Assembly: GCA_947477885.1 (NCBI GenBank)
Contig: CANJUD010000014.1
Span: 1-64,000, forward strand
Origin: Bacteroidota bacterium
Lineage (GTDB): Bacteria; Bacteroidota; Bacteroidia; UKL13-3
Direction of reading: 5' to 3'
DNA length: 64,000 bases
Part shown: positions 1 through 64,000 of the stretch, piece after piece
How the letters are laid out: each line of letters starts with the position of its first letter
Numbering within the stretch: position 1 is the stretch's first letter
The notes under the pieces: model-generated
Told to the model about the DNA's origin: nothing
Databases searched by the model: none
Seen by the model: only the letters and a program-made list of their open reading frames with translations
Position numbers and translations under genes: made by a program

Positions 1-168
1 AAACAGTAGTCAGTAAACAGTAGTCAGTAAACAGTAGTCAGTAAACAGTAGTCAGTAAACAGTAGTCAGTAAACAGTAGTCAGTAAACAGTAGTCAGTAA
101 ACAGTAGTCAGTAAACAGTAGTCAGTAAACAGTAGTCAGTAAACAGTGGTCAGTTGACAGTAGTCAGT
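1..168. repeat. 14-bp tandem repeat, 12 units
   Basis: The unit AAACAGTAGTCAGT is repeated without change ten times (1-140). One unit with a single substitution (141-154) and one more diverged unit (155-168) follow. The array may continue to the left of the window. It lies downstream of the guaA stop codon. A short degenerate relative (TAGTCAGTAAACA) recurs at about 11900-11925, after the lipoprotein gene. No spacers are present, so this is not CRISPR. The stretch 169-225 is low-complexity and includes a duplicated CGCAACT word. Confidence 0.95.
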
Positions 169-225
169 CTGTATCTAAAAGCTTTTGTAGTTTCTCACAA
201 CTCGCAACTCACACTCGCAACTGAT

Positions 226-1752
226 TTACTCCCACTCAATAGTAGCTGGTGGCTTACTACTTATATCATACACCACTCTATTAATACCTTTCACACGATT
301 GATAATTTTATTGGAAACATTTGCCAAAAATTCATAGGGTAGGTGACTCCAGTCGGCGGTCATGCCATCAACAGAAGTTACTGCTCGCAGGCATACTACA
401 TGCTGGTAGGTTCGTTCATCGCCCATTACGCCTACAGATTGCACGGGCAAAAACATTACACCTGCTTGCCAAACTTTATCATATAAATTGGCACTTTTTA
501 ATTCACTAATAAATATATCATCGGCCTCTTGCAATATATTAACTTTTTCTTGTGTGATATCGCCAAGTATGCGAATAGCAAGGCCTGGGCCGGGGAATGG
601 ATGACGACTTAATATTTTATTATCTATTTGCAATGCAGTCCCCACGCGTCGTACTTCATCCTTAAAAAGCATACGCAATGGTTCCACAATTTTTAGATTC
701 ATTTTATCAGGAAGGCCTCCCACATTGTGGTGGCTTTTTATAGTTACCGATGGTCCACCCATTGAAACTGATTCAATCACATCGGGATATATAGTTCCCT
801 GTGCAAGCCATTTCACATTCTCAATTTTGTGCGATTCCGCATCGAATACTTCTATAAATACACGACCAATTGCTTTGCGTTTTGCTTCGGGTTCGCTAAT
901 GCCTTTTAGTGCGTCCATAAATAATTCAGATGCATCAACTCCTTTCACATTTAAGCCCATATCTTTATATGAATCTAGCACACTATCAAATTCATTTTTG
1001 CGAAGCAATCCGTTATTAATAAATATACAATATAAGTTATCTCCTATAGCTTTTTGTAATAATACAGCTGCCACCGATGAGTCTACACCGCCCGATAGAC
1101 CTAGAACTACTCGGTCGTTTCCTAATTGTTCTTTTAGTTCAGCAACGGTAGTGTCTACAAAATGTTCTGGAGTCCAGTCGCCGGTGCAGTGACATATATT
1201 ATATGCGAAATTTTTCAGTATCAACATCCCATCTATGCTGTGCGAAACCTCGGGATGAAATTGTATACCATAAGTATCTTGTCCCTCAATTTTAAATGCT
1301 GCAACAGGAATTGAATCTGTGGTAGCAAGCAAAGTTAAATTGGCAGGAATTTCTTTCACGGTATCGCTGTGGCTCATCCATACTTGTGTTCCGTTTGTGA
1401 TATTTGCTAGCAATGCATTGTCATGGGTAATCTGCAAATGAGCACGTCCATATTCTCGGGTATGACTTGCTCCAACTACGCCGCCCATTTGTTTGGTAAG
1501 CATCTGCGCTCCGTAACAAATTCCAAGTACCGGAATTTTTCCCAAATATGCTGACAAGTCAGGGTAGGGGGAACCTTCATCGTTTACAGAACATGGACTA
1601 CCGGAGAGTATCATACCTTTTAAGTTTTCTATATGTTGAGGTATTTTATTATAAGGATGAATCTCTGTATAAATGTTCAACTCCCTTAAACGGCGGGCGA
1701 TAAGCTGTGTATATTGTGAACCGAAATCGAGGATGAGAATGGACTGTTGCAT
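226..1752 (-). CDS. guaA: GMP synthase (glutamine-hydrolysing)
   Basis: This enzyme converts XMP to GMP using ATP and glutamine, the last step of de novo guanine nucleotide synthesis in the cytoplasm. The 508-residue length is normal for the fused bacterial enzyme. The N-terminal class I glutamine amidotransferase domain shows the nucleophile motif GICYGAQML and the HPEVSHS motif of the catalytic triad. The ATP pyrophosphatase domain shows the P-loop [10 protein letters not shown]. The C-terminal dimerisation domain ends in KPPATIEWE, as expected for GuaA. It stands alone, read leftward. A TATTTTTG minus-7 element ends only 4 nt before the ATG, which suggests a leaderless or nearly leaderless transcript. 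The call is essentially certain. Confidence 0.98.
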
Positions 1753-1756
1753 GGTG

Positions 1757-1764
1757 CAAAAATA
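1757..1764 (-). promoter_or_regulatory. Minus-7 promoter element of guaA
   Basis: On the minus strand this reads TATTTTTG and matches the Bacteroidota sigma-A consensus TAnnTTTG. It is followed by CACC and then the guaA ATG, leaving about 4 nt before the start. No clear minus-33 TTG is seen at the usual distance. Transcription starting 5 to 7 nt downstream of the element would give an mRNA with almost no 5' leader. Confidence 0.6.
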
Positions 1765-1876
1765 GTTGATAGATGATAGTTAATTTAGATAGTTGAAAAT
1801 TGGTGGGTTACTTTTAGAATAGGGTCATACCTTCAGAATTTTGCAGGTCATTATTTTCAGCAAAATGGTAAGGAGT

Positions 1877-1906
1877 TTGTAATCATATTATATATAACTA
1901 TTTTTG
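1877..1906 (+). promoter_or_regulatory. Sigma-A type promoter of the 1930 gene
   Basis: TTG at 1877-1879 and TATTTTTG at 1899-1906 are separated by 19 bases, the arrangement expected for Bacteroidota housekeeping promoters (TTG minus-33, TAnnTTTG minus-7). The element ends 23 bases before the ATG at 1930. Confidence 0.7.
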
Positions 1907-1929
1907 CACAAACATTATAATATATAATT

Positions 1930-2541
1930 ATGGAAGAAGGGAACAACAAATTCGAAATGATGTGCGGTTTAACGCTTGCAATTATGGCTACTTTATTATC
2001 AGTTATCGATTTGGGTGCTGGCAAATATGGTGATGACGAGATTATAGCAATCAATGAAAAGTCGGCTGCATATCAGTGGTACCAGAGCAAAAGTATTAAA
2101 GAAACTTCTGTGGAAGCACAGCATGATTTGGTGAAAACATTGGTGGATGGAGGTGTGGTGAAAAATGCAGAAGTGGAAGATATGAAAACATTTGAAACCA
2201 AACTGGAAAAGAAACTGGAAAAATATCGCAAAGAAAAAAATGAAATATTAAAGGGTTCATCTAAAATTCCCGAAGCTGAATGGGTACAAGAAAAAGATGG
2301 CAAAAAAGGAAATATTATAGGAGCTGAAGAGTGGACTGAAAAAGCTGATAAACTAGGAGCAGCAGGCGATGTGTTCGATTTGTCGGGATTGTTTATGCAG
2401 ATATGTTTGGTATTGGGTGCAGTAGCTTTGGTAATGAAAAATGGAAAATTACGATGGGCGTTTTTCTTGATGATGTTATTGTTGGGTATTATAGGATTGG
2501 TGTATGGATGGAATGGGCATCAGATGGCTTGTGCAGTATAG
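1930..2541 (+). CDS. Small membrane protein, DUF4337-like
   Basis: The function is unknown. The 203-residue protein has one hydrophobic segment near the N-terminus (about residues 10-27), a charged, Lys/Glu-rich central part likely to form coiled coil (about 55-130), and two closely spaced hydrophobic segments at the C-terminus (about 155-198). The stretch AYQWYQSKSIKETS after the first membrane segment, and the overall layout, resemble DUF4337 family proteins, which carry a W-x-YYQAKSIK-like motif. This likeness is from memory and was not searched. It has its own promoter at 1877-1906 and no operon partner on this strand. Confidence 0.75.
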   Translation: MEEGNNKFEMMCGLTLAIMATLLSVIDLGAGKYGDDEIIAINEKSAAYQWYQSKSIKETSVEAQHDLVKTLVDGGVVKNAEVEDMKTFETKLEKKLEKYRKEKNEILKGSSKIPEAEWVQEKDGKKGNIIGAEEWTEKADKLGAAGDVFDLSGLFMQICLVLGAVALVMKNGKLRWAFFLMMLLLGIIGLVYGWNGHQMACAV

Positions 2542-2637
2542 CTCGCAGCTGCAATGCGGGCTAATTTAAAACGTAAGCAAACTTCGTGGTTCTGGCTTCG
2601 AGCTTCTTACCCCATAACAATAATTATATATAATACA

Positions 2638-3486
2638 TCACTTCTTCAACACCACAATTTCCACTCTTCTATTTATTGCTTTATCTTCTTCGGTTAGTTC
2701 TTGGGTGATTTTATTTTTGGCTCCCATGCCTTTGTATTTGAGGCGTTCTTTTTTGATGCCATTGTCTACTAAATAACTTGCTACTGCTATGGCCCGTGCT
2801 TCTGAGAGGTTACTCAAACCTGTTTCATTATCTGTTCCATCTCCAAGTTCTTCGGCAAGGCAACATATATAACCGATAATTTGTATCTCGAGTTTGGGAT
2901 TGCTTTGCATCAGTTTTAAAAGTTCATTAAGTGTTGCTTCTGAGCTTTGCAGAAAACGATGCATTCCGGGCTCGAAATTTATATTTTTTAATATCATTTT
3001 GCTCCCCACTTTTATTTCGGCGGTGTCGATATTCAGTTTTGTTGGTTGTTGTTGACTTAGAGTTTTCTTTTTATCAAAAGTTATAATAAGTTCCACTCTG
3101 CGATTTGCTTGGCGTTCTTTTTCAGTAGCATTTTTATTGAGTGGTTTTTGTTTGCCAAAGCCTTTCATTACTTTGAATGAACTGTCTTTTATACCTTTAT
3201 CAGAGAATTTTTTTTTCACTGCATTAACTCTTTTAATAGATAATGTATCATTATATCCAGATTTACCTATCGAATCGCAATAGCCGTAAAGATATATTCT
3301 GCGTATGGTATTTTTGTCAGTAATCGAATCATACAAATTGTCGAGTATCTTTATTGCTGTGGCATTGAGGTCTGGTTTGGCAAAATCGAAATATAAATTC
3401 CTTGTTACTTTTTGGGCATATAATATTTGGCTGCATCCTAGTATGAGAAAAAATATAATTTTTCTCATTTTTGCTTTGGTTGTCAT
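2638..3486 (-). CDS. Secreted protein with two OmpA-like domains
   Basis: This is probably a periplasmic or outer-membrane protein that binds peptidoglycan. A signal peptide is visible (MRKIIFFLILGCSQILYAQ). It is followed by two OmpA_C-like domains. The first covers about residues 30-135 (YFDFAKPDLN, then NRRVELIITF). The second covers about 165-280 (INFEPGMHRF, then GMGAKNK and INRRVEIVVL). Two such domains in one 282-residue chain are unusual, because OmpA-like domains normally occur singly. The start is uncertain, since an in-frame ATG at 3468 gives a more typical signal peptide. It follows the ABC permease by 36 nt on the same strand and is probably co-transcribed with it. Confidence 0.85.
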   Translation of the reverse strand: MTTKAKMRKIIFFLILGCSQILYAQKVTRNLYFDFAKPDLNATAIKILDNLYDSITDKNTIRRIYLYGYCDSIGKSGYNDTLSIKRVNAVKKKFSDKGIKDSSFKVMKGFGKQKPLNKNATEKERQANRRVELIITFDKKKTLSQQQPTKLNIDTAEIKVGSKMILKNINFEPGMHRFLQSSEATLNELLKLMQSNPKLEIQIIGYICCLAEELGDGTDNETGLSNLSEARAIAVASYLVDNGIKKERLKYKGMGAKNKITQELTEEDKAINRRVEIVVLKK

Positions 3487-3522
3487 ATTTATGAACGAAA
3501 ACTATTATAGATTATTGAATGA

Positions 3523-4707
3523 TTAACTTCTCAAAACCTCGCGCCACAAGTTAGCCATAGTGGCAAATAAATATATTAGCACAACTACAATCCCACTTAT
3601 TAGTGTAACTCCAGAAACACCCTCATTGAGTTCAAAGCCAAAATTTGCAGCATATTCAGCAAACCAAGGTTTAAATATATATATAACAATAAAGGAAAGT
3701 ACGAGTACTGAAGAAAGTATGATAGAAAATATTTTAAAATAATATTTCCATATTGTTTTTGGATAAAACCCCAATTGTAATAATGTTTTTACTTCATAAG
3801 ATTTTCTGTTTAAAACTAATTGGGCAAACTGGAAAAATCCAGTTGCAGATAATATAACAATTAGCATTCCCAAAATCGAAAGTGCAGAAGCTACAACTCG
3901 CAGAATACCTGCTAGACGTGCATTGCGTAATAGTTCCTGATTGGTTTCATAACCACAATGCGATATATAGTTTGTGAGTGAAGCATTGGTTGGGTCATTG
4001 CTTTTTACAATCAGTTTTCCAGGTTTGGTTTCTGTATTGTCTGGTTTGCTAAATGATTTATTTCCATATTCCAAAAACTGCAAAGGAACTATAATAGTAT
4101 TGATACGATCGCTAAATCCAACAATATGTGCTTTGAATTCTAGCTTATTTCCCAATGAGTCAACAACTATTTTAAAAGGTGCCATCTTTACTACCGATTT
4201 TGAAACCTGCGGCAGGCCATGCGTAGCAGCAAAACTATAATTATATAAATTAATGAAATCTGTGGGCAATATAATAGAAACATCTTTGCCAGTTTGCCAT
4301 TGCCAATTGCCGGGCAGATTGTCCAAAAACTTATCAGGCACTGACTCTAAAAATAAGTCTGTTTGAAAACTGGGAACATCTTTACTGAATTCAAGTATCC
4401 CAAAACTATAAAAATTATTGGCAGTGAATGGGGCAATTTCTTCTACACTCTGTTGGGTTTTTAGTTTCTCAATTTCTGTTTTACTGAAGCCTTGTTTTTT
4501 ATCTCCCACCATTCCCATTATCGTAACTTCTTTATTCAGCACCATATATTGAGGGTTGAGCAAATCAGTTTTTTGAGTGAGCAGTTCTCTAAAATCTAGA
4601 AATAATTGCAGGGGGATTAATAATAACAGTAAGCCCAATAAAGTACCCCCAACTACTATAGATAGTTGTAGCTTTCCACGATCTAAAAACAGCAGTTTGT
4701 TCAACAT
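3523..4707 (-). CDS. ABC transporter permease, FtsX/MacB-like
   Basis: This is an inner-membrane protein of 394 residues. It has an N-terminal membrane segment (about 16-36), a long extracytoplasmic domain of about 230 residues, and three closely spaced membrane segments in the C-terminal 130 residues. This is the topology of FtsX, LolC/E and MacB permeases, which transmit ATP-driven movement to the periplasm rather than forming a pore. The ATPase gene lies 25 nt upstream on the same strand, so the two should form one transporter. The substrate cannot be read from the sequence. Lipoprotein or envelope functions are possible given the OmpA-like protein that follows. Confidence 0.85.
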   Translation of the reverse strand: MLNKLLFLDRGKLQLSIVVGGTLLGLLLLLIPLQLFLDFRELLTQKTDLLNPQYMVLNKEVTIMGMVGDKKQGFSKTEIEKLKTQQSVEEIAPFTANNFYSFGILEFSKDVPSFQTDLFLESVPDKFLDNLPGNWQWQTGKDVSIILPTDFINLYNYSFAATHGLPQVSKSVVKMAPFKIVVDSLGNKLEFKAHIVGFSDRINTIIVPLQFLEYGNKSFSKPDNTETKPGKLIVKSNDPTNASLTNYISHCGYETNQELLRNARLAGILRVVASALSILGMLIVILSATGFFQFAQLVLNRKSYEVKTLLQLGFYPKTIWKYYFKIFSIILSSVLVLSFIVIYIFKPWFAEYAANFGFELNEGVSGVTLISGIVVVLIYLFATMANLWREVLRS

Positions 4708-4732
4708 GTATTTGATATATTATATAATGTTA

Positions 4733-5371
4733 TCATATATCTATCTTTTGGTCAAATCCTTCTTGAATATATTCGCCTAGGCTGGTGAGTATGAGTCCAG
4801 CATTGCGTTTGCGGCATTCGGTGGTTACCAATTCCATACACTTGTTTGCATTACCCATATCTAAATGACTGAATGGTTCATCCAATAATAGCCAGTCAAA
4901 AGGTTGGCACATACAACGTATTAATGCAATTCTTTGTTGTTGGCCTAATGATAATGTTTCGCAACGGCGTTGTAATAAATTTACTACATCCAATTGTTCT
5001 GCCATTTGTATTATAATCTCTTCTGAATAATGATTGGTAAGATTGTTTTTTAATATAATATTTTCTAATGCAGTCAATGTGGGAAACAAGCGTAAATCCT
5101 GGAACATCATCGATAATTTGTTCTGCCTAATTAGTGCCCAATCATTATAAGAATTTGTGGAGTTTGGTTTGTTATTTAATATAATACTTCCACTGTAATC
5201 GCTACGAAAGCCATATATTATAGAAAGCAAAGTGGTTTTACCTTTGCCAGATGCTGCATTTATTAAATAATGTTTGCCGGTATCAAATACATAATACGTG
5301 TTCCATACTGCGCTATCACTAACAAAACCGTGCAGCGGCAAGGGAATTACTTTTTCGAAAATGATTTTCAA
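4733..5371 (-). CDS. ABC transporter ATP-binding protein
   Basis: This 212-residue nucleotide-binding subunit is the partner of the permease at 3523-4707. The Walker A region reads AASGKGKTT, with Ala where the first Gly is expected. The signature is LSLGQQQRIALIRC, Walker B is WLLLDEP, and the D-loop is SHLD. The switch position, where most ABC ATPases have His after a run of hydrophobics, reads LILTSLGEY with no His. The chain is also slightly short for the family. The two deviations suggest weak or altered ATP hydrolysis, or a specialised mechanotransmission role. The gene lies between the permease and the DUF4836-like gene, separated from the latter by a repeat. Confidence 0.88.
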   Translation of the reverse strand: MKIIFEKVIPLPLHGFVSDSAVWNTYYVFDTGKHYLINAASGKGKTTLLSIIYGFRSDYSGSIILNNKPNSTNSYNDWALIRQNKLSMMFQDLRLFPTLTALENIILKNNLTNHYSEEIIIQMAEQLDVVNLLQRRCETLSLGQQQRIALIRCMCQPFDWLLLDEPFSHLDMGNANKCMELVTTECRKRNAGLILTSLGEYIQEGFDQKIDI

Positions 5372-5399
5372 AATGCGAGTATGTAATAATTTATTGTCG

Positions 5400-5419
5400 C
5401 CCTTCGACTCCGCTCAGGG
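5400..5419. repeat. Dispersed GAGCGGAGTCGAAGG-family repeat
   Basis: A single copy reads CCCTTCGACTCCGCTCAGGG, with CCCT and AGGG able to pair at the ends. The same word recurs at 20680-20742, throughout 21171-21480, at 40931-40944 and at 44751-44792. It lies in the 65-bp gap between the ATPase and the DUF4836-like gene. Confidence 0.9.
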
Positions 5420-5436
5420 TGCCAATAAATTTAAAA

Positions 5437-7251
5437 CTAATTAATTACTGATTCATCAAACATTTCTAATAGGCGGTATAAACTATTGCCTTTTCCTTCA
5501 CTCATCATAATAGAGAAGTCGGCTTCATTGCTTTTGCCTGCGGGCATTTGGAAAGATATTTCTTCGAAATTTTTCAAAATCTTCCAAGTCTTTTCATCTG
5601 CCATGTAGTTCATTTTTATGTAGTCTATCAATTCTTTTGGATATTTTTCAGTATTTAGGATTAGTTTGAATCCTACAGAATTATTTGTAAAAAAATCTTT
5701 GCCAATAAGTTTTGGATCGGGGCTAAGAGATTTGTTTTTTTCGAGTGCCGCAGCTATTTTTGGACTATTGGTGATAGTGTAACCCACAGCATTTCTCATG
5801 ATACTAATTTCTATTTTATCTTTCTTAAAATAATAATTGTCTCCACGTTTTTCTATATTATTTTCTTCATTTATAACTGCTTTAGGTGCTACATAAGTAT
5901 TCTCAGATTGGTCCCACAAATTACTACTTTGTGAATAATCTGATATAGGGTCAGCACCATATTCGCTGATACTATTTGTCTTATTCATTTTTGAATTCAG
6001 AGCATCGACCAATCGCTGCAACAGTGCATTATTATTTACATTAAAACTAAAAGTAAAATAAGGCATCGGTGTTTGCACGGTTCTTGTTTTCTCAACAAGT
6101 TCTTCGGTAATAAGGTCGATATCTTCATATTTTTTCTCTTCTTTCAATACTTCAGCATCTACAAATGAGAAGGCTATTTCGCCACCAAATATTCCTTTTA
6201 GGTCATTAATAGTGAGTCCCATTTCGTTGGCAAATTTTTCAATCTGTTCTTTTATTTTGGGATTCGTTTCCATTTGAGTAGCAATCATTTTTGATATATT
6301 ATAGTTTAAAAATAAAGTGCCCAGTACTTGGTCGCTACTTATATTTTTAATGATATCATCACTTAATGGTTTGCCAGTATAGCCAGCTTCGTCCATCAGC
6401 TTGGTCATATTTTCACCAAAAGTATAAACTTTGCCAATCAATCCAGTATTTTCAAATGAAAGAGCCAAACCCGCATTCACTCCTTTAAATTTGGTTTTCA
6501 TTTTGTCCATTTGATTACCGGTTTCCTTCATGTCTGGATTGTCATAACTACTGTTATTAAATAAAGTCCCCATATAATCAAACAATTTATCATAAGTGAC
6601 GAATAATCCAATATCCTGTTTCTCTTTCCGAAATTTTTTATAATCGTCATTGGCACACAAAGACTCTTTTTCGTCGAGGGTCATATATATATCTAGTACT
6701 TTTTCCAGTTCAGCTTTTCCCTTAGCTCCATATCCTACTGAGGGCGAAGTGAGAAACAGTGCCGCTTCATCGTTCCATGCCACAAATAGATCTTCATCTT
6801 CTAGTTCGAGGCTTGTGTAGGTTTCACTCTTTTTGGGTTCTTCAGATGTTTTATATTTTTTCATGAACCTATTAAAATCGCCACTGTTGGTAAGTTTGAT
6901 ACTAAGGCCTGCAAACATTTTATCATTGCGGTTACTCATAAAAGCAACAGGATTAGACAACACATCAATGCCTGTAGTAAGAGTTTTTTTTATTAGGATA
7001 TCTGTCCACTCATGGTTAGTTCCTGATCTCGAGTTATCATCCATCATCTTGGTAAAGAACTTCATCTTCTTTACTTTTTCAAAATCTGATTTATCATGTA
7101 AACTTTTCAAATCGCAATGAAAGGCCATTGCAGCATCTTTGGGTATATATTTAAAATGTTGATTTCGGTCTTTTACAAAAAAATAATAGATGGCTCCTGC
7201 TCCAACAGCAACCACCAAAGCTGCTACAATCCATACAAGTTTCTTATTCAT
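5437..7251 (-). CDS. DUF4836-like membrane-anchored protein
   Basis: The function is unknown. The 604-residue protein has one N-terminal membrane anchor (about residues 7-25, MNKKLVWIVAALVVAVGAGA) and a large extracytoplasmic part. The segment FKYIPKDAAMAFHCDLKSL just after the anchor resembles the opening of DUF4836 proteins, which are common in Bacteroidota. The rest is rich in Lys, Asp and Asn, with no enzymatic motif I recognise. It has its own promoter (7276-7306). Transcription may continue leftward into the ABC transporter genes through the 65-bp gap, so a shared operon is possible but not shown. Confidence 0.8.
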   Translation of the reverse strand: MNKKLVWIVAALVVAVGAGAIYYFFVKDRNQHFKYIPKDAAMAFHCDLKSLHDKSDFEKVKKMKFFTKMMDDNSRSGTNHEWTDILIKKTLTTGIDVLSNPVAFMSNRNDKMFAGLSIKLTNSGDFNRFMKKYKTSEEPKKSETYTSLELEDEDLFVAWNDEAALFLTSPSVGYGAKGKAELEKVLDIYMTLDEKESLCANDDYKKFRKEKQDIGLFVTYDKLFDYMGTLFNNSSYDNPDMKETGNQMDKMKTKFKGVNAGLALSFENTGLIGKVYTFGENMTKLMDEAGYTGKPLSDDIIKNISSDQVLGTLFLNYNISKMIATQMETNPKIKEQIEKFANEMGLTINDLKGIFGGEIAFSFVDAEVLKEEKKYEDIDLITEELVEKTRTVQTPMPYFTFSFNVNNNALLQRLVDALNSKMNKTNSISEYGADPISDYSQSSNLWDQSENTYVAPKAVINEENNIEKRGDNYYFKKDKIEISIMRNAVGYTITNSPKIAAALEKNKSLSPDPKLIGKDFFTNNSVGFKLILNTEKYPKELIDYIKMNYMADEKTWKILKNFEEISFQMPAGKSNEADFSIMMSEGKGNSLYRLLEMFDESVIN

Positions 7252-7275
7252 AATTATATTAATTTAATTTTTTGC

Positions 7276-7306
7276 CAAAAATACGGCAAACATTTTTAGA
7301 TGACAA
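7276..7306 (-). promoter_or_regulatory. Sigma-A type promoter of the DUF4836-like gene
   Basis: On the minus strand a TTG (7304-7306) precedes TATTTTTG (7276-7283) with 20 bases between them. The minus-7 element ends 24 bases before the ATG at 7251. Confidence 0.65.
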
Positions 7307-7374
7307 AAAGATTTTTGTTTTGAGCAGTCAGAGTGGTTGGTGAAAACACCAACCACAAGCATGATGAATGATAT

Positions 7375-7851
7375 CTATTCCTTAAACATGAGCAATAGTG
7401 CAGATGCCAAAACTTTTTTTGCAGCACTGTCATTGCTAATTTGGTGAAGCGTAGCTGAATATATTATTTTGATTCCATCAACTTTCATCGGTGTGTATAA
7501 ATCGGAACCGCAATCAAAATAAATGGACGGGTCAAGGCCCCAACAAATCAACTTCTGGGTTTTTAATGCTTTGATTTTTTCTTTGGTAATGGTTTGCTCA
7601 TTTGCATTGGCAATAGCTACCTGAGTATAGTCAATTTTGAGAAACGAACAAATTTTCTGCAATTGGTCAACGTCGGCAGCATCAAATTTTTGGGTAGTGA
7701 GCATCAATATACTTTTATCCATACTTCCATTATATTGTATGGGCAGATTAGGGTCTAAGGGTTCGGTGGGTAAATAAATCTCACCGTCAAACAAATTTGT
7801 AAGCGTCTGCAAATCAAATGTTTTCAAATTAGTATCAAAATCAGGTTGCAT
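7375..7851 (-). CDS. Conserved-looking hypothetical protein
   Basis: I do not recognise this 158-residue protein. It is cytoplasmic, with no signal peptide or membrane segment, and appears alpha/beta in character. The central strand-like segment LICWGLDPSIYF and the C-terminal VLASALLLMFKE are the most distinctive parts. The segment IKIIYSATLHQISNDSAAKKVLASA looks like the core of a small nucleotide- or replication-associated fold, and a HolD-like role crossed my mind, but the evidence is too thin to name it. It is divergent from ilvE, with only 48 bp between their likely start codons. Confidence 0.75.
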   Translation of the reverse strand: MQPDFDTNLKTFDLQTLTNLFDGEIYLPTEPLDPNLPIQYNGSMDKSILMLTTQKFDAADVDQLQKICSFLKIDYTQVAIANANEQTITKEKIKALKTQKLICWGLDPSIYFDCGSDLYTPMKVDGIKIIYSATLHQISNDSAAKKVLASALLLMFKE

Positions 7852-7899
7852 AATGAAAAAAAAAGGTCAATTTCGCGGCTTCAATCACAATTAAAACCG

Positions 7900-8952
7900 A
7901 TGCAAATAAACATCACCTCTAGCAAAGAATCACGGTTACCTTCCATAGATTTTAATAACATCCCCTTTGGTAAAATATTTACCGACCATATGTTCGTTGT
8001 TGATTACGAAGGCGGGCAGTGGATAAGTCCCCGCATTGAACCTTACGGACCTATTGAAATTAGTCCAGCATTGTCGGCTATACATTATGGGCAGAGTTTG
8101 TTTGAGGGAATGAAAGCCCACAAAAATTCAGATGGTAGTGCATATTTATTTCGCCCGCTTGATAATTGGAACCGGATGAATAAATCTGCTGAGCGTATGT
8201 GCATGCCCGCATTGCCTCAGGATATTTTTATGGAGGGATTGCAAACTCTTGTCAATATGGATAAAGAATGGATTCCTACGCATGAGGGTTCAGCATTATA
8301 TGTTCGCCCATTTATGTTTGCTACTGACGATTGTGTGGGTGTTCGTCCCTCGGATAATTATAAATTTATGATCATCTGTTGTCCAGCAAATCCATTTTAT
8401 AATAAAGCATTGAAGGTACTTGCCGAAGAACATTTTGTTAGGGCAGTTGAAGGTGGAGTTGGTTTTGCAAAAGCTGCTGGAAACTACGGTGCAAGTATGC
8501 TGCCTACTAAGCTGGCACACGATAAAGGATTTGATCAGATACTGTGGTTGGACGGTCGTGAGAAAAAATATTTGGAAGAATCGGGCACCATGAATTTGTT
8601 TTTTGTAGCCGATGGGAAACTATATACTCCAGCATTGGCAGGTACTATATTAGATGGGTATACTAGGGCATCAATTATACAGTTGGCAAAAGATAATGGT
8701 ATTGAAGTAGTGGAGGCCAGAATTAGTATTGATGATTTAATTAATTGGTCAAGTTCAGGAAAGCTTACAGAAGGTTTTGGAACAGGCACTGCGGCTACCA
8801 TAGCCTATTTTAGTTCGCTTACTTATAAAGACAAAGAATATAGTTTATTGCCCATAGAGCAATGCCAGATTTCTACTAAGTTGGCAAAAGAACTCAATGA
8901 TATTAAATCCTTCAAGGCCGAAGACAAGCACGGTTGGATGTGGAAAATATAA
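7900..8952 (+). CDS. ilvE: Branched-chain amino acid aminotransferase
   Basis: This PLP enzyme interconverts leucine, isoleucine and valine with their 2-oxo acids, using glutamate. I place the start at the ATG at 7900, giving 350 residues, the normal length. The frame is open further upstream only through a TTG at 7846, which would overlap the divergent gene. The family pattern includes GQSLFEGMKA near the N-terminus and VGFAKAAGNYG with the PLP-binding Lys. It also includes LWLDGREKKYLEESGTMN and a C-terminal LTEGFGTGTAA. The order and spacing match the eukaryotic-like group of BCATs. The stop overlaps the start region of the DUF2079 gene by 19 nt. Confidence 0.96.
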   Translation: MQINITSSKESRLPSIDFNNIPFGKIFTDHMFVVDYEGGQWISPRIEPYGPIEISPALSAIHYGQSLFEGMKAHKNSDGSAYLFRPLDNWNRMNKSAERMCMPALPQDIFMEGLQTLVNMDKEWIPTHEGSALYVRPFMFATDDCVGVRPSDNYKFMIICCPANPFYNKALKVLAEEHFVRAVEGGVGFAKAAGNYGASMLPTKLAHDKGFDQILWLDGREKKYLEESGTMNLFFVADGKLYTPALAGTILDGYTRASIIQLAKDNGIEVVEARISIDDLINWSSSGKLTEGFGTGTAATIAYFSSLTYKDKEYSLLPIEQCQISTKLAKELNDIKSFKAEDKHGWMWKI

Positions 8953-10419
8953 AACGTATATTCATAGAGTTTATTCATTCCAAAAAGTTTGGTACGCTTC
9001 TTATTTTATTTCTGTGCCTGCTAATCGCAGTTTGGTCATTAGGTAATCATTATCTATTTAAAACAGCGGCTCTCGACTTGGGCCTGTTCAATAAAGCAGT
9101 TTTCAATTATTCTCATTTGCAGCAAAACTATATCACACTTTTGCTCGATGATAAAGTAGTAAATTTTTTGGGCGACCACTTTTCGGTGGTAGTTATTTTG
9201 TTGTCGCCACTATATTATATATTTGGTTCTTATGCATTATTAATAGTGCAAATAATATTTGTTGGAATAGGTGCATTATATATCAAAAAATATGTACTGT
9301 TGAAAACACAAAATCAGTTGTATGCAAACCTTGCCCTGTTGCATTTTTTTTAGTATTTGGGGAATTTATTCAGCAATCTCATTCGATTTTCATACCAATG
9401 TTTTGGCAGCTTTAATGGTGCCGGCATTATTATATGAATTTGAAAAAAGGAATTGGGCCAAGTTTACAATAATCTTTGTGTTGATGCTTCTCTGTCGTGA
9501 GAATATAGGATTTTGGATCGGTTTTCTAATGATAGGTTTCCATATAAAAAACAAATTTGTATTTTTCAAAAGCAGGCCCGCATTTCACAGTATCCTTATC
9601 ATATTGCCAGTTATATATTCGGTAGTTGTAACCAGTTATATAATACCGGGAATTAACCATACGGTTGAACAAGCACATTACATGCGTTTCCAGGCATTGG
9701 GGCATACCACGGGCGAGGTAGCACAATATGTCTTTTTGCACCCCTTTGAAGTATTAAAATTAATTTTTTCCAATACCAGTCCCGAGCCAAACAATGATAT
9801 GATTAAGATTCAGCTTCACCTGTGTGTGATAGCAAGCGGAGGGATTTTATTTTTGATAAGGCCTGTATTTTTATTGATGCTATTGCCCATCTATTTGCAA
9901 AAAATGCTGGGTTACGATAGTAGTTTGTGGGGTGTGAATTTTCATTATTCTATTGAGTTTGTTCCACTTTTGTCACTATTAGTTTTTGATGCGAGTATGC
10001 TCATCAAACGCGAACGCGACAGGTTGATATTTTTTCTATTTTTTATAACTACTTCAATAGGGGTTAGTGTGTCAGTTCTAAAAGGTGAGGCAACAATTTT
10101 TCAACAGTCAGTTTCAACTTTTTTAAAGAATAAAGATAATAGTTTGACGATGGTGCGTGAAACTTATGATTTGCTTAATAAAGTACCGCAAGATGCAGTG
10201 GTATGTGCCCATTCAAACATGACGCCCCATTTAAGTTCGGTAAAAAAATTGTATGCTTTTCCCTTGGTTTTGGATGCTGAATATATTGTTACCTTCAAAC
10301 AATATTATAGTACTTATCCGCTTAATGAGGAGCAGTATAAAGACACGATGAATTATTATACCCACCACTTCTCTGTAGTTTCAGAAACTAGCAATGCAGT
10401 GTTGTTGAAGAAAAAATGA
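8934..10419 (+). pseudogene. DUF2079-like membrane protein, frameshifted
   Basis: Two adjacent frames together read as one DUF2079 polytopic membrane protein of about 490 residues. The first part (8934-9353, TTG start overlapping ilvE) carries the family-like segments ALDLGLFNKAVFNY and GDHFSVVVILLSPLYYIFG. The second part (in frame from about 9345 to 10419) continues with SFDFHTNVLAALMVP and LMLLCRENIGFW. They are separated by a run of eight T residues (9344-9351) followed by an in-frame TAG. Removing one T restores a continuous product. DUF2079 proteins resemble membrane glycosyltransferases, but their function is unproven. The frameshift could be a sequencing error, a true mutation or a phase-variable tract. 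Confidence 0.85.
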
Positions 10420-10690
10420 TTAATGGTTAATTGTTAATCAGTCGTCAGCCATGGTTCTCCCGAATCTTATTCGGGACCGCTCACCAAGGCATCGGTAATC
10501 AGGCGTCAGCAACTTCAAAAATCAAAAATCGTTAAACCCCGTTCGCCGCTTCGGCAATCTTTGTTCTTAAATCAGGCGTCAGCAATCGTACATCGTACAT
10601 TCCCCGGCAATCCACTAATTGTTAATAAATTCCAAAACATAGTCATTGTTTCAATAGAAGTTATATACTTAATTTTGTTCCCAAATATTT
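10420..10690. other. Intergenic stretch with short repeats and a hairpin
   Basis: No gene is seen here. It opens with a TTAATGGTTAATTGTTAA word. It holds a hairpin of CCCGAAT and ATTCGGG arms (10459-10475) and two copies of AATCAGGCGTCAGCAA about 73 bp apart. It ends with the promoter of the lipoprotein gene. The repeats suggest a decayed or composite extragenic element. Confidence 0.7.
10646..10677 (+). promoter_or_regulatory. Sigma-A type promoter of the lipoprotein gene
   Basis: TTG at 10646-10648 and TAATTTTG at 10670-10677 are separated by 21 bases. The minus-7 element ends 13 bases before the ATG at 10691, predicting a leader of only a few bases. Confidence 0.6.
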
Positions 10691-11893
10691 ATGAAATCTA
10701 TAATACTCAGTATCACGTTGGCGGCAGCTGCCCTAATAAGCTGTAATGACAGCAGTAATGCAACTCAAAACAAGCCGGACGGAAAGGCGAAAGCTGCACA
10801 GCCCAAGGACTCCACCGTTGCAAAAGTTGACAATAACTATAATGATATAGCTTTGTTTTTGGCGGGTTATATGCCTGTGAAAGACTCAGCATTGATTAAT
10901 TTAACCAAAGATTCTGTTTGGGTGAAGCATGCCAAAAAGATGAACGATGGCTTTGCTAGAATTGAAGAGAATCGTTTCAGCAAAATGAGAACTTGGCGTG
11001 ATAAGGAGTTGAAAGCAGCCAATTCATCGGTTATAAAAACATTATACTATCCATTTTCAGGTCCTGATATTTTGAATGGTTATATACTATTTCCCAATTG
11101 CGAAAACTATATATTAATAGCTTTGGAACCTGCGGGTAAAATTAAAGATATGCCCAAAATGAAACAAACCGATTTTGCAAAATATATATATCATTTGGAC
11201 AAATCGATGAACGATATTTTTGTACGCAGTTATTTTATTACCAGTGCCATGAGTGGCGATTTTAGTAAATGGAGTGTGGATGGCAACTTACCAGTAATGA
11301 TGGTGTTTTTAGCTCGTACCCAAAATACTATTACCAATATTAAACGAATTGCAATTGCTGATGATGGTTCAGTAAAAGAATTTAATTTGAATGAAGCAAT
11401 TCCAGATACTTATATAAGCAAAGGTGTTCGTATTGATTTTGTAAACAAAGACCAACCTTCTATTGCCAAGCATGTATATTATTACTCTATGAATATGGCC
11501 GATGAAGAGTATCAACATATGTACGGTTTGGATAAAAATAAAGGTTTCCTAACTTGGATCAATAAACAAGGCGATTTTATTTCTTATATGAAAGCTGCAA
11601 GTTATATCAATCATTATGGTTTCTTAAGCAATTCGCGTAAAATAGTTTTTGCTAGAAGTAAATATCATTTACAAGATGATAGTGGTATTGGTTATAGTTT
11701 CTTCGATAAAAAAGTATGGAAGTTTAATTTGTATGGTGCATATTCACGCCCCATCAGAGACTTTAAAGGTTTGTATGAGAAAGATTTAGATCTAGCTTAT
11801 AAAAAAGACTCTGCCAATGTGAAACCTGTTCCGTTTAAATTGGGTTATCATTATAGCAGTGTGATGAATATGTTGCTAGCTACAAAGAAGTAG
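10691..11893 (+). CDS. Hypothetical lipoprotein
   Basis: I do not recognise this 400-residue protein. The N-terminus MKSIILSITLAAAALISC ends in a plausible lipobox with Cys18. A linker rich in Asn, Lys, Pro and Asp follows (about 19-50), as is usual for Bacteroidota lipoproteins sent to the outer membrane. The rest is predicted globular and has no catalytic motif I can name. It contains segments such as YYPFSGPDILNGYILFPN and an extended charged C-terminal part. The serine hydrolase gene begins about 80 bp downstream on the same strand, so the two may be co-transcribed. A short GTCAGTAAACA repeat word follows the stop codon. Confidence 0.8.
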   Translation: MKSIILSITLAAAALISCNDSSNATQNKPDGKAKAAQPKDSTVAKVDNNYNDIALFLAGYMPVKDSALINLTKDSVWVKHAKKMNDGFARIEENRFSKMRTWRDKELKAANSSVIKTLYYPFSGPDILNGYILFPNCENYILIALEPAGKIKDMPKMKQTDFAKYIYHLDKSMNDIFVRSYFITSAMSGDFSKWSVDGNLPVMMVFLARTQNTITNIKRIAIADDGSVKEFNLNEAIPDTYISKGVRIDFVNKDQPSIAKHVYYYSMNMADEEYQHMYGLDKNKGFLTWINKQGDFISYMKAASYINHYGFLSNSRKIVFARSKYHLQDDSGIGYSFFDKKVWKFNLYGAYSRPIRDFKGLYEKDLDLAYKKDSANVKPVPFKLGYHYSSVMNMLLATKK

Positions 11894-11972
11894 TAATCAA
11901 TAGTCAGTAAACAATGGTCAGTAGCTACGCCGGCAAATAATTTTAACTATTATATAAAATGTTTCTGTTAAC

Positions 11973-13370
11973 TTGAAAAATATATTATATATTGTCTTAT
12001 GTGTGATGGTTTGCAGTTTATCGGCAAATGGGCAGGAGAAGAAAAAAAAGAAAAAGAAACCCAAGGCACAGGTAGTGTATTATCAACCAACCCAGCGTAA
12101 GAAGAAGGTTAAGATAAAATATATTCCACCACCACAGCCAACTCGTTATGATTTTTCGCAGTATAAGAATTCGAAAAATCCCATTGACCAAGTTTTTTAT
12201 AGCGATACAAATTTCTATAATGATTATTTATCACTATCAGCCGAACGTCGCGTGCAGATTGTGTTTACGCGGATAGACAGAGATCGCTATAATATTCCAC
12301 ATTTCAGTGATTATATATATCGTGCTGATCCTAATGAATATTTTTATCCCGCGAGTACTGTAAAGTTGCCAATGGTAGCTATGTGTTTGGAGAAAATTAA
12401 CCAACTCAATATAGAAGGCATCACCAAAGAAACATCATTAACAATCGACTCTTCAGGGAAATGTCAATATCCTTCTTTATATGATAGTTCCTCTGCAAAT
12501 TACCAAGCATCATTGGGACATTATATAAAGAAAATTCTATTGGTGAGTGATAATGATGCATATAATAGAATGTATGAATTTATGGGTTCATGCTATATAA
12601 ACAAACGCTTCAAACAGTTGGGGATGCCCAATGCACGGGTTACTCATAGGTTTACGCCCTGGTGCGATGAGGATGATAACAGAGTAACCAATCGTTTTAA
12701 ATTCTATGATACTTCGGGAAATATTATATATACACAGGAGCCAATTCAATGCTTAGAGAGTTTTGATCCACCAACCGGAAAAGTATTATTAGGAACTGGG
12801 TATATAGATTATGATGGCAAACTAAAAAAGAAACCGAAAGATTTTACAGGTCGTAATTTTTTGCAGTTAACGGATATACATCTCACACTCAAAAAAATTA
12901 TGTTTCCCGAAGCCTTCAGAAAAGACAAACGCTTCGATTTAACAGAACGCGATTATCGTTTCCTCCGCAAATATATGAGTATGTATGCCCCTGAATCGAA
13001 GGACCCCGTGTGCGATTCTAGCAGAGGTTTTTTTAGCTGTACCAAAAAATATATAATATATGGGCAGGATAAAGATACGACCGTAAATAAAAATATTCGC
13101 ATTTTTAATATCGTAGGGTTTGCTTACGGATTTTTGGTGGATGTGGCTTATATCATAGACCTAGAAACCAATACTGAGTTTATGCTGAGCAGTACTATTT
13201 ATTCCAATACAACGGGCGTGCTCAATACAGGCATTTATGAGTATTATACTATAGGTATGCCTTTCCTAAAAAGATTGGGACAAGATTTCTTGAAGCTGGA
13301 ACAGAAGAGACCAAAGCAATTTCCTCCGAATTTGGATTATTTACGATTCGACTACAGTAAGGAGTATTAA
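11973..13370 (+). CDS. Secreted serine hydrolase of the beta-lactamase fold
   Basis: The 465-residue exported protein has a signal peptide (MKNILYIVLCVMVCSLSANG) followed directly by a run of seven Lys residues. The TTG at 11973 is the only start that keeps the signal peptide. The active-site pattern of penicillin-recognising serine hydrolases is visible: YPASTVKLPM with Ser128-x-x-Lys131, and LLVSDNDAYNR as the SDN-like second motif. A clear KTG motif is not seen. It may be a peptidoglycan DD-peptidase or a class A beta-lactamase-like hydrolase with another substrate. The long C-terminal extension and divergent third motif argue against a dedicated resistance enzyme. The last codons (SKEY, stop) coincide with the GTAAGGA repeat word. 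Confidence 0.85.
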   Translation: MKNILYIVLCVMVCSLSANGQEKKKKKKKPKAQVVYYQPTQRKKKVKIKYIPPPQPTRYDFSQYKNSKNPIDQVFYSDTNFYNDYLSLSAERRVQIVFTRIDRDRYNIPHFSDYIYRADPNEYFYPASTVKLPMVAMCLEKINQLNIEGITKETSLTIDSSGKCQYPSLYDSSSANYQASLGHYIKKILLVSDNDAYNRMYEFMGSCYINKRFKQLGMPNARVTHRFTPWCDEDDNRVTNRFKFYDTSGNIIYTQEPIQCLESFDPPTGKVLLGTGYIDYDGKLKKKPKDFTGRNFLQLTDIHLTLKKIMFPEAFRKDKRFDLTERDYRFLRKYMSMYAPESKDPVCDSSRGFFSCTKKYIIYGQDKDTTVNKNIRIFNIVGFAYGFLVDVAYIIDLETNTEFMLSSTIYSNTTGVLNTGIYEYYTIGMPFLKRLGQDFLKLEQKRPKQFPPNLDYLRFDYSKEY

Positions 13371-13448
13371 GGGTAAGGAATAAGGAGCAAGGGTGGTAGG
13401 GATAAGACTAATACTAAAATCGTAAAGAAAAATAGTCAGATTATTTAT

Positions 13449-13796
13449 ATGGCGATAAAAAGATTTGAAGATGTGATTGGGTGGCAGAAAGCCCAAGATT
13501 ATGCGGTGAATATTTATGGAATATTCAGTGCTTCGAAAGATTTTGGGTTTAAAGATCAAATTTGTAGAGCTGTCATATCTATCTCGAATAATATTGCAGA
13601 AGGATTTGATAGAAGTTCTAATGCAGATTTTTCAAGATTTTTATAAATCGCATTGGCATCATGCAGCGAAGTTAAATCTATGTTATACTTAGCAGAAAAA
13701 CTTAAATATATTAAAACAGAACAAAGGGACAACCTCCTAAAACAAGGTGATGAAATATCTAGTATTATTAGAGGACTTATCAAATCTATGAAATAA
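13449..13796 (+). pseudogene. Four-helix-bundle (S23/IVP-like) protein with in-frame stop
   Basis: This is a complete four-helix-bundle gene of 115 codons, interrupted by a TAA at codon 66 (13644-13646). Before the stop the frame reads GWQKAQDYAV, RAVISISNNIAEGFDR and SNADFSRFL, the hallmark pattern of the S23/IVP family (TIGR02436-like). After the stop, in the same frame, it continues IALASCSEVKSMLYLAEKL to a natural stop at 13794-13796. A single base change (for example CAA or TAT to TAA) would account for it. No rRNA is nearby, so the link of this family to 23S rRNA insertions does not apply. TAA is an ordinary stop elsewhere in this window. An intact relative lies at 26280-26645. Confidence 0.9.
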
Positions 13797-13800
13797 AGGG

Positions 13801-13850
13801 GTAAGGAATAAGGAATAAAGGCCATTCGGCGTCAGCTCCTTATTCCTTAC
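13801..13850. repeat. Inverted repeat overlapping the ctaA stop
   Basis: Perfect 14-bp arms (13801-13814 GTAAGGAATAAGGA, and its complement at 13837-13850) flank a 22-bp loop. Further AAGGAATAAGG-like words occur at 13367-13390. The right arm lies inside the 3' end of ctaA and supplies its last codons. The hairpin could end transcription from both sides. Confidence 0.85.
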
Positions 13851-14907
13851 TCCTTACTCCTTTTCGTACTAAATACACTTCCCACATCATCACCAATAAA
13901 AACAACATCGCTACAAACTGATGACTAACACCTAACCATAATAAATCCTGTTTCAATCCAGAATGTAATACAGTAAATATTCCTAATACAACTTGCAGAC
14001 TAACTATTATAATAGGCAGTAATTTTGTTTTGTTGAATAGGGGAGAGGTAGCGTTGTTTTTATAAGCTCTAAAAGTCCATATACAAACCATTATAAAAAG
14101 TATATAGGCCAATCCACGATGGATGAATTGTATCATGATTTCGTTTTCGAAAAAGTTGATAGTGGCAGGCGATTTTTTGAATAATATATCTCCACTTGGA
14201 ATAATCGCAGTATTGATCTCAGGCCAAGTGGGGGCAAAGGCTCCGGCTTTTAGTCCGGCCATAAATGCACCGTATATAAGTTGTACAGTTAAGAGAATTA
14301 TTATAGAAATTGAAAGTTTATATAATGGTTTTGATGTTATAATATTTCCATCTTTCACCAGCATTTTTAAGGCAAACCAAAATGTATAACATAATACAAT
14401 CAAAGCCAGCATAAAATGTGTGGCTAATTCGTAATGTCGAACATATAATAAATTACTTCCGTGCAAACCGGTTGCTACCATAATCCATCCCACCAATCCT
14501 TGCAAAGCACCAAGTCCAAACAAAACTAATAAAGGATTCACCATCCATTTTTGAAAACGTTTTTGTATAATAAATATGATAAAAGGTATAATAAAAACGA
14601 TTCCAATAAATCGTGCCCAAACGCGGTGTATCCATTCCCAAAAATAGATATATTTAAAATCGGAAACGGTGAAGGAGGAATTGATGGTTTTGAATTGTGC
14701 CGTTTGTTTATAGCCTTCAAAAGCTTCATCCCATTGTGAGTCGTTTAGCGGTGGCAAGCTGCCGGTTACCAAATCCCAACGAGTAATGGAAAGTCCGCTG
14801 CCGGTAAGGCGTGTTATGCCGCCCAGCAGCACTTGTATCATAATCATAGCCACGCCCACCAATAACCAAATGGCGATTGGGTGGAGGGATAATTTTTTGT
14901 CGCTCAT
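13840..14907 (-). CDS. ctaA: Heme A synthase (COX15/CtaA family)
   Basis: This multi-pass inner-membrane enzyme converts heme O to heme A for aa3-type cytochrome oxidases, so the organism very likely respires oxygen. The 355-residue protein has about eight membrane segments. It shows the conserved opening LLGGITRLTGSGLSITRWDL and His residues in helices at WEWIHRVWAR, RHYELATHFMLA, MIQFIHRGLAYI and GVSHQFVAML, consistent with the heme ligands of the family. The two-half layout fits the COX15-type proteins of Bacteroidota and Alphaproteobacteria. The last residues (GVRSKE) are encoded inside the GTAAGGA inverted repeat. It is convergent with the broken four-helix-bundle gene. Confidence 0.95.
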   Translation of the reverse strand: MSDKKLSLHPIAIWLLVGVAMIMIQVLLGGITRLTGSGLSITRWDLVTGSLPPLNDSQWDEAFEGYKQTAQFKTINSSFTVSDFKYIYFWEWIHRVWARFIGIVFIIPFIIFIIQKRFQKWMVNPLLVLFGLGALQGLVGWIMVATGLHGSNLLYVRHYELATHFMLALIVLCYTFWFALKMLVKDGNIITSKPLYKLSISIIILLTVQLIYGAFMAGLKAGAFAPTWPEINTAIIPSGDILFKKSPATINFFENEIMIQFIHRGLAYILFIMVCIWTFRAYKNNATSPLFNKTKLLPIIIVSLQVVLGIFTVLHSGLKQDLLWLGVSHQFVAMLFLLVMMWEVYLVRKGVRSKE

Positions 14908-14963
14908 TTGGGTGCAAAATTAGAGATGAAAGATTATAGAGGAAAGACAAAACAAGAAATTAT

Positions 14964-15090
14964 CTATTGCCCCGACTTTTAAGTCGGGGTATGATAATGA
15001 AGTAGTGTTCGGCTTTAGCCACATTGATTGTGTGGCTAAAGCCGAGTAGCTTATGTTCTCAATACCCCGCCCTGAAGGGCAGGGCAATAG
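14964..15090. repeat. 127-bp nested-hairpin element
   Basis: The outer arms CTATTGCCC (14964-14972) and GGGCAATAG (15082-15090) enclose four further paired sets. CCCCGACTT/AAGTCGGGG form a hairpin at 14970-14989. GGGGTAT (14986-14992) pairs with ATACCCC (15062-15068). CGGCTTTAGCCACA (15010-15023) pairs with TGTGGCTAAAGCCG (15031-15044). GCCCT/AGGGC form a hairpin at 15069-15080. No reading frame fits the stretch. It lies between ctaA and fic and could be a small REP- or MITE-like element or a structured RNA. Confidence 0.85.
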
Positions 15091-15155
15091 ATGTTTTTCT
15101 TATTCTAATAATATTGTATAATTCAATTTTTTATAATCATCCAACAAATTCCATT

Positions 15156-15163
15156 TATCTTTG
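15156..15163 (+). promoter_or_regulatory. Minus-7 element of the fic gene
   Basis: TATCTTTG matches TAnnTTTG exactly and is followed by only 4 nt before the ATG at 15168. This helps fix that ATG as the start and suggests a leaderless mRNA. Confidence 0.6.
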
Positions 15164-15167
15164 TACC

Positions 15168-15956
15168 ATGTCATCCCAATTGGAAATATTGACAAAAAAA
15201 TATCTGGCATCAGGTATTGTGCAAACAGTGAATTATGCTGAGTTTAATCGTATTGCTATCACACACCATAGCACCGCCATTGAAGGCAGCACCTTGTCAT
15301 TAACGGAGACACAGTTGCTCATTACACAAGATATCACTGCCAAAGGAAAACCGATGTCTGACCACCTAATGGTGACTGACCACTATGCAGCATTATTATA
15401 TGTTTTGGATGAAGCAAAAAGGAAAATGCCGATTACTCCCGAGTTTCTAAAACAGATAAACGCATTCGTAAATAAAAACACAGGACAAATTCGTAATACT
15501 GCTTTGGGAGTTTGTGATGATACAAAAGGAGATTTTCGCCTAGGCAATGTTTCTGCGGGCGATACTTATTTTGTAAACTATGATAAAGTGGTACCGATGG
15601 TAGATGATTTATGCAAGCAATTACAACAAAGAATATCTGAAGTAAAAGAACTAGATGATATATATAATTTATCATTCGATGCACATTTTTATTTGGTGAG
15701 TATTCATCCTTGGTTTGATGGCAATGGCCGCAGCAGCCGTTTGCTAATGAATTATATACAAGCATATTTTAACCTGCCACTATCTATGGTTTTAACCGAA
15801 GACAAAGCCGATTATATAGAAGCTTTAAAAGAAAGCAGAAAAGTTGAAACCACAGAACCTATCAGAAATTTCATGACGCAACAATATATAAAAACCTTAG
15901 AAGATGAACTGGAGAAATTTGAGGGGAGGAATAAGGGGATTAATTTTTTGTTGTAG
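15168..15956 (+). CDS. Fic family protein (AMPylator-type)
   Basis: Fic proteins usually transfer AMP from ATP to a hydroxyl group of a target protein. The catalytic loop HPWFDGNGRSSR matches HPFx[D/E]GNGRxxR. Near the N-terminus HHSTAIEGSTLSL fits the class II inhibitory motif (S/T)xxxE(G/N), so the enzyme probably carries its own inhibitory helix. I place the start at 15168 (262 residues) because the promoter element ends 4 nt upstream. The frame is open further upstream, but that part translates the hairpin element and does not look like protein. No antitoxin-like partner gene is adjacent. The target is unknown. Confidence 0.92.
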   Translation: MSSQLEILTKKYLASGIVQTVNYAEFNRIAITHHSTAIEGSTLSLTETQLLITQDITAKGKPMSDHLMVTDHYAALLYVLDEAKRKMPITPEFLKQINAFVNKNTGQIRNTALGVCDDTKGDFRLGNVSAGDTYFVNYDKVVPMVDDLCKQLQQRISEVKELDDIYNLSFDAHFYLVSIHPWFDGNGRSSRLLMNYIQAYFNLPLSMVLTEDKADYIEALKESRKVETTEPIRNFMTQQYIKTLEDELEKFEGRNKGINFLL

Positions 15957-15978
15957 TTTCTTATAATATTTAATGTAT

Positions 15979-16031
15979 CGCCGTTCAAAAGAACGGCCTT
16001 TATTATAAGTCACCGTTTTTGTAAAACGGCG
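15979..16031. terminator. Paired hairpins downstream of fic
   Basis: GCCGTTC-AAAA-GAACGGC (15980-15997) is followed by a T-rich stretch. A second near-perfect hairpin, CACCGTTTT with AAAACGGCG, lies at 16011-16031. The two hairpins share complementary CGCCGTT words, so alternative pairing is possible. They probably end fic transcription and perhaps that of the opposing small gene. Confidence 0.7.
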
Positions 16032-16046
16032 ACAACCCTGGAGTAT

Positions 16047-16283
16047 TCAATTCAATATTGATCTGATAATATCAGCTAATATTTTGTCTTGAGCATAAGT
16101 AAAGTTGCCATACTGCGTTATTGCGTAACAAGTTGTAAGTTGATTAATCGCATCCTCTGTATTTGTATCTGTTTGTAATTTCGATTTTATGTTTTCAGAA
16201 AAAGTAGATGACGCGTTTGAACTACTTTTTAAACTTTCAATGAGAAGGTCTAATTTAATAATTAAATTTTCTATGCTAATCAT
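16047..16283 (-). CDS. Small hypothetical protein
   Basis: I do not recognise this 78-residue protein. It appears mostly helical and cytoplasmic, opening MISIENLIIKLDLLIESL. The sequence before its ATG reads AATCTTTG plus 5 nt on the minus strand, a near match to the TAnnTTTG element. This supports it being a real gene with a leaderless transcript. It follows the dihydroorotase gene's end by about 38 bp on the opposite side of the fic terminator and is read leftward. Confidence 0.55.
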   Translation of the reverse strand: MISIENLIIKLDLLIESLKSSSNASSTFSENIKSKLQTDTNTEDAINQLTTCYAITQYGNFTYAQDKILADIIRSILN

Positions 16284-16321
16284 GGTCTCAAAGATTATTA
16301 GTTTTGTTCTTCAAATATGTT

Positions 16322-17659
16322 TTACCTCTCAAACTCCAACCTCTCCCCCAAAACACCCTCACTCACTTTCCCTCCCTCAAACACCACATTCCCATTCACC
16401 AAAGTATATATAATCGTACTACTAAAAGCAGTATTTTCCAAAGGACTCCAGCCGCATTTGTATAATAGATTTTCTTTGGTAACTATATAATATTGGTTCA
16501 AATCAACCAATACCAAATCGGCGGCGTAGCCTTCGCGGATATAGCCACGGTTTTTGATACGGAATAGGTCAGCAGGGGCGTGGCTCATTTTCTCCACCAA
16601 CTTTTCTAAAGTCATTTTGCCTTGTTTTACTTTCTCTAACATCATCTGCAAACTATGCTGCACCAAGGGCAAACCTGAGGGAGATTTTGTATATACTTGT
16701 TGCTTTTCGTCCCAAGTATGTGGAGCATGGTCGGTTGCTATTATATCGATTGTGTTAGCTAAAACAGCTGCAAAAACTGCATCTCTATCGCTTGCATATT
16801 TAATAGCGGGATTGCATTTTATTTGGTTGCCGAGTGTATAATAGTCTTCATCGCAAAACCAGAGGTGATGCACGCATGCTTCGGCTGTTAGTTTTTTATC
16901 GCGGAGAGGAATGGTATTATCAAATAATTCCAATTCTTTTTCAGTACTTATATGTAATATATGCAAACGGGTGCCATGCTTCTTTGCTAAGTCTGCGGCC
17001 ATTTTGCTTGATGCATAACAAGCGTCAGCATTTCTAATTTCGGGATGGAATTGGGGTGGAATATCGTCGCCAAATTCTGCTATATATTTTTGCAGATTTT
17101 CTTTAATCATCACATCATTTTCGCAATGTGTGGCAATTAAAGTGGGAGCATTGGCAAATATTCTTGATAATAAATGTTCATCATCTACCAACATATCACC
17201 CGTAGATGAACCCATAAATATTTTTATGCCGCAAACATTTTTAGGGTCGGTTCGCATCAGTTCATCATAATTGTGCAAGCCCGTTCCCATAAAAAATGAA
17301 TAGTTGGCAGGCGAACAATTTTTGGCAATCTGATATTTTTCTTCCAGCAATTCCTGTGTAAGTGCAGGCGGATTGGTATTGGGCATCTCCATAAAACTGG
17401 TAACGCCTCCCGCTACTGCAGCTCGGCTTTCGGTGGCGATATTTGCTTTATGCGTAAGGCCAGGCTCACGGAAATGGACTTGGTCATCGATGAGTCCGGG
17501 CAGCAGGTGCAAACCGGTGCAGTCTATGACCCTTTCAGCTTGGTCGGCACTGATACCTGCGGCATCAATACGATGTATTAAACCATCTTTCAACAGCACA
17601 TCAGCAACAAGGCTGCGGCATTCGTTCACTATAGTGGGATTTTTCAACAAAATTTTCAT
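16322..17659 (-). CDS. pyrC: Dihydroorotase
   Basis: This amidohydrolase cyclises carbamoyl-aspartate to dihydroorotate in pyrimidine synthesis. I place the start at the ATG at 17659 (445 residues), because the open frame upstream overlaps the divergent MFS promoter region and does not resemble protein. Key motifs are IDDQVHFREPGLTHK (metal site and substrate Arg), CGIKIFMGSSTGDML (the Lys expected to be carboxylated), IATHCEND, LHILHIST and IATDHAPHTWDEK. In the first motif the usual D-x-H-x-H reads D-D-Q-V-H, so one metal-ligand His is Gln. I recall this form in other Bacteroidota dihydroorotases, but it should be checked. Allantoinase or another cyclic amidase cannot be fully excluded. Confidence 0.9.
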   Translation of the reverse strand: MKILLKNPTIVNECRSLVADVLLKDGLIHRIDAAGISADQAERVIDCTGLHLLPGLIDDQVHFREPGLTHKANIATESRAAVAGGVTSFMEMPNTNPPALTQELLEEKYQIAKNCSPANYSFFMGTGLHNYDELMRTDPKNVCGIKIFMGSSTGDMLVDDEHLLSRIFANAPTLIATHCENDVMIKENLQKYIAEFGDDIPPQFHPEIRNADACYASSKMAADLAKKHGTRLHILHISTEKELELFDNTIPLRDKKLTAEACVHHLWFCDEDYYTLGNQIKCNPAIKYASDRDAVFAAVLANTIDIIATDHAPHTWDEKQQVYTKSPSGLPLVQHSLQMMLEKVKQGKMTLEKLVEKMSHAPADLFRIKNRGYIREGYAADLVLVDLNQYYIVTKENLLYKCGWSPLENTAFSSTIIYTLVNGNVVFEGGKVSEGVLGERLEFER

Positions 17660-17720
17660 ACGCACACAAAATAGGCGAATATTATAGCAACTTTGCAAAT
17701 TAAAGTTAAAATACTTTTTT

Positions 17721-18986
17721 ATGAGCGACAAAAAACAAACCTCGATGTTACTGCCGGTGTTCCTCACGGTCTTTATTGATCTGGTGGGCTTGGGCATCAT
17801 CATCCCCATTATCCCCGATTTGGTTTTGGATTTTCGCCATACCAATAACCTCTTAGCAGGCATAGGCATTGACGAAAGATATATTATACTTGGTTTTTTG
17901 CTTGCCAGTTATTCTCTTGCCCAGTTTTTTGGTGCACCCATCCTTGGAGCACTCAGCGACCGTTTCGGACGAAAACCAATTCTTCTTATATCACTGATTG
18001 GAACTTTATTGGGTTATATAGTATTTGCAATTGGTATTGCCGAGCAGAACTTATATATATTGTTTGCATCGCGGATGCTGGATGGATTTACGGGCGGAAA
18101 CATTGCCATTATTATGTCCAGTATTTCCGATGTGAGTGATAACAAATCCAGAGCGAAAAACTTTGGACTAATTGGAATGGCCTTTGGTTTGGGATTTATT
18201 TTGGGACCTTATATCGGCGGCAAATTTTCGAAACCAGAGTTCGCTAATTGGTTTAATGATCTCACTAGTTTACACGTTTCAAACTTGTCTATGCCGTTTT
18301 GGTTTGCCGCATTGCTCACCACATTAAACATTATATTTGTATTATATATGTTTCGAGAAACATTGGTGGGAAGGAAGAACACATCGGTTTCGCTTACCAC
18401 AGGTTTTAAAAATATATATAAAGCATTCAAAATGCCCAACCTGAGAATACTGATGATTGTATCGTTTTTATTAATCTTGGGATTCAATTTCTTTACCCAG
18501 TTTTTTAGTCCGTATGTGATGAAAAAGTTTGAATGGAGCATAGAAAATGTGGGCGACTTTTTCGCCTTCATCGGCATATGCAGTGCATTGGGCCAAGGAT
18601 TAATCGTCCGTAGATTTTCAGGTAAAGTAGCGCCAAACAAAATATTAAATATATCATTATTGGTAATGGCTGCTGGTATTGCCTGTCAGCTCATCCCCAT
18701 GCCGGGCAACGATTATCAGTTATTATTTGCAGTCCCATTTATTTCACTTTCCCAAGGATTTTCAACACCCAATATCAATGCACTCATATCGCAACAAGCC
18801 GATGCAAAATCGCAGGGAGAAATATTTGGAATCAATCAAAGTATACAATCATTGGGTATGGCCATTCCGGGTATTTTGGCTGGATATTTAGCTACCTACA
18901 GTGGGATGTTGCCAATTATAACCGGAGCGATTTTGATATTTTTTGCTTGGGTGGTTTTTAAGATGATGTATAAAGTTGTTAAATAA
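17721..18986 (+). CDS. MFS transporter, DHA1/TetA-like
   Basis: This 421-residue inner-membrane transporter has about twelve membrane segments. The first helix FIDLVGLGIIIPIIPDLVL is typical of DHA1 drug:proton antiporters, and the loop LGALSDRFGRKPILLISL is the conserved MFS motif A. The overall pattern is nearest to TetA-type multidrug or tetracycline exporters, but the substrate cannot be predicted. It is divergent from the dihydroorotase gene, with 61 bp between the starts. recN follows 12 nt downstream, so the two are probably co-transcribed. Confidence 0.92.
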   Translation: MSDKKQTSMLLPVFLTVFIDLVGLGIIIPIIPDLVLDFRHTNNLLAGIGIDERYIILGFLLASYSLAQFFGAPILGALSDRFGRKPILLISLIGTLLGYIVFAIGIAEQNLYILFASRMLDGFTGGNIAIIMSSISDVSDNKSRAKNFGLIGMAFGLGFILGPYIGGKFSKPEFANWFNDLTSLHVSNLSMPFWFAALLTTLNIIFVLYMFRETLVGRKNTSVSLTTGFKNIYKAFKMPNLRILMIVSFLLILGFNFFTQFFSPYVMKKFEWSIENVGDFFAFIGICSALGQGLIVRRFSGKVAPNKILNISLLVMAAGIACQLIPMPGNDYQLLFAVPFISLSQGFSTPNINALISQQADAKSQGEIFGINQSIQSLGMAIPGILAGYLATYSGMLPIITGAILIFFAWVVFKMMYKVVK

Positions 18987-18998
18987 ATATATAATAAT

Positions 18999-20648
18999 TT
19001 GCTCCAATCTATCTATATAAAAAACTTCGCACTGATTGATGAAATCCAGATCAACTTTGGTGGTGGATTTAATATTATAACTGGGGAGACAGGTTCAGGG
19101 AAATCCATTGTACTTGGGGCTTTGAGCTTGGTATTGGGCGAACGTGCAGATACTTCGGTTATTAATAAAAACAGTGACAAATGTATTATAGAAGCACAAT
19201 TCTCCGTTGATAAAAACATACAATATATATTCGATAACAATGAATTGGATTTTGATGCGACTTGTATATTGAGAAGAGAAATTAATAACCAAGGAAAATC
19301 CAGAGCGTTTATTAATGATACACCGGTAAATATTTCGGTGCTCAAAGAAATTGGTTCATATTTAATTGATATGGTTTCTCAGCATGAAACTTTGGAACTG
19401 AACCAAAACAAATTTCAAATGGAGACCTTGGATGCTGCAGCAGACAACGGAAATCTGTTTGCTGAATACACACAGAACTATAATAGTATAAAAGTAGCCG
19501 AGAAGAAATTAGCAGAATTTGTAAGCAAAGAGAATACGATTAAGAACGAACAAGACTATATACAGTTTTTACTCAATGAATTTGCAGAGGCAAAAATTAA
19601 ATCAGGCGAAGAAACGCAGCTGGAGCAAGATTTGAACGTGCTGGAACATGCAGGAAATATTATAGAAGAGAGTTTTAATATTGCAAAATTATTGAAAGAA
19701 GCAGACTATAATATTATAGATATGTTGAAAGAAGTTTTGCAAAAAACATTACAACTTTCAAAATATAATGTGAGTTTTGAGGAATTGCACCAACGTATCA
19801 AATCGGTGCAGATAGAGTTGGAAGATATTGCTGCCGATATAGAAACCACTGCCGAGAAAACCCAAGCAGACCCTCAGCAGCAGCAGATATTAAAAGAGCG
19901 TTTGGATTTAATCAATCATTTATTAAATAAACACCGTGCAAAAACCACGGAGGAATTATTATATATACAAAGCGAACTGAATGGAAAGAATGATGATATA
20001 GAATCCTTGGGAAAAGATATTATAGTTTTGCAAAAGGAAATCGAATTGTTCTATAATACATTAAACACACTTGCAACAAAATTATCCGACCGCAGAAAGA
20101 AGGCTGCAACAGAGGCAGAGAAAGGCATTAACGAACTGATGAAACAAGCGGGTTTGCAAAATGCGATATTCAAAATAGAACTTCTTCTATTGGCTGAACC
20201 CAATCAGTATGGAATAGATGCGGTTACATTTTTGTTTGCTGCCAACAAAGGTTCCAATTTCCTACCAGTAAGCAAAACAGCCTCAGGCGGGGAGCTAGGC
20301 CGACTCATGCTCTGCATCAAAACCTATATAGCTGGCAAAACACAATTGCCCACTATGATATTTGATGAAATAGATACCGGAATATCTGGCGAGACTGCTA
20401 TACAAATTGGCAAACTGATGCACACACTTTCAAACAACCACCAACTAATAGCTGTAACACATCTTCCACAAATTGCAGCCCGTGCAGAGAATCATTATAA
20501 AGTATATAAAGAAGTTGGTGCGAAAAATACTATAACAAAGTTAGAGCAACTTGATAAAAAGCAACGTCTACAGGAACTTGCACATATGTTAGGTGGAGAG
20601 AATTATAGTGAGAAGACTTTGGCAGCGGCAAAGGAACTAATGCAATAA
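18999..20648 (+). CDS. recN: DNA repair protein RecN
   Basis: This SMC-like ATPase acts in double-strand break repair in the cytoplasm. The 549-residue length is normal. It has the Walker A GETGSGKS (residues 29-36), long central coiled coils (about 155-365), the ABC-type signature SGGELGRLMLCIKTY, and Walker B PTMIFDEIDTGISG. The start is a TTG at 18999, giving MLQSIYIKNFALIDEI, which matches the RecN N-terminus. No ATG could replace it without losing conserved sequence. It lies 12 nt after the MFS gene. No SOS-like box was identified. Confidence 0.97.
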   Translation: MLQSIYIKNFALIDEIQINFGGGFNIITGETGSGKSIVLGALSLVLGERADTSVINKNSDKCIIEAQFSVDKNIQYIFDNNELDFDATCILRREINNQGKSRAFINDTPVNISVLKEIGSYLIDMVSQHETLELNQNKFQMETLDAAADNGNLFAEYTQNYNSIKVAEKKLAEFVSKENTIKNEQDYIQFLLNEFAEAKIKSGEETQLEQDLNVLEHAGNIIEESFNIAKLLKEADYNIIDMLKEVLQKTLQLSKYNVSFEELHQRIKSVQIELEDIAADIETTAEKTQADPQQQQILKERLDLINHLLNKHRAKTTEELLYIQSELNGKNDDIESLGKDIIVLQKEIELFYNTLNTLATKLSDRRKKAATEAEKGINELMKQAGLQNAIFKIELLLLAEPNQYGIDAVTFLFAANKGSNFLPVSKTASGGELGRLMLCIKTYIAGKTQLPTMIFDEIDTGISGETAIQIGKLMHTLSNNHQLIAVTHLPQIAARAENHYKVYKEVGAKNTITKLEQLDKKQRLQELAHMLGGENYSEKTLAAAKELMQ

Positions 20649-20659
20649 AAGGTTTGTCA

Positions 20660-21082
20660 TCAAAAAGAAAGTTTGTCATCCTTAGCGGAGTTGAAGGATG
20701 ATGGGCAGTCCGGAATGCCGTCCTGAGCGGAGTCGAAGGATGTATTAGAAACGGAATTATCTTTTTCAGTATTTAACTCAATAATATTCTTATGCGACGT
20801 ATGATTCTTACAAGCAGCCAATTCTTTCAATCTATCCCAATCGCCTTTTATTAAAGCTTCCTTCTTTTTCCGTGTCCACTTTTTAATTTGCTTTTCCCAT
20901 AATACTGCGTCGTGATAATCCGTAAATTCTGAACAGTATAACATTTCCACTGGCCTTCTTGTGTAAGTATATGTTTTGGAATTAATGCCATTATTGTGTT
21001 GAAGAAGTCTTACTTCTGGGTCGTTTGTAATACCCGTATAATAAGATTTATCGGAGCATTTAAGTATATAAACATATAACAT
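20660..21082 (-). CDS. GIY-YIG nuclease-domain protein with repeat-encoded tail
   Basis: The first 85 or so residues form a compact single GIY-YIG domain of the UPF0213/YhbQ type: YVYILKCSDKSYYTGITND, then EVRLLQHNNG and CSEFTDYHDAVLWEKQIKKW. Such proteins may have a role in DNA repair or recombination, but this is not established. The C-terminal tail contains SFDSAQDG and SFNSAKDD, which are translations of the GAGCGGAGTCGAAGG extragenic repeat on this strand. The natural domain end is therefore followed by about 30 residues of repeat-derived sequence. It is convergent with recN, 11 nt apart. Confidence 0.88.
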   Translation of the reverse strand: MLYVYILKCSDKSYYTGITNDPEVRLLQHNNGINSKTYTYTRRPVEMLYCSEFTDYHDAVLWEKQIKKWTRKKKEALIKGDWDRLKELAACKNHTSHKNIIELNTEKDNSVSNTSFDSAQDGIPDCPSSFNSAKDDKLSF

Positions 21083-21170
21083 AATAATGCAAATGTATAT
21101 AATGTGTTTGTATTGAAGTAAATGAAAATTATATATAATATCCCCAAGTTTGTCAGAACATTTTCCACAT

Positions 21171-21495
21171 TGCCACCCTGAGCGGAGTCGAAGGGCGGGT
21201 GGTTCGTGGTTCGACTCCGCTCACCATCTCACCAACCCCAATGTGCCATCCTGAGCGGAGTCGAAGGGTGATGCACAGTCGAAGGGTGGTTCGTGGTTCG
21301 ACTCCGCTCACCATTTCACCACCTCCATTATCTCACCGAGTTGCCGCCCTGAGCGTAGTCGAAGGACGTTCACCATTTCACCACCTCCGTTATCTCATCG
21401 AGTTGCCGCCCTGAGCGGAGTCGAAGGGTGATGCAGAGTCGAAGGGTGGTTCGTGGTTCGACTCCGCTCACCATTTCACCACCTCCAAGTTTTCA
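21171..21495. repeat. Cluster of GAGCGGAGTCGAAGG repeats
   Basis: The 503-bp gap between the GIY-YIG gene and the ALDH gene (21083-21585) contains no convincing gene. Its centre is a run of about four related units of 60 to 105 bp. They are built from CTGAGCGGAGTCGAAGG, its complement TTCGACTCCGCTCACC, GGTTCGTGGTTCGACTC and TTCACCACCTCC. Adjacent opposite-orientation copies can form hairpins. A further degenerate copy is at about 21500-21525. The units are tandem and diverged, which suggests local duplication of an extragenic repeat. Confidence 0.9.
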
Positions 21496-21585
21496 TTGTC
21501 ATCCTGATTTTTATCGAAGGGCGACAAACCTTGGGATGTGTACTTCTCCCCGTCGTCTTCGATAAACTCAGACTGACAAATTGCG

Positions 21586-23115
21586 TCACACGTCGAATCT
21601 GATCCCCTGTGCCAACGGCAACTCAGTTCCATAATTAATCGTATTTGTCTGCCTTCTCATATATGCTTTCCAAGCATCACTTCCACTTTCACGGCCGCCA
21701 CCCGTTTCTTTTTCGCCACCGAATGCTCCGCCAATTTCTGCTCCGCTGGTGCCGATGTTTACGTTGGCTATGCCGCAATCGGAGCCGGCGGTGGTTAGGA
21801 ATTTTTCGGTTTCTAGAATGTTTTGTGAGAAGATGGAACTGCTGAGGCCTTGACGTACACCATTTTGCATGGCTATAGCTTCGTCTATTGTATTATATTT
21901 CATAATATATAATATAGGAGCAAAAGTTTCGTGCTGCACAATATCCCATTCGTTTTTTGCTTCTATAATACATGGATTTACATAACAATCTGATTCCATA
22001 TTTTCTATCATAGTTCCACCATATAATATATTTCCACCTAATTCTTTTGCACGAGCAACGGCATTGGTGAAAGCAGTTACAGCATCTTTGTCAATGAGTG
22101 GTCCTACCAAAATTCCATCTTCTAGCGGATTGCCAATCTTTATATGTTTATAGGCATTTAATATTTTTGCAACAAGTGTATCATATATACTTTCGTGTAT
22201 AATCAATCTGCGTGTGGTGGTGCAACGCTGCCCGCAAGTTCCTACTGCACCAAAGAGTATAGCACGCAATGCCATTTCCAAATCAGCATGTTCTGAAACT
22301 ATGATAGCATTATTTCCACCAAGTTCTAATAAACTTTTTCCAAGTCGTGCACCCACGGCAGCACCTACTTTTTTGCCCATGCGGGTAGAACCAGTAGCAG
22401 AAACCAAAGCTACATTTTCATCATTGCTCATCAGTTCACCAATTCTATAATCTCCAATAATTAAATTGAAAACTCCTTCGGGTATATTATTTTCAGTTAA
22501 AACTTTTTGCAATAAATGCTGACATGCAATAGAAGTCAATGGCGTTTTTTCACTCGGCTTCCATATGCATACGTCGCCACATACAGCGGCTAGCATCGCA
22601 TTCCAAGCCCACACCGCCACAGGGAAATTAAATGCAGATATAATACCTATAGTACCGAGTGGGTGCCACTGCTCATACATGCGGTGGTTGGGGCGTTCGC
22701 TATGCATGGTGAGTCCATATAATTGTCGAGAAAGTCCAACCGCAAAATCACATATATCTATCATCTCTTGCACTTCGCCCAAACCTTCTTGCAGCAATTT
22801 ACCCATTTCATAACTCACCAATTTTCCGAGTGGTTCTTTATATTCACGCAATATATTTCCATATTGTCTCACAATCTCCCCACGCTTAGGGGCAGGCACG
22901 CTACGCCAATATATAAAAGCTTTATTGCTTTCATTTATTATATGTTTGTATTCTTCTTCACCAGCCATTTTTACCGTGGCAATTTTCTTTCCATCAACAG
23001 GAGATATAATATCTTTTGTTTCGGTATTGTCTTTGCCAAACCATTTCAATCCTGTAGATGAGGAGAGGTTTAGGTCGGTGATGCTTAATTGATTGAGAAT
23101 TGGTTTGATGTCCAT
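21586..23115 (-). CDS. Aldehyde dehydrogenase, ALDH7 (aminoadipate semialdehyde) type
   Basis: This 509-residue NAD-dependent dehydrogenase is probably active on alpha-aminoadipic semialdehyde or its cyclic form in lysine breakdown. The catalytic Cys lies in GTCGQRCTTTRRLIIHESIYD and the general base Glu in LELGGNNAIIV. The GQRCTTTRRL sequence is diagnostic of ALDH7 (antiquitin/AmaB). The cofactor region includes GIISAFNFPVAVWAWN and ALVSATGSTRMGKKV. The C-terminus GGGRESGSDAWKAYMRRQTN also fits. It has its own promoter element (23138-23145) and no lysine-degradation neighbours, so the pathway is inferred from the family. Confidence 0.95.
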   Translation of the reverse strand: MDIKPILNQLSITDLNLSSSTGLKWFGKDNTETKDIISPVDGKKIATVKMAGEEEYKHIINESNKAFIYWRSVPAPKRGEIVRQYGNILREYKEPLGKLVSYEMGKLLQEGLGEVQEMIDICDFAVGLSRQLYGLTMHSERPNHRMYEQWHPLGTIGIISAFNFPVAVWAWNAMLAAVCGDVCIWKPSEKTPLTSIACQHLLQKVLTENNIPEGVFNLIIGDYRIGELMSNDENVALVSATGSTRMGKKVGAAVGARLGKSLLELGGNNAIIVSEHADLEMALRAILFGAVGTCGQRCTTTRRLIIHESIYDTLVAKILNAYKHIKIGNPLEDGILVGPLIDKDAVTAFTNAVARAKELGGNILYGGTMIENMESDCYVNPCIIEAKNEWDIVQHETFAPILYIMKYNTIDEAIAMQNGVRQGLSSSIFSQNILETEKFLTTAGSDCGIANVNIGTSGAEIGGAFGGEKETGGGRESGSDAWKAYMRRQTNTINYGTELPLAQGIRFDV

Positions 23116-23137
23116 GATGGTATGTGTATTATAGTTG

Positions 23138-23145
23138 CAAAGATA
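23138..23145 (-). promoter_or_regulatory. Minus-7 element of the ALDH gene
   Basis: On the minus strand this reads TATCTTTG, matching TAnnTTTG, and ends 22 bases before the ATG at 23115. No clear minus-33 TTG is seen. Confidence 0.55.
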
Positions 23146-23194
23146 GTTTTGAGATTATATATGCAGCCAGAGAAATGAGAATTTTATTTTGACT

Positions 23195-23533
23195 TTATTT
23201 ATTCCAATCTTTCAAACTATTAATAATAGTTTTCAATGCCGCATCCTCAACATTACTATATTCTGACTTGTCGTAAATAGTTAACAGATAAACTTCTTTA
23301 TTAGCATTGACAACGTAGGTAATCACTCTGCCCCCTCCACTTTTTCCTTTGCTTTTACTTTTAATCGAAATTCTAATTTTAAAAGTGTTATTTCCTATTG
23401 AGGTTCCCGAATTGGGTTCTTCTGATAACAATATATTTAGTTCAATAAGTTCATCCTTCAATGAAGGGTATTTCTTTATTAAGCGTTTTACCTCTTTTTT
23501 AAACTTATCGGTAGGTATTATACTATAACTCAT
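23195..23533 (-). CDS. RelE/ParE-family toxin
   Basis: This is a probable ribonuclease or gyrase-targeting toxin of a type II toxin-antitoxin pair. The 112-residue protein has the RelE/ParE fold pattern: an N-terminal helical hairpin (FKKEVKRLIKKYPSLKDEL), a basic strand region (FKIRISIKSKSKGKSGGGR), and the core VITYVVNANKEVYLLTIYDKSE. Arg and Lys residues at strand ends are typical of the mRNA-cleaving members, but the target cannot be assigned. Its start overlaps the upstream antitoxin stop by 11 nt, so translation is probably coupled. The order is antitoxin first, toxin second. Confidence 0.85.
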   Translation of the reverse strand: MSYSIIPTDKFKKEVKRLIKKYPSLKDELIELNILLSEEPNSGTSIGNNTFKIRISIKSKSKGKSGGGRVITYVVNANKEVYLLTIYDKSEYSNVEDAALKTIINSLKDWNK

Positions 23534-23741
23534 TCAAAAATTCTGAAAGTGTTTGCTTACGACTTTTTGACTTTTGCAATGCATCCATTTGCTCAAAAGC
23601 TTCTTTCAAGTCGGATCTAAGCTTCATCGTGTGCTCATACTTTTTAATTTTATTTAAAATTTTACCCCAATCATCAAAAGATAACTGCACAGCCAAGGGC
23701 TTTCCGCTTTGATCACTTAAATATTGAACTGCTAATTTCAT
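23523..23741 (-). CDS. Antitoxin partner of the RelE/ParE toxin
   Basis: The 72-residue cytoplasmic protein precedes and overlaps the toxin gene. It opens with a short strand-like region that binds DNA in many antitoxins (MKLAVQYLSDQSGKPLAVQL). A helical charged C-terminal part (about 26-72) would wrap around the toxin. I do not recognise the specific family. The role rests on operon position, size and layout. A minus-7 element ends 4 nt before the ATG, so the operon transcript seems leaderless. Confidence 0.8.
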   Translation of the reverse strand: MKLAVQYLSDQSGKPLAVQLSFDDWGKILNKIKKYEHTMKLRSDLKEAFEQMDALQKSKSRKQTLSEFLNEL

Positions 23742-23745
23742 CTTA

Positions 23746-23753
23746 CAAATTTA
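23746..23753 (-). promoter_or_regulatory. Minus-7 element of the toxin-antitoxin operon
   Basis: On the minus strand this reads TAAATTTG, a match to TAnnTTTG. It is followed by TAAG and the antitoxin ATG, so only 4 nt separate element and start codon. Confidence 0.6.
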
Positions 23754-24000
23754 AAACAAAAAATCAACTTTCCTTGCTTCACTTTTACAAAATCTGTTAT
23801 CTTTCAAAAATTAAAGTTATAGAGAGAGTAAGCCCTATGCCTGTTATCTAGTAAAAAACAATTTTTAACCTGACTTCATATTTTAAATTGAGGGTGGAAT
23901 AAATTGTTATGAATTAGTTTTTAACTTACCACGATAGGCCGCAAGGCTGTGGACAATCAGAAATAGGCTAGGGCAGATTTTCAATTGTATATTTTAATCC

Positions 24001-24008
24001 TATTTTTG
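24001..24008 (+). promoter_or_regulatory. Minus-7 element of the helicase gene
   Basis: TATTTTTG ends 5 nt before the ATG at 24014. It matches the TAnnTTTG consensus, and a leaderless mRNA is predicted. A TTG at 23985-23987 is too close (13 bases) to be a standard minus-33 element. Confidence 0.6.
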
Positions 24009-24013
24009 TATCA

Positions 24014-26170
24014 ATGGACACAACAAACCCTGCTTTAGAACTTGCAGAAAATTTCATAAACCAAACCAATTGTTCTGTATTTCTTACCGGAAAAGCGGGA
24101 ACAGGAAAAACTACATTCTTAAGGCAGCTTCAAAATACCTGTAGTAAAAATATGGTAATTGTTGCACCCACAGGAGTGGCGGCTATCAACGCGGGTGGTA
24201 TGACTTTACATTCTTTATTTCAACTGCCATTTGGATTATATACACCCGAGCGTAAAAATTATTTTGGGAATGATAATTTATTAATCAATGATGCGAATAC
24301 ATTGCTAAGTAATTTGCGGATGAGTAAAACAAAAATTGATTTATTCAAAGAAATGGAGTTGCTTATTATTGATGAGGTTAGTATGTTGCGTTGCGACTTG
24401 CTGGATGAAATAGATATGATATTAAAACACTATCGGTATAATCAGAAACCATTTGGTGGTGTACAAGTTTTATTTATTGGAGATCTTTACCAGTTGCCGC
24501 CTGTAGTAAATGATAATGAGTGGAATATTTTATCTGAATTTTATGAAACCCCGTTTTTTTTCAGTGCAAAAGTATTAAAAGATCATCCACCATTATATAT
24601 AGAACTGCAAAAAATATATCGCCAAAATGAGGAGAGTTTTATATTATTATTGAATAAAATTAGAAATAATAATTTGGACGAAGATGGCTATGAATTGTTG
24701 AACCAACGCCGTGGTGCATGGAATGATGATATGGATGATTATATAGTTTTAACTACGCATAATAAAATAGCCGACGAAACCAATATACAACATTTGCAAA
24801 GACTAGAAGCCGAGAAATATATATTTAAAGCAACGATCAAAGACGATTTTAATCAGTATGCATACCCTACAGAAATTAATCTGGAATTGAAAGAGGGTGC
24901 ACGTATTATGTTTATTAAAAATGATACGGGTGAGGAACGTAGATATTTTAATGGAAAGCTTGCTACTGTTAGCAGAATTAAAGGCGAAGATATATATGTG
25001 AAATTTGATGATAGTAGAGACGAAATGTTATTGGAAAAGGAAACATGGAAGAATAATCGATATAAATTAAATACTGAAACCAACAGAATTGAAGAAGAAG
25101 AAATTGGAAGTTTTACGCAATATCCTATCAGATTGGCATGGGCTATTACTATACATAAAAGCCAGGGATTAACTTTTGAAAAAGCTGTGATTGATGCAGG
25201 CCGATCATTTGCTCCGGGGCAGGTATATGTGGCGTTGAGCCGCTGTACCACTTTGGAAGGTATGATATTAAAATCGACCATCACACCCCAAAGCGTTACT
25301 ACCGATGATCGGGTAATTCGTTATACACAAAATGCATTTAATGAAGATATATTATTAAATGTGTTTCAGGCGGAGCAAAAGGTTTTTCTAAAAAACAAAC
25401 TATTACAAACATTTGATTTTAAAAAAATAGAACAAGAGCTTCGAAGTTTTAAAGATAATAATAGGGCAAAAAAGATACCCACTGAAGCAGCCGAAAAGGA
25501 GTGGATCAATACCTTGGTAAAAACAATTGATGAGCATCAACCCATTGCCGAAAAGTTTAAAATGCAATTGGAGTTGCTAATTAACCAAGAAGATTTAGCT
25601 AATATCAAGCTGCGTGTAGAGAAGGCCGTCGATTATTTTTCGGAAATCATTAGATGCAAACTCATTCAACCAACCCAGTTATATTTGGAGATATTGAAAA
25701 AAGCGACTAAGGTTAAGAAATATAGAGGTGAAGTGGTACATATAGAAACACAATTATTATTATTAGCAAAGAAATTTAGCGGTATACAATATGGTGATAT
25801 AGAATTCAAATTTCCTGAATTTATATATCATAAAACAAAACTACCGGAAGAAAAACCCAAGGGCGAAAAAGGCTCATCGGCCAAAGAAAGTGTATTGTTA
25901 TTTATAGGTGGTAAAACCATTGCAGAAGTGGCAGCCGAAAGGAATATGGCGGTTACTACCATTGAAGGGCATTTGGCTGCTGGCGTGCAAGATGGAGAGA
26001 TTGAGATTGAAAGTATTGTCTCAGAAGAGAAAATAAAAAAAGTATTAGAAGTCCTAAATACAAATACCTTTGATACACTTGTACCCTATAAAGAAATATT
26101 AGGATCTAGTATAAGTTGGGGAGAGTTTAGATGTGTACTTGCATACCAGAAGAAGATGGTTAATGGTTAA
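24014..26170 (+). CDS. PIF1/RecD-like helicase with C-terminal HTH domain
   Basis: This is a superfamily 1B 5'-3' DNA helicase of 718 residues. Its motifs are Walker A TGKAGTGKTT (residues 26-33), Walker B LLIIDEVSM, GDLYQLPPVV, and the late motifs AITIHKSQGLTFEKAVIDAG and VYVALSRCTTLEGM. The C-terminal part has a predicted helix-turn-helix (KTIAEVAAERNMAVTTIEG, roughly residues 635-660) like the HTH_40 domain of Bacteroidota PIF1-like proteins. The protein probably acts in replication or repair and is monocistronic. The last residues (MVNG) and the stop are encoded in the ATGGTTAATGG repeat word that continues into the intergenic region. Confidence 0.95.
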   Translation: MDTTNPALELAENFINQTNCSVFLTGKAGTGKTTFLRQLQNTCSKNMVIVAPTGVAAINAGGMTLHSLFQLPFGLYTPERKNYFGNDNLLINDANTLLSNLRMSKTKIDLFKEMELLIIDEVSMLRCDLLDEIDMILKHYRYNQKPFGGVQVLFIGDLYQLPPVVNDNEWNILSEFYETPFFFSAKVLKDHPPLYIELQKIYRQNEESFILLLNKIRNNNLDEDGYELLNQRRGAWNDDMDDYIVLTTHNKIADETNIQHLQRLEAEKYIFKATIKDDFNQYAYPTEINLELKEGARIMFIKNDTGEERRYFNGKLATVSRIKGEDIYVKFDDSRDEMLLEKETWKNNRYKLNTETNRIEEEEIGSFTQYPIRLAWAITIHKSQGLTFEKAVIDAGRSFAPGQVYVALSRCTTLEGMILKSTITPQSVTTDDRVIRYTQNAFNEDILLNVFQAEQKVFLKNKLLQTFDFKKIEQELRSFKDNNRAKKIPTEAAEKEWINTLVKTIDEHQPIAEKFKMQLELLINQEDLANIKLRVEKAVDYFSEIIRCKLIQPTQLYLEILKKATKVKKYRGEVVHIETQLLLLAKKFSGIQYGDIEFKFPEFIYHKTKLPEEKPKGEKGSSAKESVLLFIGGKTIAEVAAERNMAVTTIEGHLAAGVQDGEIEIESIVSEEKIKKVLEVLNTNTFDTLVPYKEILGSSISWGEFRCVLAYQKKMVNG

Positions 26171-26285
26171 TTATTGATGGTTAATGGTTGATGGTTAATT
26201 GTTAATGCCATTCGGCAGATTTATTTGTTACGTCAGCCCATTAACCATTTACAATTAACCATTAACAATTAATGCTGCATTAACC
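26155..26285. repeat. TTAATGG/CCATTAA repeat block between convergent genes
   Basis: The ends of the helicase gene and the four-helix-bundle gene and the gap between them are built from ATGGTTAATGG words (left) and their complement TTAACCATTTACAATTAACC (right). The block can form a long imperfect hairpin around a GCCATTCGGCAG core. It probably acts as a bidirectional terminator. Both flanking stop codons lie inside the repeat words. Confidence 0.8.
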
Positions 26286-26645
26286 ATTCAACATATTTGC
26301 TTTAGTGGTTTTGATTATACTTGTAATTAATTTGATAACCACTATCGCTTCCTTATTTATTTTATCAAATTGTTCCTTGTTTAAATAATTTGTTTCCAAC
26401 AAAAGCTCTAGCCAATAAATAGTTTCATTAATTTCCTTTTGAGCAATAGCCATTTTATGTTTAAAATCATTTTTAGTTTCCGCATGCTCTGCCTCTCTAA
26501 CCATAGCACCAATAGATGTTCCACTTCTCAACAATTGTTTGGACAATACAAATTCTCTTTTTGTTTCCACTAAGTATTGGTAAAGTTTAACAATGCTTAC
26601 CGCGAATCCATAGCTCTTCGTTTTAATAATATTTTCTTTCATCAT
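26280..26645 (-). CDS. Four-helix-bundle (S23/IVP-like) protein
   Basis: This 121-residue helical protein belongs to the S23/IVP four-helix-bundle family: KTKSYGFAVSIVKLYQYL, then LSKQLLRSGTSIGAMVREAE and NDFKHKMAIAQKEINETIYW. The family is known from genes inserted in 23S rRNA and also as stand-alone genes of unknown role. No rRNA is present here. It is intact, unlike the relative at 13449-13796. The C-terminus NMLNG ends in the TTAATGG repeat. An ATG two codons downstream is an alternative start. Confidence 0.92.
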   Translation of the reverse strand: MMKENIIKTKSYGFAVSIVKLYQYLVETKREFVLSKQLLRSGTSIGAMVREAEHAETKNDFKHKMAIAQKEINETIYWLELLLETNYLNKEQFDKINKEAIVVIKLITSIIKTTKANMLNG

Positions 26646-26803
26646 GCAACAATAAATCCAACAAGAAAAAAGGAATTAACAAATTCTCCCTAAAAAATGC
26701 ACAGATAGGAGCATTTAAAAATACTTAGATCCATTAATTCTATCAAAGTGCGTTTGTATATCAATCATTAACCATTTATAATTAACCATTAACCATTAAG
26801 AAC

Positions 26804-27928
26804 TCAGCCCCGTTGCACTCTCTCCCAATTCACACTCTGTTTTCCCTTCAAAAATCTGAAAAACCCTAGAATAGCCGCCCAGTGCATGAAGACGAAGTAA
26901 AAAGGAATATATAACAATTTTACTTTGTTTATATAATAACCTAGTATCGCTATTATATAAAATGCAATTTGCAAATACAAAAATGTTTGGTAATATATAT
27001 TGTGATTGTATAATATAATATTAGAAACAAATAATGTAATGAGAGCTAAAGGACAAAGTGTCCAACGCAATACACGGTGCGATACAAACTGAAAAGTAAG
27101 TTTGGGGTGTTTGAAAAAATTGAACAAACTATTATAACGAGCCATTACTTGCCAAGCTCCAGCACACATCCTTATCTTGCGTTTTAATTCTTCTTTTACA
27201 TTGGCTGAAGCGGTTTCCGCTGCATAAGCACGAGGTTCGTAAGCAATTTTAAATCCCTGTAAATTCAGCATTACTGATTGCGTTAAATCATCGTTGATGC
27301 TATCAGGAGGCATTTGCGTATATAGTTTGGTGCGAACTGCAAATAGCTCGCCCGCTGCACCCACTACAGTATAAAAATCACTATCATACTTTTTAATGAG
27401 TGATTCGTATTTCCAATACAATCCTTCGCTGGCACTATTGGCTCCATCTGCTTCATTATATAATATCTTTTTCTCACCTGATACACCCGCTACTTTTTCA
27501 TCTGCAAAATGCTGTGCTATATATAATAATGCATCAGGATTTAAAGTAGAATTTGCATCAGTAAAAACTGTAATTTCTGCATCTACAAAACCAATCGCCC
27601 TATTCTCAGCCATTGATTTACCTGCCCTTTTAGGCTGATGTAATACGATAATGTCAGTAAATTGTTTTAGTAATTCATCAGAACCATCATCAGAACCATC
27701 GGTAATAAAAATAATTTTTTTGTTGGGATAATTCAGCTCTCGGGTATTTTTTACTTTCTCCGCTAGATAATCTTTTTCATTATAACAAGGAACAACAATT
27801 GTAATAGATGGGTTATCATAATTTAGATGTTTTTTATTATTAAAATTTGCCAATAAATAAATGACAACAATATATATAAAGTAAGTGTAAACTAAAACCA
27901 AAAGCGAACAAAAAAACAGCGTTTCCAA
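26804..27928 (-). CDS. Membrane glycosyltransferase family 2
   Basis: This is a processive-type GT2 enzyme of 374 residues in the inner membrane, likely acting in polysaccharide or glycolipid synthesis. It has an N-terminal membrane segment (about 3-27), the GT-A nucleotide-binding region TIVVPCYNEKDYL with DGSDDGSDEL, a DxD-like FTDANST, the acceptor motif DDLTQ, and the C-terminal RKIRMCAGAWQ region that corresponds to QxxRW. Three membrane segments end the protein. The donor sugar is unknown. The Hpt gene lies 5 nt upstream on the same strand, so the two form an operon. Confidence 0.92.
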   Translation of the reverse strand: METLFFCSLLVLVYTYFIYIVVIYLLANFNNKKHLNYDNPSITIVVPCYNEKDYLAEKVKNTRELNYPNKKIIFITDGSDDGSDELLKQFTDIIVLHQPKRAGKSMAENRAIGFVDAEITVFTDANSTLNPDALLYIAQHFADEKVAGVSGEKKILYNEADGANSASEGLYWKYESLIKKYDSDFYTVVGAAGELFAVRTKLYTQMPPDSINDDLTQSVMLNLQGFKIAYEPRAYAAETASANVKEELKRKIRMCAGAWQVMARYNSLFNFFKHPKLTFQFVSHRVLRWTLCPLALITLFVSNIILYNHNIYYQTFLYLQIAFYIIAILGYYINKVKLLYIPFYFVFMHWAAILGFFRFLKGKQSVNWERVQRG

Positions 27929-27933
27929 AGCGT

Positions 27934-28272
27934 TTAAATTTGCTCGGTAACTTGTTTTATTTCTTCCATTGCCACATATAATTCATCGATAGCCATTTCC
28001 AATTTGGAAGGTATTTGCTCAATATGCGTATTCGTTTTAGCAAAGTTTTCAATATCCTGCAACAAAGAAGCACAAGGCAACCCAATCATACGTGCCGACG
28101 ATTTTACTTTGTGTGCCTGCATGCCAGTCGCCATGTGGTCATCTCCCTGTAATAATTTTTTTAATTCCGTAACGTCAGCTGGCATATAATCTATATAAGC
28201 CTGTAATATTTGTTTCAGAATATCTTTGTCACCTCCCGTAACACTGTTTAGATAGTCGAAGTTTATAAGCAT
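27934..28272 (-). CDS. Stand-alone Hpt (histidine phosphotransfer) protein
   Basis: This small helical phosphorelay protein has 112 residues. The phosphorylatable His is His54 in QAHKVKSSARMIG, the standard Hpt motif. It would pass phosphate between a hybrid sensor kinase and a response regulator, neither of which is in the window. It is 5 nt upstream of the GT2 gene on the same strand. The pairing suggests that the relay may influence surface polysaccharide synthesis, but this is inference. Confidence 0.9.
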   Translation of the reverse strand: MLINFDYLNSVTGGDKDILKQILQAYIDYMPADVTELKKLLQGDDHMATGMQAHKVKSSARMIGLPCASLLQDIENFAKTNTHIEQIPSKLEMAIDELYVAMEEIKQVTEQI

Positions 28273-28444
28273 TTATTATAATGGTTAATGATTGATGGTT
28301 AATGGTTAATGAGCTTCGCTCGCAATGGTTAATGATGAATTGTAATGGTTAATGAATTTATATATGAAGATTGTGGTGATATATTCGTAAATGTATATTG
28401 TTAAGTGACAAAATAATTAACCATTTATAATTAACAATTAACCA
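28273..28444. repeat. TTAATGG-type repeat intergenic region
   Basis: This gap of 172 bp holds at least six ATGGTTAATG-like words and, at the right end, the complementary TTAACCATTTATAATTAACAATTAACCATT. A GAGCTTCGCTCGC hairpin core lies at about 28310-28322. The gap separates the Hpt gene from the aspartate kinase, both on the minus strand. Confidence 0.8.
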
Positions 28445-29698
28445 TTATTGCACCGCGTATTGCACCATGTCTTGGTTTTTTTGTTCAAGTAGAATTGTCT
28501 TGTTTTTGAGCATGGAAGTATTTGTTTCAAAAGTAGTGTTTTTTGCAGAAAGTAGCTCCACATTGTTTTTCACATCAATCTCAAAGCTTGTTTTCAATTT
28601 CTCCAACGCTTCTTCCAAATGCCCGCTGGCATTGACACATACGCAAAAACTGATAGCAGAATTCTGCATCAAATTTACACGAATATTGTATAATTTAAAT
28701 TCGTTAAAAATTTGGCTTAGATGCTCTTCAGTGATAAACGAAAAATCTTTGGTACTAAACGAAAGCAAAGCCTGTTGGTCCTTGTGAATATAGAAACTCT
28801 GCGGATTGGCTTGCTCCGTATTGTTTATTTCTGTACCTTTCAACTCAGGTTCATAAAAAGATTTTACATATAAGGGTAATCCTTTTTGCCTTAAGGGCTG
28901 TATAGTTTTGGGATGAATAACATTGGCACCATAATAAGCAAGTTCAATAGCTTCTTTAAAAGATAGATGATGCACCAATTCAGCTCCTTCATATTTTTTA
29001 GGATCTCCGTTCATCACACCTGGCACGTCTTTCCAAATAGTGACCGAATTGGCATCAAGTCCATATGCAAAAATTGCTGCGGAATAATCACTGCCATCTC
29101 TGCCCAAAGTGGTTGTGGATAAATCGCCACTGCGACCAATAAATCCTTGGGTAATGACCAATTGTTTTTTTACGATGGGCAATAATTTCTTTTGCATAAT
29201 TTCTTCAGTAGCCGGCCAATCAACATGTGCCTCCAAATGGTTGGCATCGGTGCAAATAAAGTTGCGGCAGTCCATCCAGCGGTTTTTAAGTCCGTGCCCA
29301 TTGAGCCAGGTGGATATAATGCGTGTCGATATCAATTCTCCAAAGCAAACTATCTGGTCGTAAGTATAATCATAGCTGCTTTCTGTGGGAGTTTCAAGAA
29401 TGCATTCTAGTTCCAAAAACAGGTTGTCGATATCGTCATAGGTCTCACTTCGTTGGTCCACCAACAAATCGTTGATGATGTTTTGGTGGAAATCTTTAAT
29501 GGCCTGATAATTCTCCATCAAATCGGGCTTTTGTTTATAATAACTGTCTATCAATTTCTCAAAGGCATTGGTCATTTTACCCATCGCCGAAACCACTACC
29601 AGCAAGGGTTCATCGGAATATCTGGAAATGATATTGCCAACGTTTCTTACTGCTTCTGCATCCTTAACAGATGCTCCTCCAAATTTGAAAACCCGCAT
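28445..29698 (-). CDS. lysC: Aspartate kinase
   Basis: This enzyme makes aspartyl phosphate, the first step toward lysine, threonine, methionine and diaminopimelate. The 417-residue protein opens with MRVFKFGGASVKDAEAVRN, with the Lys-Phe-Gly-Gly core. It shows VVVSAMGKMTNAFE, TTLGRDGSDYSAAIFAYGL and VIHPKTIQPLRQKGLPLYV, and ends in two ACT-type regulatory parts. There is no homoserine dehydrogenase domain, so it is monofunctional. It is divergent from fbp, with 69 bp between the starts. The stop codon lies in a TAATGGTTAA repeat. Confidence 0.96.
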   Translation of the reverse strand: MRVFKFGGASVKDAEAVRNVGNIISRYSDEPLLVVVSAMGKMTNAFEKLIDSYYKQKPDLMENYQAIKDFHQNIINDLLVDQRSETYDDIDNLFLELECILETPTESSYDYTYDQIVCFGELISTRIISTWLNGHGLKNRWMDCRNFICTDANHLEAHVDWPATEEIMQKKLLPIVKKQLVITQGFIGRSGDLSTTTLGRDGSDYSAAIFAYGLDANSVTIWKDVPGVMNGDPKKYEGAELVHHLSFKEAIELAYYGANVIHPKTIQPLRQKGLPLYVKSFYEPELKGTEINNTEQANPQSFYIHKDQQALLSFSTKDFSFITEEHLSQIFNEFKLYNIRVNLMQNSAISFCVCVNASGHLEEALEKLKTSFEIDVKNNVELLSAKNTTFETNTSMLKNKTILLEQKNQDMVQYAVQ

Positions 29699-29767
29699 GA
29701 ACTATTTTTTTTATGTCGCAAATTTGCTATAATAATTTTATTTTCGCACCATTATTAATACACAAAA

Positions 29768-30781
29768 ATGCAAAAAGAGATAACAGGACTCACCACAGTA
29801 CACCAATTTATTTTGGACAAACAACATGATTTTCCATACGCAACTGGCGAACTATCACGACTATTAAGGGATATTATACTAGCTGCCCGCATCATTAACC
29901 GCGAGGTGAACAAGGCTGGCTTGGTTGATATTCTCGGAAACCACGGCTCCATCAACGTGCAAGGAGAGGATGTAAAAAAGCTTGATATGCTTGCAAATGA
30001 TGAATTTATTAATGCTTTGCGTCGCGGACACGAGTGTGCAGCAGTAATTTCGGAAGAGGATGAAGATGTAAATTATCTGAACAACGACGGACATTATATT
30101 GTAGCTATGGATCCATTGGACGGCTCAAGCAATATTGATGTGAATGTTTCTATCGGAACTATTTTCTCTATCTATCGTCGCTTGTCGCCCATCGGCTTAC
30201 CAGTAACAATGGAGGATTGCTTGCAACCCGGAAAAAATCAAGTTGCTGCGGGATATGTATTATATGGTTCATCAACTATGTTGGTATATACAACGGGCAA
30301 CGGTGTAAATGCTTTCACTTTGGATTTGTCTATCGGCGAATTTTGTTTGTCGCAGCAGGGGATCACTACTCCTAAAAACGGAAAAATATATAGTGTGAAC
30401 CAAGGCAATTATAAAAACTTCCCAGCAGGTGTGAGGAATTATATCAAGTATTGTCAAGAAGAAAATAAGGAAGAAAATCGTCCTTATAGCACACGTTATA
30501 TAGGGTCATTTGTGGCCGATTTTCACCGCAACTTAATGAAGGGCGGCATATATTTATATCCCCCCACCGAAAAAGATTTAAACGGAAAATTGAGATTAAT
30601 ATATGAACTCAATCCCATGGCATTTTTAGTTGAGCAGGCGGGTGGAAGAGCTACAGACGGGTCTCGTCGCATAATGGACATCGTCCCAACCGAACTGCAC
30701 CAGCGTGTGCCAGTGTTCATTGGTTCCGAAAATATGGTGATAAAAGCCGAGGAATTTGTGAAGGCAGAGGTAGCAGTGTAA
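29768..30781 (+). CDS. fbp: Fructose-1,6-bisphosphatase, class I
   Basis: This enzyme hydrolyses fructose-1,6-bisphosphate to fructose-6-phosphate in gluconeogenesis. The 337-residue protein shows the metal-binding core [19 protein letters not shown], the substrate loop [16 protein letters not shown], and [19 protein letters not shown], all typical of class I enzymes. The opposing aspartate kinase gene is close, so the two promoters share the 69-bp gap. A tandem word GACGAAAGACGAAAGAC follows the stop (about 30799-30816). Confidence 0.97.
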
Positions 30782-30880
30782 ATAGAGAAAAGATATAAGA
30801 CGAAAGACGAAAGACAAAAGTATCAAGTATTAAAACATAACTCCCATCAACTATCTTTGACTTCAGCCAGCATCAATTGT

Positions 30881-30898
30881 CGTTGGCTTCAGCCAACG
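30881..30898. repeat. Short perfect hairpin before the T9SS pair
   Basis: CGTTGGC-TTCA-GCCAACG forms a 7-bp stem with a 4-base loop. A related half (CTTCAGCCAG) lies 20 bp to the left. A TATCTTTG element lies upstream at 30852-30859, but it is about 100 bp from the next start codon. The hairpin could end fbp transcription. Confidence 0.6.
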
Positions 30899-30961
30899 GA
30901 ACCAGGGTCAGACAACCATTCAGAAAAAGAGGTGTCTTAGTAATAATAAATAAAAAATAAA

Positions 30962-32188
30962 ATGAAAAAATATACAAAATACATTCTAGTTTTCTTGCTC
31001 ATATTTATATGCGTATCTTCAAAACTTAGTGCCCAAAAAATACAACCAATCAGAATTATATATGTGGATGCAAAGAATAAATTAATTTGCCTTTCTACAT
31101 TTTTATTGGCTGATTCAAATATTAGCGATTGGAGACTTTCATCAAATGGAATAGATACGCCACTAAGTAAATTAGCACTAATTGTGGGCAGTGTAGTGAA
31201 TTGTAAAAGCTATTCTAATGTAATTTTACAAGGCTTACCGATGAATCAAAATGTAGGTTCTTTAAGTTTACATATTCCCAATCTTCCAGTTGATTCTCAT
31301 TCATTACATGATTTTGTGCAATGGGGTGATTCGGGCCAAGCTTTTGAAGCAGATGCTGCAAATAAAAAACTATGGAGAGAAGGTCGCTTCGTAAAAGACA
31401 AACTTCCAATTTCTTTCAAGTGCACTTTTGGTGATCATGATGATACCTGTTGGCAGGGCGTGAAGCAGCCAATTATTATATTGAGATTTGCATATGTTAG
31501 CCCCCTTACAAATTCGGTTTGCATAAAAAATGCAGGAGTCTCAAATGTAGATTTAAGTTTGTCCGCTCTCTGTATTAATGGCAATTGTTATGATACAATC
31601 AAAAATATTCCAATGAATATATTAAAAGGGAAATTGAATATTCAGAAAAATGATTCTGTGGTAATTCAATTTGTAAATGATAGCATAAAGAACTCAGGTT
31701 CTATTGGCTTATTTGTTTTCCCGAAAATATATAATGACACCTCTGTAATGCTCGACTTCGTGCAATGGGGCGATAGCATGCAACCCTATTCATCATTAGC
31801 AGGCCAAAAAGGGATATGGGATTCATTACAAACGGTTCACTTCAATAGAAATGATTCAATTGTATATACTGGTAATTTCTCCTTCGCACAAAGTGGTGCA
31901 AGCTATTGGCAGAACAGGCATTTGAATGGCTTATATATTGATGAAGCATTGGCAAACTATATCAGTGTATATCCAAATCCTGCATCACAAAATCTGAATA
32001 TACAATCCAATTTATCGGGAAATATATATTATACTATCAATGATGCAACTGGTCGGGTTTTAAAGAATGGCATGTTTAATAACAATCAGCAAATTGATAT
32101 CACCAATTTTGCTTTGGGTGTTTATTATATAAAACTGAGTAAAGACAATGGCAAACCAGGTTTTGTTAGGTTTGTAAAGAGTAATTAA
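30962..32188 (+). CDS. T9SS cargo protein with DFVQWG-type repeats
   Basis: This is an exported protein of 408 residues. The signal peptide (about residues 1-25) is followed by two related domains of about 150 residues. Each ends with a D-F-V-Q-W-G motif, then Q-x-Y/F-x-x-x-A and G-I/L-W or K-L-W, and finally a C-x-W-Q or S-Y-W-Q motif. The C-terminal 75 residues (ISVYPNPASQNLNIQS to FVRFVKSN) are a typical type A T9SS sorting domain, so the protein should cross the outer membrane and be released or attached to the surface. The repeated domain may be lamin-tail-like, but this is a guess. The paralogue starts 6 nt downstream. Confidence 0.88.
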   Translation: MKKYTKYILVFLLIFICVSSKLSAQKIQPIRIIYVDAKNKLICLSTFLLADSNISDWRLSSNGIDTPLSKLALIVGSVVNCKSYSNVILQGLPMNQNVGSLSLHIPNLPVDSHSLHDFVQWGDSGQAFEADAANKKLWREGRFVKDKLPISFKCTFGDHDDTCWQGVKQPIIILRFAYVSPLTNSVCIKNAGVSNVDLSLSALCINGNCYDTIKNIPMNILKGKLNIQKNDSVVIQFVNDSIKNSGSIGLFVFPKIYNDTSVMLDFVQWGDSMQPYSSLAGQKGIWDSLQTVHFNRNDSIVYTGNFSFAQSGASYWQNRHLNGLYIDEALANYISVYPNPASQNLNIQSNLSGNIYYTINDATGRVLKNGMFNNNQQIDITNFALGVYYIKLSKDNGKPGFVRFVKSN

Positions 32189-32194
32189 TTTATT

Positions 32195-33445
32195 GTGGGT
32201 AGAAAAAACTATATATCGATTCTTAATTTTATTGGGAAACTGTATATAGTTTTTTTTATTTTTTCTAATTCCGTCTCTGCCAAAATACGTATAGTGGGTA
32301 TTGATCCAGTATATAAAATTATCACGATTAAAAACTATTACACTACTACAGAAGACTTGGGCAAAATAACTATAGCATATAAAGATACAGTTATATCACT
32401 CAAAAAACTCACCTTGGTATCAGGCTCATTGCTTTGTCCAGCAAAGAATTTCGCGTTTTTCTCAGGACTTGATATAGATTATGATTCAGGTTCTATAGGG
32501 ATGTATGATAACCGTTATTCGCCCGATATTTCACCTGCTAATTTTGCTGATTTTGTACAATGGGGAAAGCCCGGACAACCTTATGAATTTATAGCTGACT
32601 CTATGGGTTTTTGGGTGAAAGGACAATATTTGAATACCGCTCCTCCCTATAGTTTTAATGGAGGTTCAACAGATCATGGAAAATCATTTTGGCAATCGTA
32701 TAAGTTGCCATCATTGTCCATGAAATTTGTATATATAAATCCGTATAAACAACAAATAGGAATTAAAAATACCGGTGGAAGCAATGTAGATATTTCAAAC
32801 CTATATATAGCCAACGATACTGGCAGCAGTGACTCTTTGAGCCGCACACCCTTTCAAGTACTAAAAGGGAAACTCAATTTATTAAAGGGCGATACTGTTA
32901 TACTTAGCGGATTATATACAGGGGATACTATCGGTTCAGCAGCACTGTTTTTTAATATACACCGATATGATACCATAAATTTAATCGACTATGTAAAATG
33001 GGGTAGGGGGCATAGCCGTTTTGCATACTTGGCCCAGCAAAAGGGTATATGGGATACCACAAAATTCATTACCATAAACCAAGGTGATTCTTTTCACTAT
33101 ATAGGGAATTTTTCCAAGCTGCAAACAGGTGCAAACTATTGGCAAGTATATAAAGATTCAGTTCCTGATACAATTAAAATTGATACAACTTCTATCAGTA
33201 ATTACTATCAAATAAATGATAAAATTACTATAGAACGAACAAATAATTTATTAAAAATATTCAACCACACCCCCAATAAACTCTTCCTCCAACTCTACGA
33301 CCAGCAAGGGCGTTTGGTATTGCAAAACCAATTAATAAATGGCAATAATGAATATCATACTTCTCAATTTGTGAATGGGATTTATTATATAATAGTGCAG
33401 CAAGATGGGTGGCATTTTTTGGAGAAGATTGTTATTACGAATTAA
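32195..33445 (+). CDS. T9SS cargo protein, paralogue of its upstream neighbour
   Basis: This 416-residue protein has the same plan as the previous gene: signal peptide (about 1-29), two domains with DFVQWGKPGQPYEF and YVKWGRGHSRFAYLAQQKG motifs, each ending GIW or GFW and SFWQ or NYWQ, and a C-terminal segment that resembles a T9SS type A sorting domain (LQLYDQQGRLVLQNQLI, FVNGIYYIIVQQ). The start is a GTG at 32195, 6 nt after the previous stop, so translation is coupled. It most likely arose by tandem duplication. It contains a slightly different spacer before the sorting domain. Confidence 0.85.
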   Translation: MGRKNYISILNFIGKLYIVFFIFSNSVSAKIRIVGIDPVYKIITIKNYYTTTEDLGKITIAYKDTVISLKKLTLVSGSLLCPAKNFAFFSGLDIDYDSGSIGMYDNRYSPDISPANFADFVQWGKPGQPYEFIADSMGFWVKGQYLNTAPPYSFNGGSTDHGKSFWQSYKLPSLSMKFVYINPYKQQIGIKNTGGSNVDISNLYIANDTGSSDSLSRTPFQVLKGKLNLLKGDTVILSGLYTGDTIGSAALFFNIHRYDTINLIDYVKWGRGHSRFAYLAQQKGIWDTTKFITINQGDSFHYIGNFSKLQTGANYWQVYKDSVPDTIKIDTTSISNYYQINDKITIERTNNLLKIFNHTPNKLFLQLYDQQGRLVLQNQLINGNNEYHTSQFVNGIYYIIVQQDGWHFLEKIVITN

Positions 33446-33458
33446 TTTTCATACACTA

Positions 33459-33506
33459 AGATTCGACAACTTTGCTATCGTCGACGATAGCAAAGTTGTC
33501 GAATCT
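33459..33506. terminator. Perfect 48-bp palindrome between convergent genes
   Basis: Every base from 33459 to 33506 pairs with its opposite around the centre (CGTCGACG). The half site begins AGATTCGACAACTTTG. There is no spacer, so it forms either a long hairpin with a minimal loop or a cruciform. It lies 14 bp after the stop of the second T9SS gene and 18 bp before the stop of the sulfatase gene, so a bidirectional terminator is the likely role. Confidence 0.9.
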
Positions 33507-33523
33507 ACCGCGTTTATATATTC

Positions 33524-35392
33524 CTACTTCGCCAAATACTGCCTAAAAACTTCCTGCAAATAACTCTTAGCCTCAGTTTCCATTTGTGGTATTTTGCTAC
33601 TATCACTCACTTGTATATTAAACAATCTATTATTGTCGCCATGGTGCACAGACAGCTCTCCCCAAGGTCTTACCCATGTGTCACCGTCCCAAGAAAATAC
33701 CATATATGCAAATTCTTTGGTGTAGGGATTTAATACATTTTTGCTCCAAGTAAACTCATCATGCTTTAAGTTTAATTGCGATAATAAAGTGGCTACTATA
33801 TCTACCTGCGAGACAACTTTATTGTGCTTGTATCCTCTGTACTCTTTTTTAATCACATCACCATATAATAAAAATGGAATACTATGATGGGTGGATGGGG
33901 AAATATCAGTGTGCTGAGGCGTATTATGACTATGGTCGGCCATAAACACGAAGAGAGTGTTCTTATACCAAGGTCGCTTTTTTGCCTCTTTTATAAATGC
34001 ACCAATGCAACTGTCAGTATAGTAGGCGGAATTCAAATATGGTTTTTCTTCACCACCTTTTGTTATAGGATTTGCACAAGGCATATCATACGGATTATGC
34101 GTACTAAGCGTAAAAAAAGAGTTGAGGAAAGGTTGTTTAGCGGTATTACATTCTTTCAAAAGTTCATTAAACATATAACCATCATGTATCCCTAATCTGC
34201 CCTCGGGGTAGTCACTAAAGTCCTTCCCCTCTTGTATTTTGTCAAACTTGTTCGACATCATATAACCTTTTATATTCCCATATATTAATTGTCCGCCAAA
34301 CATATAAGATGTATAATATCCCGCTTGCTTAAAATTATTAACCATGCTGGGCAAATGTTGGAATTTATCGGGCTGGCTTATAATGGAGTGCAGCGGTTGC
34401 GATGGAAACGCACTCCACATGGCAGCCATGCCTTGGTCACTGCGTTCGCCGGTGGCATAGCATTTCGTAAATAAATAGCCATCGTCGCACAGGCTTTCAA
34501 ACACAGGTGCAATTCCACTGTCGCCGCCACAGTATTTTATTAAATCAGCACTCCAACTTTCTAACATCACAAATACTACATTGGGTCTTTGCGTTGATAA
34601 TATATATACGGTGGTATCTTTTTCTATGGTGTAAAGTTCCTTAATTATTTGTTGCGAAACACTATCAGAGTAATATGTATAAGGATTATGACGAATATCA
34701 ATTTCTATATTCTGGTAAATGCTATTCATGAAATTCCAGAATGAGTTAGTAGCCGCAATATTCAAGTCATTGTCCGATGAGAAATAGCATTCACTTTGTT
34801 GAATTGGGATTTGTTGCAATCCACCTCGTAATCCTACTCCAACGCCTATGGCTCCAATGGCGAAAAAAGGAATTGGAAATAGCCAGTTACGTGTATAGTT
34901 TTCAATTTTGGTATATATTAGTTTATTGAAGCTATATATTGAAATAAATATGTAAGCTCCAAACAAAGCAAACAACCCTATAATTTTAGTAACAGGCAAT
35001 ACTCGAAAGGCTTCTGTGGGGTGCTCGAGGTATAGGAACGCTTTATAATTAAGTTTAACACCCCATTCACTATATAAATCAAGTTCGAAAACGGTAATTG
35101 CAGCTACAATAATTATAAGGATATAACAATAATACTTAAGTATGATATTAAAGTACTTGCCCCATATCAAACTTATGAAAAATATAAGTACAATGGGCAG
35201 CCCCATCATGTAGCATGCAGCCGAAATGTCCAATCTCAAAGAGTTTGGGAATATTTTTAGAACTTCGATAAAGCGACTATCAAATATTTTAGGAGCATGG
35301 TAGGTGATGAAAATAATACGTCCAACTTGAAAAAAAACGAGCCAAAAAACCAGTATTTTTAGTGTATATATTACAAGTTGTTTCCAGTTCAT
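33524..35392 (-). CDS. LtaS-type membrane sulfatase/phosphotransferase
   Basis: This 622-residue inner-membrane protein has about five N-terminal membrane segments (roughly residues 8-190) and a large extracytoplasmic sulfatase-fold domain of the LTA synthase/alkaline phosphatase superfamily. Metal and active-site motifs are VVFVMLESWSADLIKY, CYATGERSDQGMAAMW and FVFMADHSHNTPQH. The nucleophile position in GERSDQG is Ser. In the family as I recall it, the usual residue is Thr. Such enzymes transfer phosphoglycerol or phosphoethanolamine to glycolipids or glycans. The substrate here is unknown. The ribE gene overlaps its start by 4 nt, so the two are in one operon. Confidence 0.9.
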   Translation of the reverse strand: MNWKQLVIYTLKILVFWLVFFQVGRIIFITYHAPKIFDSRFIEVLKIFPNSLRLDISAACYMMGLPIVLIFFISLIWGKYFNIILKYYCYILIIIVAAITVFELDLYSEWGVKLNYKAFLYLEHPTEAFRVLPVTKIIGLFALFGAYIFISIYSFNKLIYTKIENYTRNWLFPIPFFAIGAIGVGVGLRGGLQQIPIQQSECYFSSDNDLNIAATNSFWNFMNSIYQNIEIDIRHNPYTYYSDSVSQQIIKELYTIEKDTTVYILSTQRPNVVFVMLESWSADLIKYCGGDSGIAPVFESLCDDGYLFTKCYATGERSDQGMAAMWSAFPSQPLHSIISQPDKFQHLPSMVNNFKQAGYYTSYMFGGQLIYGNIKGYMMSNKFDKIQEGKDFSDYPEGRLGIHDGYMFNELLKECNTAKQPFLNSFFTLSTHNPYDMPCANPITKGGEEKPYLNSAYYTDSCIGAFIKEAKKRPWYKNTLFVFMADHSHNTPQHTDISPSTHHSIPFLLYGDVIKKEYRGYKHNKVVSQVDIVATLLSQLNLKHDEFTWSKNVLNPYTKEFAYMVFSWDGDTWVRPWGELSVHHGDNNRLFNIQVSDSSKIPQMETEAKSYLQEVFRQYLAK

Positions 35393-35970
35393 TTGCCTAA
35401 AATCTTTTGTATATACTTTCCTATAACATCAAATTCTAGGTTTACGCTGCTTCCAACAATTAGATTTTTAAAATTGGTATGCTCAAAGGTATAAGGTATA
35501 ATAGCCACGCTAAAACTGTCATCTGTAGAATCAACTAAGGTAAGACTTACGCCATTTATACAGATACTACCTTTAGGAACTGTTATCTGTTTTTTATCGC
35601 CATATACAAACTCAAATTTCCAACTTCCATTTTCTTCCAATACACTTTTGCATATACCAATACAATCCACATGGCCCTGCACTATATGTCCATCAAATCT
35701 GCCATTGGCGAGCATGCAGCGTTCTAGATTTATATTATCTCCCACTTTCAAATTACCCAGATTTGTCTTATTCAAAGTTTCATCAATTGCAGTAACAGTA
35801 TAATAACCATCTAACAAATTTGTAACTGTTAAGCACACCCCATTATGAGCAATGCTTTGCCCCAAAACAAGTTCAGGCAAAAAACTACAAGAAATTCCCA
35901 GCTCTATATTCCCAGAATCCTTTTTCAGATTCCGCACATTTCCTAAAGTTTCTATTATACCAGTGAACAT
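35389..35970 (-). CDS. ribE: Riboflavin synthase, alpha chain
   Basis: This enzyme forms riboflavin from two molecules of 6,7-dimethyl-8-ribityllumazine. The 193-residue protein has two lumazine-binding halves: MFTGIIETLGNV with NGVCLTV, then FDGHIVQGHVDCIG with INGVSLTLVD. The opening MFTGIIE is diagnostic. It is the first gene of an operon with the sulfatase, sharing a 4-nt ATGA-type overlap. The functional link between flavin synthesis and the sulfatase is not obvious and may be only transcriptional. Confidence 0.97.
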   Translation of the reverse strand: MFTGIIETLGNVRNLKKDSGNIELGISCSFLPELVLGQSIAHNGVCLTVTNLLDGYYTVTAIDETLNKTNLGNLKVGDNINLERCMLANGRFDGHIVQGHVDCIGICKSVLEENGSWKFEFVYGDKKQITVPKGSICINGVSLTLVDSTDDSFSVAIIPYTFEHTNFKNLIVGSSVNLEFDVIGKYIQKILGK

Positions 35971-36038
35971 ATTTTTATTTTAGATTTACGATTGTTACGA
36001 ATTGTGACTGTGTTTTTACGTCGTACATCGTAAATAAT

Positions 36039-37115
36039 TTATATACTTTCTACTATATTATTTACGGCTTCAAAAACCTTAGTCGGTTCCAAAGTTTCCA
36101 TGCAACTTACTCCATCCGCACAGGTGCCTAGATAAAAACATTTACATTCTTTACTAGGTTCCACAATAGTTCCTATATCGCCTTTTACATTAAACTCATA
36201 AGGATTAAATATATTATTCATCAATACCATTTTTTTGCCCAAGCCCATGGTTATGTGCATGGCCATAGTAACTTGTGTTACCACCAAATCACATTGGTAT
36301 ACTAAGTTTATAAATTGTTGTAGGGGAAAATATCCGAAATAAGTTGCCCCTGTTTTCTCTTCAAGTTCTAAGTTACGTTCATGTTCTTGCTTGCCACCGA
36401 GTATAATAACATTATAGTTTTTCGATTGTAGTAATTTAATTAATTCAACCCACTTTTCGGTACTCCACAATCGTGTTACCCAACGGTCGCCACAACCAGT
36501 GTTTAGTCCGATAGTTTTTTTGGATTTATCAATTTCCCAATCATATCCTTTGCCTTCGTGGTTATCGAGCAAATATTTCTCATTGTTATAAGTATAACCA
36601 CATATTTCAAAAATCTCTTCTGGGTAGCTTTTGGTATTTGCTTGGCTCACATCATCAAACAAACCTGTATGGAATTTATGCTCAGCAAGTTTATTGTAAG
36701 GTTGTATTACGCCATCTTTCAATATAAATCCATGTTTGGTTTTGGCAGTTACGGTTTGCAATAGAGCACCAGCTTCCTTGTCTTTATCTAAGTTAATAGC
36801 TACATCCCAATTGGTATTTTGAATATATAATATATTTTTCAATTCAAATCCTAAAATTTCATGCACTTCACTTTTCGGCAAAATGTCGGGAGTTAAAGTA
36901 AGCCACGTAATTTTACAACCTGGGTATTCAGCTTTTAATTTCTGTACCAATGGTGTGGTTCTTATCACATCGCCCATCGCCCCCAGTTTTATTATTAATA
37001 TCTTGTGCGTAATTTTCTCGTAGTACGAGCAACCATCGCAGTGCACTTTGTGTCTCTTATGTGGGGTGCAAGGTAGGTCTCCTCTAAAATGAATACAATC
37101 GGCTTTATAGAACAT
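36039..37115 (-). CDS. Glycosyltransferase family 9 (heptosyltransferase-like)
   Basis: This 358-residue GT-B enzyme probably adds a sugar to lipopolysaccharide core or a related glycan. The N-terminal domain opens ILIIKLGAMGDVIRTTPLVQ, the typical family 9 acceptor loop. The C-terminal domain shows GLNTGCGDRWVTRLWSTEKW and the nucleotide-binding area LVVTQVTMAMHITMGLGKKM. An extra Cys/His-rich segment sits at the very N-terminus (Cys7, Cys16, Cys26, Cys29, with His9, His19, His22, His25), and CKCFYLGTCADGVSC lies near the C-terminus. These could bind a metal. It stands alone, with its own minus-7 element. Confidence 0.9.
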   Translation of the reverse strand: MFYKADCIHFRGDLPCTPHKRHKVHCDGCSYYEKITHKILIIKLGAMGDVIRTTPLVQKLKAEYPGCKITWLTLTPDILPKSEVHEILGFELKNILYIQNTNWDVAINLDKDKEAGALLQTVTAKTKHGFILKDGVIQPYNKLAEHKFHTGLFDDVSQANTKSYPEEIFEICGYTYNNEKYLLDNHEGKGYDWEIDKSKKTIGLNTGCGDRWVTRLWSTEKWVELIKLLQSKNYNVIILGGKQEHERNLELEEKTGATYFGYFPLQQFINLVYQCDLVVTQVTMAMHITMGLGKKMVLMNNIFNPYEFNVKGDIGTIVEPSKECKCFYLGTCADGVSCMETLEPTKVFEAVNNIVESI

Positions 37116-37134
37116 ATTTTATATTTTGAATTTG

Positions 37135-37142
37135 CAAAGATA
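37135..37142 (-). promoter_or_regulatory. Minus-7 element of the GT9 gene
   Basis: On the minus strand this reads TATCTTTG. It ends 19 nt before the ATG at 37115. No minus-33 TTG is obvious. Confidence 0.55.
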
Positions 37143-37244
37143 TGCAGCCAACCTTTTTGGCACACGTTTCGTAAGGGTGAATATGAAATATTTTTTTCAA
37201 CTGAAAATATTTTGGTTACTTGAAATTTTATGCTTTATTTTGAA

Positions 37245-40200
37245 ATGTCAATGACAGCACGCAGCCTTTTCCTTAATTTTTTATTGTTAGTGATTGGGTT
37301 TTCCGTTGGTCTAAACCGAGCAGGAGCAACCCATTTAATGGGCGGCAGCCTTACCTACGAGTATAAAGGAGTTGTAACTTCACCTTCGGGACAAAAATCG
37401 GCCAAGTACTTAGTCACCTTAAAAGTTTATAGAGATTGCAGTATTAGCACCAATGCACAATTGGATGATGTAATAGATATTTCAATTTACAATCACAATC
37501 CCAATTCCGATGATCACTCTCTTTATAATACTATCTCGCTTAACTTAGCAAGTTCTCAAACAATAATTCCCCCGGCACCTTGTAAAAATGTGATACACTA
37601 TTGTGTTGAGGAAGGATTATATCAGAGTTTTGTTGAATTGCCACTTTCTCATAACGGCTATCATTTAGTTTATAAAAGATGTTGCAGAAACCAGCAGGTA
37701 AACTTAGCATATGACCAAGGACAAACCTATTATGTCTATATACCAGATTCTGATTTAAAGAACAGCAGCCCTTACTTTACTGAGCCGCCCGTTCCGTTCT
37801 TATGTGTGAATGATACCAACTCAATTAATAACTATACCATCGATAAAGATGGAGATTCATTAGTTTATAAATTCTCATATCCGTTTAAAGGAGGCAACAG
37901 TCAAACCCCCAAACCTACTGTAGTTTCTGTGTTCCATATTAATCCTTCCAATTCAGGAGGAGATGACAATGCCACATTGCCATTGGTAGATTATAATAGT
38001 GGTTATTCATTTTCAAAACCCTTTGGCAATAATGGTTATAGTTCCATAAATAAATTTACCGGACTTTGTAAATATAAAGCAACCCTCAAAGGTAACTATT
38101 CGCTAGCAGTTGACGTGTTTGAATACAGAAATGGAAAGCTGATTAGTTCTGTAAGGCGAGATGTACAATTAATTTTTGATGCTTGCCCTTATAATCTTGA
38201 GCCGTCATTCAACATGCAGGGAGGGATAACACCGCCCAAAGGCATTGATGGTAAATATTATGAAGTGGAAGCAGGTAATAAGATTTGTTTCGATATCGCT
38301 GAAACTGATACGCCAGCACAAACAGTTTCTTTAATTGTGAAAGGAGAGCCTTTGCAAGGATCTGCCAAACTTGGCACTGCTAATTTAGCCACCTGCAATA
38401 ACGTTAATGGATCAGGTGGTAAGGTTACAACAACTTTCTGTTGGCAAACTACTTGTAGTCAAGCTGATAATATTCCTTATTTTGTTACCGCAACAGCAAC
38501 TGATGACGGTTGTCCACCCAAAAGTTCAATCATTAATATATTTATAAAAATTAAACCTGTTATAGATACAGGTGCATTAAAAGGCGATACCATTGTATGC
38601 CAAAATAAAGTGGTGCCGTATTATACAGCAGCTAAAACTGGATATACCTACGATTGGTCCGTCTTGAATGGCAATATTAAATCAGGGCAAGGCACCAACT
38701 CAATTAATGTGGAATGGCCCACTGCTGGCAATGGTAAAGTAACGGTTGTTCTTAAAAATACTGCAGGATGTAGCAGTACGCCTACTGAAAAAAATATTAT
38801 TATATTACCCCCCGTTAATGTAAAACCAGTTGCAGGCGACACCGCACTTTGTGAATATGTAACCAATAAGCCATATAGCATTCAGGCAACATCAGGCTCC
38901 ACTTACAAATGGTTTGCATTTAATGGGAAAATAGTTTCAAATTCACCGCAAAATTCTATTGTGGTTAATTGGGGTTATCGAGGTACTGGTTATATTGCAG
39001 TTGTTGAAACCAACCAATATGGTTGCAGCAGCGACAGTATGTATTTGTATGTGAATATATATTTCCCAACTACAGGCCCTATGAAAGGAACGCAATCCGT
39101 TTGCCCTAATGTGCCGGGTGTAGAATATGAAATCCCTCAAGCACCAGGCTCTACTTATTACTGGAAAATTATTGGCGGCAAGCAATCATCTGGCGGTAAT
39201 AGCAATAAAATTACTGTTGATTGGGGAAGTGTTGGGCAAGGTTATGTTGAAGTTTTAGAAATAAATAAATATGGATGTGTGGGTGATACACTGATATATC
39301 CTGTTTCAAAAGAGTATACATTAAAAGGTCAAACACCAACAGGCGATACTCTTGTGTGTGCATACACTACAGGTGTTGTATATCAAGTAAATTATACAAA
39401 CAGAAGTCATTATGCATGGCAAATAAATGGTGGAACTATTACTGCCGATAATGACAGCGGACGTATAGTAGTAAATTGGGGTGGACCAGGCACAGCCAAT
39501 TTATCTTGCAAAGAAACATCTTTCGACTCCATCAATAATTTACCATGTTTTGGCAGTTTTGTAAAGTTAGATGTACGTATAGCTCCTCTGCCTAGTGCCA
39601 AATTGATTTATGGAAGCATGGATTTTTGTGAATCGAGCAAATTATTATTATATCAAACAAAAGGAAATAAAGGTTCCACCTATCAATGGAGTTTAGATGG
39701 TGTTGCCTTGCCGCAAACTACTGATACACTTTCATTGGCTTTCCCTCTTGCAGGTAGCTATAAACTATCATTTATTGAAACCACTACCGACAACTGTGTG
39801 GGGCTGCCATTCGATACTACTATTATAGTTCATCCCAAACCAACCACCTCAATAATTACAGGCGATACGGATATATGCTATCCCAACTTTAAGAACCATC
39901 CATATAGTGTCTCTGGTTTCGCAAACTCTACTTTCGATTGGCATATACAAAATGGGAATATAAAAAATGGTCAAGGTACCAATACCATCACGGCTGATTT
40001 CTTGGGTAAAAATCCTGCATCATTATATGTATTAGAAAAATCGCAATACGGATGTGTAGGCGATACTGTCCTTCTTTCAATATATATAGATCGTCCACAA
40101 CTTAGTATTAACTATGTTACGGTGGGTAAACTAAACGATGTGGTAAATGAAGTATACTGGTCGCTAACGGCCGCACCACGTTATAACAGTTTGTTCGAAA

Positions 40201-40916
40201 TATATCGCCGCAAAGCATATACAACTGATACCTTTAAATTGATTGGCACTGCAGAAGGTTCAGTTCGCAGTTATACAGATGAGAGCGTAGATGTAAATAA
40301 AACCAATTATGAATATTATGTAAGAGGTTACGATTTATGCGGGTCTCCCTTGCAAACCAAGGTGCATACTACCATTTTATTAAAAGGTACCAAAACCCAA
40401 CCTTATGATGTTTCTATTTATTGGACACAATATTTTGGTTGGCCTAGTGGCGTTGATGCATATAATATCATGCGTAAATTCCCCGAAGATCCTGATTATT
40501 TAAACTACGATGCCACTTCGTTCGATACTATTAGACAATACAGCAATGGGTTCGATAGCTACGAGCAAACATATAGGATTCAAGGAATTCAAGCATCTGG
40601 CACCTATGTTTCATGGTCAAACAAAGTAACTTTTAATTTTGATCCTGCTTGTTGGATACCCAATTCTTTCACACCCAATGGCGATAATTTGAATGACTAT
40701 TTCGAATTGAAAGGCGGAAGCTTAAAAACTTTTGAAATAAATATATACAATCGTTGGGGTGAACATTTGTTTACTTCCAATTCTCTTAAACAGAGTTGGG
40801 ATGGCAAGTTCCATGGTGTTGAAAGTCCTGAAGATTTATATGTTTACGTAGTCAAATATTGGGGCTTCGACAATGTACTCCAATCACGTACCGGCGAGAT
40901 TCATCTGATTCGTTAG
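37245..40916 (+). CDS. Large CHU_C-domain T9SS surface protein with Ig/PKD-like repeats
   Basis: This is an exported protein of about 1,220 residues. I place the start at the ATG at 37245, since upstream ATG 37230 gives a longer, poorer signal peptide. After the signal sequence comes the block ATHLMGGSLTYEY and YLVTLKVYRDCSI, the opening of gliding-motility-associated CHU_C proteins. A variable domain and roughly six Ig/PKD-like repeats of about 85-90 residues follow. Each starts near a G-D-T-x-V/L-C motif and contains W-x-x-x-G and N-W-G-x-x-G motifs. A fibronectin-like part comes next. The C-terminus CWIPNSFTPNGDNLNDYFEL to GEIHLIR is the T9SS type B sorting domain (TIGR04131-like). It should be attached to the cell surface. 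A paralogue lies at 47142-51503. Confidence 0.93.
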   Translation: MSMTARSLFLNFLLLVIGFSVGLNRAGATHLMGGSLTYEYKGVVTSPSGQKSAKYLVTLKVYRDCSISTNAQLDDVIDISIYNHNPNSDDHSLYNTISLNLASSQTIIPPAPCKNVIHYCVEEGLYQSFVELPLSHNGYHLVYKRCCRNQQVNLAYDQGQTYYVYIPDSDLKNSSPYFTEPPVPFLCVNDTNSINNYTIDKDGDSLVYKFSYPFKGGNSQTPKPTVVSVFHINPSNSGGDDNATLPLVDYNSGYSFSKPFGNNGYSSINKFTGLCKYKATLKGNYSLAVDVFEYRNGKLISSVRRDVQLIFDACPYNLEPSFNMQGGITPPKGIDGKYYEVEAGNKICFDIAETDTPAQTVSLIVKGEPLQGSAKLGTANLATCNNVNGSGGKVTTTFCWQTTCSQADNIPYFVTATATDDGCPPKSSIINIFIKIKPVIDTGALKGDTIVCQNKVVPYYTAAKTGYTYDWSVLNGNIKSGQGTNSINVEWPTAGNGKVTVVLKNTAGCSSTPTEKNIIILPPVNVKPVAGDTALCEYVTNKPYSIQATSGSTYKWFAFNGKIVSNSPQNSIVVNWGYRGTGYIAVVETNQYGCSSDSMYLYVNIYFPTTGPMKGTQSVCPNVPGVEYEIPQAPGSTYYWKIIGGKQSSGGNSNKITVDWGSVGQGYVEVLEINKYGCVGDTLIYPVSKEYTLKGQTPTGDTLVCAYTTGVVYQVNYTNRSHYAWQINGGTITADNDSGRIVVNWGGPGTANLSCKETSFDSINNLPCFGSFVKLDVRIAPLPSAKLIYGSMDFCESSKLLLYQTKGNKGSTYQWSLDGVALPQTTDTLSLAFPLAGSYKLSFIETTTDNCVGLPFDTTIIVHPKPTTSIITGDTDICYPNFKNHPYSVSGFANSTFDWHIQNGNIKNGQGTNTITADFLGKNPASLYVLEKSQYGCVGDTVLLSIYIDRPQLSINYVTVGKLNDVVNEVYWSLTAAPRYNSLFEIYRRKAYTTDTFKLIGTAEGSVRSYTDESVDVNKTNYEYYVRGYDLCGSPLQTKVHTTILLKGTKTQPYDVSIYWTQYFGWPSGVDAYNIMRKFPEDPDYLNYDATSFDTIRQYSNGFDSYEQTYRIQGIQASGTYVSWSNKVTFNFDPACWIPNSFTPNGDNLNDYFELKGGSLKTFEINIYNRWGEHLFTSNSLKQSWDGKFHGVESPEDLYVYVVKYWGFDNVLQSRTGEIHLIR

Positions 40917-40975
40917 GCACTTGTGGTGGTGAGCGGAGTCGAACCATCGCCAACTAAATTGTCCCATCTCTCTAT

Positions 40976-40983
40976 TACTTTTG
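40976..40983 (+). promoter_or_regulatory. Minus-7 element of the PorE-like gene
   Basis: TACTTTTG matches TAnnTTTG and ends 5 nt before the ATG at 40989, which helps choose that start. It lies about 60 bp after the stop of the preceding gene. A GAGCGGAGTCGAACC repeat word lies at 40931-40945. Confidence 0.6.
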
Positions 40984-40988
40984 CCCCT

Positions 40989-42884
40989 ATGATGAAACGC
41001 GTAGCAAAAATATTTTGTGCTTTACTATTTGTGTGGTCTTGCGGCACCGCACAAATCTTGCCTGAGAGCAGTACCCAAAACAAAAAAGCCCTCAAGAAGT
41101 TCAATGAGGCTATTGCAGCAATGGGAATAAAAAGCCCTGAAGAGATTCTCAAACTAGTTAATGAAGCTATTCAAAAAGATCCTAAATATATTGATGCCTT
41201 GATGTTTAAAGGCGATATATTGGAAGATATGAAGCAAATGGATTCAGCCATTGCCTCAGTTGAAAGGGTACTGATGATTAATCCTGATTTCCCCATGGCG
41301 TATTACCGCTTAGGGCAAATGCAAACAGCTGCGGGCAATTTTGAAAAAGCGAGAGCTGTGCTCGAGAAATTTCTCACCTATCCCAAAATTCTGGAACCAA
41401 GATATAATACTGCCAAGGCTTTATTGGCAAGGGCAAATTTTGGAATTACTGCAATGAAAAATCCCGTGCAATTTGAGCCCGAAAATCTGGGACCCAATAT
41501 TAATACTTCATATAAAGATTATTTCCCTAGCTTCACAGTGGATGGTAAGCAAATGATATTTGATAGAAACGTAAATGGTAATGAAGAGTTTTACATCAGC
41601 CAAGTAGATGGCAAAACATTTACCCCGGGCAAAATATTACCACCACCCATGAACAGTAATGAACGCCAAAGTTATCCCAGCTTTACCGCTGATGGTAAAT
41701 TCGTTTTCTTTGCGCGCTTTACCGATGGAGGAGGTAGCAATTGCGACATTTGGTTCTCTTTCCTAAATGGCACAGTATGGAGCACTCCCAAAAACTTGGG
41801 CACACCCATCAATACCATTGGTTGGGAGTCGCAGCCCTGCATAAGTGCTGATGGCCGCACCTTGTATTTTATAAGCAACCGAGGTGGCAGTTCCGATATA
41901 TATGTGAGCAAGTTTAATGGCAAATGGTCAACTCCGGTAAGCCTTGGGCCCAATATTAATTCGACAGGCGATGAGCAGGCTCCCTTCATTCACCCCGATG
42001 GCAAAACATTGTACTTCTCATCAAATGGCCGCATTGGCATAGGTGAGTATGATATATATATGAGCCGCTTAGGTAAAGATGGCAAATGGGTCGAGGCTGT
42101 TAATATGGGCTACCCCCTCAATTCATTAAAAGATGAACGCAGTATGATAGTGGCCGCCAATGGTATTGATGGTTATATAACAACCGACAACCTAAAAGGC
42201 TTTGGCGATTGGGATATATATAAATTCACCGTGGATCCGGCTTACCGCCCGCAGCAAGTTACTTATGTTAAAGGAACCATTGTTGATGATAAAACCAACA
42301 AACCTGTGGATGCACTTATCGAGGTTTTAGATTTAAGCACCAAAGAAAGCTATTATATATCCCACTCTAATGCTTTGAGCGGGCAGTTTTTTGCTTGCTT
42401 ACCCACAGGTTCCAATTGCATGTTCAAGGTGCAGGGTGAGGGGTATTTGTTTTATACGCAAAACTATTCCTTTCCCAATTCTAACTCCGTGCAAAAGCCC
42501 GAACAGCTTTCTATCCGTTTACAAAAGCTAGAGAAGGGGAGTATTCTAACTTTAAACAATGTATTTTTTGAAATCGATAAATTCGATTTAAAACCCGAAT
42601 CGTTTACTGAACTAGATTTGGTGGTAGAACTGCTGAAGCGTAACCCCAAACTAAAAGTAGAACTAGGCGGGCATACTGACTCTATAGGTAGCAAGCTGCT
42701 AAACAAAATCCTATCGACCAACAGGGCAAAAGCTGTTTACGATTACTTGGTAAGCAAAGCCATTCCCGCGACCCAACTCACCCACAAAGGCTATGGCGAT
42801 ACAGCACCCTTTACCACCAACAAAACCGAAGAAGGGCGTAAACTGAATAGGAGGACAGAGATGAAAGTAACGGGGGTGGAGTAG
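40989..42884 (+). CDS. porE: PorE-like T9SS component (TPR, propeller, CRD, OmpA_C)
   Basis: The 631-residue exported protein has the domain order of PorE. A signal sequence (MMKRVAKIFCALLFVWS) is followed by TPR repeats (about 25-150), a beta-propeller of PD40/WD40-like blades (about 165-425, such as FPSFTVDGKQMIFDRN and ISADGRTLYFISNRGGSSDI), and a carboxypeptidase-regulatory-like domain (about 435-520, YVKGTIVDDKTNKPVDALIE). An OmpA_C domain ends the protein (VFFEIDKFDLKPES, LGGHTDSIGS, KLNRRTEMKV). PorE links the secretion machine to peptidoglycan in Porphyromonas. The start at 40989 is chosen because a minus-7 element ends 5 nt upstream. Its position between two CHU_C cargo genes fits a role in T9SS export. 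Confidence 0.85.
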   Translation: MMKRVAKIFCALLFVWSCGTAQILPESSTQNKKALKKFNEAIAAMGIKSPEEILKLVNEAIQKDPKYIDALMFKGDILEDMKQMDSAIASVERVLMINPDFPMAYYRLGQMQTAAGNFEKARAVLEKFLTYPKILEPRYNTAKALLARANFGITAMKNPVQFEPENLGPNINTSYKDYFPSFTVDGKQMIFDRNVNGNEEFYISQVDGKTFTPGKILPPPMNSNERQSYPSFTADGKFVFFARFTDGGGSNCDIWFSFLNGTVWSTPKNLGTPINTIGWESQPCISADGRTLYFISNRGGSSDIYVSKFNGKWSTPVSLGPNINSTGDEQAPFIHPDGKTLYFSSNGRIGIGEYDIYMSRLGKDGKWVEAVNMGYPLNSLKDERSMIVAANGIDGYITTDNLKGFGDWDIYKFTVDPAYRPQQVTYVKGTIVDDKTNKPVDALIEVLDLSTKESYYISHSNALSGQFFACLPTGSNCMFKVQGEGYLFYTQNYSFPNSNSVQKPEQLSIRLQKLEKGSILTLNNVFFEIDKFDLKPESFTELDLVVELLKRNPKLKVELGGHTDSIGSKLLNKILSTNRAKAVYDYLVSKAIPATQLTHKGYGDTAPFTTNKTEEGRKLNRRTEMKVTGVE

Positions 42885-43008
42885 ATTTTGAGGTTGGGCT
42901 TTTTTTTACCTAACTGTTTTCAAGGGAATTGAGAAATACAGCTAATATTCGTCCCAGTTGCATCAACACAACTTCAGGGATGCGTTAACTGTCATAAACC
43001 TGATAATA

Positions 43009-43419
43009 GTTGAAGCGGAGCTTTCGAAAATTGAGAGTTATATACAAAAAGCAAATGACCAGTTGCTTAAAACTGATAAATTTTTTCTTGAGGGCAATCT
43101 TGAGAATGATTCATACTACAGGTAAAAAAAATCGTATCATAGCGAACTGATATTATATACTTCTGAAAAATTAAGTTTGCAGGAAATAGTCACTGGCTTT
43201 TTGCAGCAGGTTGAATTCGCTTTGAATGTTATATCAAACCTCGGAAATCTTTGGCAGGAGTTGGATATAGACAGTAAACGTAAGATGCTGTGTTAGATAC
43301 TCAATAAAAAACTGTTATTTACAAATGGAAAGTATCGAACACCCATTGAGAAAAATATATTTACTGAACTGTTCAATATTAACGAGAATTTTAATAGCCC
43401 TAAAAAAGAAATGACCGCC
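43009..43419 (+). pseudogene. Degenerate serine recombinase C-terminal fragment
   Basis: In one frame the stretch 43009-43419 reads as the C-terminal part of a large serine recombinase: VEAELSKIESYIQKANDQLL, EGNLENDSYYR, then FLQQVEFALNVISNLGNLW, WQELDIDSKRKMLC, and KYRTPIEKNIF. Two in-frame stops interrupt it (TAA at 43123-43125 and TAG at 43294-43296), and the N-terminal catalytic domain is missing. Upstream sequence to about 42900 may be further decayed remnants. The fragment ends about 25 bp from a tRNA-Lys gene, a common integration site. It is probably the scar of an integrative element. Confidence 0.8.
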
Positions 43420-43444
43420 ATCTCTGGCAGTCATTCTCATACAG

Positions 43445-43517
43445 TGATCCCGCTGGGACTCGAACCCAGGACCCCAACATTAAAAGTGTTATGCTCTACC
43501 AACTGAGCTACGGAATC
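43445..43517 (-). tRNA. tRNA-Lys (anticodon UUU)
   Basis: Read on the minus strand, this 73-nt gene folds into a cloverleaf. The acceptor arms GATTCCG and CGGGATC pair with one G-U. The D arm is GCTC-AGTTGGTA-GAGC. The anticodon arm TAACA-CTTTTAA-TGTTG has anticodon TTT. The T arm is CTGGG-TTCGAGT-CCCAG. The discriminator is A and CCA is not encoded. The recombinase remnant lies immediately 3' of it. Confidence 0.97.
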
Positions 43518-43608
43518 GATTTTCTTTTTTTGGAGGTGCAAAGGTAAGGTTTCAGTGACCTCTTTTGCAAACCGATTTGTAAATTAATTATAAGTGATTG
43601 AGCACTAA

Positions 43609-44637
43609 TTAATCTTGCTCCAATTTTGCAATTACACCATGAGAAAATGCCTTTTCTCTTATCTGTGCTTCTATCTCATCCGACATCTCTGGATTGTCCA
43701 ATAACATCTGTTTCACTGAATCGCGCCCTTGTCCAATTTTTGTATCATTATAACTAAACCATGAGCCGCTCTTTTTAATAATATCATAGTCGACACCTAA
43801 GTCTACGATTTCACCTACTTTTGAAATCCCTAGTCCATATAATATATCAAACTCAACTACACGGAATGGCGGAGCAACTTTGTTCTTGGCAACTTTCACT
43901 TTAGTGCGATTCCCAACTATATCGGTACCATCTTTCAATTGACCAATGCGGCGAATATCAATACGCACAGATGCATAAAACTTAAGAGCATTACCACCAG
44001 TAGTAGTTTCGGGGTTGCCAAACATCACGCCTATTTTTTCACGCAATTGGTTGATAAAAATACAACAGCAATTGGTTTTATTAATAGTACCCGTGAGTTT
44101 ACGCAAAGCCTGACTCATTAAACGGGCTTGCAATCCCATTTTGCTATCGCCCATATCGCCTTCAATTTCTGCACGAGGTACTAGTGCAGCCACACTATCA
44201 ATTACTATAATATCTATAGCACCAGAACGAATTAAGTTGTCAGCAATTTCTAATGCCTGCTCACCATCATCCGGTTGAGATATAAGGAGTGATGAAGTGT
44301 CTATTCCCAACTTCTCAGCATAAGTTTTATCGAACGCATGTTCTGCATCAATAAACGCTGCAATGCCTCCTGCCTTTTGTGCTTCGGCAATGGCATGCAT
44401 AGAAAGTGTGGTTTTACCTGATGACTCAGGTCCATATATTTCTATAACACGGCCTTTGGGGAAACCTCCAATGCCAAGTGCGATATCAAGCCCCAGAGAA
44501 CCTGTTGATAGCGCTTCAATGCCTTCAATACGGTCATCGTTCATTTTCATTACGATACCTTTTCCATATGCTTTTTCCAATCGCTCGATTGTACTTTGCA
44601 ATGATTTAATTTTCTCGCTGTCCATATTTTTTGTCAT
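43609..44637 (-). CDS. recA: Recombinase A
   Basis: This is the central ATP-dependent strand-exchange protein of homologous recombination and SOS signalling. I place the start at the ATG at 44637 ([13 protein letters not shown], 342 residues), which is the normal length. The open frame extends 18 codons further up but looks like leader sequence, and an ATG at 44625 is a second option. Motifs are [31 protein letters not shown] (Walker A), [40 protein letters not shown] and [14 protein letters not shown]. It stands alone next to the tRNA-Lys gene. Confidence 0.98.
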
Positions 44638-44750
44638 AATTAGTGCGAAGGTATTACAATACCAATTTGGTGAAATAAACCAATTGTTCACAAGGTTAAT
44701 AACATTTCTAAAAACATAGAAGTATTTTTATTAAAAATACGAATGCAAGT

Positions 44751-44792
44751 CTGAGCGGAGTCGAAGACAGCCTACCCTTCGACTCCGCTCAG
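44751..44792. terminator. GAGCGGAGTCGAAG inverted repeat
   Basis: CTGAGCGGAGTCGAAG (44751-44766) and its perfect complement (44777-44792) form a 16-bp stem around a 10-base loop. It lies between the divergent recA and aminotransferase genes, so it cannot end either of them and may instead be a mobile or structural repeat. It is a paired form of the repeat family seen at 5400, 20700 and 21171-21495. Confidence 0.8.
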
Positions 44793-44902
44793 GGTAGCAA
44801 CCTCGGTTCTTATTATATGTTCACTACTAAAATCTATAATAAAAATCCTGAATTACGATTATTAAGTCGCCATGCTTTTTATTTGCATCAAAATTATTTT
44901 CG

Positions 44903-46060
44903 ATGCCAACATTCCCAAACATCATCAAATCCAAATTACCCAAAGCGGGCACTACTATATTTACTATAATGAGTGCCTTAGCCAATAAGCACAAGGCTAT
45001 TAACCTAGCACAAGGCTTTCCCGATTTTGCTTGCGACTCTGAATTGGTAAAGCTTGTAAACGAAGCAATGAAAAAAGGACATAACCAATATGCCCCGATG
45101 CCTGGCTACATGCCATTACGTGAAGCTATTGCAGAAAAAAATTTCGATTTATATTCAGCTCAGTATAATCCAGATACAGAAATTACCATAATGCCCGGAG
45201 GAACGCTGGCTATCAATGCAACTATATTGGCATTGATACACGAAGGTGATGAAGTGATTGTAATTGAACCATGCTACGATTCTTATGTGCCAAGTATTAT
45301 AATGGCAGGAGGAATACCTGTATATGCAACCATGAAAACGCCCGGTTACCAGGTAGACTGGAACGAGTTGAAAAAACTGGTGAACCAACATACTCGCATG
45401 ATTATTATAAACTCGCCCAATAATCCAACGGGTCAAGTGATAAGCAGTAGCGATATGCAAAAGTTGGAAAAATTGGTTGCAGGAACTGATATCATTGTTT
45501 TGAGCGATGAAGTATATGAACATATTATATTTGATGGATTCGAACACCAAAGTGTTTCGCGTTTTCCAAAGCTTGCTGAACGCAGTGTTATTATATCATC
45601 GTTTGGAAAAACTTTTCACACCACAGGCTGGAAGATTGGCTATTGCCTAGCTCCGGCAAACTTAATGGTAGAGATTCGCAAAGTATATCAGTTTATGGTT
45701 TTTAGTGTGCATACTCCTACGCAATATGCGATAACTGAATATATAAAAAACAAAGATGCATATTTACAACTAGGTGCATTTTATCAAAAAAAGAGAGACC
45801 ATTTTAGTATATTAATGGAAAGTAGTCGTTTTAAATTATTGCCTTGCAGTGGTAGTTATTTTCAATGTGCTATATATGATAAAATAAGTGATGAAGGCGA
45901 TAGAGATTTTGCATCTAGAATTACAGAAGAAATTGGCGTAGCTAGTATTCCTATTTCAGCATTTTATCATAAAGGTGTAGATAATAAAGTACTGCGTTTT
46001 TGTTTTGCCAAGAAAGAAGAAACATTAGAAAAAGCAGCTGAAAAACTATCTAGCTTATGA
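44903..46060 (+). CDS. Methionine/glutamine-type aminotransferase (YbdL-like)
   Basis: This fold-type I PLP aminotransferase has 385 residues. The PLP Lys lies in SSFGKTFHTTGWKIGY and the Asn in INSPNNPTGQVISSSD. The opening AINLAQGFPDFACDSELVKL matches the group that includes E. coli YbdL and kynurenine/glutamine transaminase K. The next gene overlaps its stop by 4 nt (46057-46060) and encodes an omega-amidase. This pair fits removal of 2-oxoglutaramate or its methionine analogue after transamination of glutamine or methionine salvage intermediates. Confidence 0.93.
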   Translation: MPTFPNIIKSKLPKAGTTIFTIMSALANKHKAINLAQGFPDFACDSELVKLVNEAMKKGHNQYAPMPGYMPLREAIAEKNFDLYSAQYNPDTEITIMPGGTLAINATILALIHEGDEVIVIEPCYDSYVPSIIMAGGIPVYATMKTPGYQVDWNELKKLVNQHTRMIIINSPNNPTGQVISSSDMQKLEKLVAGTDIIVLSDEVYEHIIFDGFEHQSVSRFPKLAERSVIISSFGKTFHTTGWKIGYCLAPANLMVEIRKVYQFMVFSVHTPTQYAITEYIKNKDAYLQLGAFYQKKRDHFSILMESSRFKLLPCSGSYFQCAIYDKISDEGDRDFASRITEEIGVASIPISAFYHKGVDNKVLRFCFAKKEETLEKAAEKLSSL

Positions 46061-46836
46061 GCAAATTATATATAACTTTAGTTCAATATGATATTGTTTG
46101 GGAAAACAAAGAAAAGAATTTTGAAAAACTGAATGATATTATATATAATATATCTGAGTATACAGATTTAATTTTATTGCCCGAAATGTTTCAAACTGGT
46201 TTTAGTATGAATGCAACTACCCTAGCAGAAACTATGGATGGCACTACAATTAAGTGGATGCAGCAAAAAGCCAAAGAAAAAAACTGCCGTATAGCAGGAA
46301 GTTTTATTTGTATAGATTGTGAAAAGTATTATAATAGATTTGTTTTAATTTCTCCTGAAGGGGATTTTAAATATTATAATAAACGACACTCATTTGGTAT
46401 GGGTAAAGAAAATGAAAACTATACTTCAGGGAATGGAAAAATAATATTTGAAATTAAAGGTTTTAAAATTTGCCCGCTGATATGTTATGATTTACGTTTC
46501 CCAGTTTGGTCAAGAAATAATGGAGACTATGATATATTATTATATGTAGCCAATTGGCCCGCAAAAAGATGTTTCGCTTGGCAGCAATTACTAATTGCAC
46601 GTTCTATCGAAAATCAATGTTTTGTAGCTGGTGTGAACAGAATAGGAATTGACGGGGCTGATATAGTTTATTCAGGCGACAGTGTTGTGTTAAATCCTGA
46701 TGGAAGTACTATATGGAAAGCAGCAGAAAATATACAAGAAATATATACCGCAGAATTTGATTTGGAGCACCTCAGCAAATTCAGAATGAATTTCCCTTTT
46801 TTGAAAGATGCAGACAAGTTTGAAATTTATCCATAG
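46057..46836 (+). CDS. Omega-amidase (nitrilase superfamily, YafV-like)
   Basis: This 259-residue carbon-nitrogen hydrolase probably converts 2-oxoglutaramate or 2-oxosuccinamate to the free acid. The Glu-Lys-Cys triad is visible as ILLPEMFQTGFSM (Glu), YYNKRHSFGMGKE (Lys) and CPLICYDLRFPVW (Cys). The sequence is nearest to the YafV/Nit2 group. It overlaps the upstream aminotransferase by 4 nt and is probably co-translated with it, so the two enzymes act in one pathway. Confidence 0.93.
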   Translation: MSKLYITLVQYDIVWENKEKNFEKLNDIIYNISEYTDLILLPEMFQTGFSMNATTLAETMDGTTIKWMQQKAKEKNCRIAGSFICIDCEKYYNRFVLISPEGDFKYYNKRHSFGMGKENENYTSGNGKIIFEIKGFKICPLICYDLRFPVWSRNNGDYDILLYVANWPAKRCFAWQQLLIARSIENQCFVAGVNRIGIDGADIVYSGDSVVLNPDGSTIWKAAENIQEIYTAEFDLEHLSKFRMNFPFLKDADKFEIYP

Positions 46837-47141
46837 AAATCTCATATTGGGTTTTCGATAAGATTAACCTAGTAGTCGAGAAATTACAAGTTTCAACTTG
46901 TTTTATTTTGTTTTTTTCAACAGTTTTTTTTAACAAATATGTACAAGATGTTTGTTAAACTATAAATTTTAAAGCATTGATTTACATATAGGTAATTGTA
47001 AAAAAGAAAACTATTTGCATTTATTAACATCTCGGGGCAACCAAAACTTGAGTTTTCAAGTCATCAAATTGAAGCGAAAATTTTGTTATCGTTTTAATAA
47101 TAGTTATATTTGACGTTTAATTTTAAAAGAATAAACTCTTT
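46837..47141. other. Intergenic region upstream of the second large CHU_C gene
   Basis: There is no gene in this 305-bp AT-rich gap. Its 3' end contains a promoter (47083-47112). The first 240 bp have no repeat or hairpin I can support, apart from T-rich stretches at about 46915-46930 that may terminate the omega-amidase transcript. Confidence 0.6.
47083..47112 (+). promoter_or_regulatory. Sigma-A type promoter of the 47142 gene
   Basis: TTG at 47083-47085 and TATATTTG at 47105-47112 are separated by 19 bases, an exact match to the Bacteroidota layout. It ends 29 bases before the ATG, giving a leader of about 22 nt. Confidence 0.75.
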
Positions 47142-50100
47142 ATGAAGAAAATTTTACCCATCTTGCTCTTTGTCTTGTGCTTAACACAAAGTTGGGAAAC
47201 CAAGGCCACCCATATGATGGGAGCCGACATTGAGTACACTTGTAGAAATAAAGATACTTTCGATTTTATTGTGAAAGTATATAAAGACTGCAAGGGAGTT
47301 AGCCTCTCGCCCATCTCAATGTCTATTGAGGGCATAGGGTGCTCGTATACCTCTAGCTATACGATGACTCAGATTTCTTGTGTTGACATTACTCCTGTTT
47401 GTAAAAAATCTTGCTCAAAGTGCGACCGCCAAAATTGCAACGCTTATGGTTATCCCAATGGATCGGATGCTAGTTGCACATTTCCATATGGTATTGAAAA
47501 AATAGTATTTAAACAAACTGTAATTTTTAAAGGTACCAACTGTTGCAAGTTCCGCATTTCATATGAGCAGTGCTGCCGTAATGGAGCTATTACAACTTGC
47601 TGTGCTGGAGACAACTTCTATTCATATGCAGAGTTTAATCGCTGCCTTACCCCATGTAATAGCTCACCAACACTTACTAACGACCCTGTAGGAATGTACT
47701 GCGTTGGAAACTGTATCTGTTATAACAATGGTGCACGTGATACTGCCAACTACGATTCCATATCTTATCACATGGCTAAGGCCCTTAATGCATATAACTC
47801 TCCCTGCACTTACCAAGGTTCTTATACTTATCAATATCCACTATATTATGATGGATTCCCATCAATAAAAAAATACAATGACAAGACTTGCAAGGGCTTC
47901 GGTCTAGACTCTGTAACTGGTGATATGTGCTTCAAACCAATGCAGCAGCAGGTTGCTGTTATTGCAGTTGAGATAAAAGAATGGAGAAAGGATTCAAACG
48001 GAAAGATGGTCAATATCGGAGTTACTCGAAGAGACATGCAGCTAATTATTGTCGCTAACTGCACCAACAAGGCCCCTAGCTTACCTGCCGCCACGCAGAT
48101 TGGGTGTGCAGGCGATCTCATTTGCTTCAGCGGTATTAAATCAAGTGACCCTGATAAAAAAGACACGGTCCGGCTGAGTTGGAACTACGGTATACCTAAG
48201 GGAACTTTTACTGCCAAATATAATGGTAGCGGTAAGCAGGAGTTTGACTTCTGTTGGCAGACCGTTGACAAAGATGCAAGTAATACCCCCTATTTCTTTA
48301 CCGTGAAAGCTATTGATGATGCCTGCCCATTGAGCGGTCAGTTTTCGCGTAGTTATTCAGTACTTGTTAAGAAAAATCCAAAAGCTAGCCGTAAGTACAC
48401 CAACCTTTCATGTGGATTGGTTAGGATGACGGCTACTCCCCTAAACATCAACAAAGCCAAAGAGGTATTCACCTACCAATGGACAGTTCCTTTCCCTGGA
48501 GGTGTTAAATACAACAGACAGGATACTGTGCATCAGTTCCATAGCGGTGGCCAAAAGATAATTAGATGCGAAGTAATATTAAACGGGTGCGTAATGGCCT
48601 ATGACGATACTATTGATGTGCCACCATTTGTCTCTGTAGATATTGGCCCCGATACCACGCTATGTGCTGGTAAGTCCTTCGCGCTTTCAGCTAAAGTAAC
48701 AGATGGGTCAAAGCCCTTCAGGTACTTATGGTCTCCAGGAACTGCCAACGATACGTTAACTTCATTTACCAAAGATACTATTAATACAACCTATATAGCT
48801 TGTATGATTACCGACAGTTTCAACTGTGTATCCTATGACACAATGATGCTGAATATTATGCCACCACCACCCGTTGATCTTGGACCCGACAAGCGAGTTT
48901 GTAAAGGTGACAGCGTCACTTTCGATGCCGGAGACAATGCGGGTACAGGTAATGTGAAAGCCTATATATGGACAGACCTTGGTGCTAATACTACCGTGGG
49001 CACCAACAGATATATCACCGTGGGTGACTCGATTGACCTTATGGCTACAGTTTATGACTCGACAGGCTGTGTGGGGCGAGACACTGCAAAGGCACGTTTC
49101 AACAATATAACTTTTGATGCAGGACCTGATAAATACCAATGCTATGGCGATACGACCGATATTAAACCTGGAGGTGCTGACTCCATCGTGTGGACCGACC
49201 TTGCTACAGGTAATTTGATACAAATAGGCGACTCCCTCAGAATGTCATTTGCCGCAACTACCCAATTATTGCTGCATGCCTTTCTTACTTATGATAGCGT
49301 TACCTGCGAAAGCTGGGATACCATCCAAGTAGAATTGAAAAGCCCACCAAAATTGGATTTAGAAATACTGGAAGGGTGCGTGGACAAAGGATACAATACG
49401 AAACTCACTTTAATAAATGCTTATGATTCGGTTACCGGCGTAAGTATTAAGAATATCTGCTCTTGGCAGTGGACTGCTACTGATTCTTTATTGAAGGCTT
49501 GCATTGATACTGTAAAGAATGAGGTGGATATTAAGAAACTTGGGGCCACTTATAAATGGGGAACTAAGTGGACTGGCCCTTACTGCATTGTTACTTGTAT
49601 TACAAACTATGGTTGTAGAAAGATAGATTCTCTGAAAATTATTGTTGACCCTATACCTCCGATAAAGATTAAGCCTCTTAGAATCTGTGCGAATAAAGGC
49701 AAGGTGAAACTTGACAACTGGGCCTACCCCAACTCGGGCGGAAACCCTGTATCAACCTTGGGCCAAACATGGACTGGACAAGGTATATCGCAAGTAGGTA
49801 CTAGTTGGTTCTTCGACCCTGCTGCTGCAGGCGTAGGGCAGCATGTAATAAAATATGAATATGTAGATATTAACTCTTGCAAAGGTTCAGATACCCTTAC
49901 TTTCTTTGTGAAACCCATACCTGTTGTTACCTACTCACAACCTAGTCCGCTATGTTGCACTGATGGCATTCAGGATTTGTGGAAACTAACCAATGCCAGC
50001 CCATTAACAGGTACTTGGCATGGAACAGGGGTGCTGGACAGCGTGTTGGGTACCTTCGATCCTACAATTGTGCTTAGCCCTGCCAGTATAGGTGCGGCAC

Positions 50101-51503
50101 CAGTAAGCTCACAGCTTGTATTCTATGAAGACGGTAACGGTTGCCCTGTTTCCGATACCTTTAACATTATCATAAACCCTGTGCCTTTGGTGAAAATACA
50201 ACCTGACCGCGACATATGCTTTGATAGTGTGCCTTGGAACCTACCAATGTACGGCGACCCTGGAGTAACATGGATGATAGATACTATAGTAGCTCCTTAC
50301 AGCACTTTTAGCCCTGGAACTTGGGGACTTGGCCCACATAAGCTTACCTACCTATTTACCGACCCCACAACAGGTTGCAAGAACAAAGACTCTATGACCC
50401 TTAATGTGATTGAACCTCCAACGGTAAAAATAAAACCTGTGAAACCCTTATGTGCTGGTGAAAGCTTTACGGTAGGCTGCACCTTTAAGAATGCTGGTGG
50501 CGTATCATGGCTCAACTCAAGTGGTGGAACCTTTACCGCACCTAATGATACTACTACAGGTTATGTGCCTTCTGCTACTGATATTAGTAATGGATTCTTC
50601 TTATTAGAAGTGAGAACAACTGGCAACGGTGTTTGTAACCTAGCAGTGGATACCTATACCGTATTTATATACCCTGTGCCAGTACCTACACCTTTGGTGC
50701 ATCAGCAACGTTGCTCTCCTTTAGATGCTGTGTTTGCTGCCAGTTCGCAGGTACCTAACTGTACTTATACGTGGGACTTTGGAGACCCAATGAGCGGCAT
50801 CCTAAACACTGCAACTACTGCTGATGGTGACTCTGTTACACACTTATATATAAACAAGACAAACCAAGTAATTAAATTTACCGTTACGCTTACAGTTACA
50901 TCGCAACAAGGTTGCGATAGCACAGTAGTATGGCCAGATATTGCAGAGGTATATCCCAATCCTATTGCTGACTTCGAACCTAAACCTAGGAAGGCAACAA
51001 TTGCCCTACCCCGTGTTCGCTTTGCCAATATCAGTAGATTTGTAACCGATAGCACACACTGGGAGTGGAAGTTTGGTGACCCACTAAATGGCACCTCTAC
51101 CGACAAGAACCCGACTTACTGGTACTCTAATACTGACACAGGAACTTATATCGTGTTTATGAAAGCCACTACCGAGTATGGTTGTGTTGACTCAACCGAA
51201 CAGCCTGTGCACATAGGCCCCGAGATGTTGGTGTTTATACCCAACGCATTTACACCTGACGGATTTGGCCCTGGCAAGAACAACCGCTTCTGGGTTGAGG
51301 CTAGCAACTATAGCGAGTTTGAGATATACATATTTAACCGCTGGGGCGAGAACGTTTTCTACAGCAAAGAACGCCTGCCAGGTTGGGACGGAAACTTTAA
51401 AGACGACCCCTGCAAAGTGGATGTATATGTATACCAAGTGAACATTAGAAACTTTGAAGGCAAATGGTTCCACTATAATGGAACAGTGCATTTGATTAGA
51501 TAA
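47142..51503 (+). CDS. Very large CHU_C-domain T9SS surface protein with PKD-like repeats
   Basis: This is a 1,453-residue exported protein. After the signal peptide (about 1-22), ATHMMGADIEYTC and FIVKVYKDCKGVS match the CHU_C family opening also seen at 37245. The first 230 residues are unusually Cys-rich (for example CKKSCSKCDRQNC, RISYEQCCRNGAITTCCAGD), which suggests disulfide bonds. The middle holds many Ig/PKD-like repeats with D-I/L-G-P-D-x-x-L/V-C motifs and D-T/S turns. Near the end are PKD domains such as TYTWDFGDPMSG and HWEWKFGDPLNG. The C-terminus FIPNAFTPDGFGPGKNNRFW to NGTVHLIR is a type B T9SS sorting domain. A strong terminator follows. Confidence 0.93.
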   Translation: MKKILPILLFVLCLTQSWETKATHMMGADIEYTCRNKDTFDFIVKVYKDCKGVSLSPISMSIEGIGCSYTSSYTMTQISCVDITPVCKKSCSKCDRQNCNAYGYPNGSDASCTFPYGIEKIVFKQTVIFKGTNCCKFRISYEQCCRNGAITTCCAGDNFYSYAEFNRCLTPCNSSPTLTNDPVGMYCVGNCICYNNGARDTANYDSISYHMAKALNAYNSPCTYQGSYTYQYPLYYDGFPSIKKYNDKTCKGFGLDSVTGDMCFKPMQQQVAVIAVEIKEWRKDSNGKMVNIGVTRRDMQLIIVANCTNKAPSLPAATQIGCAGDLICFSGIKSSDPDKKDTVRLSWNYGIPKGTFTAKYNGSGKQEFDFCWQTVDKDASNTPYFFTVKAIDDACPLSGQFSRSYSVLVKKNPKASRKYTNLSCGLVRMTATPLNINKAKEVFTYQWTVPFPGGVKYNRQDTVHQFHSGGQKIIRCEVILNGCVMAYDDTIDVPPFVSVDIGPDTTLCAGKSFALSAKVTDGSKPFRYLWSPGTANDTLTSFTKDTINTTYIACMITDSFNCVSYDTMMLNIMPPPPVDLGPDKRVCKGDSVTFDAGDNAGTGNVKAYIWTDLGANTTVGTNRYITVGDSIDLMATVYDSTGCVGRDTAKARFNNITFDAGPDKYQCYGDTTDIKPGGADSIVWTDLATGNLIQIGDSLRMSFAATTQLLLHAFLTYDSVTCESWDTIQVELKSPPKLDLEILEGCVDKGYNTKLTLINAYDSVTGVSIKNICSWQWTATDSLLKACIDTVKNEVDIKKLGATYKWGTKWTGPYCIVTCITNYGCRKIDSLKIIVDPIPPIKIKPLRICANKGKVKLDNWAYPNSGGNPVSTLGQTWTGQGISQVGTSWFFDPAAAGVGQHVIKYEYVDINSCKGSDTLTFFVKPIPVVTYSQPSPLCCTDGIQDLWKLTNASPLTGTWHGTGVLDSVLGTFDPTIVLSPASIGAAPVSSQLVFYEDGNGCPVSDTFNIIINPVPLVKIQPDRDICFDSVPWNLPMYGDPGVTWMIDTIVAPYSTFSPGTWGLGPHKLTYLFTDPTTGCKNKDSMTLNVIEPPTVKIKPVKPLCAGESFTVGCTFKNAGGVSWLNSSGGTFTAPNDTTTGYVPSATDISNGFFLLEVRTTGNGVCNLAVDTYTVFIYPVPVPTPLVHQQRCSPLDAVFAASSQVPNCTYTWDFGDPMSGILNTATTADGDSVTHLYINKTNQVIKFTVTLTVTSQQGCDSTVVWPDIAEVYPNPIADFEPKPRKATIALPRVRFANISRFVTDSTHWEWKFGDPLNGTSTDKNPTYWYSNTDTGTYIVFMKATTEYGCVDSTEQPVHIGPEMLVFIPNAFTPDGFGPGKNNRFWVEASNYSEFEIYIFNRWGENVFYSKERLPGWDGNFKDDPCKVDVYVYQVNIRNFEGKWFHYNGTVHLIR

Positions 51504-51522
51504 TAAGTACAGTATAATATTT

Positions 51523-51553
51523 AAAAAGCCCACCATTAATGGTGGGCTTTTTT
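51523..51553. terminator. Strong rho-independent terminator
   Basis: AAAAA, then the perfect palindrome GCCCACCATTAATGGTGGGC (51528-51547), then TTTTTT. This is a textbook intrinsic terminator 19 bp after the stop of the large CHU_C gene. The flanking A and T tracts would also let it work from the other strand. Confidence 0.95.
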
Positions 51554-52080
51554 ATGCCTCAGTTCCTCGCGGTGGTCAACTCTAATTCTTTTATCCTTTT
51601 TCTGCAATAATATTGATTTGAGTGAGTATTCACCCGGAATATATATATTGAAAAATAATTTAGGCGAGCATGTAAAATTACTCAAATGCAAATAAATTAT
51701 TTCTTGATATATTGAATATTAGTTTTTATTAAATCTAATATATTACAGCCATAAAGTTGCCCATTTATATAGATACTAATGTTTGAATTTTTCATTTTTA
51801 AAAGCTTTAAAAAATTGTAAAAAAATATACGTATAATTACAACAATATTTATCTTGCAAATAGTACAAAAAGATTCATTTTTTTTATAGTATAACTTCGA
51901 TTTATATATATTATTATTCTTTAACTATAATATAATAAATATTAAACTCCAGCCCGTCATGCTCGATTTTTTTCAGTATCTATGAACGCACTTTAGCGAC
52001 GCTAAAATAATCTCGATAGTTATAGGGGCAGCATGATGTAGGGCCGGCATAAGCAGCTCAATTACGATAGAATGTAATGT

Positions 52081-52240
52081 AGTAGGATTATATACAATAA
52101 AATAGCATTATATATGGTATATCAAGATTGTATATATTGTAGCAGGATTATATACATTATAATAGCATTATATATGTTACAGCAAGATTATATATATATT
52201 ACAGCAAGATTATATATATTATATTAGCACTAACTATATT
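52081..52240. repeat. 60-bp AT-rich repeat, about 2.5 copies
   Basis: AGTAGGATTATATACA begins at 52081 and AGCAGGATTATATACA at 52141, exactly 60 bp later. Each is followed by ATAGCATTATATATG and by an A(T/G)CAAGATT(A/G)TATATA word. A third partial copy starts near 52201. Related words are absent from other intergenic regions here. Confidence 0.85.
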
Positions 52241-52619
52241 ATAGTTTTAAGATGGATATTTCTCCAAAAAACTAGAATGAAAAAATATGAAAATATTGTA
52301 TTAAAACTATCAACCAATTTTTTTCTAGAAGTATTGTAATATTGAAACCCTAATGTGCCCTTGCTTAATGGATACTTTTTAATAGAGTAAGCTGATTATG
52401 GGGTGGCAAAGGCACGGGTTACCAAAATTACACTGCAATATCGTAAATGACTAATAATGCAGCGTAAAATCAAAAAAAGGGAGTTGTTTTAGATTTTTTA
52501 TTAAAAGTTAAACAAAATGTGAAGTGCCCTTAATTCTTGGGATTCCGCCCCAAACTTGGTACCTATGCTTCACCCTTTGTAAATACCTTATAATTAGATT
52601 AAAATAATTTCTCAATAAT

Positions 52620-52649
52620 TTGATTTTATAAAATTAATACTTATATTTG
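52620..52649 (+). promoter_or_regulatory. Sigma-A type promoter of the giant gene
   Basis: TTG at 52620-52622 and TATATTTG at 52642-52649 are separated by 19 bases, the same layout as the promoters at 1877 and 47083. This is the best match in the 1.4-kb gap. It lies 322 bases before the ATG at 52972. Confidence 0.7.
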
Positions 52650-52654
52650 ATGCA

Positions 52655-52971
52655 GATTAAGATAAATTGATTACGATGACGGAATCAAACTCATGCTATT
52701 TTGTTGCCCCATTTTGATTAATTCTATCGAACCTAAATTTTAAATCGAAATTCAATAAATTGTTGAACATAAAACAAAAATAATTAAACAAGTGCCTATG
52801 ATCTAAAAAAATTACTCTCCCCCAAACTTCTAGTTGTTAAAATAAAAAGGATTTCCAAATCCTAAAGGCTGAGTATCCTCTTTAGCTAACTAGAGAAGCT
52901 TAAGGCTTCACCTAAAACTACTCAAGACATTAATTAAAAACCAATTAAATTAAATTAATCTAAATTAAATT
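52655..52971 (+). promoter_or_regulatory. Predicted long 5' leader of the giant gene
   Basis: If transcription starts just after the promoter, about 315 nt of leader precede the ATG. The last 130 nt contain small hairpins: GGATTT-CC-AAATCC at about 52849-52862 and GAAGC-TTAAG-GCTTC at about 52894-52908. An AT-only stretch of TTAAATTAAATTAATC precedes the start codon. I do not recognise a known riboswitch. An RNA thermometer, protein-binding leader or simple stability element is possible. Confidence 0.5.
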
Positions 52972-55900
52972 ATGTTATCTAAATCAACTCAACAAAATCA
53001 GAGAGTTGGCTCGGTTTCACCGACGCCGAATCTCTTGCTGGGAAAGACATGGATGTCTTATCTCGGCGTGTTCATGCTGTTGCTACTCACCTTTGGTGGG
53101 GCCAAAGCCCAGCTATCGTCCAACTACAACTTCGCGAAAAGCAAAGGAACTTACACGCCTATTACCACCGGTGGCGGTGCTACGGCGTTTAAAACAAGTT
53201 CTTGGAACTATTACGATGTGTCGTCGGCAATTACCATCCCATCATTCAATTTTAATGGGAGTAGTTACACCAGTTTGCAGATTGCTGCTATGGGTTATGT
53301 TGTATTTGGCTCTACGGTGCCAAGTTACGATCCAGCCCCTCTTAGCAGTGGATCTTCTTACAGTGGCGTAATTGCAGCTTGTTCTTATTATGGAACACCT
53401 GCAAGTAGTGGGTCTCCCGCTATTATCTACCAACAAGTAGGAAGTGAGTTCATTATTCAGTGGACTGACGCTGCTTGTTATTACCAAGACGGACGTTTTG
53501 GATTCCAAATTAGATTGAACACCTGTAATGGTGTTGTCAAATTAATGTACGATTCGGTATTAACTCAACCTACTGGAAGTTATACTTCAAGACAAGTTGG
53601 TTTACGTGGTTCTTCAGGTTCAGATTATTTGAACCGTAGTTGTTCATCAGGAACTTGGTTTGCAAATGATGCAAATGGTTCTTCAAATTCAGCTTCATGT
53701 TATATGGGAGGTTCAGGAAACAGACCTGATAAAGGCTTAACCTATACCTATACCCCATCGAGTGGTTCTTCTATGACTGTGAATAATATTAATTATAGCA
53801 CAGCTTCAGTAAATTCTGTTTCTGCTGGTTCTACCGGTAATGAAATAATAAGAATGGATATAGATGTGCAAGGTGTAACTGGATCTCAGATTCTAGACAC
53901 TGTTGTTGTTACTTCTAACAATACAAGTGATGCAGATGTATCAGCAGTAAGACTCTATGTTTCTTCATCAAATGTATTTAGCACAAGTACAGCTACACAA
54001 ATAGGTTCAAGTACTACTTTCTCAAGTGGAAAAGCAACATTTAATACTTTAAATTATAGCTTGCCTTGTGCGGTTACTTATTTATATGTAGTATATAATG
54101 TAGCAGCCAGCCCAACAATGTATGATTATTTAGATGCTAAAATAAATGCAAATGATATTCATATCAGTGGTGTTACCTTCCCTAGCTCAAATAAATCTCC
54201 AGTAGGTAATAGACAGATTATTCCTCCAATGAGCTATTCATCTTCAACAGTTGCACAAGCAAGTTCAATTTTTGTATCTAAAGGTGCTACCACGCAAGCC
54301 ATCATTGGTGTACAGGTTGGCATGTCTGCTTCAGGTTCTCCTGTTAATATGGACTCTATTGTATTGAACACGACTGGAACCAATGGAACAAACAATGCTA
54401 CTACCAATATTTCCAATGCCAAAATGTGGTACACAGGAAATAGCAGCACTTTTGCTGCTACTACACAATATGGAAGTACTGTTACTGCCCCTAATGGTCA
54501 AATGAACTTCTTGGGCACACAGCCGCTTACCAACAATACCAACTATTTTTGGTTAACCTACGATATTAAATCAGGTGCAACTACAGGCGACTCTGTTGAT
54601 GCCCGTGCTCTTCGTATTAGAGTTGCAGGTACAACACAAACCCCTACGGTAACTAGCCCAGCAGGTTATCGCAGAATTTTGCCCGCTTATTGCACTCCTA
54701 ACCATTCTTATAACTATAGTGGTTATATAGGAATGGGTATTACAAACGTAACATTTAACAATTTAAATGTTACCTCTCCAGCAGCGGGTACTTCATCCCC
54801 CGGCTATTCTGCAAGCACTTCTGTAGCTACTATACAACGTAAATCTAATCCTACACTTAGTGTAGATTTAGGTTCATACAGTGGTAGCCCAATCGGGATT
54901 GTTGCATGGATTGACTTAAACCAAGATGGTGACTTTTATGATGCAGGCGAACAAATTGTATCAACTGCTTCAGGAAACGGTACTCCAAGTACCACCCATA
55001 CCTTTACTATTCCTATTCCTTGTTCAGCCAGTTTAGGTTATACGCAGATGCGTGTAATGGCAGCTTATTATTCTGCTAGTTATTGGGGTGATCCATGTAT
55101 TACTTATGGTTATGGTGAAACAGAAGATTACTTAGTAAATGTAACAGACAGCCCATTAGCATACGCTTCTAGCTTTACTACGCAAACCAATACTTTGGCG
55201 GTTAGCCCAGGTACATCTAATGTTCAAATCATTGCAATGCCAGTTATTACTGGAGGATGTAATGGAACATTAAATGCGACTAGCTTTACTGTTAATGCAA
55301 ATGGTTCAACCGCTATAGCTAGTGATGTAACAGGTGCCAAAATTTTCTGGACAGGTAATAGCAGTACATTTGCTACTACCACGCAGTTTGGTTCCACCTA
55401 CACAGGTAGTATGACTTCATCATACAATATTACTGGTACTAGAGCCCTTGTAGCTGATACAAACTGGTTCTGGCTTGCTTATAATCTTTCAGGGTCAGCC
55501 ACGCTGACTGATGTGATTGATGCTGAGTTTACCAGTGTTACCGTTGGTGGAAATGCATATACTCCTTCAAATACTGCCCCTTCAGGTAATAGAGTTATTG
55601 ATAACCCTATGACTTGGAATAGCACTTCAGGTTTCCAACCATCAACAGGTGCTGTTGGTAAAGGTACCCGCTACAATGCAGTATTGGGTGTACAAGTAAA
55701 TATGAGTTCTGGTTCATCAGTAAACTTGACCCAACTTAAGTGGTCAACTGCTGGTACAGCTACTTCTACTAGCACCTTTAATGCTGACGTTGACACTGCC
55801 CGTATTTATTATACAGGCAATAGTTCTACATTTGCTGCTACTACTTTATTTGGTACTTATGTAGTTCAATCGACTTTAGCTTATAATACTGCTATCACAA

Positions 55901-58900
55901 CTAATGCTACTCAAGCTTTGGTACCAGGTAATAACTATTTCTGGATTGCCTATAGTATTAAAACTGGTGCAAACACTGGTGATAGTATTGATGCTACAGT
56001 TAGCCAAGTTACCATTGCGGGTTCTCCATACACACCTAGTGTTACCAACCCAGCAGGCAAACGTAAAATTATACCTCAACCTTGTATAACCAATACCTCA
56101 TCGTATAACTATGGTAATGGCGGTATCACCAATGTAAGTATTGGTTCTATCAATAACAATACAGGTGTACCATCAGCAAATGCTACCTATAATGACTATA
56201 CTAGCCTTACCACTGATATACAAAAAGCGTCGCTGCAAACTGTATCAGTTTCTGCTCAGTGTTATTCATATATGTATGTATCAGTTTGGATTGATTTCAA
56301 CCAAGATGGAACTTTCCAATCTACGGAAAAAATCAACCAATTCACAGAACAACCTGCATCTAATACTTCACCTGTTACTAGTTTATTTAACTTCACCGTT
56401 CCTTGTAGTGCAACTTTAGGCCAATGCAGAATGCGTGTGCGTGAAGAGTATTACTACAGCACTGGTGCTACGCAAGATCCTTGTAACGATATGTATTATG
56501 GTTATTATGATGAAACAGAAGACTATACAGTGAATATTACTGATAGCCCAATTACTGTTGTAAGTGCTAACACTTTGCAAGATGTAACCCTAGCAGTAGG
56601 AACAGGTACAAACAATAACCAAATTATAAGAACACAAGTTGTAACCAAAGGTTGTTCAGGTACTCAAAGCCTAACAGCTATCAATTTCAATACTACGGGT
56701 AATACTGACCCTCAAGGCGATATAGATACAGCTTATGTGTATTATACTGGCAATAGCAATACTTTTGCTACCACCACTTTGTTTGGTAAAATCGCTGGAA
56801 GCAGTCTTTCAAGTAATAGCAACTTTACCATTAATGGTACTAAAGTTTTGGTTTCTGATACAAATAACTTCTGGCTTACCTTCAGAGTGCCTAGTGGTGC
56901 TACCTTGGGTGATTATTTGGATGCTCAGTGTAACAGTGTTGTTGTTAGCAGCACTACCTATAATACAACCATGTCTTCTCCAACTGGAAATAGACAGATC
57001 TTGAATCCAATGACCTATAGCAGCTCATACTTGACACAAACCACATTCAGCGGAATGACCAAAGGTTCTGTTAGCCAAAAAATTGCTGGTTTGGAAATCG
57101 TGATGAGTACAGGTACAAGTGTCAATCTAGATAGTTTGATATTTGCCAATTTAGGCACAGCCAATGTTTCTACCAATATTACCAATGTTCGTTGTTACTA
57201 CACCGGAAACAGCAGTGCATACGCTGCAACAACCCAATATGGTAGCACTCAAACAAGTTTCCATGGTTCAGGTGGTGAAATATGGTTTGGTCAAAGTTTG
57301 TCATTATTGCCAGGAACCAATTATTTCTGGTTAACCTATGATATCAAAACTGGTGCAACTACCAATGACTCAATTGATGCTACTATCAATCGTGTGGTTA
57401 TTGCAGCTACAAATTACACGCCTTCACCTGCTACTGTTGTAGGTAAACGTTTTGTAATTCCAGCTTATTGCACAGCCCAATCATATTATAACTATTATAA
57501 TTATGGTATTACCAATGTAACCTTAGGAGGAATAAACAATACAACTATAACTCCAACTACAGGTGCTCAATACAATGATTATACAGCACAATCAGCTACA
57601 CTTTACAAATACCAATCATATACTTTGTCAGTAGACTTTGCTGCACAATATAATTATGGCAATGTAGCTGCTTGGATTGACTTTAATGGCGATGGCGACT
57701 TTGCCGATGCTGGCGAAAAAATAGGCCAACCTGCTATTAATACAGCTCTAAGTTCAGGTACAGTAACAATTACTTTCACCGTTCCTTGTTCAGGTGTTAC
57801 AACAGGTCAAACTAGAATGCGTATTCGCGGAGAATATTATGCAAATAACGGCCAAGCATTAGATCCATGTAATTATGTCTATCCTTATGCTGGCGAAGTA
57901 GAAGACTATACTGTTGATATTAATAATAACCCTATTACTTATGCCAATAGTACTACCACCCAACAAAACACTGCTATTGTTCCACAAGGCTCGAACAGTG
58001 CTGAAGTAATTGGTATGTTGATTAATACTACTGGTTGTAGCGGTACATTAAATGTTACGCAACTTAACTTCAATACCACAGGTACTGCAGCCCCAACTAC
58101 TGATATTACCAATGCCAAAGTTTGGTTTACAGGTACTAGCAATACATTTGCTGCTATCACTCAGTTCGGTTCTGCTGTAGCTAGTCCAAATGGCAGCTTC
58201 AGCATATCAGGCACACAAGCACTTGTTGCTGATAGCAATCACTTCTGGTTGACCTATAATATACCGGGTGGTGCTACCAATGGTAATAAAATTGATGCCC
58301 AATGTACAGGTATTACTGTAGGTGCTTCTACTTTCTCACCTTCGGTTTCAAATCCTTCTGGCGACAGAACAATTGCAGCCCCAGCTACTTATAATACCCA
58401 TACTTGGAACAAGTATACAAATGCTTTAGGTACAGGTTCTACTAATAATAAAGTAGCCAAAGTTAAAATCACCATGAACTCAGGTGCAGGTGTTAATTTA
58501 GATTCATTAATCTTTAATACCACAGGCAACACAAGTTCATCAGATGTATCTAACGCTAGAGTTTGGTTTACAGGAAGCAGCAGCACATTTGCTACTACTA
58601 CCCAATATGGTGCAACCATAGCTTCACCTAATGGTACTTTAAACATATATGGTTCAGCAGCTATGCAACCAGGCGATAATTATTTCTGGTTCACTTATGA
58701 TATCCCAGGAGGTGCAACTATTGGCGATTCGGCTAATGCTAACCTTGTGAGATTATCTACTGGTGGTACATCATATAATGCAAGCCCTGCTTCTATTAGC
58801 GGCAAAAGCAAAATACGTGGTACTTATTGTACAACTTCCGATTATCAGTATCCTCAATATGGTATAACAGGTATTACCAATGTAACCCTAGGAGGTATCA

Positions 58901-61900
58901 ACAATACCACATCTGTACCTTCTTCTACTCCTACTTATTCTGATTATACTTCACAAACAGGATCTATTCAAAAAGCTAAGAGCTATTCAATGTCTGTTAG
59001 CTATGCAGCTAACTATTCTTACAACTACACTGCGGTATGGGTAGACTGGAATAACGATGGAGACTGGACAGATGCTGGCGAAAAGGTAGGTGAACTATCT
59101 GACGGAACCAGCAATACCAGTGGAACCTATACTTTCAACTTTAGTGTTCCTTGTAATGCTGCTATTGGTACTACACAAATGCGTGTCCGTAGTGAATATT
59201 ATGGATATGGTGGAAGCTTAGTTCCTTGTGCTTACAACTATTATTATGCTGGTGAGGTGGAAGACTATACGCTTGATATAGCTGATAGCCCACGTACCAT
59301 CACTTCTAGTTTAGCAGCAATGCCATCTTCATTAGATGTTCAACCAGGTTCTACAAATCAACAGATTTTGAAAATGCGTATCAATTCAGCCGGTTGTGGA
59401 AACAACTTAACTGTAACACAATTGAATTTCAATACTGCAGGTACTCCAGGTTCAACTAATGCCAGTTCAGATATTACCAATGCTAAAGTTTGGTTTACTG
59501 GAAATAGCCCTGTGTTTGCTACTACTACCCAATGGGGAAGTACATATTCAAGCCCAAGTGGAGCATTTAGTGTAACAGGTTCTACAACAATATCTACCGA
59601 CTCGGTGTGGTATTGGTTAACTTATGATATCGCTTCTGGTGCTACTGTTACTGATGTTGTGGATGCAAAAATTACCTCAATGGTAGTTAGCGGCAACACA
59701 GTTACACCAAGCAACAACGACCCTTCAGGTTCACGCGCTATTAATAACCCAGCTACTTTTGTTAGCTCTTCAATGATTATGCCTTATACTTCACCAGTAG
59801 GTAAAGGTACTACAACCCAACAAATCGTTAGGTTGAAAATCAGCATGGGTAGCACAGGTTCAGGCGTAACACTTGATGGAGTAGTATTAAATACTTCAGG
59901 TGTTACTTCTACTAGTGATATTAGCAATGCCAAGTTGTTCTACACAGGCGGAAGTACTGTGTTCTCTACAGCTTCTCAATATGGTTCAACAATAGCATCT
60001 CCAAGTGGTTCAATGGTATTTACAGGTACAGGCTTTACAGCTAATACCAACGATAACTATATGTTCTTAACTTACGATATCCCATCAGGTGCTACTACCA
60101 ACGATTCGGTTACTGCAAGATATGACTCATTGTATTTAGGTGGAACAGGTTATGTGCCATCTAATACAACAGTTTCTACCAAGCGTAAAATTAATCCAGC
60201 TTACTGTACAGCTGCCACCTATTCTTATAACCAGTATGCCCCAGTGGGTATTGTCAAGGTTCAATTGGGTAGCATCAATAACAGTTCTTCAGTTCCTGCC
60301 AATACCAGCACACATACTGACTATAGCAATACACAAAGTACCCAAATCCAAAAAACACTTACTTATACAATGAGTGTTGATTTGGATAATTCGTATTACT
60401 ATACCCAATACACTGCTGCTTGGATTGACTTTAACAATGACGGTACTTTCCAATCTGGTGAAAAACTAGGTGAGGGTACAGTTAATAACAATACCGGTAC
60501 TAATACATTTACCTTTACTGTTCCTTGTACTGCAGTTGCCGGTACTACACGTATGCGTCTTCGTTCTGAGTACTATGCTTACGGTGGAACTTTAGACCCA
60601 TGTAACACTAACTACTACTATGCAGGTGAAACAGAAGATTATGGTATCGACATTATGGACAGTCCTCGTAATATTACAAGCACTGCTGCTTTCCATCCTA
60701 CTACAGTAGATGTACAACCTGGTACTGCAAATGCACAAATATTAGCTATTCGTGTAAATGCTTCAGGTTGCGGAACTCAAACTTTGACCGCACTTAACTT
60801 TAATGCAACCGGTACAAGTGGTACAACCAGTTTGTCAGATATTAGCAATGTGAAAGCTTGGTATACAACTACCAATGTATTTGCTACTACTACTCAATAC
60901 GGAAGTACAATCTCTAGCCCAAGTTCAAGCACTTTGAGCTTTAGCGGTTCACAAGCGGTTGGAGATTCTTCATGGATATGGTTAACTTATACAGTAGCAA
61001 GCGGAGCAACCTTAGGTAATTCTTTGGATGCAGCCGTAACTTCTATCACAATTAGCAGTGTTACTTATAACCCAACCAATAGCAACCCAACAGGATCAAG
61101 GGTAATTAATACTCCTGCTACCTATGTAAGTTCATCAGTATCTATGCCTATCGTATCGGCAGTTACCAAAGGATTTACGAATAACTCAATAGTTCGTGTA
61201 CAATTAACTATGAGTGGAACAGGTTCAGCAGTTGCTATGGATAGCATGAAATTGAATACCAGTGGTACCAATAATGTTACTACCAATATTCAAAATGCGA
61301 AACTTTGGTTTACAGGTAGCAGTTCTGGATTTGCTACAACTACACAATATGGTTCTACCATTGCTTCACCAAACGGTGCTTTAAGATTTGGAAGTGCAAG
61401 TGTGTTCTTAAATCCAGGAGCTAACTACTTCTATTTAACTTATGATATCAAATCTGGTGCAAATACTGGCGACTCAGTAACAGCGAGGTTTGATTCAGTG
61501 GTTATAGCCGCTGCAGGTTATGCACCTTCTACAGGTACAGTTTCAACAAAACGTCGTATCAATGCTCCTTATTGTACACCTTCTGACTACTCTTATAACC
61601 AATATGGATATCCTGTTGGTATTTCGAAAGTAGTTTTGGCAGGTATCAATAATACTTCATCAGTAACTACAAGCACTACTACACATACTGATTATACCAA
61701 CTTACATGCCTCAGTTCAAAAATCACAAGCTTATACACTTACTGTAGATGCTGATAACAATGGGTACTATACCCAATATGCTGCAGCTTGGGTTGACTGG
61801 AACAATGATGGCACTTTCTCAAGTGGTGAAAAACTAGGTGAGGTTACAATCAATGCTAATTCAGCTACCTGTTCATATAATTTCACAGTTCCTTGTAGCG

Positions 61901-64000
61901 CGACAGCGGGTACTACCCGTTTACGTGTAAGGGCTGAGTATTATGCAAACGGTGGAAGTCTTGACCCTTGTAACTATAACTACTATTTTGCTGGTGAAAC
62001 TGAAGACTATTCAGTTGACATTATTGATAGTCCTCGTAATATCACTTCAGTTACAAGTGCACAACCTGTAACTGTTGATGTATCGCCAGGTGCTGTTAAT
62101 GCTCAAATGATGAGAATTCGTGTTAATTCTAATGGTTGTGGAACAGCTGCTTTAACTCAGTTGAATTTCAATACCACTGGAACAACAAGCCCTTCTGATA
62201 TTACCAATGCAAAAGTATGGTACACTGCCAACAGCGGTACATTTGCCACAACTACGCAATTTGGTTCTACAGTTACTGGCCCTAGTGGTGCGTTTAGCGT
62301 AACAGGTTCACAAACACTCAATACTGATTCTGCATGGTTCTGGCTTACCTACAACATAGCAAGTGGTGCCACCATTGGTAACACTCTTGATGCTCAAGGA
62401 ACACAAGCTACTATCAACTCTGCCACTTATGGTTCAGTTGCTGCAGTTAGTGGAAGCCGTACCATTAACAACCCTGCTACTTATGTAAGTTCAACTTCTA
62501 CACAAGCTAGTACAGCTAACATCGTTAAAGGAAACACTAAGAATGCTATTATCGGTGCTCAAATTGTGATGACAAGTGGGTCTGCACAAAATGCAACCAA
62601 TCTTGAATTCACTGTTGTAGGTTCTCAAAATATATCAACCAATATAACCAATGCTAAATGTTGGTATACAGGAACTAGTAGTGCATTTGCTACTACTACC
62701 CAGTATGGTTCAGTATATAATTCACCTACTTATAATGTATCGTTCAATGGCAACACCTCATTGTTACCAGGTACAAACTATTTCTGGATGACTTATGATG
62801 TTCCTACAACAGGTAATACTGGTGATTCAGTAGATGGTACTTTCGAACAATTTGATTTGGATTCGAATGGTACTACAATCACACAAACGCCTTCAGTTAC
62901 CTCTCCAGCAGGCAAACGCAAACTGGTTCAACCCTACTGTACACCTACCGACTATCAGTATAACCAATATGCTATAACAGGTATAACCAAGGTAGTATTG
63001 GGAACTATTAGCAACACAACAACTGTACCTACTGGTGCTGCAACACATAATGATTATACATCATTGTCTACCGATTTGCAAAAAGCAGCAAACTATACTT
63101 TAAGTGTAGATGTTTCTACCAACTACACTCCTCAATACACAGCAGCATGGATTGACTTCGATGGCGATGCCAACTTCACAGCTTCTGAAAAATTGGGACA
63201 AGTAGGTACTACCAGCAGTGCTACAGGTACTGTGTCGTTTAACTTTACTGTGCCTTGCGGTGCTAATCTAGGTGCATCACGCATGCGTATCAGGAATGAG
63301 TATTATGCTAATAATGGAGCAGCACTTGATCCATGCAGCTATCAATATTATTATGGTGGTGAAACAGAAGACTACAGTGTTAACTTTACCGATAGTGTAT
63401 TGTCAGTTGTTTCTGTAACAACAAATACTGAATCTACTTTAGATGTATTTGCTGGTGCTACCAACCAAAAGATGGTTTCTATCCCAGTTGTACTAAAAGG
63501 ATGTTCTGGTTCTAAAACACTTACTCAGTTAAACTTGAATACCAATGGTTCTAGCAGTGCCAGTAATGATATTGCTAATTGTAAGGTATGGTTTACTGGA
63601 AGTAGCAATGTATTTGCAACCAGCACACAATTTGGTTCTACAAGTTCTTCACCTGTAGGTGGCTTCAACATATCAGGTTCTGCTGCTTTAGCAGCAGACA
63701 CTAACTGGTTCTGGGTTACTTATGACATTGCAAGTGGTGCAACCACAAACAATGTTGTTGATGTTGAATGCAACCAAGTTACTGTAAGTAGTGCCAATTA
63801 CACACCTGCAACGCAAGCCCCATCGGGTAGCAGAATGGTGAACGTACCAATGTCATTTACCAGCTCAACCACTGTGCTTGCTTCAACAGGTGTTGTAGAA
63901 AAAGGCAAACGTTGGTATGAAGCTGTTGATGTGCAAGTAGTAATGTCTTCGGGTGCTACACTTAACCTAACACAGCTTAACCTAAGCACTGGTGGTTCTA
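52972..64000 (+). CDS. Giant repetitive surface protein with GEVED domains (runs off the window)
   Basis: From the ATG at 52972 the frame stays open to the last base, over 3,676 codons, with no stop. The N-terminus (MLSKSTQQNQRVGSVSPTPN, then a hydrophobic core ending GGAKAQ) is a long signal peptide of about 47 residues. A domain of about 215 residues follows. Then come about 7.5 copies of a block of roughly 455-460 residues made of two BNR_assoc_N-like domains (types A and B) and one GEVED domain. Motifs are NAKVWFTG, STFATTTQYGS, YFWLTYDI, YCTP and GE[TV]EDY. The 3' end is outside the window, where a T9SS sorting domain is expected. Adhesion or gliding is a reasonable guess, not shown. Confidence 0.9.
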   Translation, partial: MLSKSTQQNQRVGSVSPTPNLLLGKTWMSYLGVFMLLLLTFGGAKAQLSSNYNFAKSKGTYTPITTGGGATAFKTSSWNYYDVSSAITIPSFNFNGSSYTSLQIAAMGYVVFGSTVPSYDPAPLSSGSSYSGVIAACSYYGTPASSGSPAIIYQQVGSEFIIQWTDAACYYQDGRFGFQIRLNTCNGVVKLMYDSVLTQPTGSYTSRQVGLRGSSGSDYLNRSCSSGTWFANDANGSSNSASCYMGGSGNRPDKGLTYTYTPSSGSSMTVNNINYSTASVNSVSAGSTGNEIIRMDIDVQGVTGSQILDTVVVTSNNTSDADVSAVRLYVSSSNVFSTSTATQIGSSTTFSSGKATFNTLNYSLPCAVTYLYVVYNVAASPTMYDYLDAKINANDIHISGVTFPSSNKSPVGNRQIIPPMSYSSSTVAQASSIFVSKGATTQAIIGVQVGMSASGSPVNMDSIVLNTTGTNGTNNATTNISNAKMWYTGNSSTFAATTQYGSTVTAPNGQMNFLGTQPLTNNTNYFWLTYDIKSGATTGDSVDARALRIRVAGTTQTPTVTSPAGYRRILPAYCTPNHSYNYSGYIGMGITNVTFNNLNVTSPAAGTSSPGYSASTSVATIQRKSNPTLSVDLGSYSGSPIGIVAWIDLNQDGDFYDAGEQIVSTASGNGTPSTTHTFTIPIPCSASLGYTQMRVMAAYYSASYWGDPCITYGYGETEDYLVNVTDSPLAYASSFTTQTNTLAVSPGTSNVQIIAMPVITGGCNGTLNATSFTVNANGSTAIASDVTGAKIFWTGNSSTFATTTQFGSTYTGSMTSSYNITGTRALVADTNWFWLAYNLSGSATLTDVIDAEFTSVTVGGNAYTPSNTAPSGNRVIDNPMTWNSTSGFQPSTGAVGKGTRYNAVLGVQVNMSSGSSVNLTQLKWSTAGTATSTSTFNADVDTARIYYTGNSSTFAATTLFGTYVVQSTLAYNTAITTNATQALVPGNNYFWIAYSIKTGANTGDSIDATVSQVTIAGSPYTPSVTNPAGKRKIIPQPCITNTSSYNYGNGGITNVSIGSINNNTGVPSANATYNDYTSLTTDIQKASLQTVSVSAQCYSYMYVSVWIDFNQDGTFQSTEKINQFTEQPASNTSPVTSLFNFTVPCSATLGQCRMRVREEYYYSTGATQDPCNDMYYGYYDETEDYTVNITDSPITVVSANTLQDVTLAVGTGTNNNQIIRTQVVTKGCSGTQSLTAINFNTTGNTDPQGDIDTAYVYYTGNSNTFATTTLFGKIAGSSLSSNSNFTINGTKVLVSDTNNFWLTFRVPSGATLGDYLDAQCNSVVVSSTTYNTTMSSPTGNRQILNPMTYSSSYLTQTTFSGMTKGSVSQKIAGLEIVMSTGTSVNLDSLIFANLGTANVSTNITNVRCYYTGNSSAYAATTQYGSTQTSFHGSGGEIWFGQSLSLLPGTNYFWLTYDIKTGATTNDSIDATINRVVIAATNYTPSPATVVGKRFVIPAYCTAQSYYNYYNYGITNVTLGGINNTTITPTTGAQYNDYTAQSATLYKYQSYTLSVDFAAQYNYGNVAAWIDFNGDGDFADAGEKIGQPAINTALSSGTVTITFTVPCSGVTTGQTRMRIRGEYYANNGQALDPCNYVYPYAGEVEDYTVDINNNPITYANSTTTQQNTAIVPQGSNSAEVIGMLINTTGCSGTLNVTQLNFNTTGTAAPTTDITNAKVWFTGTSNTFAAITQFGSAVASPNGSFSISGTQALVADSNHFWLTYNIPGGATNGNKIDAQCTGITVGASTFSPSVSNPSGDRTIAAPATYNTHTWNKYTNALGTGSTNNKVAKVKITMNSGAGVNLDSLIFNTTGNTSSSDVSNARVWFTGSSSTFATTTQYGATIASPNGTLNIYGSAAMQPGDNYFWFTYDIPGGATIGDSANANLVRLSTGGTSYNASPASISGKSKIRGTYCTTSDYQYPQYGITGITNVTLGGINNTTSVPSSTPTYSDYTSQTGSIQKAKSYSMSVSYAANYSYNYTAVWVDWNNDGDWTDAGEKVGELSDGTSNTSGTYTFNFSVPCNAAIGTTQMRVRSEYYGYGGSLVPCAYNYYYAGEVEDYTLDIADSPRTITSSLAAMPSSLDVQPGSTNQQILKMRINSAGCGNNLTVTQLNFNTAGTPGSTNASSDITNAKVWFTGNSPVFATTTQWGSTYSSPSGAFSVTGSTTISTDSVWYWLTYDIASGATVTDVVDAKITSMVVSGNTVTPSNNDPSGSRAINNPATFVSSSMIMPYTSPVGKGTTTQQIVRLKISMGSTGSGVTLDGVVLNTSGVTSTSDISNAKLFYTGGSTVFSTASQYGSTIASPSGSMVFTGTGFTANTNDNYMFLTYDIPSGATTNDSVTARYDSLYLGGTGYVPSNTTVSTKRKINPAYCTAATYSYNQYAPVGIVKVQLGSINNSSSVPANTSTHTDYSNTQSTQIQKTLTYTMSVDLDNSYYYTQYTAAWIDFNNDGTFQSGEKLGEGTVNNNTGTNTFTFTVPCTAVAGTTRMRLRSEYYAYGGTLDPCNTNYYYAGETEDYGIDIMDSPRNITSTAAFHPTTVDVQPGTANAQILAIRVNASGCGTQTLTALNFNATGTSGTTSLSDISNVKAWYTTTNVFATTTQYGSTISSPSSSTLSFSGSQAVGDSSWIWLTYTVASGATLGNSLDAAVTSITISSVTYNPTNSNPTGSRVINTPATYVSSSVSMPIVSAVTKGFTNNSIVRVQLTMSGTGSAVAMDSMKLNTSGTNNVTTNIQNAKLWFTGSSSGFATTTQYGSTIASPNGALRFGSASVFLNPGANYFYLTYDIKSGANTGDSVTARFDSVVIAAAGYAPSTGTVSTKRRINAPYCTPSDYSYNQYGYPVGISKVVLAGINNTSSVTTSTTTHTDYTNLHASVQKSQAYTLTVDADNNGYYTQYAAAWVDWNNDGTFSSGEKLGEVTINANSATCSYNFTVPCSATAGTTRLRVRAEYYANGGSLDPCNYNYYFAGETEDYSVDIIDSPRNITSVTSAQPVTVDVSPGAVNAQMMRIRVNSNGCGTAALTQLNFNTTGTTSPSDITNAKVWYTANSGTFATTTQFGSTVTGPSGAFSVTGSQTLNTDSAWFWLTYNIASGATIGNTLDAQGTQATINSATYGSVAAVSGSRTINNPATYVSSTSTQASTANIVKGNTKNAIIGAQIVMTSGSAQNATNLEFTVVGSQNISTNITNAKCWYTGTSSAFATTTQYGSVYNSPTYNVSFNGNTSLLPGTNYFWMTYDVPTTGNTGDSVDGTFEQFDLDSNGTTITQTPSVTSPAGKRKLVQPYCTPTDYQYNQYAITGITKVVLGTISNTTTVPTGAATHNDYTSLSTDLQKAANYTLSVDVSTNYTPQYTAAWIDFDGDANFTASEKLGQVGTTSSATGTVSFNFTVPCGANLGASRMRIRNEYYANNGAALDPCSYQYYYGGETEDYSVNFTDSVLSVVSVTTNTESTLDVFAGATNQKMVSIPVVLKGCSGSKTLTQLNLNTNGSSSASNDIANCKVWFTGSSNVFATSTQFGSTSSSPVGGFNISGSAALAADTNWFWVTYDIASGATTNNVVDVECNQVTVSSANYTPATQAPSGSRMVNVPMSFTSSTTVLASTGVVEKGKRWYEAVDVQVVMSSGATLNLTQLNLSTGGS
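53758..64000 (+). repeat. A-B-GEVED repeat units in the giant gene, period about 1.37 kb
   Basis: GEVED motifs (GExEDY) recur near 55110, 56513, 57894, 59256, 60624, 61993 and 63360, and the Cys-containing YCTP or PCIT segment recurs near 54685, 56073, 57462, 58818, 60198, 61564 and 62930. The spacing is 1.36-1.40 kb throughout. Each unit has two domains of about 145-155 residues. Type A has a G-C-x-G/N-x-L segment after the V/P-G-x-x-N motif; type B lacks it. An eighth unit begins near 63395 and is cut by the window end. The units are clearly related but diverged at the DNA level. Confidence 0.88.

Follow-up and report, generated by a model that had tools for sequence, protein, structure and literature searches.

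Fibrillar adhesins and GEVED stalks are already known (PMC8286594, PMC10952558), and so are CBM93 modules. The first, a survey, sets out a class of fibrillar adhesin-like proteins with Por_Secre_tail as an anchor domain, and the second counts GEVED (PF20009) among the stalk domains of such adhesins. CBM93, which is the Pfam family BNR_assoc_N (PF14873), is the N-terminal module of Bacteroidetes sialidases and binds sialoglycans in NanH (PMC9472817). The CBM93 of PG0352 binds carbohydrate or glycoproteins weakly, and Trp, His, Lys, Arg and Ser have been proposed as the sugar-binding residues of the sialidase module (PMC10553830). Hardly any description exists of large surface fibres from freshwater Bacteroidota that are uncultured. 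Among the genomes that enter the present comparison, UKL13-3 carries gliding genes and was obtained from co-culture with the cyanobacterium Aphanizomenon flos-aquae (PMC5248499).

Here, we describe a giant gene of a freshwater Bacteroidota bacterium, located in a stretch of 64,000 nucleotides (the window), which forms the beginning of contig C14 in a genome of 3.12 Mb and 25 contigs. Its protein resembles the fibrillar adhesin-like proteins (PMC8286594; CshA-type, PMC10952558) in its very long chain, tandem stalk domains, GEVED domains and Por_Secre_tail. It differs from them in that Pfam reveals neither CshA_NR2 nor any other catalogued adhesive domain: across the whole frame the matches are PF14873, PF20009 and one sub-threshold match, and the domain that precedes GEVED is a BNR_assoc_N-type domain, which we call B, rather than CshA_NR2. 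A fixed super-repeat of the order A-B-GEVED with a pair of cysteines at the unit boundary is not described for these adhesins in the consulted passages of the two papers. With the CBM93 module of BNR-repeat sialidases (NanH, PG0352 and Sialidase26), the A and B domains share their fold and Pfam family. Unlike the sialidases, however, the giant protein carries sixteen copies of the module in a stalk and no sialidase domain, and its A and B domains, which the profile alignment shows to be shorter in their middle part, do not conserve the putative sugar-binding histidine. The class is known, that of T9SS-exported fibrillar adhesin-like proteins, and the design is new; this is not a new class. The protein yields a rule for the joining of units that is both precise and testable, and it shows a sugar-binding fold recruited into a stalk.

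The frame that opens with ATG at 52972 is free of stop codons to the end of the window and from there to the end of the contig at 65,678, a run of 4,236 codons. The earlier note had read the frame as uninterrupted up to the window's final base and the gene as real and unfinished. Both readings hold, and the frame lacks a stop in C14 solely because the contig edge cuts the gene. Judged from an orthologue in the same genus (~4,736 aa), the full-length gene probably spans about 4,747 codons. Its coding frame is under strong constraint, with dN ~0.08 and dS ~0.7 against a congener (G001), dN ~0.16 and dS ~1.4 against a second congener (G002), and a dN/dS of ~0.11-0.12. Segmentation of the protein at its own motifs defined the A, B and GEVED domains as follows.

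52972..64000, + strand: giant gene, in-window part; continues to C14:65678
52972..53109, + strand: probable signal peptide, a long n-region and then LGVFMLLLLTFGGAKA^QLSS, read from the sequence
53110..53721, + strand: N-terminal domain, unmatched in Pfam and NCBIfam, that the paralogue conserves
53722..55143, + strand: unit 1 (A1 53722-54222, B1 54223-54678, GEVED1 54679-55143); A1 lacks the boundary cysteine
55144..56538, + strand: unit 2 (A2 55144-55602, B2 55603-56070, GEVED2 56071-56538)
56539..57921, + strand: unit 3 (A3 56539-57003, B3 57004-57456, GEVED3 57457-57921)
57922..59280, + strand: unit 4 (A4 57922-58377, B4 58378-58815, GEVED4 58816-59280)
59281..60654, + strand: unit 5 (A5 59281-59745, B5 59746-60192, GEVED5 60193-60654)
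60655..62022, + strand: unit 6 (A6 60655-61110, B6 61111-61560, GEVED6 61561-62022)
62023..63387, + strand: unit 7 (A7 62023-62469, B7 62470-62925, GEVED7 62926-63387); folded as one model
63388..64000, + strand: unit 8, in-window part (A8 63388-63843, B8 63844-64000)
Beyond the window, + strand: remainder of unit 8 (B8 ends at C14:64284; GEVED8 C14:64285-64743); GEVED8 lacks the boundary cysteine

The glutamine after the putative cleavage site fits the Q-rule for signal peptides of Bacteroidetes (PMC5837995). The N-terminal domain that follows (~200 aa) has no family match in Pfam or NCBIfam. The array behind it keeps a strict order throughout, with eight domains of each type, A, B and GEVED (24 in all). 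Units 2-8 measure 452-465 aa (mean 457 aa, s.d. 4), GEVED motifs recur every 452-465 aa, and the GEVED domains themselves are 153-156 aa long. The same order repeated at least seven times at nearly constant length had been noted from the sequence; the count is now corrected to eight units, and the strict order and near-constant length across many genomes rule out a simple domain array or chance. The Pfam searches that the earlier note had proposed place both families far above their cut-offs. In the window, BNR_assoc_N (PF14873) matches 15 stretches with 386 bits in total (E 1e-116), and GEVED (PF20009) matches 7 stretches with 367 bits (E 5e-112), all over the cut-off; an eighth GEVED, likewise over the cut-off, lies past the window at C14:64495-64737. 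NCBIfam matches to 'ThermolysLepto' and 'TIGR00049' were far under their cut-offs and are read as spill-over from the repeat domains or as chance.

Mean identity is 41% among A domains, 44% among B domains and 35% between A and B, and all B domains fall in a single clade with support of 99/94. The possibility, raised earlier as one that would undo the super-repeat, that the A and B parts are unrelated between units thus fails, since identity within each type exceeds that between types. A and B are related yet distinct beta-sandwich domains of the CBM93/BNR_assoc_N type. Structure prediction for one unit, also proposed at the outset, gave an all-beta model of unit 7 with a mean pLDDT of 91.6 and a pTM of 0.77, and a model of the GEVED6-A7 boundary reached a pLDDT of 89.2 and a pTM of 0.77. 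The A and B folds match the N-terminal carbohydrate-binding module of Bacteroidetes sialidases (NanH, Sialidase26 and BTSA) at Z ~15, with an rmsd of 2.2-2.5 A over ~140 residues, and sequence profiles of A and B recover the same sialidases as the structure comparison. No conserved histidine column is present in A or B, and no obvious full counterpart to the set of sugar-binding residues of the sialidase module was found. For GEVED, the fold match is to residues 720-906 of endo-beta-N-acetylglucosaminidase HS (Z 16.7), and there is a weak structural likeness to the biofilm scaffold RbmA (Z ~8.3). In a viral fold library, the best match was a GEVED-domain protein of a virus, which is a family-level match only.

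The array is old. Each unit of the giant gene is nearest to the unit at the same position in G001 (81-92%) and next to that in G002 (65-84%), and the one-to-one pairing implies that the eight units predate the split of these species. Within the giant gene, units share only 34-58% protein identity, and DNA self-matches of more than 150 bases are just ~65-69% identical. Recent expansion of units in the giant gene is excluded by the position-for-position orthology and the low DNA self-identity. A 7-unit paralogue with the same layout, encoded on contig C13 of the window genome, pairs with the giant gene by position, ends included, and has one unit fewer in the middle. A genome of another genus (G005) has a 12-unit and an 8-unit gene, in which the first two and the last two units still have their counterparts in the window genus; copies particular to the G005 lineage (u5/u10 65%, u4/u8/u9 56-57% identical) occur in the middle of the 12-unit gene. 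Together with the UKL13-3 gene, in which two of four units (u1/u2) are 79% identical, these copies indicate expansion by whole units, mostly in the middle of the array. The array ends have stayed fixed, and it is the middle that has gained whole units in the other genus. The expansion by recombination suggested in the earlier note is accordingly upheld for the family, where whole A-B-GEVED units have been duplicated (G005 and UKL13-3), but not for the giant gene itself, whose array is frozen: unit k pairs across congeners and units are at most 58% identical. Units 3-5 of the paralogue (L022) carry a GEVED subtype other than that of the giant gene, so that GEVED can be swapped without A-B. Units 3, 4 and 7 of a G005 gene (L037) likewise have a different GEVED subtype with A and B unchanged, a pattern of swapping between genes.

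With each GTDB species represented by one genome, a scan that retained 76 loci found the A-B-GEVED order in 13 named Bacteroidota genomes, mostly metagenome-assembled, with at least two consecutive units in 11 of the 13. The earlier note could name no described protein with this three-part order; uniqueness of the order is not supported, although our literature search found no description of it. PF14873 matches occur in 51 of the 64 genomes of the window's own family, and more than 20 are reached only in the window genus and G005. Genes with four units are found outside these two groups, including on the complete chromosome of UKL13-3 (CP012155.1, L069). There, a frame of 2,869 codons shares the A-B-GEVED order and a T9SS-type C-terminus with the giant gene; it differs in having four units instead of eight, a parallel beta-helix-like region in front and a more recent duplication. 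M4 peptidase-like proteins of the window genome (L024) and of a congener (L042) likewise alternate A-type and GEVED domains and end in a T9SS-type C-terminus, but they have no B, include a peptidase-like part and lack the boundary cysteines inside the array. The genes concerned lie at L024:3672-11174 (-), L042:123-7616 (-) and L042:7866-13784 (-). In these proteins, the first A retains its cysteine when the peptidase end also provides a cysteine, and later A domains are without it.

GEVED domains have two nearly invariant cysteines, at model columns 5 and 138 (94% and 97%), and about half of them have a third at column 112/113. The A domain has one cysteine, at 39, and B as a rule has none at that place. 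The third GEVED cysteine and that of the following domain go together: across 104 boundaries from GEVED to an A/B-type domain, both were present in 84, neither in 20, and mixed states were absent, under a relaxed rule, applied to all rows, that accepts a cysteine shifted by a few residues. A strict column count leaves five apparent exceptions, each with a cysteine displaced by a few residues; it gives a Fisher p of 4e-17, which is naive, since the rows are related by descent. Both cysteines are invariant in 62 boundary sequences. Where no A/B-type domain follows, the GEVED cysteine is absent in 54 cases and present in 2 (one at a contig cut). The boundary cysteine is missing from the first A and the last GEVED of the giant gene, of its paralogue, of the gene in two congeners and of both G005 genes. 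Of the A domains preceded by something other than GEVED, ten keep their cysteine, and all ten have an upstream cysteine, at a distance of 30 residues where a beta-helix-like end precedes or 16 where an M4 peptidase-like end does. On the tree, each cysteine trait changed about five times, in step with the other, and in the same direction in 3/3 well-supported independent pairs; the sign test on these gives p 0.25, three pairs being too few to reach significance. The alternative pairing of GEVED Cys34 with A Cys128 showed no co-variation.

Because the third GEVED cysteine is present exactly when the next domain has its match, we predict a disulfide from unit to unit, exemplified by the following residues.

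61894..61896, + strand: GEVED6 cysteine 112 (VPC motif), predicted staple
62137..62139, + strand: A7 cysteine 39 (GC motif), predicted partner

From sequence co-occurrence, a disulfide between GEVED(n) and A(n+1) is likely rather than proven. We lean to the same degree towards reading it as a new stalk principle, in which the cysteines of dedicated inter-unit disulfides are gained or lost as a pair, are dispensed with at either end of the array and have an upstream half that a beta-helix or a peptidase can supply instead. If true, covalent links would lock the whole T9SS rod into a single chain that resists pulling. A literature search for inter-domain disulfides in adhesin stalks and for a boundary cysteine rule found neither.

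The 3' end of the gene was sought by searching the window genome with the remaining 512 residues of the G001 orthologue, which lies in two pieces, on contigs C75 and C93 of that genome, the second of which reaches a stop codon and Por_Secre_tail. In the window genome, the last 24 codons, identical to those of the congener, lie at the extreme ends of contigs C8 and C21. These ends have 149 bases in common, including the stop (TAA on C8) and a terminator-like hairpin. Downstream of the congener's gene, 3.9 kb of DNA align with C8 at 80% identity, and no match to C21 extends past the shared tail; the DNA immediately upstream of that gene matches the window at 86%. Since the flanks of the congener's gene match the window and C8, C14 appears to run on into C8 over ~1.46 kb. 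The earlier note had proposed extending the contig to a stop codon and a C-terminal sorting domain; by synteny the stop is on C8, and the sorting domain is found in the orthologue, with just the last 24 codons present in the assembly of the window genome. In the orthologue (L058), the C-terminus scores 44.6 bits against TIGR04183 of NCBIfam (cut-off 23), the family of T9SS type A cargo, and 44.1 bits against the surface-anchor family PF18962 of Pfam (cut-off 27). The window genome encodes the translocon SprA, which matches its model over the full length with 2,461 bits, and has at least 150 matches to Por_Secre_tail.

C14 and C13 also terminate in a common 149 bases, and their last 830 bases are 82% alike. 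The equal overlaps look like the assembler's overlap length, with a collapsed stretch, absent from the genome set, that is common to both paralogues in between. In G005, the pair of giant genes likewise shares 149 bases, with 82% identity over 866, and in either genus the 3' ends of the paralogues seem to have stayed alike. The shared ends of paired giant paralogues, at which the assembly broke near their 3' parts in two genera, suggest repeated homogenisation of the C-terminal part, which comprises a beta-helix-like region and the sorting domain. The identical contig ends are those of C14/C13 (L021, L022) and C8/C21 (L054, L055) in the window genome and of L036/L037 in G005.

We consider it quite probable that the product is a secreted, T9SS-exported, rod-like and fibrillar adhesin-like surface protein of ~4,747 residues, and the fibre-like surface structure proposed in the earlier note is supported as its most likely role, with the rod shape predicted from the 24 tandem domains. 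The putative signal peptide would direct the chain to the periplasm, and the Por_Secre_tail seen in the orthologue would then route it through the T9SS. Together, the 24 beta-sandwich domains of the eight units would make up a long stalk, roughly 100 nm in length at ~4-5 nm per domain. The near-invariant cysteine pair of each GEVED would close an internal disulfide, and the third cysteine would bond to the A domain of the next unit, giving a covalently stapled and stiffened rod. If the C-terminus attaches the protein, the N-terminal domain would sit at the far tip. In fresh water, the protein would probably serve to attach the cell to particles, to colonies of cyanobacteria or to other cells.

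Both A and B, which descend from the CBM93 fold, may bind glycans many times over or be mainly structural now. Under a reading centred on the first of these, the 16 A and B domains would be working CBM93-type modules with GEVED as spacers, and the main job would be gripping polysaccharide and not extending a tip. The shared fold and family and the binding of sialoglycans or glycoproteins by CBM93 in NanH and PG0352 (PMC9472817, PMC10553830) speak for it, but neither A nor B has a conserved histidine, conserved basic residues are few, and the composition, low in charge and with 15% T and 12% S, is more like that of a structural repeat. We regard such capture as unlikely to be the main function. 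Doubtful to a greater degree is a protein that is exported by the T9SS, freed and laid into a biofilm or sheath as matrix. T9SS cargo may be released or attached (PMC10202324), and GEVED does recall RbmA; a Z near 8, however, is in the range of common Ig-like arrangements, and the sequence bears no mark of release. We infer surface attachment rather than release.

That the units were stacked by misassembly is scarcely credible. C14 and C13 do break in a common stretch, which marks the locus as hard to assemble, but an identical eight-unit order occurs in two independent congeneric genomes, units at most 58% identical leave reads that cannot be confused, and four units are present in the complete PacBio chromosome of UKL13-3.

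Several minor features were recorded in the window and elsewhere in its genome. In the window, a tRNA was the sole RNA family match in Rfam. The 1.47 kb gap upstream of the giant gene holds an AT-rich imperfect tandem repeat at 52078-52229, with periods of 20 and 60 bases. The upstream neighbours at 37230-42884 and 47142-51503 are PKD proteins of T9SS type B (CHU_C), one of which adjoins a TPR-PD40-OmpA protein. At G000:C3:172922-173137 (-) of the window genome, a Por_Secre_tail match contains a TAA in frame and may represent a decayed gene. Another giant frame, of 6,426 aa and with two GEVED domains, lies within G000:C9:62001-82000 (L025), and its C-terminus is 34% identical to the sorting region of the congener.
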